NCBI GenBank assembly: GCA_947462335.1
Contig: OX381721.1
Span: forward strand, 434,001 to 498,000
Length of the DNA: 64,000 nt
Origin: Harmothoe impar
Taxonomy: Eukaryota > Annelida > Polychaeta > Phyllodocida > Polynoidae
Direction of reading: 5' to 3'
A program made the translations under genes and the position numbers. This document shows positions 1 through 64,000 of this stretch, piece after piece (the first letter of the stretch is position 1; every line of letters begins with the position of its first letter). The notes under the pieces were generated by a model. The model was not told where the DNA came from. It did not search any database and was given only the letters and a program-made list of their open reading frames with translations.

Positions 1-39
1 GGTGTGACCCCAGGTCAGCAGATGACCTGAGGTCACGCC
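1..39. repeat. imperfect inverted repeat (hairpin) at window edge
   Basis: The left arm (GGTGTGACCCCAGGTCA) and the right arm (TGACCTGAGGTCACGCC) are near-perfect reverse complements around a short centre. It may be the end of an element lying mostly outside the window. AGGTCA half-sites like those of nuclear receptors are a by-product of the same bases. Confidence 0.5.
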
Positions 40-65
40 TGTCAATCACATAAAAGTACAATTGC

Positions 66-660
66 CCTAATGGGGCACAATCATTGGTACCAGAAAGTAT
101 TTGACTATACCTACCCCCAGTATACAGGCCCTGGGGAATCTATTGGAACTATCGTCATGTTGCTAGGACCACTGTGTTACCTAGCAACAGCAATTCAAAA
201 CATTCCATGCCTAGCAACCGGCACAATAGGTGGGAATAGAAGGTATTTGACCATACCTACCCCCAGTATACAAGCCATGGGGATTCTAATGGAACTATTG
301 TCATGTTGCTAGGACCACTCTGTTACCTAGCAACAGCAATTCCAATCATTCCATGCCTAGCAACCGGCACAATAAGTGGGAATAGAAGGTATTTGACCGT
401 ACCTACCCCCGGTAAACAAGCCCTGGGGATTCTAATGGAACTATTGTCATGTTGCTATGACCACTCTGTTACCTAGCAACAGTAATTCCAAAAAACCTTG
501 CCTAGCAACTGGCATAATAGGTGGGAATAGAGGGTATTTGACCGTACCTACCCCCAGTATACAAGCCCTGGGGATTCTATTGAAATTATTGTTATGTAGC
601 TAGAACCATTCTGTTACAACAGCAATTCCAAACATTCCTTGCCTAGCAACTGGCACAATA
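66..660. repeat. tandem repeat, ~146 bp unit, about 4 copies
   Basis: The block GTATTTGACC...ACCTACCCCC recurs near 97, 242, 389 and 535, and CCTAGCAAC recurs near 210, 356, 501 and 643, giving a unit of about 146 bp. Each unit carries GTTGCTAGG and CCTAGCAAC as inverted half-sites about 20 bp apart, so single units can fold back. The short frame at 70-312 only reads through this repeat and is not regarded as a gene. Confidence 0.75.
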
Positions 661-1427
661 TCTGACCAACTGCCCTTACTTATTTGTCATCCCTCACTAC
701 TGTGGATGCCTTTAATTTCAGTTGATCACCATAATCTAAAGATTATATGGAGAGATCAAGCCAGAACCAAACACTTGTGGTTTAGGGCAATTCACTATGG
801 ATGCCTATGTTAGACTCATAATACAAGGCAAATATAAAGTCTTTGCATTCAACTGCATGCTAGGATGCCACTCTATGTCCTACATTATATTTCTGAAAAC
901 TTTACAATAAAATGCACTTTATACCTGATCAATACACAGGAAAATACTCAGAAATGAGTGTCTGACTTTAGGTAAAATTTGTGTCTGACTTTAGGTGAAA
1001 TTGCATGGTCTGTTTATTTTGACTATATATAAAGGAACATCTAACATAAAACTGTTCTTTTTATGATGATTTGCTTCAGAAGATGTAAGACGTTTCTCTA
1101 ATATCTACATTTATGATATATCTATGACTGTATACTCACAACAGGGAAATTAGTAAAGCTAATTTTACATTGGCTTCAATAATTCTTGCATGAAAATAAC
1201 AAAATATACCTTTAGGACACTGGCAAACGTATACAAACATATTTTATATTTGTCTTGCTTTCATAGTCATCAAGGAAAATACATGAACTCTTATTCTCTA
1301 CCACAAATTTTGCCAGGTTCCACATATTTCCTTACACATAATGAGGTCAAAAGTGTCTGACTTAAGGTGTGTGTCCATCTTTAGGTGAATCCACCCTATT
1401 CCTATTCCTATTATTTTCAAAGAAGAA
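661..1427. other. AT-rich non-coding stretch with a short repeated motif
   Basis: No convincing gene. The motif GTGTCTGACTTTAGGT occurs at 959 and 981, and degenerate forms recur at 1353 and 1371, so it exists as two spaced pairs. The remainder looks like ordinary AT-rich intergenic or decayed repeat DNA. Confidence 0.5.
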
Positions 1428-1599
1428 AACATGGCCGCCGTCAAGTAGTCCGGTGTCAGGGGAGCTCCACAAAATATCTGGAAATTACGAGGGCTCAAAT
1501 CTACCCAGACAAACAGAACCAAGGCTAAAAGGTGTGTAAGTACACAGAGCATAAAGACTTGTGAGAGCTAAACCTGCGCCACGACTCGGCAAAATCAAC

Positions 1600-3160
1600 A
1601 TGCCCGGGAAACCTAAACGCCGTCAAAAGTTCAAGACGCTGACAGCAGAGTCAACCACTAAGGACGTGGTAGAGGTTGTGACAGCACTGACACAGCACAT
1701 TCAAGCACTCGAAGCCTTCAAAGATGATATACGGGTCAAGATTAAAAGGGTAGAAGACAAAACCCTGGAAATTGAAGAAAAGATTGCGGTTGTAGCCAAT
1801 GATGGTAGGAAGACTGCAGAACTACTAATTCAATTGCAACTCGACATGCAACATGATAGAGAGCTGCTTCGGACGGACATTGGTCTGGTACAAGCGTCCC
1901 AGAAACAACATGGCGGCGCCATCCTCGCAACACGATTGACAACAACTTCTCTCGAGTCAAAAATTGAAAAATTTGAGGCCGAAGACAGAGAGAAGACCCT
2001 TATCATGGAGGGGTACCAGTAAGTAAGACCGAGAACTTGAGATTACTTATTGACGCCTTGTTTAGTGATCTAAAACTGACGTATGGCAATGAAAAGGTGG
2101 ATATGGTGTACAGGCTTGGGAAATATGACCCTGAAAAGGAGCGCCCAAGTTCAGTTGTACTAAAACTGAATCACAGAGGGATAAAGGGAGAAATATACAG
2201 GAACATCAAGAACCTAGGTGGAATTGATGACTGGATAGGTGTCTCTCTCCTTGATGAGTTAACCCCGGTGGAAAGAAAGCAGTTCTTGGAGCTTCGATTG
2301 CTCTACTACCTGGCGATAAGGTACAAAGTGAAGGATGTCCAGCTATGGCAAAGGGCACTCATTGTTGACAAACATTCATACCCACATAAGGATATCCCGA
2401 ATCTGCCCTGATGTCTGCAACCACGATCAAAACGGTAGATGGTTTGGCGTTTAAATCCGAGCATAATGTCTATAGTAATCTCTACCCGGTAGAGATTGAA
2501 TATGAGGGGGAGAAATTCTCCTCTGTGGAACAGGGCCTTCAATACCACGAAGGGAAAGAAGCTGAGGACAGTGCCACCATGTAGGATATCTTGGCAACAT
2601 CTGAGCCGTACCGTATCATGAACATTGGTAAGGGCATCAAAGCACTGAAAACATGGAATAAATCCTCATCCAAGATCCACTATAGCCTGCTCAAACTGAA
2701 ATTCACAGGTCCAAAGGAGAAATGGCTTACAAACACTGGAGATAAGCGATTCTATGAGTGCACATATCACCCTGTGTATGGGGCAGGAAGGCACCTCGGT
2801 AATGCTCACACTCTGAGCAACACGACAGTCAAAGGTGGTAACCTGATGGGGCTGATGCTTGAAATGCTAAGGACAGAGGTGAGAGCAGCGGCAGCAGCGT
2901 CAAAACCTACAGCTGAAACGCCAACAAGGACTGTACCTGTCACGCCCACTCCAGAAACACCAGCTGCAACTCCTGCTGCAAGTCCTGCTGCAAGTCCTGC
3001 TGCAAGTCCTGCTGCAAGTCCTGCTGCAAAAGCATCAAACGGTGATAAACAAGCTCCAAAAACCCCTGTAAGAAAGGCAGAAGAAGGAGAAACCACCCCG
3101 GGTGTGGTTGGTGGTGGAAGGTCACCAAAGCTAGATCTACTTGAAGAGGAAGAAGCCTAA
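1600..3160 (+). pseudogene. LINE ORF1 with C-terminal NADAR-like domain (outer copy, broken)
   Basis: The reading starts at ATG 1600 with a basic N-terminus, then a long charged coiled-coil region to about 2016. After a frameshift near 2016 comes an L1-ORF1-like RNA-binding core (2037-2405), similar over its length to the inner copy. A second frameshift near 2408 and an in-frame TAG at 2582-2584 interrupt the NADAR/YbiA-like part (2411-2860). There the order S-E-x-N-x-x-S-N-L-Y-P, then S-V-E-Q, then Y-H-P-V-Y-G-x-G matches the inner copy and the YbiA family. The tail is rich in Ala, Pro and Ser and ends acidic. In LINEs ORF1p binds element RNA. NADAR proteins act on ADP-ribose derivatives; the function here is inferred. 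Confidence 0.75.
2963..3028 (+). repeat. 12 bp coding minisatellite (PAAS repeat)
   Basis: The unit GCTGCAAGTCCT is repeated about five times head to tail, giving a Pro-Ala-Ala-Ser repeat in the ORF1 tail. The 12 bp period keeps the frame. The inner LINE copy has an Ala/Pro/Gln-rich tail but not this expansion, so it arose in this copy. Confidence 0.9.
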
Positions 3161-4026
3161 CACAGCCGTCCAACACAGACTCTATAGTGGCTATGTATCA
3201 TGTATTTCTGTAAACTGAACATTCAAAATTGGATACTAGAGGCTATTATATAATCTGAAAATGATTTTAATTTTAACCCAGAAATTTTAATCAAATAATT
3301 TATATGAATGATTAATATGTCATTAGTATTGTGAAAATGGAGCATTTAAAATCCCCATGTTCAGCCATTGTTGAGTATCATGAACATCCTGCTGTCTGTG
3401 TGTATTTGTATGTATATATGTTTATATTTGCTGGTTGGTCTGTCACTGGGTATGAATACATCTCATCCCCAAATGGGTGACATTCCATTAGTCCAAGGAA
3501 AAGAATTGAAAATAATTCACCGTAACGCTCAAAGCATTAGGAATAACGTAGTTAAACATAGATGAGGATTTTACTTTTGAAAAACATAATTTATATAGGG
3601 TAGACAGAGTCTAGACCTATGAACGCTGGTGGCCTGTGTCCATATGTGCACAAGTCTATATCCTGTTCCCCGGTAGCCTACTCCAACCTAAATAAGAGCG
3701 ACATTAATCTGGAGATACAATGGTTAAAAATTAACAAAGGTATGTTAAAGCAACTGGTGGTGGGAAATATTTATCGACCTCCTGAGGGAGATAAAGTGAC
3801 TTTTGTAAGTAATATACAAGACATGCTATGAAATAATGAAAATATTGAAAATATTGATGTTGCATTGGCTGGTGATTTCAATATTAATGTGTTACCCGAA
3901 AGTCCTATAAAACACATGATGTACTCAGCCATGGATGACTACAGTTTACGTCAACTTATACATGAGCAAAATCGTACTAAGGGTATAAAAAAATGTGTAC
4001 ATAGATCTTGTATTTACTAATATAAA

Positions 4027-4172
4027 ACATGTAACACAATCTTTTCTCATTCTCCCAAGCCTAATGTCTGGCCTCCCCTGGTGGTACCTGGTACTGGGAA
4101 GGCCATGCATCAAGCCCTCTCTTGTGGAGTTGAGTGGCTTCCCTTGAATGGCTCCCACATGTAACAGAATCT
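4027..4172. mobile_element. 114 bp short insertion with 16 bp target-site duplication
   Basis: A 114 bp segment (4043-4156) is bounded by ACATGTAACACAATCT (4027-4042) and ACATGTAACAGAATCT (4157-4172), which differ at one base. Taking out the segment and one flank restores the LINE endonuclease reading into the S-D-H-L motif. The long duplication suggests L1-type or other TPRT mobilisation of a SINE-like fragment. No poly-A tail or pol III boxes are evident. Confidence 0.7.
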
Positions 4173-4289
4173 GGAGTTGCTGTCTTAAATGTCAGTGACC
4201 ACTTACCGGTATACATATATTGAATATTAAAAAAATTGATCCTGAGCTCGAAAAGAAACACACAAAGCCATGGGAATTTGAAGGTGGTA

Positions 4290-4637
4290 TTAATCCTTTA
4301 AGGGCCGCTGCTGCCTCTGGGCAGCATCTAAAATACCCTTGAAAAACCGCTGCTGCCTCAAGGCAGCAAAATTGATACCCTAGGGCATCAATACCACTAA
4401 ATTACAGCTCCTTCTATGAAACAAAGAATAAGAATTTTTGAACCAATCCAAAAATGTTTAACATTAATACTACGTCCCCTTATCAAAAAGGTGCAAATTC
4501 TTCTTCAATACAAATTACTTCACTCCTTAGCCACGATCCCAGGGAGCACATACTTACAAAGTTGCATGTTCCTATGGCATAGGCCCGGTGGTTAAGTCCC
4601 AAACGACATAATTCAAGGCCAGCAGGGAAAGGGTTAA
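4290..4637. mobile_element. MITE-like insertion with TTAA flanks (piggyBac-type, tentative)
   Basis: A ~340 bp non-coding segment is flanked by TTAA at 4290-4293 and 4634-4637. The inner ends are imperfect inverted repeats: TCCTTTAAGGGCCGCTGCTG on the left, and CCCTTTCCCTGCTGGCC when the right end is reverse-complemented. TTAA duplication and C/G-rich termini are piggyBac-like. It interrupts the decayed ORF2. Internally, GCTGCTGCC and GGCAGCA repeats near 4308 and 4350 can pair. Confidence 0.5.
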
Positions 4638-5310
4638 TGAAAATATTATGGCGGACTTTGTTGTTGACGTGGAAACTGTAATTAAAATAACTAATGACAT
4701 TAGCAATAAAGAGTCCTCATCTATAGACAATATTTCAACCAAGGTATTTAAGGCGTCAGTCAGCTGTCTTCCAGAGAAACTAAAAAAATCTTTAAATTAT
4801 CCTTAAAAAATGCAAAAATTCCAATCTCTTGGAAAAAAGCTAAAGTAACCCCCCTGCCAAAATAAGGCGATTTAACCGATGTTTCTAATTATAGACCAAT
4901 AAGCCAACTGCCAATTCCCGGAAAAATTCTTGAACGAATAATGCATACACAAATTTCAAAGCATCTAGATATAAAAAACTAAAATCCAAGGCGGCTACCG
5001 TTAAAACTGTTTGACTTTACACACCATCAGTACTTTAACAAATGATATTTTAAAATATAGAAATTTAGGCCATAATACATTAGCTGCTTTCATAGATACA
5101 AAAAAAAATTTTGATTGCATGAATCACTTAATATTAATAAAAAAAACTTCAAAAAAATATGGTATCTCATTGGAAAACATGGCGGCAACGGGCTAAGACG
5201 GTGGAAAAGGCGCTCCGCATAATTTTGGACATTTACATACCAAAACAAAGTCGAAATTCAAAATTTCTTCAGCCCGCTGAATAATAACAACACATAGAAC
5301 CAACATAGCC

Positions 5311-6806
5311 ATGTCGAGAGGAGGGAGAGGAGCCAGAATGGATATACAGACGAGAAAACAACCGCCCCGAGGACAGCTCGACATGTTGACAGGGGACGCG
5401 TCCCCGGCTGAAGTCATAGCGGCAGTGAACCAGCTGTCACAACGTATGACAGTGGTTGAGACCTCAAATACCACTATACAAGGCACGCTGACAGAGATCA
5501 ACAAGACTTTACAAGGCCTAAATGATACCAATGTCACTACTCAGCAGACTATGACGAGTCTTTCTAAAAAAATGGATGGACATGATGAACGTCTGGAAGG
5601 CTTTCAGAACGCGTTGACAGAGACTGGAGCCACAATGAAAAAGATAAGTGACACCGCTATGGCCCAGACCAGAATGCTGACGGCACACGGTAACCGATTT
5701 GAAAAAATGGATTACCAAGACAAGCGTAAGGTAGTAATAATGGAAGGCTGCCCAGAGGATCAAGCCGAGAACCTACCAGTGATCATGGTACGTTTGTTTA
5801 AGGACGTTGGGTTGGATTGGTCTCAAGACGTATTAGACTCGGTGGAGAGGGTAGGACCGTACAGGCAGAACCAAGATGGTGGAAAGCGTAAACAAAAAGA
5901 CCGAGCGGTAAAAATCGTCTTCCTCAAACCCACAAATAAGTCTAAACTTATGAAGTCTCTCAAATTCTTAAAGAAGAAGCCCTATTGGTTTGGAGTATCA
6001 TTTGGGGATGAGCTGTCAGACACTGAACACAGGCAATTTCTTGATCTGAGGACTATGTATTTCTATGCCAGAGCGAAGGGCATGGAAGCCAAACTGCGAC
6101 AGAAATTCATCATCATCAACAAAGAAGCATATCCACACTATAGACTCAGAAACATGCCGTACCCTGAGCTAACGATGAAAAATGCCACGACAGTCGACAC
6201 ACCTGATGGTATCCTGTTCAGATCAGAGTATAATCCTTTTTCTAATCTCTACCCGTGAATTAAGGTAGAAGGAGAATGGTTTGAATCAGTGGAGCAGGCG
6301 TTCCAGTGTAGGAAAACCACTATTTGTGAAGACCCCAGAGCTTGGGAGGTGATCAAAGCGATGGACTGCCCGTATAAAATTATGAAGCAGGCAAAAAGGA
6401 TAGAGTCCAATGCAGAATGGGCTAGGCTAGCTGAAGGAGTACTCTACCAATGTAATAAGGCAAAATTCACCATTCCCGAGCTCCGAGAGCTGTTAAAAGA
6501 CACCAAGGGTAAAAGGATGTATGAGGCCAGTTATCACCCAGTTTGGGGATCAGGTTTCCACCTAGGACAAGGAGCAGAATGTAAACAGAACAACCTCAGG
6601 AATGAAAATGGACATGGCAGGGTACTAGAACGGGTGAGACGAGAAATCTATGCTGACGATGGACTGCCAGAACCAAAACTGAACGAAGCACCTGCAGCAG
6701 CAGCGCCCCCCCTCCTCTTCAAGTAGAACAACAAGACCAGCAAGATCAGCCGAACCAACCCGAAGCTGCAGCGCCTGCAGTAGAACAGGGTGAAGACCAA
6801 GGATAG
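5311..6806 (+). pseudogene. LINE ORF1p: coiled coil, RNA-binding core and NADAR/YbiA-like domain (inner copy)
   Basis: ATG 5311 lies in a good context (GCCATG). Residues 35-135 form a polar coiled-coil region. Residues 138-230 resemble the L1 ORF1 RRM (K-V-V-I-M-E-G, then F-L-K-P) and 231-280 its C-terminal domain. From residue 298 a NADAR/YbiA-like domain follows: F-R-S-E-Y-N-P-F-S-N-L-Y-P, I-K-V-E-G-x-W-F-x-S-V-E-Q-A-F-Q, A-K-F, then Y-E-A-S-Y-H-P-V-W-G-S-G and a final helix. These match the E. coli YbiA pattern in order and spacing. A TGA at 6256-6258 splits the domain. A shift in the C7 run (6706-6712) moves the natural acidic, Gln-rich tail into another frame ending at 6806. Known NADAR proteins process ADP-ribose derivatives; the role in a LINE is inference. 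Confidence 0.85.
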
Positions 6807-8453
6807 TTCCTTGGCACACGAGAATAACTGTGACAATTGGCTCCCATACTCGGCCAACCCTAACGCCTAGTGCTTCGTATCTACAGGTCCAGCTGTGTAA
6901 AATACATGTTTTAAGTTTATATTTTAATTAATTAAGTCATTTTCTACATTTCCTTTAAATATATTTCATCTGATCTCTTCCCAAAAATCACTTACAAAGG
7001 ATAAATGTTATAATTTTCTGTTTTACATAAACCATCCAAATATAATTACACGGGTCATCTACATATCGAAGCTAAGTCAAACTCCAGTAATACTAGTTGG
7101 AGCTGGGGGGGTATGGGGGTACAAATATAATTTGTCAAGAGATCTCTGAGCAATGTATCAGGTCTTGAACCTAAATCAAAAGTGAGCATTATGAAAATGT
7201 GTATATGAATTATAAATACTGTATGTGGTTTACTTCATCTGAATTTACCGGTAACATATATTTGACAGGTATGTATGATTGTAAATCGAATATTAATACT
7301 GTATGTGGTTTACTTCGTCTGAATTTACCAGTAACATATATTTGACAGCTTTGTATGATTGTAAATCGAATATAAATACTGTATGTGGTTTACTTCGTCT
7401 GAATTTACCGGTAACATATATTTGATTGCTATGTATGATTGTAAATCGTCCCCTCAGGGTGTCTTTAATTGCCACTTTTGTATCTGGATTTATTCTAAGT
7501 CAAAGGGTAGTTTATAGACTGTGACGTGTGTGATACAAAGGTTATTCTATATTGGAATATACCGGTAGTCAAAAATAAGGATGTGTACACGAAGCACAAA
7601 TGCAGTACGTGGCTTACTTTGCCTGAATTTACCGGTACTCGAGTATTTAAATTTATGAACATTATGAATATGTGTATACGAATATAAATATATAAAATGT
7701 GGTTTACTTAGTCTGAATTTACCAGCAACATATATTTGACTGCTATGTATGATTGTAAATCATCCCCTCAGGGTGTCTTTAATTTGCCAACTTTGTACCT
7801 GGATTTATTTCTTAGTCAAAGTTTTTTTTTATAGACTGTGACGTGTGTGATACAAAGGTTATTCTAAAATTAGAATATACCGGTAGTCAAAAATAGGTAT
7901 GTGGATATGTGTATGTATGTGGTTTACTTTGCCTGAATTTACCGGTACTATATATATATATGTGATTAGAATGTAAATCTTTTCATTTATGTGTGTAGTT
8001 GGAAATGTGTATATGGGCTATGTAAACTTTCTTGCACTTACCGGTATCCTTGTTTATTTAGTAAAGCTAACAGACGTAAACTACTTGCAATATATGGTTC
8101 TCTGATCTGAATTTAAAAATTTATAACTTGATCTTTTTTTTTTTCACTGGTTACATGCAAATATCGGCAACATGTAATAATTGACATGTATTGACATAAA
8201 ATGACATGGGTTGACATGAGATGACATGAGTTTATGGAAATTGCATACAGTACCGACCTAGGTCGATAAATTAAACAGGAGCTATGCCAAAATCTGCACG
8301 CCAGCTCATTGAATAACTGAGTATACACATGGGAGGCCACAAGTGCCGACTCCTGATGTGGGGGGGTAGGGGTTTTTTGGGGTTTATTTTTCTTTTCTTT
8401 TTTTGTCTCGTATGTGTAATAGTACTTGAAAAAATGTGGAACATCTGTTATAA
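6807..8453. other. inter-ORF region of the inner LINE, expanded by repeats
   Basis: No coding signal. In the outer copy ORF1 and ORF2 are only ~200-300 bp apart, but here about 1.65 kb separates them, mostly the tandem repeats listed separately. TTGACATG-like steps recur at 8190-8232. A G-rich then T-rich tract at 8359-8405 precedes the endonuclease frame. It could be a later insertion or an expanded spacer. Confidence 0.6.
7213..8046. repeat. 80 bp tandem repeat nested in a ~310 bp duplication
   Basis: GTATGTGGTTTACTTC starts units at 7221, 7301 and 7381, an exact 80 bp period. A longer block (about 7381-7590, containing CCCCTCAGGGTGTCTTTAAT and GACTGTGACGTGTGTGATAC) recurs diverged at about 7696-7900. 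Degenerate units continue to about 8046. Most units include the palindrome TACCGGTA. Confidence 0.85.
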
Positions 8454-11286
8454 GGCGAAGACGTAAATTTTAAAAAGGGGTTTTCTGTAGTCCATCTTAA
8501 TGCAAGAAGCATCAGAAATAAGATGACAAATCTAAAACTTGAGTTAGCTAATATAAATATAGATATAATACTATTTTCGGAGACATGGTTAAATGATACG
8601 GATGAGGATGGATTGTATACATTTCCACGTTATAGTTTTTTTAGACAAGATCGTATTAGTATTTACAGGGGAGGTGGCCTTTGTGCTCATGTAGATGAGG
8701 GAGTCTCCTGTTCAATAGATAAATTCAAGCATTTAAACAGATGTAATGAGAACATAGAGGTTCAATGGCTACTATCCGTCAAGGGTGAGTGTAAGAGGGC
8801 TCTAATATGTAATGTGTACAGACCGCCTTCTGGCTCGATACAAACTTTTTGTGACACTATGAGAGCCCTGCTATTACAAGTCGATGACCTCAGCATTTTT
8901 GATTCATTTATTCTAGGGGATTTTAATGTAAACGCGCTTAATGCCACAAATGAGAAGAATGTCTTAAACGAATGTATGGATCAATTTAACTTGACCCAAC
9001 TAGTACATGGTGTAACAACAACATCAGGAACTAATACATGTATAGATTTAATTTTTACAAATTGTACGAGAATTGTCTCCAGTGGTCCTTTAAATATCCA
9101 TTTAAGTGACCATTTACGTATTCACCTGATAAGGCAACATAATTATGTTAAACCTGTGTTTAGAAAATTTAAAGGTAGATCTTACAGGAATTTCAATATG
9201 GAGACGTACCTGGCTAGTCTAGAGGAATGTGACTGGACCTATTTTGAAAATTGTAATAATGCTTCGGAGTGTTGGGAAATATATGAAAATATGTTGAAAA
9301 GAATGTTGGATGTACAGTCTCCGGTTAGAGAGTTTAAAGTCAGAGACAAGCCTGACCCCTGGATTACAAATTATCTAATAGAAAGGATTGCTGATAAAAA
9401 TAACTTATTGAAGGAGGCAAGGCATTCTAAGCTCATATTAACATGGTATAGAGCAAGACGCTTGAGAAACACATTTAATTTGGAAATTGACGAAGCAAGA
9501 AATAAATATTTTTCTGAGCTAAGCCAGGCAATGCTAAATGATTCAAAAGGCTTTTGGGCAACCTTAAAAGAAATTCTACCTTCAAACAAATCAGGTTCTA
9601 AATTTATAAATTTAATTGATGATTTAGGTAATCAAATTTCTCAAGATAATACATCAGATTTTATAAATAGTTTTTTCGCAGAAATTGGTCCAAAACTAGC
9701 TCAAGCTCATCAAAAAGATTTGAATTCAATGGGACTAGATGCCTAGAAGATATGCCTGACGTCTCTTTCTCGGATGAGGATATAATTAACTGTGTTAAGA
9801 ATTTAGATGTCTCAAAATCATCTGCGCTTGATTATTTACCCACAAATATTTTTAAAAGGGCTGTTTTACATAATCCCTCACGCTTTATAAAAATTATAAA
9901 TTTGTGTGTTACTACATGTATGATTCCAAATAGCTGGAAAATCGCGACAGTGACCCCTCTACCCAAGGGGGGTGACTCCACTAACGTATCAAATCTAAGA
10001 CCAATTAGTGTCCTACCTGTGCCGGGTAAGGTTCTAGAGAGACTTTTACATACTGCTATCTCTGACCATTTAGATGCAAATAATATTTTGTCGCCTCATC
10101 AAGGCGGGTACCAAAAAGCTAAGTCAACTTTGGATTCTATTAGTAAACTGGTTGATAATGTACTTGAAAATAGAAACAAAGGTAATATAAGTATGGCTGC
10201 ATTTATAGATATAAAAAAAGCCTTTGATTCCGTAAATTATATTATATTAATTTCAAAATTAGAGCAGTATGGTATTAGAAATAGAACTTTAACTTTAATA
10301 GAAAACTATCTATCCCAGAGACAGCAGTGCATGGTAGCTAACAATGTCAGATCTAGTACCCTTCCTTTAACATGTGGCGTGCCTCAAGGCTCAATTTTGG
10401 GCCCCTTATTTTTTCTTTTATATATAAATGATTGTATAAATGTTGAGGATGACCACCAGACTATACTCTATGCTGATGACTCAGTCCTATATGTGTCAGG
10501 AAAATTGATACCAATATTAAATAATAGACTTTCGACCGCTTTAGACAAATTTTCGAACATATATATTTATATTAATAAACTAACGATAAATGAATCAAAA
10601 ACCAAAATTATGACCTTTGCCTCGAATATTAAATTGAAAAGACTAGAAAAAACAAAAATTGTAGTAAATCAGAAGGAGATAAAAAACGTGATTTCATATA
10701 AATTTCTGGGAGTCATCCTCGACGAGCAACTTAATTTTAATATGTATTTACGTAATATGATAAAGAACCTCAGATTCAAGTCAATATTGTTGTATAGGAC
10801 AAGACTGAGTATGGCCAAAGAAGCCAGATTGAGGGTTTACAAAAGTCATGTTTTGCCAGTTATTGACTATTGTGATGTATTGTACTCTCGATCCTTAGCT
10901 GGGACTCTTGAGGAGTTGCAGAGAGTCCAAAATAATTGCTTAAAAACCTGTCTATCGAAGCATATCTTGACACCAACTGAGGAGGTACACAAAGAGGCAA
11001 ATTTACCGGTACTAGCAAAAAGACGTCTTTATCATACTAAGCTATACGCTTATAAAAGGTCCAAAGAGGACAATTTTTAGAAAAAAAGACAAGAGTTACA
11101 AGGGCCAGTACAGCACCTTTGTTGAAGTATGATATCATACATAGTGCTTCATATGAAAATTCAGTGGGTGTATCATGTGCGCAAGTATTTAATGCTCTAT
11201 CTCCGGACTATAGAAATATCCAAGACTTCATTTCTTTTAAGCGTAAAGCTAAAGAAGAAATGCTGAATACTATACCGGTACTCTAA
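8454..11286 (+). pseudogene. LINE ORF2: AP endonuclease and reverse transcriptase (inner copy, two frameshifts)
   Basis: The open frame follows a TAA at 8451-8453. Conserved N-terminal residues (V-V-H-L-N-A-R-S-I-R-N-K) lie upstream of the first ATG at 8523, so the true start is lost or non-AUG. Endonuclease motifs in order: S-E-T-W-L, G-G-G-L, N-V-Y-R-P-P, G-D-F-N, T-C-I-D-L-I, and S-D-H. A frameshift near 9742 separates it from the RT: K-x-x-x-V-T-P-L-P, L-R-P-I-S, A-F-I-D-I-K-K-A-F-D, G-V-P-Q-G-S-I-L-G-P, L-Y-A-D-D, and F-L-G-V. A second shift near 11071-11090, in a T/A-run, moves the conserved C-terminal region (K-Y-D-I-I-H-S) to a frame ending at TAA 11284-11286. The enzyme would nick target DNA and copy element RNA. 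The motif set is CR1/L2-like. This copy is probably inactive. Confidence 0.9.
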
Positions 11287-11690
11287 ACCATACATGAGAT
11301 AATCAAATTGTATGTTCTTTTCTTAACTTTTTTCTTTTTAAATAGGGGGGTATTATATTATATCATTGAGAAGTTAAAACCAAATGTATTTGCTGCCTGT
11401 AAGTTTTCCGCAAAAGGACTCATAGTTATTTCATGTATGTATTATGATGAGATTAATTATATGATGATACCACTATACAACAGCTAGCCTGACAGTGGGT
11501 CATCGGCTTTATTGATCAAGCTCAGATAATATGTACACTCGACTCTATGTAAAGAGAAATATTGATTTGTTGGTTATCAGGTAAAAGAATTACCTCATCC
11601 CATACACGAGTGTTCTACAAAAAGCAAAAAATGTTAAATCTTAAGAACTTGTGGTCAATAAAGTCAAATTTGTTCATAAAAAATAAAAAA
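11287..11690 (+). other. 3' UTR and A-rich tail of the inner LINE
   Basis: A non-coding stretch lies between the ORF2 stop and the resumption of the outer RT at 11691. It ends with CAATAAAG near 11656 and an A-rich tail. The first ~43 codons of the frame opening at 11562 lie here and are not part of any protein. Confidence 0.7.
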
Positions 11691-12656
11691 ATCTCTGGAA
11701 GAAATCTCGCCTGGGTGGTACACTATTTAACTGATAGGAAACAGCAAGTTACTGCTAATAATACAGTGTCAGGTACACAAGGACTATCCTGTGGAACGCC
11801 ACAGGGTAGTATTTTGGGTCCTTTATTCTTTTTAACATATGTTAATGATATGAAAAATGATGATTTACATGTAAAAACCTTATTATATGCAGATGACACT
11901 ATTCTTTATGTATCTGGCAAAGATGTAGCGGCATCAGCAATACACCTTCAGCGAGGTTTAAATAAACACTCTATGTGGTCATCGACTAATAAGCTAACTA
12001 TGAACGAAAAGAAAACAAAGTTAATGTTCTTTGCAGCAGCTCCTACGTATAAAAAAGCAAAACTTCATGAGTTAAATATAACTGTGAATGGTGAAAAAGA
12101 TCATTTTGTACCCACGTTTAAGTACTTGGGTGTGACACTTGATTACGAGCTGAATTACAATGCACATGTAAATCAATTGAAAAAATCTTTGTCTTTTAAA
12201 ACATATTTATTAGGACAGCTAAAGTTGTATGTACGCACTGATTTAACATTGTTGATATATAAAACATATGCATTACCGGTAATAGACTATTCAGATATCT
12301 TATACAGCAAAGCATCTAATGATAGCCTACAAGGCCTACAGTATATACAAAATAGGTGCTAAAAGTTTTGCTTAAAGGTACCGCATCTTACATTGACTGA
12401 TTTTGTACATGAACAAGCTCGTTTTCCAATGTTAGCAGAAAGGAGGCTATACCATGCTAGAGTATGTGGCCATAAGCTGACTCGCCTTGAAGTTAATTGT
12501 ACTCAGGACCACCCGTGCAAACACAGCCCCCTTGTTAAATATGATATAATTCATTCAGCAGGCTATGAACGCAGTATGGAAGTGCACGCACCTGGAACAC
12601 TTTAATTCCTCAAAGAAGAAGTATTGAGCCCATATCTGAATGAAAAAATGAAATGA
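11691..12656 (+). pseudogene. outer LINE reverse transcriptase, C-terminal half
   Basis: This continues the RT cut at 5175. It carries G-R-N-L, then G-T-P-Q-G-S-I-L-G-P, L-L-Y-A-D-D, K-L-T-M-N, and F-K-Y-L-G-V, then the C-terminal region with A-L-P-V-I-D-Y and K-Y-D-I-I-H-S, collinear with the inner copy. In-frame TAAs at 12360-12362 and 12603-12605 break it. The same frame continues to TGA at 12654-12656. The catalytic A-D-D is present, but the gene is split by 6.5 kb and dead. Confidence 0.85.
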
Positions 12657-13724
12657 AAAGATTTTTACTTGAAACAATCCCAAAAAATACTGTTAATCTG
12701 TATTAGTTTTCTCACATTTTCCCAGTTGTTAGTCCTGAGCAAGAAATCGTATCTTTTCTCCGAAATACTAGACTGTGTAATGTCCATGTGACCGGTAACC
12801 GGGACTTCTGTAACCAATTAATTATAAGTTTTAGTCTCATTGCAGAATGTGTAGTCTCGGGAGTCATGAGTTCTCTACACATGGGATTGCTATACATAAA
12901 AGCATCCCTGCATGAACATATACACTAAAAAGTCAATAAACTAGGGACTTTTAGCAACCATGCCATAGTTCATAATGTGTAGACATGATATAGGTTTTTA
13001 CTAGAGCCACAAATTCAAATATAGCTCCTTATTGAGTCTTACCTATACAAAATCAAATACATTTTATAATCATTAATGCAGATGAATTTTGTATCTAAAG
13101 GGTGTTAATAATAACCAAGAGTTATTCCTCATTGATGTTGTGGTAGGGGTAAATGTAAATAATGGTACGTCCCAGTTCATGAATGGATGTTTCATGACAG
13201 GTGAATTTAACAAGGTTGTTATAAGAGTAAAATAATGTTCTAATATCCAATGATAGTGTAGCCGGCAGCTGTGCTGCTAGCTTATGTGGTATATCTATTG
13301 TATGTTAATGTGATAATGTAAAACAAGTCGGGTTTTATTATTGTTCATAACATGTTTATTCCATAATGAGTACCAACGGTTCGTTTCATATACCGTTGTT
13401 ATCATATTCGGTTACATACCGATGTTACCGTTAAAATCTCATTAAGGGTTTTATAACGCATTATGTAACTTTAACACTTGATGGCACTGCTGGTACTGTC
13501 ATGTGACTGCCACAGCCCTGTATACAAGGTGGAGAAAAGTCAGTCAGGTTTGGGACTGCTGAGGCAACACCATCCTGCACTCTGGGCTAACTCTATGCTG
13601 TAGTTGTTACCCTACTGTATTATTTTATTAGATCTGGTTCTGATTGCTGTTATAACTGACAGTTACTGCAGTCAAATAATACTGAGCATTTTCTTTAATC
13701 AGGTCCGGGAAATGAAGGGAAATA

Positions 13725-13780
13725 CTGGTTAAATTGCCCAAAAGAACATACATACATGTTCTTTTGGGCAATTTAACCAG
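13725..13780. repeat. perfect 25 bp inverted repeat with 6 nt loop
   Basis: The arms CTGGTTAAATTGCCCAAAAG(AACAT) and its exact complement enclose ACATAC. Transcribed on either strand this gives an uninterrupted 25 bp stem. It is too short for a known MITE and shorter than a typical animal pre-miRNA stem. Confidence 0.85.
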
Positions 13781-14407
13781 ATTTTTCTGTTATATACATG
13801 ATGTCACCATTGTGTCCTCATACTCTGAAAGTGGATGTAGCAACTACAATGGAAGTCATTTTCTTATGACAAAAAACATGAATTCCAATAATGTATGGGA
13901 GGAATATCAACTATGTATTATAAATTCCAATATTGGCTATAAAATGTATGCATTGGAAATGTGATATAATACCTCATAGTATTCTTAGACTATTAGCAAC
14001 CTCAGATAACTAAATATCATTTCTCAATAAGATATGGCCAAAATCATGATTTAAGTGATGGCTACCCAATTGGAGTATGTTTAAGAAAATCCTAATAATT
14101 CCATGATATCGTCAAACCCTGGGAATGATTCAAAAACATTTCTCACCAAGATATGGCCATATGATTAACACTAAATTCTGCAGTTCTTCAGCCTTGTTTG
14201 AATTTGAAAATGTTGTGTGTGCATGGCATAGATCTACCTGAAATCTGATCAGTACAGGTCATTCTATAAGTTTGGCATGGATGCCACCCTCAAACATTCC
14301 CTTCCTCATAAAGCATCTTTGGACCTCTTTTGAAATTCTGCCTCCAGTCTTTTTCAGAAGTCCTAGATTACACTTACAGAGGTCATGACCTGCAGTAAAA
14401 GCAGCCA

Positions 14408-14718
14408 GATCAATTATTACAGGACGCGACGCTATGCATGGGTGGATTCTGTGACACCAGGTGTACGGGTCAGTGACGGTGCAGACACAAAGTATTCCTG
14501 CAGCATCCATTGTCAACATCCCCTCCATATGGGGTGTTTATCCAACCGTAGCAGGACTGCAGGCTGTGTGACCATACAGACAGGATAAGACGCTATCCTT
14601 GTTGTCACTGTGTGAATAGGTGCACAGGTCAGTGACAGTGCAGACATCATGTATTCTGTACCTTTCATTCTCCACATCGCATTGAGCGGTTGTGTTAATC
14701 CAACCGTAGCAGGACTAT
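14408..14718. repeat. diverged tandem duplication, ~158 bp
   Basis: GACGCTAT, GGTCAGTGAC(G/A)GTGCAGACA and CCAACCGTAGCAGGACT occur in the same order twice; the last is at 14542 and 14700, giving a 158 bp offset. No coding role is seen. Confidence 0.7.
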
Positions 14719-15539
14719 TTTTAATAATTTACCTATAAAGTACCATCATAGATTTCAAATGATTCTAGGTGCACCCTAAAACCATGTGGCGGTGTTTCCC
14801 TGAAAAAATAGATCAGACCATGAGGTTAAGGGGGGAGTGAGAACAAACTCTCTAAATTGCTGAAATATATTAATTTAGGGTTGAGAATTATTTTTTTATC
14901 TGGTAGGACATGAACTTGTATTAGTAAAAAGATAGAAAATGACAGCAAAGGGTTGTAGGTCTTGGTAGCAGTGGCATCTCATCATGCATGATGCATAGCC
15001 TGTCTGTGTGTGTTTGTATTGGAGCGTGGCAGTGGAATGATGTCCCTTTGTCAGGTGTAGTGACGTGTGACACCTGACTGCCCAATTATCTGTGGGGGCT
15101 GACCACATGGCCTGGTGTCCTCAGCTTCACTGCAGGGTGACTGAAGACTGCGAGAGATCAATATAATGACATATGCTGCTGTTCTACTCCAGTGGATTCA
15201 ACTATAACAGAAAGAGAAACTGATGGTCATGGCAACCTATTTGGATTCATAGAAGGGTCCCATTCCTGATCTCAATATGTGACATGTACTAGGAAAAGGG
15301 ACCTTAGTGTACCCTGCACGAAGGGTGTTTTTCGCATATCTTGTCACATGTGTCCTTATATTCCCCACTTATATAAATGGGCTCTTTCTCAACATAATCT
15401 TGCTCTGCTGCTTCTCCCTCCCTTGTCTCCCTCCCTCCCTCTAATAGGATACAAGATTAAATGACTATTTCACCCCTGGGATCTCGAAAGTTTTCAGGTG
15501 GTTGGAAAAAGCATTTAAAACCCCTCCAACACAAAAGAG

Positions 15540-18500
15540 TAAAATTAAGTATGCAATTAATCTTGGAATAGTCCTCCCGTTTTTTTCTCTCCAAGGTGGC
15601 ATCCATTACTAACGAACAAACTTGCTTACAATCTATGTGGTATCAAGGTTTATTGTCATCCAAAGCCATTGGAAATAGGCCCATAAGATACAAAACATCA
15701 TTCTTTGCATTTGTCTTTCTTTCTACAACAGCAGTTTTCTGTCCTACAAGTTTGATAGTTTTTTCATTATAGGGGTTTAAACATTTTATGGGAGAGACCA
15801 AGAATTCATCAAAGTCCCGAAAAAGTGAAGCATTCAACTATCAATTCCACCTTTCATTTGTGCTCTGTTATTTTGTTTTAAAGGTCACATCCATTAAAAA
15901 ACACACTTGCCTCTTATGTTGTATCAACAATATTTCTATCCAAAATGTGTCAGAAAGAGAGACCCCCTTGAGAAAATTGAAGATTTAGAACAAATATGAT
16001 ATGGACTAACAAGTTAGTACGACTATTGATCGACAGCGGGTGGTACCAGCTCTCCCGCCAGTGACGCCGTGACGTCACTGCGGGCTGCCGCTCGGTCAAT
16101 CATGGACATTTACCCTTTTAAAATTTCGGGAGAGACCCTTTAAAAATTTCTTCTTTATTTTTGCTCTGACAAATACTTTCAAATATTGCATCCATTACAA
16201 AGACATTTGCTCCTTCACATTGTATTTGCTTTTGACATTTCTTGTCACCAAAAGCTGTTACAATGAGGTTGCTTGGCATTTTCTTAACACCTCAAATTCT
16301 GTCATTCTTTGTATTTCCCCTCCCATTTTTCTTTCTTTCTACAACAGCAGTTTTCTGTTCTACAAGTTTGATAGTTTTCTCATTTTAGGGGTTTAAACAT
16401 TTTCCGGGAGAGACCAAGAATTCATCAACGGCCTGAAAAAGTATAGCATTCCGAACATCCAGCTCCAATATTTGGGATAACCCTGATATACTCTGAATTC
16501 CATCTGATATTCATCCATTTGATATCTTCTTTCCAAGGTCACATCCATTACATTGACACTTTCTTTTTCTTTACAATCCACCTTGCAACATCCTTTCCTC
16601 TCACCTAAAGCTGTAAGAAAAATACCCTAGACAATAAAGCAGAATTGCATTGTATGATATCGGAAATTCTTCAAAACTGAATTTTTTCTCTCAATTCCCT
16701 CTTTTATTTCTGCTCTGATATCTTGTTTTTTAGCTCACATCCATCACAGTCACACTTGTCTCTTCAAAAATTATGTTTTACCACCAATATTTCTATCCAA
16801 ACTGTGTTCTAGAGAGAGAGACCTCTGAAAAAATTAAAGGTTTACATCAAATATATCCCCAAATTCTAGAAAATACTCTCTTTTTTAAACTCTAAATTAG
16901 TCCCTCATTTAATGCTTTGACGAGTTCTCTCAAATGTCCCATCCATTACATAGACACTTGCTCCTTCACATTATATTTGCTTTTGACATTTATTGTCACC
17001 AAAACATGTTACAATGAGGCCCCTGGGAAATCAAACAGCTGTAGACCATCACATTTTCTAAACACCTCAAATTCTGTCAATATTTGTATTTCCCCACCCA
17101 TTTTCCTTTCTTTCTACAACAGCAGTTTTCTGTTCTACAAGTTTGATAGTTTTCTCATTTTAGGGGTTTAAACATTTTCCAAGAGAGACCAAGAATTCAT
17201 CAACGGCCTGAAAAAGTAAAGCATTCCTAAGATCCAGATCCAATTTTTGGTATAACCCTGGTATACTCTGAATTCCATCTGATATTCATCCATTTGATAT
17301 CTTCTTTCCAATGTCACATCCATTACATTGACACTTTCTTTTTCTTCACAATCCACCTTGCAACATCCTTTCCTCTCACCTAAAGCTATAAGAAAAAGAC
17401 CCTAGAAAATGAAGCAGAATTACATTGTATGATATTGGAAATTCTTCAAAACTAAATTTTTTCTCTCAATTCCCTCTTTTATTTCTGCTCTGATATCATG
17501 TTTTAAAGCTCACATCCATCACAGTCACACTTGTCTCTTCAAAAATTATGTTTTACCACCAATATTTCTATCCAAACTGTGTTCTAGTGAGAGAGACCTC
17601 TGGAAAAATTAAAGGTTTACATCAAATATATCCCCAAATTCTTGAAAATACTCCCTTTTTTAAACTCTCAATTGGTCCCTCATTTAATGCTTTGACGAGT
17701 TCTCTCAAATGTCCCATCCATTACAAAGACACTTGCTCCTTCACATTGTATTTGCTTTTGACATTTATTGTCACCAAAACCTGTTACAATGAGGTACCTG
17801 GGAAATCAAACAGCTGTAGACCATGACATTTTCTAAACACCTCAAATTCTGTCAATCTTTGTATTTCCCCACCCATTTTTCTTTCTTTCTACAACAGAAG
17901 TTTTCTGTTCTACAAGTTTGATAGTTTTCTCATTTTAGGGGTTTAAACATTTTCCAAGAGAGACCAAGAATTCATCAACGGCCTGAAAAAGTAAAGCATT
18001 CCGAAGATCCAGATCCAATTTTTGGTATAACCCTGGTATACTCTGAATTCCATCTGATATTCACTCATTTGATATCTTCTTTCCAAGGTCACATCCATAA
18101 CATTGACTCTTTCTTCTTCACAATCCATCTTGCAACATCCTTCGCTCTCACCTAAAGCTGTAAGAAAAAGACCCTAGAAAATGAAGCAGAATTACATTGT
18201 ATGATATTGGAAATTCTTCAAAACTGAATTTTTTCTCTCAATTCCCTCTTTTATTCTGCTCTGATATCATGTTTTAAAGCTCACATCCATCACAGTCACA
18301 CTTGTCTGTTCAAAAATTATGTTTTACCACCAATATTTCTATCCAAACTGTGTTCTAGAGAGAGAGACCTCTGAAAAAATTAAAGGTTTACATCAAATAT
18401 ATCCCCAAATTCTAGAAAATACTCCCTTTTTTAAACTCTTAATTGGTCCCTCATTTAATGCTTTGACGAGTTCTCTCAAATGTCCCATCAATTACAAAGA

Positions 18501-21500
18501 CACTTGCTCCTTCACCTTGTATTTGCTTTTGATAGTTTTCTCATTTTAGGGGTTTAAACATTTTCCAAGAGAGACCAAGAATTCATCAACGGCCTGAAAA
18601 AGTAAAGCATTCCGAAGATCCAGATCCAATTTTTGGTATAACCCTGGTATACTCTGAATTCCATCTGATATTCATCCATTTGATATCTTCTTTCCAAGGT
18701 CACATCCTCTACATTGACACTTTCTTTTTCTTCACAATCCACCTACGACATCCTTTCCTCTCACCTAAAGCTGTAAAAAAAAAGACCCTAGAAAATGAAG
18801 CAGAATTACATTGTATGATATCGGAAATTCTTCAAAACTGAATTTTTTCTCTCAATTCCCTCTTTTATATCTGCTCTGATATCATGTTTTAAAGCTCACA
18901 TCCATCACAGTCACACTTGTCTCTTCAAAAATAATGTTTTATCACCAATATTTCTATCCAAACTGTGTTCTAGAGAGAGAGACCTCTGAAAAAATTAAAG
19001 GTTTACATCAAATATATCCCCAAATTCTAGAAAATACTCTCTTTTTTAAACTCTAAATTGTTCCTTTATTTAATGCTTTGACGAGTTCTCTCAAATGTCC
19101 CATCCATTACATAGACACTTGCTCCTTCACATTGTATTTGCTTTTGACATTAATTGTCCCCAAAACCTGTTACAATGAGGCCCCTGGGAAATCAAACAGC
19201 TGTAGACCATCACATTTTCTAAACACCTCAAATTCTGTCATTCTTTGTATTTCCCCTCCAATTTTTCTTTCTTTCTACAACAGCAGTTTTCTGTTCTACA
19301 AGTTTGATAGTTTTCTCATTTTAGGGATTTAAACATTTTCCGGGAGAGACCAAGAATTCATCAACGGCCTGAAGAAGTAAAGCATTCCAAACATCCAGCT
19401 CCAATATTTGGGATAACCCTGATATACTCTGAATTCCATCTGATATTCATCCATTTGATATCTTCTTTCCAAGGTCACATCCATTACATTGACACTTTCC
19501 CTTTCTTCACATTTCACCTTGCAACATCCTTTCCTCTCACCTAAAGCTGTAAGAAAAAGACCCTAGAAAATGAAGCAGAATTACATTGTATGATATTGGA
19601 AATTCTTCAAAACTGAATTTTTTCTCTCAATTCCCTCTTTTATACTGCTCTGAGATCATGTTTTAAGGCTCACATCCATCACAGTCACACTTGTCTCTTC
19701 AAAAATTATGTTTTACCACCAATATTTCTATCCAAACTGTGTTCTAGAGAGAGAGACCTCTGAAAAAATTAAAGGTTTACATCAAATATATCCCCAAATT
19801 CTAGAAAATACTCCCTTTTTTAAACTCACAATTGGTCCCTCATTTAATGCTTTGACGAGTTCTCTCAAATGACCCATCCATTACAAAGACACTTGCTCCT
19901 TCACATTGTTTTTGCTTTTGACATTTATTGTCACCAAAACCTGTTACAATGAGGTACCTGGGAAATCAAACAGCTGTAGACCAAGACATTTTCTAAACAC
20001 CTCAAATTCTGTCAATCTTTGTATTTCCCCTCCAATTTTTCTTTCTTTCTACAACAGAAGTTTTCTGTTCTACAAGTTTGATAGTTTTCTCATTTTAGGG
20101 GTTTAAACATTTTCCAAGAGAGACCAAGAATTCATCAACGGCCTGAAAAAGTAAAGCATTCCGAAGATCCAGATCCATTTTTTGGTATAACCCTGGTAAA
20201 CTCTGAATTCCATCTGATATTCATCCATTTGATATCTTCCTTCCAAGGTCACATCCATTACATTGACTCTTTCTTTTTCTTCACAATCCACCTTGCAACA
20301 TCCTTTGCTCTCACCTTAAGCTGTAAGAAAAAGACCCTAGAAAATGAAGCAGAATTACATTGTATGATATCGGAAATTCTTCAAAACTGAATTTTTTCTC
20401 TCAATTCCCTCTTTTTTTTCTGCTCTGATATCATGTTTTAAAGCTCACATCCATCACAGTCACACTTGTCTCTTCAAAAATTATATTTTACCACCAATAT
20501 TTCTATCCAAACTGTGTTCTAGAGAGAGAGACCTCTGAAAAAATTAAAGGTTTACATCAAATATATTCCCAAATTCTAGAAAATACTCTCTTTTTTAAAC
20601 TCTAAATTGTTCCTTTCTTTAATGCTTTGACGAGTTCTCTCAAATGTCCCATCCATTACATAAACACTTGCTCCTTCACATTGTATTTGATTTTGACATT
20701 TATTGTCCCCAAAACCTGTTACAATGAGGCCCCTGGGAAATCAAACAGCTGTAGACCATCACATTTTCTAAACACCTCAAATTCTGTCATTCTTTGTATT
20801 TCCCCTCAAATTTTTCTTTCTTTCTACAACAGCAGTTTTCTGTTCTACAAGTTTGATAGTTTTCTCATTTTAGGGGTTTAAACATTTTCCAAGAGAGACC
20901 AAGAATTCATCAACGGCCTGAAGAAGTAAAGCATTCCGAACATCCAGCTCCAATATTTGGGATAACCCTGATATACTCTGAATTCCATCTGATATTCATC
21001 CATTTGATATCTTCTTTCCAAGGTCACATCCATAACATTGACTCTTTCTTCTTCACAATCCATCTTGCAACATCCTTCGCTCTCACCTAAAGCTGTAAGA
21101 AAAAGACCCTAGAAAATGAAGCAGAATTACATTGTATGATATTGGAAATTCTTCAAAACAGAATTTTTTCTCTCAATTCCCTATTTTATTCTGCTCGTAT
21201 ATCATGTTTTAAAGCTCACATCCATCACAGTCACACTAGTCTCTTCAAAAATTATGTTTTCCCACCAATATTTCTATCCAAACTGTGTTCTAGAGAGAGA
21301 GACCTCTGAAAAAATTAAAGGTTTACATCAAATATATCCCCAAATTCTAGAAAATACTCCCTTTTTTAAACTCTTAATTGGTCCCTCATTTAATGCTTTG
21401 ACGAGTTCTCTCAAATGTCCCATCCATTACAAAGACACTTGGTCCTTCACATTGTATTTGCTTTTGACATTTATTGTCACCAAAACCTGTTACAATGAGG

Positions 21501-24500
21501 TACCTGGGAAATCAAATAGCTGTAGACCATCACATTTTCTAAACACCTCAAATTCTGTCAATCTTTGTATTTCCCCACCCATTTTTCTTTCTTTCTACAA
21601 CAGAAGTTTTCTGTTCTTCAAGTTTGATAGTTTTCTCATTTTAGGGGTTTAAACATTTTCCAAGAGAGACCAAGAATTCATCAACGGCCTGAAAAAGTAA
21701 AGCATTCCGAAGATCCAGATCCAATTTTTGGGATAACCCTGGTATACTCTGAATTCCATCTGATATTCATTCATTTGATATCTTCTTTCCAAGGTCACAT
21801 CCATAACATTGACTCTTTCTTCTTCACAATCCATCTTGCAACATCCTTCACTCTCACCTAAAGCTGTAAGAAAAAGACCCTAGAAAATGAAGCAGAATTA
21901 CATTGTATGATATTGGAAATTCTTCAAAACTGAATTTTTTCTCTCAATTCCCTCTTTTATTTCTGCTCTGATATCATGTTTTAAAGCTCACATCCATCAC
22001 AGTCACACTAGTCTCTTCAAAAATTATGTTTTACCACCAATATTTCTATCCAAACTGTGTTCTAGAGAGAGAGACCTCTGAAAAACTGACAGGTTTACAT
22101 CAAATATATCCCCAAATTCTAGAAAATACTCTCTTTTTTAAACTCTAAAATGTTTCTTTATTTAATGCTTTGACGAGTTCTCTCAAATGTCCCATCCATT
22201 ACATAGACACTTGCTCCTTCACATTGTATTTGCTTTTGACATTTATTGTCCCCAAAACCTGTTACAATGAGGCCCCTGGGAAATCAAACAGCTGTAGACC
22301 ATGACATTTTCTAAACACCTCAAATTCTGTCAATCTTTGTATTTCCCCTCCAATTTTTCTTTCTTTCTACAACAGCAGTTTTCTGTTCTACAAGTTTGAT
22401 AGTTTTCTCATTTTAGGGGTTTAAACATTTTCCAAGAGAGACCAAGAATTCATCAACGGCCTGAAGAAGTAAAGCATTCCGAACATCCAGCTCCAATATT
22501 TGGGATAACCCTGATATACTCTGAATTCCATCTGATATTCATCCATTTGATTTCTTCTTTCCAAGGTCACATCCATTACATTGACACTTTCTTTTTCTTC
22601 ACAATCCACCTTGCAACATCCTTTCCTCTCACCTAAAGCTGTAAAAAAAAGACCCTAGACAATAAAGCAGAAATGCATTGTATGATATCGGAAATTCTTC
22701 AAAACTGAATTTTTTCTCTCAATTCGCTCTTTTATTTCTGCTCTGATATATTGTTTTTTAGCTCACATCCATCACAGTAACACTTGTCTCTTCAAAAATT
22801 ATGTTTTCCCACCAATATTTCTATCCAAACTGTGTTCTAGAGAGAGAGACCTCTGAAAAAATTAAAGGTTTACATCAAATATATCCCCAAATTCTAGAAA
22901 ATACTCTCTTTTTAAAACTCTAAATTGGTCCCTCATTTAATGCTTTGACGAGTTCTCTCAAATGTCCCATCCATTACATAGACACTTGCTCCTTCACATT
23001 GTATTTGCTTTTGACATTTATTGTAACCAAAAGCTGTTACAATGAGGCCCCTGGGAAATCAAACAGCTGTAGACCATCACATTTTCTAAACACCTCAAAT
23101 TCTGTCATTCTTTGTATTTCCCCTCCAATTTTTCTTTCTTTCTACAACAGCAGTTTTCTGTTCTACAAGTTTGATAGTTTTCTCATTTTAGGGGTTTAAA
23201 CATTTTCCAAGAGAGACCAAGAATTCATCAACGGCCTGAAGAAGTAAAGCATTCCGAACATCCAGCTCCAATATTTGGGATAACCCTGATATACTCTGAA
23301 TTCCATCTGATATTCATTCATTTGATATCTTCTTTCCAAGGTCACATCCATAACATTGACTCTTTCTTCTTCACAATCCATCTTGCAACATCCTTCACTC
23401 TCACCTAAAGCTGTAAGAAAAAGACCCTAGAAAATGAAGCAGAATTACATTGTATGATATTGGAAATTCTTCAAAACTGAATTTTTTCTCTCAATTCGCT
23501 CTTTTATTTCTGCTCTGATATCATGTTTTAAAGCTCACATCCATCACAGTCACACTTGTCTCTTCAAAAATTATGTTTTACCACCAATATTTCTAACCAA
23601 ACTGTGTTCTAGAGAGAGAGACCTCTGAAAAAATGACAGGTTTACATCAAATATATCCCGTAATTCTAGAAAATACTCTCTTTTTTAAACTCTAAATTGT
23701 TCCTTTATTTAATGCTTTGACGAGATCTCTCAAATGTCCCATCCATTACATAGACACTTGCTCCTTCACATTGTATTTGCTTTTGATATTTATTGTCCCC
23801 AAAACCTGTTACAATGAGGCCCCTGGGAAATCAAACAGCTGTAGACCATCACATTTTCTAAACACCTCAAATTCTGTCATTCTTTGTATTTCCCCTCCAA
23901 TTTTTCTTTCTTTTTACAACAGCAGTTTTCTGTTCTACAAGTTTGATAGTTTTCTCATTTTAGGGGTTTAAACATTTTCCAAGAGAGACCAAGAATTCAT
24001 CAACGGCCTGAAGAAGTAAAGCATTCCGAAGATCCAGCTCCAATATTTGGGATAACCCTGATATACTCTGAATTCCATCTGATATTCATCCATTTGATTT
24101 CTTCTTTCCAAGGTCACATCCATTACATTTACACTTTCTTTTTCTTTACAATCCACCTTGCAACATCCTTTCCTCTCACCTAAAGCTGTTAAAAAAAAAG
24201 ACCATAGACAATGAAGCAGAATTGCATTGTATGATATCGGAAATTCTTCAAAACTGAATTTTTTCTCTCAATTCCCTCTTTTATTTCTGCTCTGATATCA
24301 TGTTTTAAAGCTCACATCCATCACAGTCACACTTGTCTCTTCAAAAATTATGTTTTCCCACCAATATTTGTATCCAAACTGTGTTCTAGAGAGAGAGACC
24401 TCTGAAAAAATTAAAGGTTTACATCAAATATATCCCCAAATTCTAGAAAATACTCTCTTTTTAAAACTCTAAATTGGTCCCTCATTTAATGCTTTGACGA

Positions 24501-26989
24501 GTTCTCTCAAATGTCCCATCCATTACATAGACACTTGCTCCTTCACATTGTATTTGCTTTTGACATTTATTGTCACCAAAAGCTGTTACAATGAGGCCCC
24601 TGGGAAATCAAACAGCTGTAGACCATCACATTTTCTAAACACCTCAAATTCTGTCATTCTTTGTACTTCCCCTCTCATTTTTCTTTTTTTCTACAACAGC
24701 AGTTTTCTGTTCTACAAGTTTGATAGTTTTCTCATTTTAGGGGTTTAAACATTTTCCAAGAGAGACCAAGAATTCATCAACGGCCTGAAAAAGTAAAGCA
24801 TTCCGAAGATCCAGATCCAATTTTTGGGATAACCCTGGTATACTCTGAATTCCATCTGATATTCATTCATTTGATATCTTCTTTCCAAGGTCACATCCAT
24901 AACATTGACTCTTTCTTCTTCACAATCCATCTTGCAACATCCTTCACTCTCACCTAAAGCTGTAAGAAAAAGACCCTAGAAAATGAAGCAGAATTACATT
25001 GTATGATATTGGAAATTCTTCAAAACTGAATTTTTTCTCTCAATTCCCTCTTTTATTTCTGCTCTGATATCATGTTTCAAAGCTCACATCCATCACAGTC
25101 ACAGTTGTCTCTTCAAAAATTATGTTTTCCCACCAATATTTCTATCCAAACTGTGTTCTAGAGAGAGAGACCTCTGAAAAAATTAAAGGTTTACATCAAA
25201 TATATCCCCAAATTCTAGAAAATACTCTCTTTTTAAAACTCTAAATTGGTCCCTCATTTAATGCTTTGACGAGTTCTCTCAAATGTCCCATCCATTACAT
25301 AGACACTTGCTCCTTCACATTGTATTTGCTTTTGATATTTATTGTCCCCAAAACCTGTTACAATGAGGCCCCTGGGAAATCAAACAGCTGTAGACCATCA
25401 TATTTTCTAAACACCTCAAATTCTGTCATTCTTTGTATTTCCCCTCCAATTTTTCTTTCTTTCTACAACAGCAGTTTTCTGTTATACAAGTTTGATAGTT
25501 TTCTCATTTTAGGGGTTTGAACATTTTCCAAGAGAGACCAAGAATTCATCAACGGCCTGAAGAAGTAAAGCATTCCGAACATCCAGCTCCAATATTTGGG
25601 ATAACCCTGATATACTCTGAATTCCATCTGATATTCATCCATTTGATATCTTCTTTCCAAGGTCACATCCATAACATTGACTCTTTCTTCTTCACAATCC
25701 ATCTTGCAACATCCTTCGCTCTCACCTAAAGCTGTAAGAAAAAGACCCTAGAAAATGAAGCAGAATTACATTGTATGATATCGGAAATTCTTCAAAACTG
25801 AATTTTTTCTCTCAATTCCCTCTTTTATTCTGCTCTGATATCATGTTTTAAAGCTCACATCCATCACAGTCACACTTGTCTCTTCAAAAATTATGTTTTA
25901 CCACCAATATTGCTATCCAAACTGTGTTCTAGAGAGAGAGACCTCTGAAAAAATTAAAGGTTAACATCAAATATATCCGCAAATTCTAGAAAATACTCCC
26001 TTTTTTAAACTCTTAATTGGTCCCTCATTTAATGCTTTGACGAGTTCTCTCAAATGTCCCATCCATTACAAAGACACTTGCTCCTTCACATTGTATTTGC
26101 TTTTGACATTTATTGTCACCAAAACCTGTTACAATGAGGTACCTGGGAAATCAAACAGCTGTAGACCATCACATTTTCTAAACACCTCAAATTCTGTCAA
26201 TCTTTGTATTTCCCCACCCATTTTTCTTTCTTTCTACAACAGAAGTTTTCTGTTCTACAAGTTTGATAGTTTTCTCATTTTAGGGGTTTAAACATTTTCC
26301 AAGAGAGACCAAGAATTCATCAACAGCCTGAAAAAGTAAAGCATTCCGAAGATCCAGATCCAATTTTTGGGATAACCCTGGTATACTCTGAATTCCATCT
26401 GATATTCAACCATTTGATATCTTCTTTCCAAGGTCACATCCATAACATTGACTCTTTCTTCTTCACAATCCATCTTGCAACATCCTTCACTCTCACCTAA
26501 AGCTGTAAGAAAAAGACCCTAGAAAATTAAGCAGAATTACATTGTATGATATTGGAAATTCTTCAAAACTGAATTTTTTCTCACGATTCCCTCTTTTATT
26601 TCTGCTCTGATATCATGTTTCAAAGCTCACATCCATCACAGTCACACTTGTCTCTTCAAAAATTATGTTTTCCCACCAATATTTCTATCCAAACTGTGTT
26701 CTAGAGGGAGAGACCTTTGAAAAAATGACAGGTTAACATCAAATATATCCCCAAATTCTAGAAAATACTCTCTTTTTTAAACTCTAAATTGGTCCCTCAT
26801 TTAATGCTTTGACGAGTTCTCTCAAATGTCCCATCCATTACATAGACACTTGCTCCTTCACATTGTATTTGCTTTTGATATTTATTGTCCCCAAAACCTG
26901 TTACAATGAGGCCCCTGGGAAATCAAACAGCTGTAGACCATCACATTTTCTAAACACCTCAAATTCTGTCATTCTTTATATTTACCCTC
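15540..26989. repeat. satellite array, block 1 (~773 bp monomers)
   Basis: These are head-to-tail monomers of about 771-777 bp. A conserved TTTAAACATTTT site marks phase at about 16393, 17168, 17943, 18554, 19329, 20103, 20878, 21649, 22421, 23196, 23968, 24745, 25517 and 26288. The first part (15540-16390) is a strongly diverged edge unit. The unit starting 17943 is only 611 bp. Each monomer contains three related sub-blocks with CACATCCATYACA or CCCATCCATTACA, roughly 200, 200 and 375 bp apart. Short frames recur in each monomer on both strands but carry stops and indels in others, so they are not genes. Confidence 0.95.
16025..16100. mobile_element. short foldback insertion in the edge satellite unit
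   Basis: About 76 bp of GC-rich DNA not found in other monomers. Its ends are imperfect inverted repeats (ATTGATCGACAGCGG and CCGCTCGGTCAAT), with an inner hairpin around TGACGTCACTGCGGG. It resembles a tiny MITE. The surrounding monomer is already diverged, so the precise edges are unclear. Confidence 0.45.
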
Positions 26990-26994
26990 CAATT

Positions 26995-27131
26995 TGTTAT
27001 GTCTGTGCCTATCCTGGTATTTCCTATTTGGCTCAATTAATGGGAATCTACTCAGAGAACAACAAACACGTGCGTTACGGTAGTTCCCGCCGGAAGTCAT
27101 CTATTCAGAACGTTGCAACGGGTATACAACA
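26995..27131 (-). repeat. 3' LTR (137 bp)
   Basis: It starts TGTTATGT and ends ATACAACA on the plus strand, so the TG...CA termini are kept. It is identical to the copy at 31847. As the element runs on the minus strand, this is its 3' LTR. It contains CACGTG and a GC-rich GTTCCCGCCGGAAG segment. Confidence 0.95.
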
Positions 27132-27141
27132 TCTCCTTTCG
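27132..27141 (-). other. polypurine tract
   Basis: On the element strand CGAAAGGAGA lies directly before the 3' LTR, as expected for the plus-strand primer of reverse transcription. It is short and imperfect. Confidence 0.6.
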
Positions 27142-27312
27142 TTGGGAAAGACAAGATATGATTATACAGTCAAGTGTCATAAACATGAACAATCAAAATG
27201 TCAAATATACTACCTTTGCTTTGAGAATAGATATATGTCAGTTAGAACACCTTACAATAATACTAGATATATCATCAACTGTTCATGTCCGATATCACCA
27301 TATGTCCCAACC

Positions 27313-30300
27313 TTAGCCCATGTCATAGCCTCCAAATTTCTTGGGCAGGGCTGTCGCTCGACCAGCACGTGTGACATATGGTCCACCCGAGCTCTGACTA
27401 GCAGGTGGGGTGAAGCTAGGCCTGACGGGACTTGGTGGGAGTATGAGACGGGGTGGACTGGGTGCATTACGCGCAATGGGAGATACAGGTGGGTCAGGAC
27501 GAGGTGGACTGGGTTGGTTTGGACGATGAGGACTGGGGTTTCCGACAGCTTGTACTGGTGGCACATTCACTACTTCAGGTGCCCGCTGGAGTGGTCTTGG
27601 CCAGTCGACCTGTTGTGGCTCTGGGTTGAATATATCTCTCTCCCTTGTCTTCAATATATCATGTCGGTTTCGTCTCCAGATGTTCCCCGTCTCCGCCTCC
27701 AAGTTATATGACCTTGGCTGGGGCGGCTGCCGCGCATCTGGGAGAAGTCTAGCTGGTCTCCACTGATCCCCTACTCTCACCCTGATGGTGTCTCCAGATC
27801 TGAGATCTTCAAGAGCCCTCGTGCCCGGGTTGTACTGTAACCTTGCCCTTTCTCTGTTGTCTCTCAGTGTCTGACCGACCTTACCTGGGTCCACAACTTT
27901 TGGCTCCAAAAGCTTGTTGCTCACCGGCAGCTTGGTTGCAGTTCTCCTGCCGAACAGTCTCTGTGCAGGCGAGCCGGACTCCGAGGTCTTTGGTGCATTC
28001 CGAAAGTTCAATAGTGCCAGATGTATCTTAATGCGGTCGCCTCCCACTTTCTCCATCATGTGACGAACTGTCTGGTTCGCACGTTCAACCATCCCATTGG
28101 CTTGGTGATGGTAAGGACTGGTAGTGACATGCGTGAACTGCCATGTTGCAGCAAATTCACGGAAGCCACGGCAGGCAAACTGCGGTCCATTGTCTGTCAG
28201 TAGTTTGTCTGGCTTCCCGTGCACCGCAAGGATTCTAGCCAGTTTCTCCTGGACTGTCGAACTGTGCGTATTTTCTCTCAGCTCCTCTATCTCGATGAAT
28301 CCAGAATAATAATCAATCACTACAAGGAACATCGAACTTACACAATTGAGTAAATCAGCTGCTATCACCTTCCATGGTCCAGTGGGTACCTCGCTCGGAT
28401 TCAGTGGCTCCTTCTGTTGCTGGTTGCGGTTTTCCTGGCAACTTGCACACTTGCTCACAGTATCTTCAATCTGAGCGTTCATACCCGGCCAATACAGAAC
28501 ATCACGGGCCAGTTGCTTGGAACGCACTATGCCCAAATGACCTTCATGGATAACTTTCAGCATGTCACTTCTCATGGCTATCGGTATTATCACTCTATCT
28601 CCTTTGAATACAATACCATCCAGCACTGCAATTTCATCTTTCGAGTCAAAATACTTTCTTATCTCTGGATCCAGCGCATTTCGATGCTGAGGCCACCCAA
28701 CTCGCCAAATCTGTCTCACTTTCTCTAGTTCTGGATCCATCCGCGAGGCCTCCTCTAGTTCCTTTTGCTTGCTCTCACTGAATACCGCTGCACCTCTGAC
28801 CTCTGAAGCGTAGACATTGAAATAGTTTACCTCTTTCATCATACCGTCACATGTCTCTGGTAAATACGCTCGACTTAGAGCATCCGCTACCGGGATGTCC
28901 TTCCCTGCTTTTCCAATCAACTGGAAGGACTGATGCTGCAATGTCATCCTCATCTTTTGCAGGCGCAGTGGGACAAGATGGAGGGGTTTCTCTATGATCC
29001 TTACAAGAGGCAGATGGTCTGTCTCCACCGTGACGTCTGTCCTCCCATATACATACGAGTGAAATTTCTTGAAAGAAAACACAATCGCTAACAGTTCCTT
29101 TTCTATCTGAGCATACGCATATTCTGCATTTGTCAGTGCCTTTGAGGCATATGCTACTGGCCTGTCACCCTGCATTAGCACGGCCCCCAGTCCTGACTGC
29201 GATGCATCACATGAGATTGTTATGGGCTCTTCTAAGCTATAATATCTCAGGACTGGAGCACTTGTCATCATCCTTTTCAGTTCCTCAAACGCCTGCCGGT
29301 GTACCTCTTCCCAATGGAATACAAAGTCTCTGGCATTGCTCTCCTTGATCAGTTGTCGAAGCGGCTCTGTCACCGATGACAGGTTTGGGAGGAACTTACA
29401 GGTATATGTGACCATCCCAAGAAGACTCTGTACATTGGCAATGGACTTTGGCTCTGGCATTTCTACAACCGCTCTCACCTTCTCCTCACTAATCTTCACC
29501 CCCTCTGCAGTCAGCTTGTGACCAATGTATTCCACTTCATCTGTACATAGCTTCGTCTTCCTTGGGTTTAGCTTCAGGTTGCGGTCACGACACCGCTGTA
29601 ACACCAGAGCCAGTCTCTCGTTATGTTTATCTAGAGTTGGAGCATGAATCAAAATGTCGTCCATTATGATCTCAACACCCTCAATATCGCAGAACATCTC
29701 ACTCATCGCTCGCTGGTATATCTCTGGTGCTGAACAAATGCCCATCGGCAGACGCAGATACCTGTACCGGCCAAACGGTGTGTTGAAAGCCGTTAGGTGC
29801 TGTGATTCCTTCGTCAGTTCTATCTGGAAGTAGCCCATATTCGCATCCAGAACCGTGAAAAACTTTGACTTATCCGTTCTTGTCGTCACCTCGTCAATGG
29901 TACACATTGGATGATATTCACGAAGCAGTGCCTTGTTCAAGTCTTTCGGGTCAATTGTTATTCGTATATCCTTACTTGGACCAGATGACTTCTTGTCTAC
30001 CACATGTAGTGCACTGCACCACGCTGTCGGCTCACCCACAGGCACTTTCTCGATGATACCCAAACACTCGAGTTCTTTGAGTTTAGCACGTGTAGGCATG
30101 CGCAAAGCTGCCGGAATGGGACGGGGAGGGTGGGCAACAGGCTTTGCTTCTGGGTCACATATCAAATCATATTTACCTGGAATCTTACCAACACCCTGAA
30201 ACACATCTTTAAACTGACCATACACATCACTTGCAGATTTTGGGACAGAATCAACCACATCAACCCTTTTTACCAAGTTCATCCGCACACTGTCCTTCTC

Positions 30301-31644
30301 CGAGAGAATGTTCGGCACATTTGGGCCATCAAGAACCTCACACTTTATGTCATATTGTACACCCCTATACTCTACTGGTAATTGAACTGTCCCAAGTGAC
30401 ATCGCTGGTTGCCCCAACAGTCCACGTACTGCAATATTTGACTGAAACAGAATTGGTTTGTCAAACATAGATTCATAAGTCACCTTTGATATCAAGGAAC
30501 ATTCTGCACCTGTGTCAATTTTAAAGGAAATGTAACCATCACATTTTGTGCTAAGGTCCACCGACCACATACTTTTTTGTCTGTTGGCAACATGTACATC
30601 CTGTGTCACCATGTGGATATTGAGTGTCTCCATAGCAATATTTTCTGCCTCAAATTCATACTCTCCACCACCCACTGCACCATACTCCTCATATTCATAA
30701 CCTTGACCGCCATACTCATTTGCCGCATAATGCACAGATTTCTGAGAATAGCAACGCCGGGCAAAATGACCAACTCTGTGGCAGATATGGCAAGACTGGT
30801 TGTACGCTGGGCACTGTCTCGGTCTATGCACATAACCACAGTTACCACATGATTGTCCACTCTCCGCATAACCTTGACCTCCACGACCTCTGTAACCGCC
30901 ACGTCCACCGCGACCTCCACGACCACGGAAGCTATCCTGATGATCCTGAACTTGTTCCTGACCATAACCCTGGTGACGATCTTGATCTGGATACTGACCT
31001 TGACCCCGACCACGTGCGCTGAAACCCCCTCGCCCCCGACCATAGCCTCGGCCTCGGGGGGGATACCTGTCGACCACATCCACCCGGGACTCCTGACTGT
31101 CCTGAGCACCTCCAGTGATCTTTCTGGCCATCAACTTCTGCTCGTGGAAGTTACATGCTTTAATCAGCTGATCAAGTGTCAAGTCATCTTCCCATAATTT
31201 GTCCTTTAACTTCTTATCACTGACACCATTCGAGATCTGGACACAGACTTGCTGCTCCTCGGATGCCCCAAACTCACACTGTGACGCTAACTCCCTCACA
31301 GCTGCGATATACTCCGCGACCGTCTCATTTTTCTGCACCCGCTGCTGGAATCGTGTGATGTAGCCTTTCAACAACTTCTTTGGCTCAAAATGAGCATCAA
31401 ATTTGAGCAGCACAGGGTCTAATTTCTTCTCGTCCCCAGCCGGAAAGGTGAACTTGTCAAACACCTTGATCCACTGGGACCCCATACTACACAACAACAT
31501 GGCCACTTTTGTCTCCCCAGATACCTCTGTCTTCTCTGCTGCCACTAAATACAACCTGAACTCCATTTGCCAGTCCTTCCATGCCTGGGCAATATTCTCC
31601 TCAGCCTGAGGGCTGAACTTGGCAGGGGGCTTGAAGGTAGCCAT
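27313..31644 (-). CDS. gag-pol: Gag-Pol polyprotein of Ty3/gypsy element
   Basis: A single 1443-residue frame from ATG 31644, preferred over the upstream GTG at 31653. The gag part (1-~190) is followed by an RGG-rich stretch (~196-259) and zinc knuckles at ~266-298, the second of form C-x2-C-x4-H-x4-C. The protease has D-T-G-A (D377). The reverse transcriptase has L-D-A (D600), L-P-M-G and M-D-D (D662, D663). RNase H shows C-D-A-S-Q-S-G-L-G. The integrase has an H/C zinc region followed by D-Y-Y-S, T-D-N-G-P-Q-F and a P-Y-H-H-Q-A-N-G-M-V-E-R motif. The tail includes a GPY/F-like R-S-Y-x-L...R-R-N-R segment. All catalytic residues seen are present and there is no env frame. The gag and pol lie in one frame, so no frameshift is needed. 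Confidence 0.95.
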   Translation of the reverse strand: MATFKPPAKFSPQAEENIAQAWKDWQMEFRLYLVAAEKTEVSGETKVAMLLCSMGSQWIKVFDKFTFPAGDEKKLDPVLLKFDAHFEPKKLLKGYITRFQQRVQKNETVAEYIAAVRELASQCEFGASEEQQVCVQISNGVSDKKLKDKLWEDDLTLDQLIKACNFHEQKLMARKITGGAQDSQESRVDVVDRYPPRGRGYGRGRGGFSARGRGQGQYPDQDRHQGYGQEQVQDHQDSFRGRGGRGGRGGYRGRGGQGYAESGQSCGNCGYVHRPRQCPAYNQSCHICHRVGHFARRCYSQKSVHYAANEYGGQGYEYEEYGAVGGGEYEFEAENIAMETLNIHMVTQDVHVANRQKSMWSVDLSTKCDGYISFKIDTGAECSLISKVTYESMFDKPILFQSNIAVRGLLGQPAMSLGTVQLPVEYRGVQYDIKCEVLDGPNVPNILSEKDSVRMNLVKRVDVVDSVPKSASDVYGQFKDVFQGVGKIPGKYDLICDPEAKPVAHPPRPIPAALRMPTRAKLKELECLGIIEKVPVGEPTAWCSALHVVDKKSSGPSKDIRITIDPKDLNKALLREYHPMCTIDEVTTRTDKSKFFTVLDANMGYFQIELTKESQHLTAFNTPFGRYRYLRLPMGICSAPEIYQRAMSEMFCDIEGVEIIMDDILIHAPTLDKHNERLALVLQRCRDRNLKLNPRKTKLCTDEVEYIGHKLTAEGVKISEEKVRAVVEMPEPKSIANVQSLLGMVTYTCKFLPNLSSVTEPLRQLIKESNARDFVFHWEEVHRQAFEELKRMMTSAPVLRYYSLEEPITISCDASQSGLGAVLMQGDRPVAYASKALTNAEYAYAQIEKELLAIVFSFKKFHSYVYGRTDVTVETDHLPLVRIIEKPLHLVPLRLQKMRMTLQHQSFQLIGKAGKDIPVADALSRAYLPETCDGMMKEVNYFNVYASEVRGAAVFSESKQKELEEASRMDPELEKVRQIWRVGWPQHRNALDPEIRKYFDSKDEIAVLDGIVFKGDRVIIPIAMRSDMLKVIHEGHLGIVRSKQLARDVLYWPGMNAQIEDTVSKCASCQENRNQQQKEPLNPSEVPTGPWKVIAADLLNCVSSMFLVVIDYYSGFIEIEELRENTHSSTVQEKLARILAVHGKPDKLLTDNGPQFACRGFREFAATWQFTHVTTSPYHHQANGMVERANQTVRHMMEKVGGDRIKIHLALLNFRNAPKTSESGSPAQRLFGRRTATKLPVSNKLLEPKVVDPGKVGQTLRDNRERARLQYNPGTRALEDLRSGDTIRVRVGDQWRPARLLPDARQPPQPRSYNLEAETGNIWRRNRHDILKTRERDIFNPEPQQVDWPRPLQRAPEVVNVPPVQAVGNPSPHRPNQPSPPRPDPPVSPIARNAPSPPRLILPPSPVRPSFTPPASQSSGGPYVTRAGRATALPKKFGGYDMG

Positions 31645-31828
31645 GCTCTTCACTATAGGCCTATCACACCTAGATACAGTACAGTCAGTAATACTTCCAC
31701 AGACTCAGCTAGTGAGTCCCACAACTTGATATTCAGATGGCTGGCATCCACACAACAGTCAAGCTCTACTCACAGTTCAGGACTTCCACTCCTCTTATTT
31801 CACTGACACATCATCAAGTTCATTTCAC

Positions 31829-31846
31829 CACACACTTCTGACGCCA
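31829..31846 (-). other. primer-binding site (tRNA-Leu-like, tentative)
   Basis: On the element strand TGGCGTCAGAAGTGTGTG follows the 5' LTR directly. TGG would pair with a tRNA CCA end, and the following bases resemble complements of tRNA-Leu 3' ends. The tRNA identity is from memory. Confidence 0.6.
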
Positions 31847-31983
31847 TGTTATGTCTGTGCCTATCCTGGTATTTCCTATTTGGCTCAATTAATGGGAATC
31901 TACTCAGAGAACAACAAACACGTGCGTTACGGTAGTTCCCGCCGGAAGTCATCTATTCAGAACGTTGCAACGGGTATACAACA
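31847..31983 (-). repeat. 5' LTR (137 bp)
   Basis: Identical to the 3' LTR at 26995-27131. It carries the element's promoter by analogy with the family. The 202 bp between it and the gag start (31645-31846) is the leader. Confidence 0.95.
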
Positions 31984-31988
31984 CAATT

Positions 31989-34900
31989 TTTCTTTCTTTC
32001 TACAACAGCAGTTTTCTGTTCTACAAGTTTGATAGTTTTCTCATTTTAGGGGTTTAAACATTTTCCGGGAGAGACCAAGAATTCATCAACGGCCTGAAGA
32101 AGTAAAGCATTCCGAACATCCACCTCCAATATTTGGGATAACCCTGATATACTCTGAATTCCATCTGATATTCAACCGTTTGATTTCTTCTTTCCAAGGT
32201 CACATCCATTACATTTACACTTTCTTTTTCTTCACAATCCACCTTGCAACATCCTTTCCTCTCACCTTAAGCTGTAAAAAAAAAGGCCTAGACAATGAAG
32301 CAGAATTGCATTGTATGATATCGGAAATTCTTCAAAACTGAATTTTTTCTCTCAATTCCCTCTTTTATTTCTGCTCTGATATCATGTTTTAAAGCTCACA
32401 TCCATCACAGTCACACTTGTCTCTTCAAAAATTATGTTTTCCCACCAATATTTCTATCCAAACTGTGTTCTAGAGAGAGAGACCTCTGAACAAATTAAAG
32501 GTTTACATCAAATATATCCCCAAATTCTAGAAAATACTCTCTTTTTAAAACTCTAAATTAGTCCCTCATTTAATGTTTTGACGAGTTCTCTCAAATGTCC
32601 CATCCATTACATAGACACTTGCTCCTTCACATTGTATTTGCTTTTGACATTTATTGTCACCAAAACCTGTTACAATGAGGCCCCTGGGAAATCAAACAGC
32701 TGTAGACCATCACATTTTCTAAACACCTCAAATTCTGTCATTCTTTGTATTTCCCCTCCAATTTTTCTTTCTTTCTACAACAGCAGTTTTCTGTTCTACA
32801 AGTTTGATAGTTTTCTCATTTTAGGGGTTTAAACATTTTCCAAGGGAGACCAAGAATTCATCAACGGCCTGAAGAAGTAAAGCATTCCGAACATCCAGCT
32901 CCAATATTTGGGATAACCCTGATATACTCTGAATTCCATCTGATATTCATCCATTTGATTTCTTCTTTCCAAGGTCACATCCATTACATTTACACTTTCT
33001 TTTTCTTCACAATCCACCTTGCAACATCCTTTCCTCTCACCTAAAGCTGTAAAAAAAAAGACCCTAGACAATGAAGCAGAATTGCATTGTATGATATCGG
33101 AAATTCTTCAAAACTGAATTTTTTCTCTCAATTCCCTCTTTTATTTCTGCTCTGATATCATGTTTTAAAGCTCACATCCATCACAGTCACACTTGTCTCT
33201 TCAAAAATTATGTTTTCCCACCAATATTTCTATCCAAACTGTGTTCTAGAGAGAGAGACCTCTGAACAAATTAAAGGTTTACATCAAATATATCCCCAAA
33301 TTCTAGAAAATACTCTCTTTTTAAAACTCTAAATTAGTCCCTCATTTAATGTTTTGACGAGTTCTCTCAAATGTCCCATCCATTACATAGACACTTGCTC
33401 CTTCACATTGTATTTGCTTTTGACATTTATTGTCACCAAAACCTGTTACAATGAGGCCCCTGGGAAATCAAACAGCTGTAGACCATCACATTTTCTAAAC
33501 ACCTCAAATTCTGTCAATCTTTGTATTTCCCCACCCATTTTTCTTTCTTTCTACAACAGAAGTTTTCTGTTCTACAAGTTTGATAGTTTTCTCATTTTAG
33601 GGGTTTAAACATTTTCAAAGAGAGACCAAGAATTCATCAACAGCCTGAAAAAGTAAAGCATTCCGAAGATCCAGATCCAATTTTTGGGATAACCCTGGTA
33701 TACTCTGAATTCCATCTGATATTCATTCATTTGATATCTTCTTTCCAAGGTCATATCCATAACATTGACTCTTTCTTCTTCACAATCCATCTTGCAACAT
33801 CCTTCACTCTCACCTAAAGCTGTAAGAAAAAGACCCTAGAAAATTAAGCAGAATCACATTGTATGATATTGGAAATTCTTCAAAACTGAATTTTTTCTCA
33901 CAATTCCCTCTTTTATTTCTGCTCTGATATCATGTTTCAAGGCTCACATCCATCACAGTCACACTTGTCTCTTCAAAAATTATGTTTTACCACCAATATT
34001 TCTATCCAAACTGTGTTCTAGAGGGAGAGACCTTTGAAAAAATGACAGGTTAACATCAAATATATCCCCAAATTCTAGAAAATACTCTCTTTTTTAAACT
34101 CTAAATTGGTCCCTCATTTAATGCTTTGACGAGTTCTCTCAAATGTCCCATCCATTACAAAGACACTTGCTCCTTCACATTGTATTTGCTTTTGATATTT
34201 ATTGTCCCCAAAACCTGTTACAATGAGGCCCCTGGGAAATCAAACAGCTGTAGACCATCACATTTTCTAAACACCTCAAATTCTGTCATTCTTTATATTT
34301 CCCCTCCAATTTTTCTTTCTTTCTACAACAGCAGTTTTCTGTTCTACAAGTTTGATAGTTTTCTCATTTTAGGGGTTTAAACATTTTCCGGGAGAGACCA
34401 AGAATTCATCAACGGCCTGAAGAAGTAAAGCATTCCGAACATCCAGCTCCAATATTTGGGATAACCCTGATATACTCTGAATTCCATCTGATATTCATCC
34501 ATTTGATTTCTTCTTTCCAAGGTCACATCCATTACATTGACACTTTCTTTTTCTTCACAATCCACCTTGCAACATCCTTTCCTCTCACCTAAAGCTGTAA
34601 AAAAAAAGACCCTAGACAATAAAGCAGAAATGCATTGTATGATATCGGAAATTCTTCAAAACTGAATTTTTTCTCTCAATTCGCTCTTTTATTTCTGCTC
34701 TGATATTTTGTTTTTTAGCTCACATCCATCACAGTCACACTTGTCTCTTCAAAAATTATGTTTTCCCACCAATATTTCTATCCAAACTGTGTTCTAGAGA
34801 GAGAGACCTCTGAAAAAATTAAAGGTTTACATCAAATATATCCCCAAATTCTAGAAAATACTCTCTTTTTAAAACTCTAAATTGGTCCCTCATTTAATGC

Positions 34901-36621
34901 TTTGACGAGTTCTCTCAAATGTCCCATCCATTACATAGACACTTGCTCCTTCACATTGTATTTGCTTTTGACATTTATTGTCACCAAAAGCTGTTACAAT
35001 GAGGCCCCTGGGAAATCAAACAGCTGTAGACCATCACATTTTCTAAACACCTCAAATTCTGTCATTCTTTGTACTTCCCCTCTCATTTTTCTTTCTTTCT
35101 ACAACAGCAGTTTTCTGTTCTACAAGTTTGATAGTTTTCTCATTTTAGGGGTTTAAACATTTTCCAAGAGAGACCAAGAATTCATCAACGGCCTGAAGAA
35201 GTAAAGCATTCCGAACATCCAGCTCCAATATTTGGGATAACCCTGATATACTCTGAATTCCATCTGATATTCATCCATTTGATATCTTCTTTCCAAGGTC
35301 ACATCCATAACATTGACTCTTTCTTCTTCACAATCCATCTTGCAACATCCTTCGCTCTCACCTAAAGCTGTAAGAAAAAGACCCTAGAAAATGAAGCAGA
35401 ATTACATTGTATGATATTGGAAATTCTTCAAAACTGAATTTTTTCTCTCAATTCCCTCTTTTATTCTGCTCTGATATCATGTTTTAAAGCTCACATCCAT
35501 CACAGTCACACTTGTCTCTTCAAAAATTATGTTTTACCACCAATATTTCTATCCAAACTGTGTTCTAGAGAGAGAGACCTCTGAAAAAATTAAAGGTTTA
35601 CATCAAATATATCCCCAAATTCTAGAAAATACTCCCTTTTTTAAACTCTTAATTGGTCCCTCATTTAATGCTTTGACGAGTTCTCTCAAATGTCCCATCC
35701 ATTACATAGACACTTGCTCCTTCACATTGTATTTGCTTTTGACATTTATTGTCACCAAAAGCTGTTACAATGAGGCCCCTGGGAAATCAAACAGCTGTAG
35801 ACCATCACATTTTCTAAACACCTCAAATTCTGTCATTCTTTGTACTTCCCCTCTCATTTTTCTTTCTTTCTACAACAGCAGTTTTCTGTTCTACAAGTTT
35901 GATAGTTTTCTCATTTTAGGGGTTTAAACATTTTCCAAGAGAGACCAAGAATTCATCAACGGCCTGAAGAAGTAAAGCATTCCGAACATCCAGCTCCAAT
36001 ATTTGGGATAACCCTGATATACTCTGAATTCCATCTGATATTCATCCATTTGATATCTTCTTTCCAAGGTCACATCCATAACATTGACTCTTTCTTCTTC
36101 ACAATCCATCTTGCAACATCCTTCGCTCTCACCTAAAGCTGTAAGAAAAAGACCCTAGAAAATGAAGCAGAATTACATTGTATGATATCGGAAATTCTTC
36201 AAAACTAAATTTTTTCTCTCAATTCCCTCTTTTATTCTGCTCTGATATCATGTTTTAAAGCTCACATCCATCACAGTCACACTTGTCTCTTCAAAAATTA
36301 TGTTTTACCACCAATATTTCTATCCAAACTGTGTTCTAGAGAGAGAGACCTCTGAAAAAATTAAAGGTTTACATCAAATATATCCCCAAATTCTAGAAAA
36401 TACTCCCTTTTTTAAACTCTTAATTGGTCCCTCATTTAATGCTTTGACGAGTTCTCTCAAATGTCCCATCCATTACAAAGACACTTGCTCCTTCACATTG
36501 TATTTGCTTTTGACATTTATTGTCACCAAAACCTGTTACAATGAGGTACCTGGGAAATCAAACAGCTGTAGACCATCACATTTTCTAAACACCTCAAATT
36601 CTGTCAATCTTTGTATTTCCC
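31989..36621. repeat. satellite array, block 2
   Basis: The same ~773 bp monomer resumes after the LTR element. Phase marks are at 32054, 32829, 33605, 34377, 35153 and 35924, and the block ends at the Polinton target duplication. The run 33605-36621 is nearly the same as 50084-53100, including rare variants such as TTTTCAAAGAGAG and AAAACTAAATTTT, so it is a higher-order copy. The frames in it are not genes. Confidence 0.95.
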
Positions 36622-37080
36622 AGTAGTATAGTATGTATCGGAACGGGACTATAGTTAAGTACTGTTTATTACTCAATCGACATGCAGCCAATCAGAGGCC
36701 TCCATTTGGTCACGTGACCGGAAGTGACCTACTTAGGGGATTAGTGGTGACGTCACGTGACCTAGTTAGCCAATCAGAGGCCTCCATTTGGTCACGTGAC
36801 CGGAAGTGACCTACTTAGGGGATTAGCGGTGCATTCTGGGTAACCCTGCAGCCAATCAGAGGCCTCCATTGGGTGACCGGAAGTGACCTACTTAGGGGAT
36901 GGTGCATTCTGGGTAACCTACTGACCTACTTAGGGGACCGGAAGTGACGTCATATGACCTAATTTAGGATCACGTGATCGGAAGTGACCTGATGAGTCAC
37001 GTGACCGGAAGTGACGTCACACGACTTAATGGCCAATCGGAAGCGACCTGATTGATCACGTGACCGGAAGAAGAAGAAGT
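36622..37080. repeat. left terminal inverted repeat
   Basis: About 459 bp complementary to 45690-46137. The outer ~65 bp are an exact match to the other end. Inward it is built from repeated modules holding CCAAT (36688, 36770, 36852, 37033), CACGTG (about 36711, 36754, 36793, 36971, 36998, 37057), TGACGTCA (36748) and CCGGAAGTGAC. It ends in a short GAA run. The layout resembles a promoter or enhancer array. Confidence 0.9.
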
Positions 37081-37289
37081 TTTTTTTTTGTTTAGGATCC
37101 CGTGACTGGAAGCGACGTCGTCACATGAGTGACGCTTTAAGAGACTGCGCGACTTACTAGTAAAAGAAGCCGTATGATAATAAAAACACAACAATATTTT
37201 CTTTTAATTTTTTTTTATTTTTTTTTTCAATCTTGATAAACACTCTATTTTTGAAAAGATGCACACGCTTATTTTATTTTTTTTTTTTT

Positions 37290-40200
37290 TCATATCTCTA
37301 AAGGACTCGTTGTCACACCGTCAGAATGCACGCGACGCTTATAATACAAGTAGCGCACGCCGTCTTTCTCTATGGTGTAGGTGACCATTTTGTTTCGCAC
37401 CACTTTGAAATTTCTATTTACAGCAATGAGAGTTTTTCGTTGGCGAAGAACATCCAAGAAGGCGTCTGGTTCCTGGGGGTTTTGTTTCTTCTGTACGCCT
37501 TTTGCACTCCATTTTTTGGATTTTCTTTCACCGGTGTCGCTGACTCGATCGTAGCAAATGTAAGTCTTAGGGTTGAGACTTAGGATCCCGTCACCTTCCC
37601 ACTCCGCTTTCATGAGCCCCGAAGTTCTCAGATCGTGAAGGTACCGTCTCTCACAACATCCGCCGGGCGGCGCACACCATTCTCGCACTCTTTCCGTTTT
37701 TGTCTTCACGAAAAGCTCTAAGTGCTCGTCGCACACCGCTGTCGGAAGCCACTTTCGTTTTTCTCTGAAGTACGTCTCTCTCAGGCGAGGTTTCACTAGG
37801 TCATCCAACGTGGCACCGCTGAGAGCCATGTAAAGACTGTCGGTGTCCATTTTACAAAGGGCATAATCGCGCCGATCGACGAATCTATCCAAGAAGTCGT
37901 ATGTGAACTCTAACATTTTCAACTTCGCGTACTGGTATACCATGAACCCTATCTGAATAGGGAGGTTGTTCTTGACCGTTTTCGGTTGTAGTTCGACTTC
38001 AAACAGATCGGAAGTCAACTCGGACGCCTTTTTGAAGCGCCACGAATTGGCCAATAGTTCGAACTTCCGACTGTCAGTGTATCTCACCGCCGTGTGTTTT
38101 TCTTTGTTGCAGATTGTTTTACCGTACGTAGCGTTTCCCATTAACTTGTAACAGTCTGACAGAATTTTCTCGCTCTCGTTCACGTCGCCACGTCTTCGCG
38201 CCGCCGTCACTTCGTCCGCGAAACCGGCAAAGGAGCGTTTAGGTAGGTATTCTACCACCAGCTGCACTTTGGTGACTATCAAACCGTGCTCTAAATACCA
38301 CTTGAGAAGCGGCGTTCCCAAGAGAATATTTTTTCCGTGGTAACTCCCTATCAGACATCTCTGAGGCGTGCTCAACAGCTTTTCTTCCTGCGCAAAGTCT
38401 GACATGTAAGGGCCTATGTCCGATTTTGAAACGGTCGCGTTCTTGAAAACGGGGGTCATTTCTTCGAAGTACTCTCGTAGGTGAGGCGGCGTAGTGATGT
38501 CCACTTGAACTAAACCGAACATTTTCTCCTCTTTCACAGCGGAAAGGATGTCGCTCTCGCTCATCGCGTTTCGAGACACTTTCAAAGCGTCAACCTTCCA
38601 GCGTTGTTGGGAGGCCTTGACCCGCTCATCTCGACGCTTCATCTCTCGCCATTCGCACTCCCACACGACGACCAGCTTGTAACCTAACGCTTTCAAGTAA
38701 GCGCTTACTCTGGTCGTTCTGTCGCGTCTCTCCTCTCTCAGTGAAGCGCACTGATATCGGTGCGACGGTATGCACTCGTGAGCGTGGAACCAACACCCGT
38801 GAAACTGGAAAACCGTATTAGAGGCCGCGTGAAATCCGTCCACGCGAATTCTCCGACAGCCTACCGCCATCTCGCCGCCGTTCAGAGCGTGGCGCAGTTT
38901 CACGTCGCGGTCGTGCTCTACGAAGCGTAACCACTCCAAAGCGCTGTGAGAGTTTCTTTGCCTGATTTCGGGCTTGAACTCGGTCTCGGGCCGTCTCACC
39001 GCGTAATAGCCCGTGCAGTGCGCTTCGCTCATGCAGCGCAAGTACAGAGAGTTAGCGTCTAGTCCTAGGATGTGTTGGCACGGTCTCGCTTCTTCGCCGT
39101 ACTTGTGCTCCCTTATCCGCGTGGTGCCCTTCTCGTGAAATCTATGGAAGATGATGGAAGGACCGCCGACTAGATTCTCTTTGATCAGAGCGTGGAGGAC
39201 GGCGTCGAACTGGGGAAACGTTGTGAACGCGTCTTCTAGGTTTTGGAAGAGGAAGCGTAAAGTCAAACCGGCGAGAGAAACTCCGTCTTTCAACATGTCG
39301 ATGCCGCGATCTTGGAAAAATTTAGCGTGATTTTTCAGAGCTTCTATGAAAGGTTTCACGTCTTTGTTGTTGTAGTGGATCAAGTAGTCTTCCATAGTTT
39401 GCATCTTCTCGTCGGACCAAACTTTCTGACATGCGGCGTAGTCGGATTCGGACATTTTGACGCCCGTCAGCTCGCTGTCGAAAGCCGATCTCGGCGGCAG
39501 CGTTCTGTTTGCCAGTTTCCTGGTAGACGTCATCCATTCGTAAGGAAAGTGACCTTTCTCTTCGTTCCTGGTGAAAGCTCGCAAATAGGTCGCGTAGTTG
39601 TAACCGGGTGCCAAATAGTTGACTACGTCCAAGAAAACCGTGTGCTGTGTGTAAACCGCCAAGTATTGATTGCTTCTCTTTATGACGCTGAATTCTTGGT
39701 TTCTTCGGTCTCCGGAGGCGAAGAACGAGTGAAGGCGTATTTTGATCAGGTTCAAGTCGTAACGCCCCGAGTTGAAGCCCACCACTGGAGCTTGACGGAT
39801 GTATCTCAGAAGACGCTTCTTCAGTTGAACTAACGGGTGTCTGGTCTGAGCCGCAGCGAAGCCGCCTGGAGAAGGGGTGGTGAACGTCGCCTCCTCCAGC
39901 AGGAGAGCTTCACCTATCGCCGCATCTAACTTCGCTAACGTCGGTCGGTAAAGTTCTAGCACAGCTTCCCCGATCGCTTTGGCGTTCTCGTTTATGTGAT
40001 TTAAAACTCGGTCCAACAAGGGGTCGGAATCTGCGTCGGACGCTCTGACGAAGCAGACGGGCCCCTCCCACCCCGGAAAGTCGGATGCGACGCTAGCCGA
40101 CAAAGGGACGTGATCCCACAGCAGGGACACGTGCTCCGTCGACGGTTCTTTGCACGGTCTGAAGAAAGCCTCGAAATCGAAGGCGATCTTGTAAGGGTAG

Positions 40201-41417
40201 ATTCCGGAATGTCCGTCGGGGGGAAAAATGGAGAAGTCTGCTAGCGCTTCGAAAATCGTTCTCGAATTTTGGTAGATGCCACCTACGTAGCGCAACTTGA
40301 CTTGTCGGCAAGAGGAAAGCTGGTTCCTGTGTCTCTTCAGCAAGAACTCGGTGGTGAACGCCGCCTTACACTTGCAACATTCGTATATGCCCGCGTACGC
40401 GTTGAAGTCCGTGACGAGAGAGACGTGCAAACCGCCTTTCGCCGTCAGGTGTAGGTTGACTTTACCTCGGGCGGCCACAGTTCTGGAAGGCGGTCTGATC
40501 AGAGTAACGCGTCTTCTCAACTTCCGCCCCGGCACTTGACGCGACGCGGTGTAAACCGCTATTTGTACGTCAAACAAGTTCTCTAACGCGGGTAAGTCGC
40601 GGATGTTCAGACCCGGAAAGGATTCAGGTGTGGCAGCGGGACAGAACTGACGTAACAAATCTGAAGCGCGCTTGCTGGTGTTGTATAAGTGAAAGGAAAT
40701 GCAGCGGAAGATGCAGAGGTTGTCCTTGTTGGGAAAATCTAACACGCCGCTTCTCTTTCCAACTCGACCGGCCTGAGTGATCCTACCGCCTATGGGGAAT
40801 TCCCCCGGTCCCATGTAAACGCAGATGTTCAAATTGGTAGGAAAAAGAACGTGCCACTTGGTGTCAGCGTCGCAAAGTTTCCGTACCTCCTCGCAAGCGA
40901 CGGTGTTTTGCATCTTTGAGAGGAGCTCTTCCAAAGTTTCTGAATTAGTTACAGTAGGGAGCGGTTGTATGAGAGTTGCGTTGTTCTGGGAGGCGTGGAA
41001 GTAGCGCAGTTTGCTCTTGTCTTCTCTGTGTTGTAACAGTAAGCCTACCGAGAAACCCACTTTGTATCTGAATCTTTGTGTCAAGTGAATGCGACGCATA
41101 GTATCTACAGCGTCACTCAACTCGCCGGTTGGTAGCCTGAAGTTTGTTACACTCACGCGAGTCCCGTGCATCCTGACGCCCGTTTGTATCGCAGGCCAAT
41201 TCGCCGTGAACGTTTCCTCCCCGTTCGGTACAGCACATATGCGCGGAGGGACGGTCACCCCGTCCAGAGATTCGCGTCGACAAGCGCTCTTTCGGCAATC
41301 CCCTTCGCCGCATAGAGGGCAAAACTTAGCTACTACTCTACAATTTTCTACGTGTCTCTCGTGGTTGTACGCTCTTTTAAACATTTTGAAACACTTTTCG
41401 CATACGTACTGTGTCAT
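37290..41417 (-). CDS. polB: protein-primed-type family B DNA polymerase (Polinton PolB)
   Basis: 1375 residues from ATG 41417; the in-frame GTG at 41429 is a weaker start. The N-terminus has two Cys/His zinc-like segments (residues ~5-46). An OTU-like region at ~218-340 (D-N-L-C-I-F-R-C, then L-H-V-S-L) is followed by a C2H2-like finger at ~347-370. Exonuclease motifs are F-D-F-E (D414, E416), F-N-S-G-R-Y-D (~548-554) and Y-N-N-K-D (682-686). Polymerase motifs are D-A-N-S-L-Y (787), K-L-M-G-N-A-T-Y-G (1091-1099) and D-T-D-S (1191-1194), then a K-G-V-Q-K region. The F-H-G-C-W-F-H-x-H-E-C segment (~872-882) is typical of Polinton polymerases. No stop or frameshift breaks it, so it may be active. 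It would replicate the linear element from its ends. The 3' side has TTTATT (AATAAA on this strand) near 37272. Confidence 0.9.
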   Translation of the reverse strand: MTQYVCEKCFKMFKRAYNHERHVENCRVVAKFCPLCGEGDCRKSACRRESLDGVTVPPRICAVPNGEETFTANWPAIQTGVRMHGTRVSVTNFRLPTGELSDAVDTMRRIHLTQRFRYKVGFSVGLLLQHREDKSKLRYFHASQNNATLIQPLPTVTNSETLEELLSKMQNTVACEEVRKLCDADTKWHVLFPTNLNICVYMGPGEFPIGGRITQAGRVGKRSGVLDFPNKDNLCIFRCISFHLYNTSKRASDLLRQFCPAATPESFPGLNIRDLPALENLFDVQIAVYTASRQVPGRKLRRRVTLIRPPSRTVAARGKVNLHLTAKGGLHVSLVTDFNAYAGIYECCKCKAAFTTEFLLKRHRNQLSSCRQVKLRYVGGIYQNSRTIFEALADFSIFPPDGHSGIYPYKIAFDFEAFFRPCKEPSTEHVSLLWDHVPLSASVASDFPGWEGPVCFVRASDADSDPLLDRVLNHINENAKAIGEAVLELYRPTLAKLDAAIGEALLLEEATFTTPSPGGFAAAQTRHPLVQLKKRLLRYIRQAPVVGFNSGRYDLNLIKIRLHSFFASGDRRNQEFSVIKRSNQYLAVYTQHTVFLDVVNYLAPGYNYATYLRAFTRNEEKGHFPYEWMTSTRKLANRTLPPRSAFDSELTGVKMSESDYAACQKVWSDEKMQTMEDYLIHYNNKDVKPFIEALKNHAKFFQDRGIDMLKDGVSLAGLTLRFLFQNLEDAFTTFPQFDAVLHALIKENLVGGPSIIFHRFHEKGTTRIREHKYGEEARPCQHILGLDANSLYLRCMSEAHCTGYYAVRRPETEFKPEIRQRNSHSALEWLRFVEHDRDVKLRHALNGGEMAVGCRRIRVDGFHAASNTVFQFHGCWFHAHECIPSHRYQCASLREERRDRTTRVSAYLKALGYKLVVVWECEWREMKRRDERVKASQQRWKVDALKVSRNAMSESDILSAVKEEKMFGLVQVDITTPPHLREYFEEMTPVFKNATVSKSDIGPYMSDFAQEEKLLSTPQRCLIGSYHGKNILLGTPLLKWYLEHGLIVTKVQLVVEYLPKRSFAGFADEVTAARRRGDVNESEKILSDCYKLMGNATYGKTICNKEKHTAVRYTDSRKFELLANSWRFKKASELTSDLFEVELQPKTVKNNLPIQIGFMVYQYAKLKMLEFTYDFLDRFVDRRDYALCKMDTDSLYMALSGATLDDLVKPRLRETYFREKRKWLPTAVCDEHLELFVKTKTERVREWCAPPGGCCERRYLHDLRTSGLMKAEWEGDGILSLNPKTYICYDRVSDTGERKSKKWSAKGVQKKQNPQEPDAFLDVLRQRKTLIAVNRNFKVVRNKMVTYTIEKDGVRYLYYKRRVHSDGVTTSPLEI

Positions 41418-41620
41418 GTTTTTTTTCACTCGGTTACCAACTACTTAGCCGTCTAACTATCTATCTATCTATCTAGCCATCTATCAATCTGTCGTCTATG
41501 TAACTATCTTTCTGTCTGCTGTCTGTGTATCCGTCTGTCTGTCTGTCTGTCTGTCTGTCTCATACAGCGTACGTCAAACGCTGTGTGTGTGTGTGTGCGC
41601 GCGTGAGCGTTGAGCGTCTC
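41418..41620. repeat. microsatellite spacer between polB and PC4-like gene
   Basis: This 203 bp spacer is largely simple repeats: (ATCT)n at about 41458-41478, (GTCT)n at about 41533-41562, and (GT)n at about 41581-41600. No TATA box for polB is seen in it, so polB may be expressed from the upstream PC4-like gene's transcript. Confidence 0.75.
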
Positions 41621-43210
41621 TCATTCCGAATCTATGCCGAGATATTTCAGAATGATCTCTGTTTTGTCATCCAACTCTTTGAGCGCTCTGGCGGACAGCG
41701 TCACCCCCTGCTGTGTGGGTTTTTTGTCAGGACCTTCGTACTTGCGCACGTGGACGAGGTTCTTACCGCTGTAGTAGCTCACAGCTGCGTACACTTCGCC
41801 CGCCTCATCCAGCACTGCGAACCAGGGGGTGTGATTAGGTTTTCCTTGCGCGGCCGCTGTGTCGCGTATGCGCACCACTGCGCGGATATCGGCGATGCGT
41901 GCTATGAGCTCGCGCAGCGCGTCGGCCGTGAAGTGCACTCGCTTGCTTCTGGTCAGAGACGCCTCTTTCACCTGGCCGTCTTTTGTGTAGCGCGGCCTCC
42001 TAGACAGTCTAGCCACGTCCTCCCAGATCTCCAGCGTCAAAGCTCCGTCTAAGCAGAACTCTAACCCGAGTGTTTTCTCTGCTTCTTCTCGTCCATCTCC
42101 TTCTTTTTCTTGTATTTTTCTCTTCTTAGTGGGCCTTGTTGTTCTGGAACTCACCTTAGAACGTTTCACACCCGCAGGATGAGTAACACCATCAGCGTGA
42201 GCTGAATCAGCAGCAGAACCGATAGCAGGAGCAGCGTCAGCGCTGGTGGTATCGGAGGTCTCGTTGTTGGAACAGCGCAGCCACACGCCGTCCGTGCTGT
42301 GTGTAGCGGTAGAAGATGAAGCGCCGCCGCCGCCGCCCTCGTAAGGTGGCGGTGAGGGCAGTCGCCACGGACCGGACGGGGGGGCGCTAGCAGTGGAGGA
42401 AGTGAGGTCGAAAGGTCGAAGAGGGAAGCCGAAAAACGTACCGCTCACCCCTTGCCCTTCGGGTTCTTCGTACGCCTCGTCGTCAGCGTCGTTCTCTGTC
42501 TCACCCTGTTGCTGCTCCTCCTCCTCCTCTTCTTCTCGGTTCAGGGGCTGAGTGTCCGAATAGCTGTAACTCTCAGCGCGAGCGGCGTCGAGGGCGTCCG
42601 TCGATGTAGTGGTGGAGGAGAGGGGCTGTGCAACGTGCGGCAGGTCATCACAGTCATCAACAGTAGTGGGGAGGTAAAAACCCGGTTGCCAGTACTGCGC
42701 TGTGCCAGGAGCGTTGTCGTCAGTAGTAGTAGCAGTAGCAGCAAGTGCAGCAGAAGCAGCCGCAGCAAGCGCAGCCGCAGCAGACGCAACAGTAGCAGGC
42801 GCAGCAGCAGCCTCAGCAGGCGCAGCCGTAGCAAGCGCAGCAGTAGCAGGCGCAGCAGCAGCAGCAGCAGCAGCAGCAGCGGCAGGCGGGACGGCGGTAG
42901 CAGCGGCAGCGCGCTTAGCAGCAACGTGTACCGTCGCGAGTGTAACAACGTCGCTAGCACGACGACTGCTACCAGTAGTACTACTAGTACTACTACCACT
43001 ACTACTACTACTGCTACTACTAGTGCTACTGCTACTACTACTACTACTACTACTGCCGCGAGCGCTCGCTACAGCAGGAGGGTGATAAGACCAACCGGCT
43101 GCGGCGGTAGTCTCATGTTCAGTAGCAAGAGCAGGCACTGACGCTAAACGAACGCTGTTCCGCGTAGTCTTCTTGTTCTTGAACGCCGCTAGCTGTTGTC
43201 TTTTGCTCAT
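41621..43210 (-). CDS. Ser/Ala-rich nuclear-type protein with two PC4-like repeats
   Basis: 529 residues from ATG 43210, which has a strong context (CACCATGA). The frame also runs eight codons upstream to a TTG. The first ~380 residues are low complexity: Ser runs (~55-85), Ala/Thr/Pro runs (~90-160), an acidic E/Q stretch (~230-260) and a basic cluster T-K-K-R-K-I-Q resembling a nuclear localisation signal. Residues ~383-529 contain two related units, each with strands, a basic or aromatic K-Y/R-Y segment, a (V/R)-x-(F/L)-(T/S)-A-x-A-L-(R/K)-E-L helix. The second (V-Y-A-A-V-S-Y-Y-S-G-K-N-L-V-H-V-R-K-Y) matches the PC4/Sub1 fold pattern. PC4 proteins bind single-stranded DNA and promote transcription. 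This assignment is by eye. Confidence 0.65.
   Translation of the reverse strand: MSKRQQLAAFKNKKTTRNSVRLASVPALATEHETTAAAGWSYHPPAVASARGSSSSSSSSSSTSSSSSSSSGSSTSSTTGSSRRASDVVTLATVHVAAKRAAAATAVPPAAAAAAAAAAAPATAALATAAPAEAAAAPATVASAAAALAAAASAALAATATTTDDNAPGTAQYWQPGFYLPTTVDDCDDLPHVAQPLSSTTTSTDALDAARAESYSYSDTQPLNREEEEEEEQQQGETENDADDEAYEEPEGQGVSGTFFGFPLRPFDLTSSTASAPPSGPWRLPSPPPYEGGGGGASSSTATHSTDGVWLRCSNNETSDTTSADAAPAIGSAADSAHADGVTHPAGVKRSKVSSRTTRPTKKRKIQEKEGDGREEAEKTLGLEFCLDGALTLEIWEDVARLSRRPRYTKDGQVKEASLTRSKRVHFTADALRELIARIADIRAVVRIRDTAAAQGKPNHTPWFAVLDEAGEVYAAVSYYSGKNLVHVRKYEGPDKKPTQQGVTLSARALKELDDKTEIILKYLGIDSE
42699..43060 (-). repeat. trinucleotide repeat tracts in coding sequence
   Basis: GCA/AGC-type runs (about 42720-42905) and TAC/AGT-type runs (about 42970-43055) encode the Ala- and Ser-rich segments of the PC4-like protein. 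Opposite-strand frames over them are repeats read backwards and not genes. Confidence 0.85.
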
Positions 43211-43270
43211 GGTGGTGACTGTAGAGAGCAGCAAAAAAGAATGAGTGAGTGAATGGAGGTTTCCAAGCCC

Positions 43271-43278
43271 CTTATATA
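43271..43278 (-). promoter_or_regulatory. TATA box of PC4-like gene
   Basis: On the minus strand TATATAAG lies about 60 bp upstream of ATG 43210. That spacing leaves room for a transcription start near 43245 and a short leader. Confidence 0.65.
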
Positions 43279-43294
43279 CGCCTTCTCGCTTCTA

Positions 43295-43690
43295 GAGCTA
43301 AGCTACTTACCGACCCTGTTCAGCTGCCGCCGGCTGGCCGGCGGCCATTCACAAAGAGAAACAAAAAGACATAAGGCATGACGTTTTCAGCTGGATCCCT
43401 TTCCCCCCCCCCTCTTTTGAGAGATCGACTGTGATGATGAGCTAAGCCGCTTACCACCCTGTTCAGCAATTCAACGCGCATTAGCTGTATAAAGGGTTAA
43501 GCGGTTGCTGCCTGCCGTCGACTGACCGGCGGCGGCCATTCACAAAGACATAAGGTATGACGTTTTCAGCTGGATCCCTTTTTGAGGGATCCACTGTGGT
43601 GAGCTAAGCCGCTTACCACCCTGTTCAGCCATTCAGCGCGCGTTAGCTGTATAAAGGATTAACGGTAACGGTGATGAGCTTACAGTGTGT
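43295..43690. repeat. three tandem copies of a ~150 bp promoter-like unit
   Basis: GAGCTAAGC...CCCTGTTCAGC starts units near 43295, 43439 and 43601. Units share GCCATTCACAAAGA, ATGACGTTTTCAGCTGGATC and, in the last two, CTGTATAAAGG. The TATAAAGG boxes (43488 and 43650, plus strand) point toward the Death-domain gene. Possible splice donors AAGGTATGAC (43553) and GTGGTGAGTAG (43824) are present, so an intron is possible. Confidence 0.6.
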
Positions 43691-44169
43691 ATACAAAAAA
43701 AAACTACAGGAGGCGTGTGGCGTGAAGCAGGACCCCCCTAAGACGAACGTGTCTGTCTGTGAGTAGAGGCGTGTGCATGTGGTGAGCGACTTAAGTGTAA
43801 GACAAAAATCGCCACCTCCTGCCGTGGTGAGTAGACCGGGCCGGCCAGGCGGGCGGGCGGCCGGCTAGTTCAATAGGGAGGGGTGACAGCTGCCTAAGGC
43901 TGTGCATGAAAAAAAATCCGATTTTCACCTGACCTCTGACGTTTGTTACAATGAATGTCAGAGGGAGGGAGACGTCCTCGGGTAGGGGGTAGGAGGTATT
44001 AAGGCTATGAGTGAGGAAAAAACACCGTTTTCAGCTGGTCTCCACGGATAGCGATGCCACACCCCCTCGTCATCTAAGCTCTTAAGGAGCGGAGCGGCTG
44101 AAAAAGCGTCATGCGGACAGGGTGCTAGACAGCTGGAGCGCTGTTGGAAATGGGATTAAACTCCCTCTG
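43691..44169. other. divergent intergenic region
   Basis: No convincing gene. It contains GC-rich GGCCGGCC-type palindromic stretches near 43840-43868, two A-run/TTTTCA elements (43907 and 44017) and a possible splice donor. It separates the minus-strand PC4-like gene from the plus-strand Death-domain gene. Confidence 0.5.
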
Positions 44170-44178
44170 TATAAAAAG
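44170..44178 (+). promoter_or_regulatory. TATA box of Death-domain gene
   Basis: TATAAAAAG lies about 213 bp upstream of ATG 44383 and inside the longer frame that opens at 44122. If used, transcription starts near 44200 and the first 26 or so codons of the longer frame would not be in the mRNA. Confidence 0.5.
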
Positions 44179-44233
44179 CTCTCATTTCTGTTGGAAAAAA
44201 AACATATCACCTCTGACCCCAGTAACGGCTACT

Positions 44234-44261
44234 ACCACCACCACCGCCACCACCACCACCG

Positions 44262-44292
<31 letters not shown>

Positions 44293-44306
44293 TGCCGCCG
44301 CCGCCA
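44234..44306. repeat. CCACCG/CCG microsatellite
   Basis: Runs of CCACCA, CCGCCA and CCGCCG units. In the longer frame they give a His- and Arg-rich stretch; in another frame they give Ala and Thr. This is leader sequence if translation starts at 44383. Confidence 0.85.
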
Positions 44307-44382
44307 AGACGAGACGAGATGGCTCAAGCTATTCCACTTTCAAGCTCGCCTTCACCGCCCGGTGCGCCTGAAAAAAAAGTTA

Positions 44383-45069
44383 ATGCGGCTTGACGACGTG
44401 AGACGCGGCGCGAGGCAGCAGACCGATGATGGGGAGACCCGACAGGTAGGACAGCGGCGGTTAGCCTATAGCGACGCCTTGCTTCGTCAACTAGGTAAAG
44501 AGTTGAGCGGCTGTTGGAGAGAGTTGGGCAGTAGCTTAAAAGTCAGCGCCGCCCGTATGGATGCTCTAGTAGAGCGCAGTGTCAAGACACCGGAGGAGCT
44601 GTGTACGGCGATGTTCCGAGTGTGGTGGGGTGAAACCCCGCATCGTCATAGATGGGGCGAGCTCGGTCGCGTCTTCACCCGCATAAGACGCATGGAACTG
44701 TTGGCTCAGTGGATGGCCCTTCTCCACAGACAGGGGTTGGATTTCGAAAACCCCGACTCGCGCGCGATGCATAAGCACTTGGGCACCCTCGGCAGACGTC
44801 TGGGTAGCAGGTGGAAAGAGGTGGGGGACCATTTAAAATTGTCGCCTGAGAGGTTAGATAAGATCGCTGAAGAATGCGAATACGGAGGAAGTCCCGCTGA
44901 GTGGGCCTTCCGAGTGTTGAAAATGTGGCAAGATGAAGCTGACGGCGCCGGCGGTACGCCTTTTGAACTCCTTCGAGTGTTGACTGAGGACATGGGAAAG
45001 TTTGGCCTCGGCATCGCGATATTACTTGACTTTATCAAGCAAGAAACAACGAGAACGACGGACATGTGA
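44383..45069 (+). CDS. tandem Death-domain protein
   Basis: 228 residues from ATG 44383; the same frame is open back to ATG 44122 (315 residues), but the added part is a His/Arg microsatellite with a TATA box inside it. Two Death-fold units follow: ~32-113 (L-G-K-E-L-S-G-C-W-R-E-L-G-S-S-L-K-V, then F-R-V-W-W and W-x-E-L) and ~128-216 (L-G-R-R-L-G-S-R-W-K-E-V-G-D-H-L-K-L, L-D-K-I-A-E-E, V-L-K-M-W-Q, then F-E-L-L-R-V-L). The W-x-E-x-G-x-x-L core, the L-x-x-W helix and the late F/W-x-x-L-x-x-x-L helix fit the Death family. These domains assemble apoptotic and innate-immune adaptors. No kinase, caspase or TIR part is attached, so a decoy or scaffold role is plausible. A 24-codon upstream frame (ATG 44318) overlaps this start. 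Confidence 0.75.
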   Translation: MRLDDVRRGARQQTDDGETRQVGQRRLAYSDALLRQLGKELSGCWRELGSSLKVSAARMDALVERSVKTPEELCTAMFRVWWGETPHRHRWGELGRVFTRIRRMELLAQWMALLHRQGLDFENPDSRAMHKHLGTLGRRLGSRWKEVGDHLKLSPERLDKIAEECEYGGSPAEWAFRVLKMWQDEADGAGGTPFELLRVLTEDMGKFGLGIAILLDFIKQETTRTTDM

Positions 45070-45220
45070 ATTGTTGTGTTTTATTTTCATACGTCTTCTT
45101 TATTAGTAAGTAAAAAAAAAAATATCATAACAATTAAGACGCGCGATCTCTTAAAGTGTCACTTCCTCCAGTCGCAGCTGATCGCCTCATCGCAGCACGT
45201 GATAAACAAAAAAAAAACGA

Positions 45221-45262
45221 AGAGACACGCTTCTTCCTCTCGAGAGGAAGAAGCGTGTCTCT
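45221..45262. repeat. 42 bp perfect palindrome
   Basis: AGAGACACGCTTCTTCCTCT is followed by CG and its exact complement, with CTCGAG at the centre and no loop. It lies 151 bp after the Death-domain stop. It could be a cruciform, an RNA hairpin for 3' end formation or a replication-related structure. Long loopless palindromes are normally unstable. Confidence 0.9.
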
Positions 45263-45310
45263 CGATTGAAATCTTTTTCTTTTCTTTTTTTCTTAAAAGA
45301 GACAAACGCC

Positions 45311-45463
45311 CCTTAGAGTGCTCCCCCACCCCCCTAGAGTGCCCCCCTCCCCCCTCCCCCCCCTCCCCCCCACCACCCGCCCCATGCATCCTAAAAGCGC
45401 TCCCCTCCCCATGCATCTTAAAGAAGCCCCCCTCCCCCCCTCCCCTCCCCTCCCCCCCTTATA
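45311..45463 (-). other. C-rich tract (G-quadruplex potential on minus strand)
   Basis: Many runs of 4-8 C separated by one or two bases (for example 45345-45370 and 45427-45458), with CCCATGCATC repeated at 45382 and 45408. The complementary strand has far more than four G-runs in short spacing, meeting the usual quadruplex pattern. Confidence 0.75.
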
Positions 45464-45530
45464 CACTCTAAAGAACGCTTCTACCTAGTTCAATAAGTCA
45501 CTTCCAGTCGCTCGTAAAACAATAAAAAAT

Positions 45531-45536
45531 GAAAAA
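45531..45536 (+). terminator. possible polyadenylation signal of Death-domain gene
   Basis: AATAAA in AAACAATAAAAAATG is the first clean signal downstream of the plus-strand Death-domain stop, 460 bp away. It is followed by A-rich and T-rich runs. Use is unproven. Confidence 0.35.
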
Positions 45537-45688
45537 AAATGAAAAAAAAACTTATATCGTAGTGTTTTTTATTAGTTTACCGAAAAAAAATAAGAGACTC
45601 GCCTCCTCCTCCAAAAAAAAAAGATATCACATTTTAAAGCCCGTGACCCCTTAAAGACGCTCATCTCTTCATTAAGTCGCGTGACGTC

Positions 45689-45689
<1 letters not shown>

Positions 45690-45719
<30 letters not shown>

Positions 45720-46137
45720 CTTCTTCTTCCGGTCACGTGATCAATCAGGTCACTTCCGGTCACGTGATCCTCAATGAGGTCACTTCCGGTTGGCCATTAG
45801 GTCATGTGACGTCACTTCCGGTCCCCTAAGTAGGTCAGTAGGTTACCCAGAATGCACCATCCCCTAAGTAGGTCACTTCCGGTCACCCAATGGAGGCCTC
45901 TGATTGGCTTCAGGGTTACCCAGAATGCACCGCTAATCCCCTAAGTAGGTCACTTCCGGTCACGTGACCAAATGGAGGCCTCTGATTGGCTAACTAGGTC
46001 ACGTGACGTCACCACTAATCCCCTAAGTAGGTCACTTCCGGTCACGTGACCAAATGGAGGCCTCTGATTGGCTGCATGTCGATTGAGTAATAAACAGTAC
46101 TTAACTATAGTCCCGTTCCGATACATACTATACTACT
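45690..46137. repeat. right terminal inverted repeat, with TTC expansion
   Basis: Complementary to 36622-37080, ending ...TATACTACT. The inner edge holds about 13 TTC units (45690-45729), whereas the left repeat has only about four GAA units. The body carries the same CCAAT, CACGTG, TGACGTCA and ETS-like modules in reverse order. Confidence 0.9.
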
Positions 46138-49100
46138 TTTCCCCACCCATTTTTCTTTCTTTCTACAACAGAAGTTTTCTGTTCTACAAGTTTGATAGTT
46201 TTCTCATTTTAGGGGTTTAAACATTTTCAAAGAGAGACCAAGAATTCATCAACAGCCTGAAAAAGTAAAGCATTCCGAAGATCCAGATCCAATTTTTGGG
46301 ATAACCCTGGTATACTCTGAATTCCATCTGATATTCATTCATTTGATATCTTCTTTCCAAGGTCATATCCATAACATTGACTCTTTCTTCTTCACAATCC
46401 ATCTTGCAACATCCTTCACTCTCACCTAAAGCTGTAAGAAAAAGACCCTAGAAAATGAAGCAGAATCACATTGTATGATATTGGAAATTCTTCAAAACTG
46501 AATTTTTTCTCACAATTCCCTTTTTTATTTCTGCTCTGATATCATGTTTCAAGGCTCACATCCATCACAGTCACACTTGTCTCTTCAAAAATTATGTTTT
46601 ACCACCAATATTTCTATCCAAACTGTGTTCTAGAGGGAGAGACCTTTGAAAAAATGACAGGTTAACATCAAATATATCCCCAAATTCTAGAAAATACTCT
46701 CTTTTTTAAACTCTTAATTGGTCCCTCATTTAATGCTTTGACGAGTTCTCTCAAATGTCCCATCCATTACATAGACACTTGCTCCTTCACATTGTATTTG
46801 CTTTTGATATTTATTGTCCCCAAAACCTGTTACAATGAGGCCCCTGGGAAATCAAACAGCTGTAGACCATCACATTTTCTAAACACCTCAAATTCTGTCA
46901 TTCTTTATATTTCCCCTCCAATTTTTCTTTCTTTCTACAACAGCAGTTTTCTGTTCTACAAGTTTGATAGTTTTCTCATTTTAGGGGTTTAAACATTTTC
47001 CGGGAGAGACCAAGAATTCATCAACGGCCTGAAGAAGTAAAGCATTCCGAACATCCAGCTCCAATATTTGGGATAACCCTGATATACTCTGAATTCCATC
47101 TGATATTCATCCATTTGATATCTTCTTTCCAAGGTCACATCCATAACATTGACTCTTTCTTCTTCACAATCCATCTTGCAACATCCTTCGCTCTCACCTA
47201 AAGCTGTAAGAAAAAGACCCTAGAAAATGAAGCAGAATTTCATTGTATGATATTGGAAATTCTTCAAAACTGAATTTTTTCTCTCAATTCCCTCTTTTAT
47301 TCTGCTCTGATATCATGTTTTAAAGCTCACATCCATCACAGTCACACTTGTCTCTTCAAAAATTATGTTTTACCACCAATATTTCTATCCAAACTGTGTT
47401 CTAGAGAGAGAGACCTCTGAAAAAATTAAAGGTTTACATCAAATATATCCCCAAATTCTAGAAAATACTCCCTTTTTTAAACTCTTAATTGGTCCCTCAT
47501 TTAATGCTTTGACGAGTTCTCTCAAATGTCCCATCCATTACAAAGACACTTGCTCCTTCACATTGTATTTGCTTTTGACATTTAATGTCACCAAAACCTG
47601 TTACAATGTGGTACCTGGGAAATCAAACAGCTGTAGACCATCACATTTTCTAAACACCTCAAATTCTGTCAATCTTTGTATTTCCCCACCCATTTTTCTT
47701 TCTTTCTACAACAGAAGTTTTCTGTTCTACAAGTTTGATAGTTTTCTCATTTTAGGGGTTTAAACATTTTCCAAGAGAGACCAAGAATTCATTAACAGCC
47801 TGAAAAAGTAAAGCATTCCGAAGATCCAGATCCAATTTTTGGGATAACCTTGGTATACTCTGAATTCCATCTGATATTCATCCATTTGATATCTTCTTTC
47901 CAAGGTCACATCCATTACATTTACACTTTCTTTTTCTTCACAATCCACCTTGCAACATCCTTTCCTCTCACCTAAAGCTGTAAAAAAAAAAGACCCTAGA
48001 CAATGAAGCAGAATTGCATTGTATGATATCGGAAATTCTTCAAAACTGAATTTTTTCTCTCAATTCCCTCTTTTTTTTCTGCTCTGATATCATGTTTTAA
48101 AGCTCACATCCATCACAGTCACACTTGTCTCTTCAAAAATTATGTTTTCCCACCAATATTTCTATCCAAACTGTGTTCTAGAGAGAGAGACCTCTGAACA
48201 AATTAAAGGTTTACATCAAATATATCCCCAAATTCTAGAAAATACTCTCTTTTTAAAACTCTAAATTAGTCCCTCATTTAATGTTTTGACAAGTTCTCTC
48301 AAATGTCCCATCCATTACATAGACACTTGCTCCTTCACATTGTATTTGCTTTTGACATTTATTGTCACCAAAACCTGTTACAATGAGGCCCCTGGGAAAT
48401 CAAACAGCTGTAGACCATCACATTTTCTAAACACCTCAAATTCTGTCATTCTTTGTATTTCCCCTCCAATTTTTCTTTCTTTCTACAACAGCAGTTTTCT
48501 GTTCTACAAGTTTGATAGTTTTCTCATTTTAGGGGTTTAAACATTTTCCAAGGGAGACCAAGAATTCATCAACGGCCTGAAGAAGTAAAGCATTCCGAAC
48601 ATCCAGCTCCAATATTTGGGATAACCCTGATATACTCTGAATTCCATCTGATATTCATCCATTTGATTTCTTCTTTCCAAGGTCACATCCATTACATTGA
48701 CACTTTCTTTTACTTCACAATCCACCTTGCAACATCCTTTCCTCTCACCTAAAGCTGTAAAAAAAAAGACCCTAGACAATAAAGCAGAAATGCATTGTAT
48801 GATATCGGAAATTCTTCAAAACTGAATTTTTTCTCTCAATTCGCTCTTTTATTTCTGCTCTGATATTTTGTTTTTTAGCTCACATCCATCACAGTCACAC
48901 TTGTCTCTTCAAAAATTATGTTTTCCCACCAATATTTCTATCCAAACTGTGTTCTAGAGAGAGAGACCTCTGAAAAAATTAAAGGTTTACATCAAATATA
49001 TCCCCAAATTCTAGAAAATACTCTCTTTTTAAAACTCTAAATTGGTCCCTCATTTAATGCTTTGACGAGTTCTCTCAAATGTCCCATCCATTACATAGAC

Positions 49101-52100
49101 ACTTGCTCCTTCACATTGTATTTGCTTTTGACATTTATTGTCACCAAAAGCTGTTACAATGAGGCCCCTGGGAAATCAAACAGCTGTAGACCATCACATT
49201 TTCTAAACACCTCAAATTCTGTCATTCTTTGTACTTCCCCTCTCATTTTTCTTTCTTTCTACAACAGCAGTTTTCTGTTCTACAAGTTTGATAGTTTTCT
49301 CATTTTAGGGGTTTAAACATTTTCCAAGAGAGACCAAGAATTCATCAACGGCCTGAAGAAGTAAAGCATTCCGAACATCCAGCTCCAATATTTGGGATAA
49401 CCCTGATATACTCTGAATTCCATCTGATATTCATCCATTTGATATCTTCTTTCCAAGGTCACATCCATAACATTGACTCTTTCTTCTTCACAATCCATCT
49501 TGCAACATCCTTCGCTCTCACCTAAAGCTGTAAGAAAAAGACCCTAGAAAATGAAGCAGAATTACATTGTATGATATTGGAAATTCTTCAAAACTGAATT
49601 TTTTCTCTCAATTCCCTCTTTTATTCTGCTCTGATATCATGTTTTAAAGCTCACATCCATCACAGTCACACTTGTCTCTTCAAAAATTATGTTTTACCAC
49701 CAATATTTCTATCCAAACTGTGTTCTAGAGAGAGAGACCTCTGAAAAAATTAAAGGTTTACATCAAATATATCCCCAAATTCTAGAAAATACTCCCTTTT
49801 TTAAACTCTTAATTGGTCCCTCATTTAATGCTTTGACGAGTTCTCTCAAATGTCCCATCCATTACAAAGACACTTGCTCCTTCACATTGTATTTGCTTTT
49901 GACATTTATTGTCACCAAAACCTGTTACAATGAGGTACCTGGGAAATCAAACAGCTGTAGACCATCACATTTTCTAAACACCTCAAATTCTGTCAATCTT
50001 TGTATTTCCCCACCCATTTTTCTTTCTTTCTACAACAGAAGTTTTCTGTTCTACAAGTTTGATAGTTTTCTCATTTTAGGGGTTTAAACATTTTCAAAGA
50101 GAGACCAAGAATTCATCAACAGCCTGAAAAAGTAAAGCATTCCGAAGATCCAGATCCAATTTTTGGGATAACCCTGGTATACTCTGAATTCCATCTGATA
50201 TTCATTCATTTGATATCTTCTTTCCAAGGTCATATCCATAACATTGACTCTTTCTTCTTCACAATCCATCTTGCAACATCCTTCACTCTCACCTAAAGCT
50301 GTAAGAAAAAGACCCTAGAAAATTAAGCAGAATCACATTGTATGATATTGGAAATTCTTCAAAACTGAATTTTTTCTCACAATTCCCTCTTTTATTTCTG
50401 CTCTGATATCATGTTTCAAGGCTCACATCCATCACAGTCACACTTGTCTCTTCAAAAATTATGTTTTACCACCAATATTTCTATCCAAACTGTGTTCTAG
50501 AGGGAGAGACCTTTGAAAAAATGACAGGTTAACATCAAATATATCCCCAAATTCTAGAAAATACTCTCTTTTTTAAACTCTAAATTGGTCCCTCATTTAA
50601 TGCTTTGACGAGTTCTCTCAAATGTCCCATCCATTACAAAGACACTTGCTCCTTCACATTGTATTTGCTTTTGATATTTATTGTCCCCAAAACCTGTTAC
50701 AATGAGGCCCCTGGGAAATCAAACAGCTGTAGACCATCACATTTTCTAAACACCTCAAATTCTGTCATTCTTTATATTTCCCCTCCAATTTTTCTTTCTT
50801 TCTACAACAGCAGTTTTCTGTTCTACAAGTTTGATAGTTTTCTCATTTTAGGGGTTTAAACATTTTCCGGGAGAGACCAAGAATTCATCAACGGCCTGAA
50901 GAAGTAAAGCATTCCGAACATCCAGCTCCAATATTTGGGATAACCCTGATATACTCTGAATTCCATCTGATATTCATCCATTTGATTTCTTCTTTCCAAG
51001 GTCACATCCATTACATTGACACTTTCTTTTTCTTCACAATCCACCTTGCAACATCCTTTCCTCTCACCTAAAGCTGTAAAAAAAAAGACCCTAGACAATA
51101 AAGCAGAAATGCATTGTATGATATCGGAAATTCTTCAAAACTGAATTTTTTCTCTCAATTCGCTCTTTTATTTCTGCTCTGATATTTTGTTTTTTAGCTC
51201 ACATCCATCACAGTCACACTTGTCTCTTCAAAAATTATGTTTTCCCACCAATATTTCTATCCAAACTGTGTTCTAGAGAGAGAGACCTCTGAAAAAATTA
51301 AAGGTTTACATCAAATATATCCCCAAATTCTAGAAAATACTCTCTTTTTAAAACTCTAAATTGGTCCCTCATTTAATGCTTTGACGAGTTCTCTCAAATG
51401 TCCCATCCATTACATAGACACTTGCTCCTTCACATTGTATTTGCTTTTGACATTTATTGTCACCAAAAGCTGTTACAATGAGGCCCCTGGGAAATCAAAC
51501 AGCTGTAGACCATCACATTTTCTAAACACCTGAAATTCTGTCATTCTTTGTACTTCCCCTCTCATTTTTCTTTCTTTCTACAACAGCAGTTTTCTGTTCT
51601 ACAAGTTTGATAGTTTTCTCATTTTAGGGGTTTAAACATTTTCCAAGAGAGACCAAGAATTCATCAACGGCCTGAAGAAGTAAAGCATTCCGAACATCCA
51701 GCTCCAATATTTGGGATAACCCTGATATACTCTGAATTCCATCTGATATTCATCCATTTGATATCTTCTTTCCAAGGTCACATCCATAACATTGACTCTT
51801 TCTTCTTCACAATCCATCTTGCAACATCCTTCGCTCTCACCTAAAGCTGTAAGAAAAAGACCCTAGAAAATGAAGCAGAATTACATTGTATGATATTGGA
51901 AATTCTTCAAAACTGAATTTTTTCTCTCAATTCCCTCTTTTATTCTGCTCTGATATCATGTTTTAAAGCTCACATCCATCACAGTCACACTTGTCTCTTC
52001 AAAAATTATGTTTTACCACCAATATTTCTATCCAAACTGTGTTCTAGAGAGAGAGACCTCTGAAAAAATTAAAGGTTTACATCAAATATATCCCCAAATT

Positions 52101-55100
52101 CTAGAAAATACTCCCTTTTTTAAACTCTTAATTGGTCCCTCATTTAATGCTTTGACGAGTTCTCTCAAATGTCCCATCCATTACATAGACACTTGCTCCT
52201 TCACATTGTATTTGCTTTTGACATTTATTGTCACCAAAAGCTGTTACAATGAGGCCCCTGGGAAATCAAACAGCTGTAGACCATCACATTTTCTAAACAC
52301 CTCAAATTCTGTCATTCTTTGTACTTCCCCTCTCATTTTTCTTTCTTTCTACAACAGCAGTTTTCTGTTCTACAAGTTTGATAGTTTTCTCATTTTAGGG
52401 GTTTAAACATTTTCCAAGAGAGACCAAGAATTCATCAACGGCCTGAAGAAGTAAAGCATTCCGAACATCCAGCTCCAATATTTGGGATAACCCTGATATA
52501 CTCTGAATTCCATCTGATATTCATCCATTTGATATCTTCTTTCCAAGGTCACATCCATAACATTGACTCTTTCTTCTTCACAATCCATCTTGCAACATCC
52601 TTCGCTCTCACCTAAAGCTGTAAGAAAAAGACCCTAGAAAATGAAGCAGAATTACATTGTATGATATCGGAAATTCTTCAAAACTAAATTTTTTCTCTCA
52701 ATTCCCTCTTTTATTCTGCTCTGATATCATGTTTTAAAGCTCACATCCATCACAGTCACACTTGTCTCTTCAAAAATTATGTTTTACCACCAATATTTCT
52801 ATCCAAACTGTGTTCTAGAGAGAGAGACCTCTGAAAAAATTAAAGGTTTACATCAAATATATCCCCAAATTCTAGAAAATACTCCCTTTTTTAAACTCTT
52901 AATTGGTCCCTCATTTAATGCTTTGACGAGTTCTCTCAAATGTCCCATCCATTACAAAGACACTTGCTCCTTCACATTGTATTTGCTTTTGACATTTATT
53001 GTCACCAAAACCTGTTACAATGAGGTACCTGGGAAATCAAACAGCTGTAGACCATCACATTTTCTAAACACCTCAAATTCTGTCAATCTTTGTATTTCCC
53101 CACCCATTTTTCTTTCTTTCTACAACAGAAGTTTTCTGTTCTACAAGTTTGATAGTTTTCTCATTTTAGGGGTTTAAACATTTTCAAAGAGAGACCAAGA
53201 ATTCATCAACAGCCTGAAAAAGTAAAGCATTCCGAAGATCCAGATCCAATTTTTGGGATAACCCTGGTATACTCTGAATTCCATCTGATATTCATTCATT
53301 TGATATCTTCTTTCCAAGGTCATATCCATAACATTGACTCTTTCTTCTTCACAATCCATCTTGCAACATCCTTCACTCTCACCTAAAGCTGTAAGAAAAA
53401 GACCCTAGAAAATTAAGCAGAATCACATTGTATGATATTGGAAATTCTTCAAAACTGAATTTTTTCTCACAATTCCCTCTTTTATTTCTGCTCTGATATC
53501 ATGTTTCAAGGCTCACATCCATCACAGTCACACTTGTCTCTTCAAAAATTATGTTTTACCACCAATATTTCTATCCAAACTGTGTTCTAGAGGGAGAGAC
53601 CTTTGAAAAAATGACAGGTTAACATCAAATATATCCCCAAATTCTAGAAAATACTCTCTTTTTTAAACTCTTAATTGGTCCCTCATTTAATGCTTTGACG
53701 AGTTCTCTCAAATGTCCCATCCATTACATAGACACTTGCTCCTTCACATTGTATTTGCTTTTGATATTTATTGTCCCCAAAACCTGTTACAATGAGGCCC
53801 CTGGGAAATCAAACAGCTGTAGACCATCACATTTTCTAAACACCTCAAATTCTGTCATTCTTTATATTTCCCCTCCAATTTTTCTTTCTTTCTACAACAG
53901 CAGTTTTCTGTTCTACAAGTTTGATAGTTTTCTCATTTTAGGGGTTTAAACATTTTCCGGGAGAGACCAAGAATTCATCAACGGCCTGAAGAAGTAAAGC
54001 ATTCCGAACATCCAGCTCCAATATTTGGGATAACCCTGATATACTCTGAATTCCATCTGATATTCATCCATTTGATTTCTTCTTTCCAAGGTCACATCCA
54101 TTACATTGACACTTTCTTTTTCTTCACAATCCACCTTGCAACATCCTTTCCTCTCACCTAAAGCTGTAAAAAAAAAGACCCTAGACAATAAAGCAGAAAT
54201 GCATTGTATGATATCGGAAATTCTTCAAAACTGAATTTTTTCTCTCAATTCGCTCTTTTATTTCTGCTCTGATATTTTGTTTTTTAAGCTCACATCCATC
54301 ACAGTCACACTTGTCTCTTCAAAAATTATGTTTTCCCACCAATATTTCTATCCAAACTGTGTTCTAGAGAGAGAGACCTCTGAAAAAATTAAAGGTTTAC
54401 ATCAAATATATCCCCAAATTCTAGAAAATACTCTCTTTTTAAAACTCTAAATTGGTCCCTCATTTAATGCTTTGACGAGTTCTCTCAAATGTCCCATCCA
54501 TTACATAGACACTTGCTCCTTCACATTGTATTTGCTTTTGACATTTATTGTCACCAAAAGCTGTTACAATGAGGCCCCTGGGAAATCAAACAGCTGTAGA
54601 CCATCACATTTTCTAAACACCTCAAATTCTGTCATTCTTTGTACTTCCCCTCTCATTTTTCTTTCTTTCTACAACAGCAGTTTTCTGTTCTACAAGTTTG
54701 ATAGTTTTCTCATTTCAGGGGTTTAAACATTTTCCAAGAGAGACCAAGAATTCATCAACGGCCTGAAGAAGTAAAGCATTCCGAACATCCAGCTCCAATA
54801 TTTGGGATAACCCTGATATACTCTGAATTCCATCTGATATTCATCCATTTGATATCTTCTTTCCAAGGTCACATCCATAACATTGACTCTTTCTTCTTCA
54901 CAATCCATCTTGCAACATCCTTCGCTCTCACCTAAAGCTGTAAGAAAAAGACCCTAGAAAATGAAGCAGAATTTCATTGTATGATATTGGAAATTCTTCA
55001 AAACTGAATTTTTTCTCTCAATTCCCTCTTTTATTCTGCTCTGATATCATGTTTTAAAGCTCACATCCATCACAGTCACACTTGTCTCTTCAAAAATTAT

Positions 55101-58100
55101 GTTTTACCACCAATATTTCTATCCAAACTGTGTTCTAGAGAGAGAGACCTCTGAAAAAATTAAAGGTTTACATCAAATATATCCCCAAATTCTAGAAAAT
55201 ACTCCCTTTTTTAAACTCTTAATTGGTCCCTCATTTAATGCTTTGACGAGTTCTCTCAAATGTCCCATCCATTACAAAGACACTTGCTCCTTCACATTGT
55301 ATTTGCTTTTGACATTTAATGTCACCAAAACCTGTTACAATGTGGTACCTGGGAAATCAAACAGCTGTAGACCATCACATTTTCTAAACACCTCAAATTC
55401 TGTCAATCTTTGTATTTCCCCACCCATTTTTCTTTCTTTCTACAACAGAAGTTTTCTGTTCTACAAGTTTGATAGTTTTCTCATTTTAGGGGTTTAAACA
55501 TTTTCCAAGAGAGACCAAGAATTCATCAACAGCCTGAAAAAGTTAAGCATTCCGAAGATCCAGATCCAATTTTTGGGATAACCTTGGTATACTCTGAATT
55601 CCATCTGATATTCATCCATTTGATATCTTCTTTCCAAGGTCACATCCATTACATTTACACTTTCTTTTTCTTCACAATCCACCTTGCAACATCCTTTCCT
55701 CTCACCTAAAGCTGTAAAAAAAAAAGACCCTAGACAATGAAGCAGAATTGCATTGTATGATATCGGAAATTCTTCAAAACTGAATTTTTTCTCTCAATTC
55801 CCTCTTTTTTTTCTGCTCTGATATCATGTTTTAAAGCTCACATCCATCACAGTCACACTTGTCTCTTCAAAAATTATGTTTTCCCACCAATATTTCTATC
55901 CAAACTGTGTTCTAGAGAGAGAGACCTCTGAAAAAATTAAAGGTTTACATCAAATATATCCCCAAATTCTAGAAAATACTCTCTTTTTAAAACTCTAAAT
56001 TAGTCCCTCATTTAATGTTTTGACGAGTTCTCTCAAATGTCCCATCCATTACATAGACACTTGCTCCTTCACATTGTATTTGCTTTTGACATTTATTGTC
56101 ACCAAAACCTGTTACAATGAGGCCCCTGGGAAATCAAACAGCTGTAGACCATGACATTTTCTAAACACCTCAAATTCTGTCATTCTTTGTACTTCCCCTC
56201 CCATTTTTCTTTTTTTCTACAACAGCAGTTTTCTGTTCTACAAGTTTGATAGTTTTCTTATTTTAGGGGTTTAAACATTTTCCAAGAGAGACCAAGAATT
56301 CATCAACGGCCTGAAAAAGTAAAGCATTCCGAAGATCCAGATCCAATTTTTGGGATAACCCTGGTATACTCTAAATTTCCTTCTGATATTTATCCATTTG
56401 ATATCTTCTTTCCAAGGTCACATCCATTACATTGACTCTTTCTTCTTCACAATCCATCTTGCAACATCCTTCACTCTCACCTAAAGCTGTAAGAAAAAGA
56501 CCCTAGAAAATGAAGCAGAATTACATTGTATGATATCGGAAATTCTTCAAAACTGAATTTTTTCTCTCCATTCCCTCTTTTATTTCTGCTCTGATATCAT
56601 GTTTTAAAGCTCACATCCATCACAGTCACACTTGTCTCTTCAAAAATTATGTTTTACCACCAATATTTCTATCCAAACTGTGTTCTAGAGAGAGAGACCT
56701 CTGAAAAAATTAAAGGTTTACATCAAATATATCCCCAAATTCTAGAAAATACTCCCTTTTTTAAACTCTAAATTGGTCCCTCATTTAATGCTTTGACGAG
56801 TTCTCTCAAATGTCCCATCCATTACAAAGACACTTGCACCTTCACATTGTATTTGCTTTTGACATTTATTGTCACCAAAACCTGTTACAATGAGGTACCT
56901 GGGAAATCAAACAGCTGTAGACCATCACATTTTCTAAACACCTCAAATTCTGTCAATCTTTGTATTTCCCCACCCATTTTTCTTTCTTTCTACAACAGAA
57001 GTTTTCTGTTCTACAAGTTTGATAGTTTTCTCATTTTAGGGGTTTAAACATTTTCCGGGAGAGACCAAGAATTCATCAACGGCCTGAAGAAGTAAAGCAT
57101 TCCGAACATCCAGCTCCAATATTTGGGATAACCCTGATATACTCTGAATTCCATCTGATATTCATCCATTTGATATCTTCTTTCCAAGGTCACATCCATA
57201 ACATTGACTCTTTCTTCTTCACAATCCATCTTGCAACATCCTTCGCTCTCACCTAAAGCTGTAAGAAAAAGACCCTAGAAAATGAAGCAGAATTACATTG
57301 TATGATATTGGAAATTCTTCAAAACTGAATTTTTTCTCTCAATTCCCTCTTTTATTCTGCTCTGATATCATGTTTTAAAGCTCACATCCATCACAGTCAC
57401 ACTTGTCTCTTCAAAAATTATGTTTTACCACCAATATTTCTATCCAAACTGTGTTCTAGAGAGAGAGACCTCTGAAAAAATTAAAGGTTTACATCAAATA
57501 TATCCCCAAATTCTAGAAAATACTCCCTTTTTTAAACTCTTAATTGGTCCCTCATTTAATGCTTTGACGAGTTCTCTCAAATGTCCCATCCATTACAAAG
57601 ACACTTGCTCCTTCACATTGTATTTGCTTTTGACATTTATTGTCACCAAAACCTGTTACAATGAGGTTCTGGGGAAATCGAACAGCTGTAGACCATCACA
57701 TTTTCTAAACACCTCAAATTCTGTCAATCTTTGTATTTCCCCACCCATTTTTCTTTCTTTCTACAACAGAAGTTTTCTGTTCTACAAGTTTGATAGTTTT
57801 CTCATTTTAGGGGTTTAAACATTTTCCGGGAGAGACCAATAATTCATCAACCGCCTGAAGAAGTAAAGCATTCCGAACATCCAGCTATAATATTTGGGAT
57901 AACCCTGATATACTCTGAATTCCATCTGATATTCATCCATTTGATATCTTCTTTCCAAGGTCACATCCATAACATTGACTCTTTCTTCTTCACAATCCAT
58001 CTTGCAACATCCTTCGCTCTCACCTAAAGCTGTAAGAAAAAGACCCTAGAAAATGAAGCAGAATTACATTGTATGATATCGAAAATTCCTCAAAACTGAA

Positions 58101-61100
58101 TTTTTTCTCTCAATTCCCTCTTTTATTCTGCTCTGATATCATGTTTTAAAGCTCACATCCATCACAGTCACACTTGTCTCTTCAAAAATTATGTTTTACC
58201 ACCAATATTTCTATCCAAACTCTGTTCTAGAGAGAGAGACCTCTGAAAAAATTAAAGGTTTACATCAAATATATCCCCAAATTCTAGAAAATACTCCCTT
58301 TTTTAAACTCTTAATTGGTCCCTCATTTAATGCTTTGACGAGTTCTCTCAAATGTCCCATCCATTACAAAGACACTTGCTCCTTCACATTGTATTTGCTT
58401 TTGACATTTATTGTCACCAAAACCTGTTACAATGAGGTTCCGGGGAAATCAAACAGCTGTAGACCATCACATTTTCTAAACACCTCAAATTCTGTCAATC
58501 TTTGTATTTCCCCACCCATTTTTCTTTCTTTCTACAACAGAAGTTTTCTGTTCTACAAGTTTGATAGTTTTCTCATTTTAGGGGTTTAAACATTTTCCGG
58601 GAGAGACCAATAATTCATCAACCGCCTGAAGAAGTAAAGCATTCCGAACATCCAGCTATAATATTTGGGATAACCCTGATATACTCTGAATTCCATCTGA
58701 TATTCATCCATTTGATATCTTCTTTCCAAGGTCACATCCATAACATTGACTCTTTCTTCTTCACAATCCATCTTGCAACATCCTTCGCTCTCACCTAAAG
58801 CTGTAAGAAAAAGACCCTAGAAAATGAAGCAGAATTACATTGTATGATATCGAAAATTCCTCAAAACTGAATTTTTTCTCTCAATTCCCTCTTTTATTCT
58901 GCTCTGATATCATGTTTTAAAGCTCACATCCATCACAGTCACACTTGTCTCTTCAAAAATTATGTTTTACCACCAATATTTCTATCCAAACTCTGTTCTA
59001 GAGAGAGAGACCTCTGAAAAAATTAAAGGTTTACATCAAATATATCCCCAAATTCTAGAAAATACTCCCTTTTTTAAACTCTTAATTGGTCCCTCATTTA
59101 ATGCTTTGACGAGTTCTCTCAAATGTCCCATCCATTACAAAGACACTTGCTCCTTCACATTGTATTTGCTTTTGACATTTATTGTCACCAAAACCTGTTA
59201 CAATGAGGTACCTGGGAAATCAAACAGCTGTAGACCATCACATTTTCTAAACACCTCAAATTCTGTCAATCTTTGTATTTCCCCACCCATTTTTCTTTCT
59301 TTCTACAACAGAAGTTTTCTGTTCTACAAGTTTGATAGTTTTCTCATTTTAGGGGTTTAAACATTTTCCGGGAGAGACCAAGAATTCATCAACGGCCTGA
59401 AGAAGTAAAGCATTCCGAACATCCAGCTCCAATATTTGGGATAACCCTGATATACTCTGAATTCCATCTGATATTCATCCATTTGATATCTTCTTTCCAA
59501 GGTCACATCCATAACATTGACTCTTTCTTCTTCACAATCCATCTTGCAACATCCTGCGCTCTCACCTAAAGCTGTAAGAAAAAGACCCTAGAAAATGAAG
59601 CAGTATTACATTGTATGATATTGGAAATTCTTCAAAACTGAATTTTTTCTCTCAATTCCCTCTTTTATTCTGCTCTGATATCATGTTTTAAAGCTCACAT
59701 CCATCACAGTCACACTTGTCACTTCAAAAATTATGTTTTACCACCAATATTTCTATCCAAACTGTGTTCTAGAGAGAGAGACCTCTGAAAAAATTAAAGG
59801 TTTACATCAAATATATCCCCAAATTCTAGAAAATACTCCCTTTTTTAAACTCTTAATTGGTCCCTCATTTAATGCTTTGACGAGTTCTCTCAAATGTCCC
59901 ATCCATTACAAAGACACTTGCTCCTTCACATTGTATTTGCTTTTGACATTTATTGTCACCAAAACCTGTTACAATGAGGTTCCGGGGAAATCAAACAGCT
60001 GTAGACCATCACATTTTCTAAACACCTCAAATTCTGTCAATCTTTGTATTTCCCCACCCATTTTTCTTTCTTTCTACAACAGAAGTTTTCTGTTCTACAA
60101 GTTTGATAGTTTTCTCATTTTAGGGGTTTAAACATTTTCCGGGAGAGACCAAGAATTCATCAACCGCCTGAAGAAGTAAAGCATTCCGAACATCCAGCTA
60201 TAATATTTGGGATAACCCTGATATACTCTGAATTCCATCTGATATTCATCCATTTGATATCTTCTTTCCAAGGTCACATCCATAACATTGACTCTTTCTT
60301 CTTCACAATCCATCTTGCAACATCCTTCGCTCTCACCTAAAGCTGTAAGAAAAAGACCCTAGAAAATGAAGCAGAATTACATTGTATGATATCGGAAATT
60401 CCTCAAAACTGAATTTTTTCTCTCAATTCCCTCTTTTATTCTGCTCTGATATCATGTTTTAAAGCTCACATCCATCACAGTCACACTTGTCTCTTCAAAA
60501 ATTATGTTTTACCACCAATATTTCTATCCAAACTGTGTTCTAGAGAGAGAGACCTCTGAAAAAATTAAAGGTTTACATCAAATATATCCCCAAATTCTAG
60601 AAAATACTCCCTTTTTTAAACTCTTAATTGGTCCCTCATTTAATGCTTTGACGAGTTCTCTCAAATGTCCCATCCATTACAAAGACACTTGCTCCTTCAC
60701 ATTGTATTTGCTTTTGACATTTATTGTCACCAAAACCTGTTACAATGAGGTACCTGGGAAATCAAACAGCTGTAGACCATCACATTTTCTAAACACCTCA
60801 AATTCTGTCAATCTTTGTATTTCCCCTCCCATTTTTCTTTCTTTCTACAACAGAAGTTTTCTGTTCTACAAGTTTGATAGTTTTCTCATTTTAGGGGTTT
60901 AAACATTTTCCAAGAGAGACCAAGAATTCATCAACAGCCTGAAAAAGTAAAGCATTCCGAAGATCCAGATCCAATTTTTTGGATAACCCTGGTATACTCT
61001 GAATTCCATCTGATATTCATCCATTTGATATCTTCTTTCCAAGGTCACATCCATTACATTTACACTTTCTTTTTCTTCACAATCCACCTTGCAACATCCT

Positions 61101-64000
61101 TTTCTCTCACCTAAAGCTGTAAAAAAAAAAAGACCCTAGACAATGAAGCAGAATTGCATTGTATGATATCGGAAATTCTTCAAAACTGAATTTTTTCTCT
61201 CAATTCCCTCTTTTATTTCTGCTCTGATATCATGTTTTAAAGCTCACATCCATCACAGTCACACTTGTCTCTTCAAAAATTATGTTTTCCCACCAATATT
61301 TCTATCCAAACTGTGTTCTAGAGAGAGAGACCTCTGAAAAAATTAAAGGTTTACATCAAATATATCCCCAAATTCTAGAAAATACTCTCTTTTTAAAACT
61401 CTAAATTAGTCCCTCATTTAATGTTTTGACGAGTTCTCTCAAATGTCCCATCCATTACATAGACACTTGCTCCTTCACATTGTATTTGCTTTTGACATTT
61501 ATTGTCACCAAAACCTGTTACAATAAGGCCCCTGGGAAATCAAACAGCTGTAGACCATGACATTTTCTAAACACCTCAAATTCTGTCATTCTTTGTACTT
61601 CCCCTCCCATTTTTCTTTTTTTCTACAACAGCAGTTTTCTGTTCTACAAGTTTGATAGTTTTCTTATTTTAGGGGTTTAAACATTTTCCAAGAGAGACCA
61701 AGAATTCATCAACGGCCTGAAAAAGTAAAGCATTCCGAAGATCCAGATCCAATTTTTGGGATAACCCTGGTATACTCTAAATTTCCTTCTGATATTTATC
61801 CATTTGATATCTTCTTTCCAAGGTCACATCCATTACATTGACTCTTTCTTCTTCACAATCCATCTTGCAACATCCTTCACTCTCACCTAAAGCTGTAAGA
61901 AAAAGACCCTAGAAAATGAAGCAGAATTACATTGTATGATATCGGAAATTCTTCAAAACTGAATTTTTTCTCTCCATTCCCTCTTTTATTTCTGCTCTGA
62001 TATCATGTTTTAAAGCTCACATCCATCACAGTCACACTTGTCTCTTCAAAAATTATGTTTTACCACCAATATTTCTATCCAAACTGTGTTCTAGAGAGAG
62101 AGACCTCTGAAAAAATTAAAGGTTTACATCAAATATATCCCCAAATTCTAGAAAATACTCCCTTTTTTAAACTCTAAATTGGTCCCTCATTTAATGCTTT
62201 GACGAGTTCTCTCAAATGTCCCATCCATTACAAAGACACTTGCTCCTTCACATTGTATTTGCTTTTGACATTTATTGTCACCAAAACCTGTTACAATGAG
62301 GTACCTGGGAAATCAAACAGCTGTAGACCATCACATTTTCTAAACACCTCAAATTCTGTCAATCTTTGTATTTCCCCACCCATTTTTCTTTCTTTCTACA
62401 ACAGAAGTTTTCTGTTCTACAAGTTTGATAGTTTTCTCATTTTAGGGGTTTAAACATTTTCCGGGAGAGACCAAGAATTCATCAACGGCCTGAAGAAGTA
62501 AAGCATTCCGAACATCCAGCTCCAATATTTGGGATAACCCTGATATACTCTGAATTCCATCTGATATTCATCCATTTGATATCTTCTTTCCAAGGTCACA
62601 TCCATAACATTGACTCTTTCTTCTTCACAATCCATCTTGCAACATCCTTCGCTCTCACCTAAAGCTGTAAGAAAAAGACCCTAGAAAATGAAGCAGAATT
62701 ACATTGTATGATATTGGAAATTCTTCAAAACTGAATTTTTTCTCTCAATTCCCTCTTTTATTCTGCTCTGATATCATGTTTTAAAGCTCACATCCATCAC
62801 AGTCACACTTGTCTCTTCAAAAATTATGTTTTACCACCAATATTTCTATCCAAACTGTGTTCTAGAGAGAGAGACCTCTGAAAAAATTAAAGGTTTACAT
62901 CAAATATATCCCCAAATTCTAGAAAATACTCCCTTTTTTAAACTCTTAATTGGTCCCTCATTTAATGCTTTGACGAGTTCTCTCAAATGTCCCATCCATT
63001 ACAAAGACACTTGCTCCTTCACATTGTATTTGCTTTTGACATTTATTGTCACCAAAACCTGTTACAATGAGGTACCTGGGAAATCAAACAGCTGTAGACC
63101 ATCACATTTTCTAAACACCTCAAATTCTGTCAATCTTTGTATTTCCCCACCCATTTTTCTTTCTTTCTACAACAGAAGTTTTCTGTTCTACAAGTTTGAT
63201 AGTTTTCTCATTTTAGGGGTTTAAACATTTTCCGGGAGAGACCAAGAATTCATCAACGGCCTGAAGAAGTAAAGCATTCGGAACATCCAGCTCCAATATT
63301 TGGGATAACCCTGATATACTCTGAATTCCATCTGATATTCATCCATTTGATATCTTCTTTCCAAGGTCACATCCATAACATTGACTCTTTCTTCTTCACA
63401 ATCCATCTTGCAACATCCTTCGCTCTCACCTAAAGCTGTAAGAAAAAGACCCTAGAAAATGAAGCAGTATTACATTGTATGATATTGGAAATTCTTCAAA
63501 ACTGAATTTTTTTTCTCTCAATTCCCTCTTTTATTCTGCTCTGATATCATGTTTTAAAGCTCACATCCATCACAGTCACACTTGTCTCTTCAAAAATTAT
63601 GTTTTACCACCAATATTTCTATCCAAACTGTGTTCTAGAGAGAGAGACCTCTGAAAAAATTAAAGGTTTACATCAAATATATCCCCAAATTCTAGAAAAT
63701 ACTCCCTTTTTTAAACTCTTAATTGGTCCCTCATTTAATGCTTTGACGAGTTCTCTCAAATGTCCCATCCATTACAAAGACACTTGCTCCTTCACATTGT
63801 ATTTGCTTTTGACATTTATTGTCACCAAAACCTGTTACAATGAGGTACCTGGGAAATCAAACAGCTGTAGACCATCACATTTTCTAAACACCTCAAATTC
63901 TGTCAATCTTTGTATTTCCCCACCCATTTTTCTTTCTTTCTACAACAGAAGTTTTCTGTTCTACAAGTTTGATAGTTTTCTCATTTTAGGGGTTTAAACA
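46138..64000. repeat. satellite array, block 3 (runs off window)
   Basis: There are 24 phase marks: 46217, 46989, 47760, 48537, 49313, 50084, 50856, 51632, 52403, 53174, 53946, 54723, 55494, 56271, 57044, 57815, 58586, 59357, 60128, 60899, 61677, 62450, 63221 and 63994. Higher-order copies are visible: 50084 onward repeats at 53174 (3090 bp, four monomers), 55494-57044 repeats at 60899-62450 (5405 bp, seven monomers), and 47760 matches 55494. Monomers here are more alike than in block 1. The recurring short frames are not genes. Confidence 0.95.

Follow-up and report, generated by a model that had tools for sequence, protein, structure and literature searches.

This locus raises the question of what a protein made of two Death domains is doing inside a Polinton-type element of an annelid, and what kind of element carries it. 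The window, that is, the whole stretch of Harmothoe impar DNA that was analysed (64,000 nucleotides; contig OX381721.1, positions 434,001 to 498,000 of the forward strand), contains such an element at 36622-46137, 9,516 bp long and bounded by inverted repeats. Its genes are three, encoding a family B DNA polymerase (PolB), a PC4-domain protein and the Death-domain protein, and the longest stop-to-stop frame outside them is 133 aa.

Ends and insertion site of the element

The left terminal inverted repeat (36622..36963, + strand, 342 bp) starts with AGTAGT and includes tandem repeats of about 82 bp, and the right one (45796..46137, - strand) has ACTACT as its last bases. With (AGT)2//(ACT)2 termini, the Maverick/Polinton end motif, and long terminal inverted repeats, the element has the ends of a Maverick/Polinton. 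It is also flanked at both ends by a 6-bp target site duplication of the kind found in that group, TTTCCC (36616..36621 and 46138..46143, neither assigned a strand). The insertion lies inside a satellite with a unit of about 771 bp. When the two flanks are joined they match 46 places in the window, 40 of which cross the insertion site. All 40 are empty, and these empty satellite copies, with which the left copy of the duplication was compared, show a single TTTCCC (31 of 40) or CTTCCC (9 of 40) at the site. Because the ends and the 6-bp duplication match the description of Mavericks, the insertion is of Maverick type. It is probably recent, since the arms of the inverted repeat are near-identical, with two mismatches over their first 342 bases.

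In the account of intact vertebrate Mavericks given in PMC8097293, (AGT)2//(ACT)2 is the commonest end motif, target duplications are of 6 bp, inverted repeats of 46-1447 bp and whole elements of 12.7-24.6 kb. The present element is like these in its ends, its 6-bp duplication, an inverted repeat length within the range and an uninterrupted PolB, but at 9.5 kb it is shorter. Ends, target duplication and PolB together bear out the placing of the Death gene inside a Polinton-type element that had been proposed in an earlier note on this DNA. An Rfam scan of the element gave nothing at gathering scores. A perfect 42-bp palindrome, which could fold into a strong hairpin, lies just 3' of the Death gene at 45221..45262 and is a possible 3' processing or replication signal.

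The Death-domain protein and its relatives

The Death gene (44383..45069, + strand) encodes a protein of 228 aa, to which Pfam, PDB profile and hhalign comparisons assign a putative Death fold twice over. Against the Pfam Death family (PF00531) the whole protein scores 33 bits (gathering score 22.6; E 6.7e-8) in two stretches, while each half alone lies under the cut-off, the first at 18.8 bits (E 0.0018) and the second at 18.1 bits (E 0.0029). The first predicted domain has approximate bounds of 44467..44730 (Pfam core 44506-44700) and the second of 44746..45060 (core 44800-44982), both on the + strand. Aligned with each other by hhalign, the two domains score 50.8, with 33% identity over 67 columns, against a best score of 18.2 among 50 column-shuffled profiles, and judged by sequence the halves are tandem duplicates. 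In a PDB search with a four-sequence profile, the best matches of the first half are FADD death domains (E 0.0012), which makes this domain FADD-like by sequence; the second half matches 9uc5 "GPX62" (E 0.0027) and then RIPK1 (E 0.036). With the single sequence the designed repeat protein dTor_9x31L ranks first (E 0.0006), with none of its stretches passing by itself, and RIPK1 comes second (0.023). AlphaFold models reached a mean pLDDT of 41 and 49, from alignments of four and five sequences, values below useful confidence, so that the assignment of the fold depends on sequence comparison; fold searches with these models are not taken as proof. These comparisons agree with the earlier note in that two Death-fold units probably fill most of the protein, and Pfam shows no enzymatic partner domain, in line with its statement that a caspase, kinase or TIR partner is absent.

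Relatives of the protein were sought in a space of 5.8 billion proteins, in which 1,728 and at least 7,997 candidates sharing 5-residue words were scored. Among the candidates scored only four homologues were found at E<=10: P0004 (95% identity), P0005 (76%), P0006 (54%) and P0127 (57%). All four pass the PF00531 cut-off with two stretches each (31.5, 28.9, 37.9 and 33.5 bits). Their clusters at 90% identity hold 7, 14, 1 and 1 member sequences, counts that take one contig each and so give no proof of genomic copy number, and the relatives lie on contigs of 0.8-2.7 kb. Down to 54% identity the relatives retain both domains and many invariant residues, as would be expected under selection, although protein databases hold open frames by construction. 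Ranked by identity, they run much as the nearest PolBs do (99, 77 and 67% among the homologues listed), which fits joint descent of the two genes.

The earlier note had taken the gene for a captured host gene. No named host protein appeared at E<=10 among the candidates scored, a result that lends this claim no support, and the scoring may have passed over distant proteins of a host. That the gene was taken from a host is plausible. Phage records held no relative of the Death protein, nor did a search of IMG/VR with the Death alignment find one, although records from the element's own genome may be excluded there. In the literature covered, which is incomplete, we found nothing relevant that joins Polintons/Mavericks with a death domain.

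The 228-aa Death frame of this copy is open, as had been noted, but two ATGs lie between its TATA box and position 44400. The first of them (44319) has the stronger context, yet it is out of frame with the Death ORF and opens a leader-like peptide of 24 aa (44319..44393, + strand). Translation from 44383 would require leaky scanning, or else this copy may yield little Death protein, because the first and stronger ATG is out of frame. In P0005 a similar leader is fused in frame to the Death domains. A peptide upstream of P0127 that resembles the untranslated leader of the window was also considered, and was read as shared 5' DNA.

Replication-type genes, and Polinton genes that were not found

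PolB (37290..41417, - strand) is uninterrupted over 1375 aa and was identified by Pfam, motifs and profile. It scores 27.6 bits against DNA_pol_B_2 (cut-off 25.8), and the polymerase motifs DANSLY, KLMGNATYGK and MDTDS are present, as are exonuclease motifs. A profile of 29 PolBs shows C2H2-like fingers at the N-terminus, where it matches zinc fingers, and the residues D232, C235 and H331 are invariant across the 29 aligned sequences. Guided by the descriptions in PMC11071308 and PMC11071296, we infer that these three residues mark an OTU-like region, so that the protein would have the Polinton-type order of putative OTU-like, exonuclease and polymerase parts. A Vsr-like endonuclease is inserted at about 38592-38822 (profile match to 1odg, E 1.3e-7). 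Some PolB relatives carry Vsr endonuclease as their source name, and PHROGs gave weak endonuclease and polymerase matches for PolB.

With PolB residues 380-1375 as query, 597 homologues were found at E<=1e-5. Among the 120 listed, the named organisms are molluscs, amphioxus, a comb jelly and one bacterial MAG, of Sedimenticola, whose sequence (P0120) we read as host carry-over. A quick tree was built from 48 rows, namely the window, the contig QGON01000029.1 described below and 46 of the 120 listed homologues, and in it the window PolB groups with P0007, P0008 and P0009. The cluster of P0007 at 90% identity has 31 member sequences. IMG/VR, where records from the element's own genome may be excluded, gave no relative of PolB, of the 29-PolB alignment, of the distant PolB P0101, of the PC4-domain protein or of the inverted repeat unit.

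The PC4-domain protein (41621..43210, - strand, 529 aa) has a low-complexity N-terminal part and a C-terminal PC4 domain (41672-41788, - strand). Against PF02229 (cut-off 25 bits) its C-terminal 145 aa (residues 385-529) score 25.3 bits, whereas the whole protein scores 21.9. By its domain it is likely to bind single-stranded DNA. A single-sequence PDB search with the protein or its domain gave no PC4 or other relevant match, and PHROGs gave none for this protein or the Death protein. The PC4 and Death genes form a divergent pair, each with its own TATA box, as the earlier note described: TATATAA at 43272..43278 (- strand, read from 43278) for the PC4 gene and TATAAAA at 44170..44176 (+ strand, from 44170) for the Death gene. 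The expected number of TATA matches, computed for the + strand from 500 single-base shuffles, is 0.16. Two direct-repeat pairs, of 41 and about 96 bp, lie in the promoter region between the two genes (43362-43666).

For comparison we used a gene set on a contig (QGON01000029.1, 1-11769) from a MAG labelled as a bacterial endosymbiont of the tubeworm Escarpia laminata. It came from GTDB contigs, where a pattern gave 90 matches and one of them proved to be related to PolB, and is probably host DNA contamination with an animal-type Polinton gene set. Its PolB has 35% identity to that of the element and stands beside an rve integrase with a chromodomain. Its ATPase matches adenovirus IVa2 (22 bits against 21) and its protease matches adenain (19.6 bits, under the 21.3 cut-off). 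Its penton- and MCP-sized ORFs have no Pfam match, and their capsid label comes from size and position alone. No terminal inverted repeats were seen on it. At a PolB identity of only 35%, it shows the lineage of this polymerase more widely in the company of Polinton genes. Neither the Death protein (best E 0.68) nor the PC4-domain protein (best E 9.2) finds a counterpart on it, so the Death/PC4 module is not general to Polintons.

When eight proteins of this contig were compared with the window by tblastn, PolB alone was found; the other seven gave a best E of 0.68 anywhere in the window and 0.94 inside the element. A retrovirus-like integrase was not found in the element (best match of the integrase query in the window, E 3.9), though a spliced or very divergent one could escape such a search. 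Packaging ATPase, capsid and protease were likewise not found inside the element with these distant queries, and for hexon, the mark of adintoviruses, a capsid-sized protein of 437 aa, whose hexon identity is assumed, gave E 4.8 or worse. This copy as it stands therefore does not encode the integrase implied by its ends and target duplication. The element had been called self-replicating: its uninterrupted PolB agrees with this, but with integrase, ATPase, capsid and protease undetected the term holds only with qualification. In these four genes and in carrying Death and PC4 genes it differs from Mavericks/Polintons.

Possible roles and origin of the element

We put at roughly 0.5 the probability that the element is a compact Polinton/Maverick-derived replicon, consisting of a replication-type module and an accessory Death protein without recognisable integration or virion genes, in which the Death protein blunts host death signalling. 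From the anatomy of the element we infer how replication, integration and the action of the Death protein might proceed. The element's PolB would copy its linear DNA, beginning at the terminal repeats, and the PC4-domain protein would coat it, and integration, perhaps also packaging, would be provided in trans by proteins of full-size Polintons, for example the integrase of one with similar ends. The Death protein would bind host death-domain proteins of the FADD/RIPK1 type through Death-Death contacts and cap or divert host assemblies, so that apoptosis or innate signalling arising from extrachromosomal replication would be blunted. Because it has two Death domains and no effector, it may act as a competitor in such assemblies, and a role as decoy or scaffold, as suggested in the earlier note, can reasonably be supposed. 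The FADD/RIPK1 pairing is a loose one, since for the second domain 9uc5 (GPX62) is a better match than RIPK1, and two Death domains in tandem might just as well stimulate death signalling. That the Death protein is instead a structural or replication scaffold, a nuclear oligomer and no modulator of cell death, seems improbable: by profile FADD (E 0.0012) and RIPK1 (E 0.036) outscore THOC1 or ankyrin, and to our knowledge no Polinton replication factor resembles a Death-domain protein.

The small size could also have an ordinary cause. Transposon families commonly have shortened copies, and a full-size Polinton with an accessory Death gene may have lost its integrase and virion half once and then been copied, in which case its compactness would mean nothing. 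Accessory regions flank the core in most intact vertebrate Mavericks (PMC8097293), which is consistent with such an internal deletion. We nevertheless consider it unlikely: the PolB and PC4 genes are uninterrupted, the divergent layout with its two TATA boxes is clean, and five of the first eight listed PolB relatives have a longest contig of similar length (P0007, 9882; P0009, 9859; P0011, 9603; P0013, 10059; P0014, 9323 bp), although size alone proves nothing and the remaining three comprise two near 17 kb and one of 4.3 kb. Complete ends with a second half missing would also be seen in a multipartite Polinton-like virus, with replication and early genes on a 9.5-kb linear segment and integrase and virion genes on another with the same ends; segmented PolB viruses, the bidnaviruses, do exist (PMC11071296). 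We regard this as very improbable. More tentatively than for the compact replicon itself, we suggest that the element could belong to a stable linear-replicon lineage, a Polinton satellite that retains a polymerase of its own together with a Death-domain immune modulator and is integrated and packaged by full-size Polintons. If so, it would be like satellites that use helper viruses, but would itself supply the cell-death modulator. The element also separates the part of a Polinton that serves replication from the part that serves integration and the virion, so that trans-mobilisation or segmentation can be put to the test.

Death-fold modulators are known from large viruses, namely the vFLIPs, with tandem DED, and the poxvirus pyrin-only proteins. 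The Death protein is like these in being small, with one or two death-fold domains and no effector, but theirs are DED or PYD, whereas here Death domains occur in a transposon-like element. Anti-apoptotic homologues and/or candidate oncogenes are reported in most mammal-associated adintoviruses (PMC11071296), whose PolB also has an OTU-like N-terminal region; unlike them, the element has no detected hexon or chromodomain integrase, and the main text of that account has no mention of a tandem Death protein. Burro giant Gypsy elements of planarians likewise combine mobility with domains related to apoptosis (BIR, BCL2-like), but they are retrotransposons and carry other domains as polyprotein parts (PMC6431247). 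The anti-apoptotic theme is thus already known from adintoviruses, and as far as our searches show, what is new is a Polinton derivative that has no integrase and carries a tandem Death protein. It is open whether Mavericks/Polintons act as viruses in animals, and particles have never been observed (PMC8097293). If a Death-domain protein is under selection on a Polinton-type replicon, it would mark a point where replication meets the host cell-death machinery and offer a concrete protein for tests.

The satellite array around the element (16314-26987, 31986-36621 and 46138-64000) has units of about 771-775 bp, and a 132-aa ORF appears in it 14 times in the ORF list. The array hosts both the Polinton derivative and a Gypsy-type retrotransposon with an uninterrupted gag-pol ORF of 1443 aa (27313-31644, - strand) between 137-bp LTRs (26995-27131 and 31847-31983). 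Because these LTRs are 100% identical and the ORF is uninterrupted, the Gypsy insertion is probably very recent. Pieces of a non-LTR retrotransposon lie at 8523-12362 (+ strand), with an endonuclease ORF at 8523-9746 and reverse transcriptase ORFs at 9752-11080 and 11631-12362.
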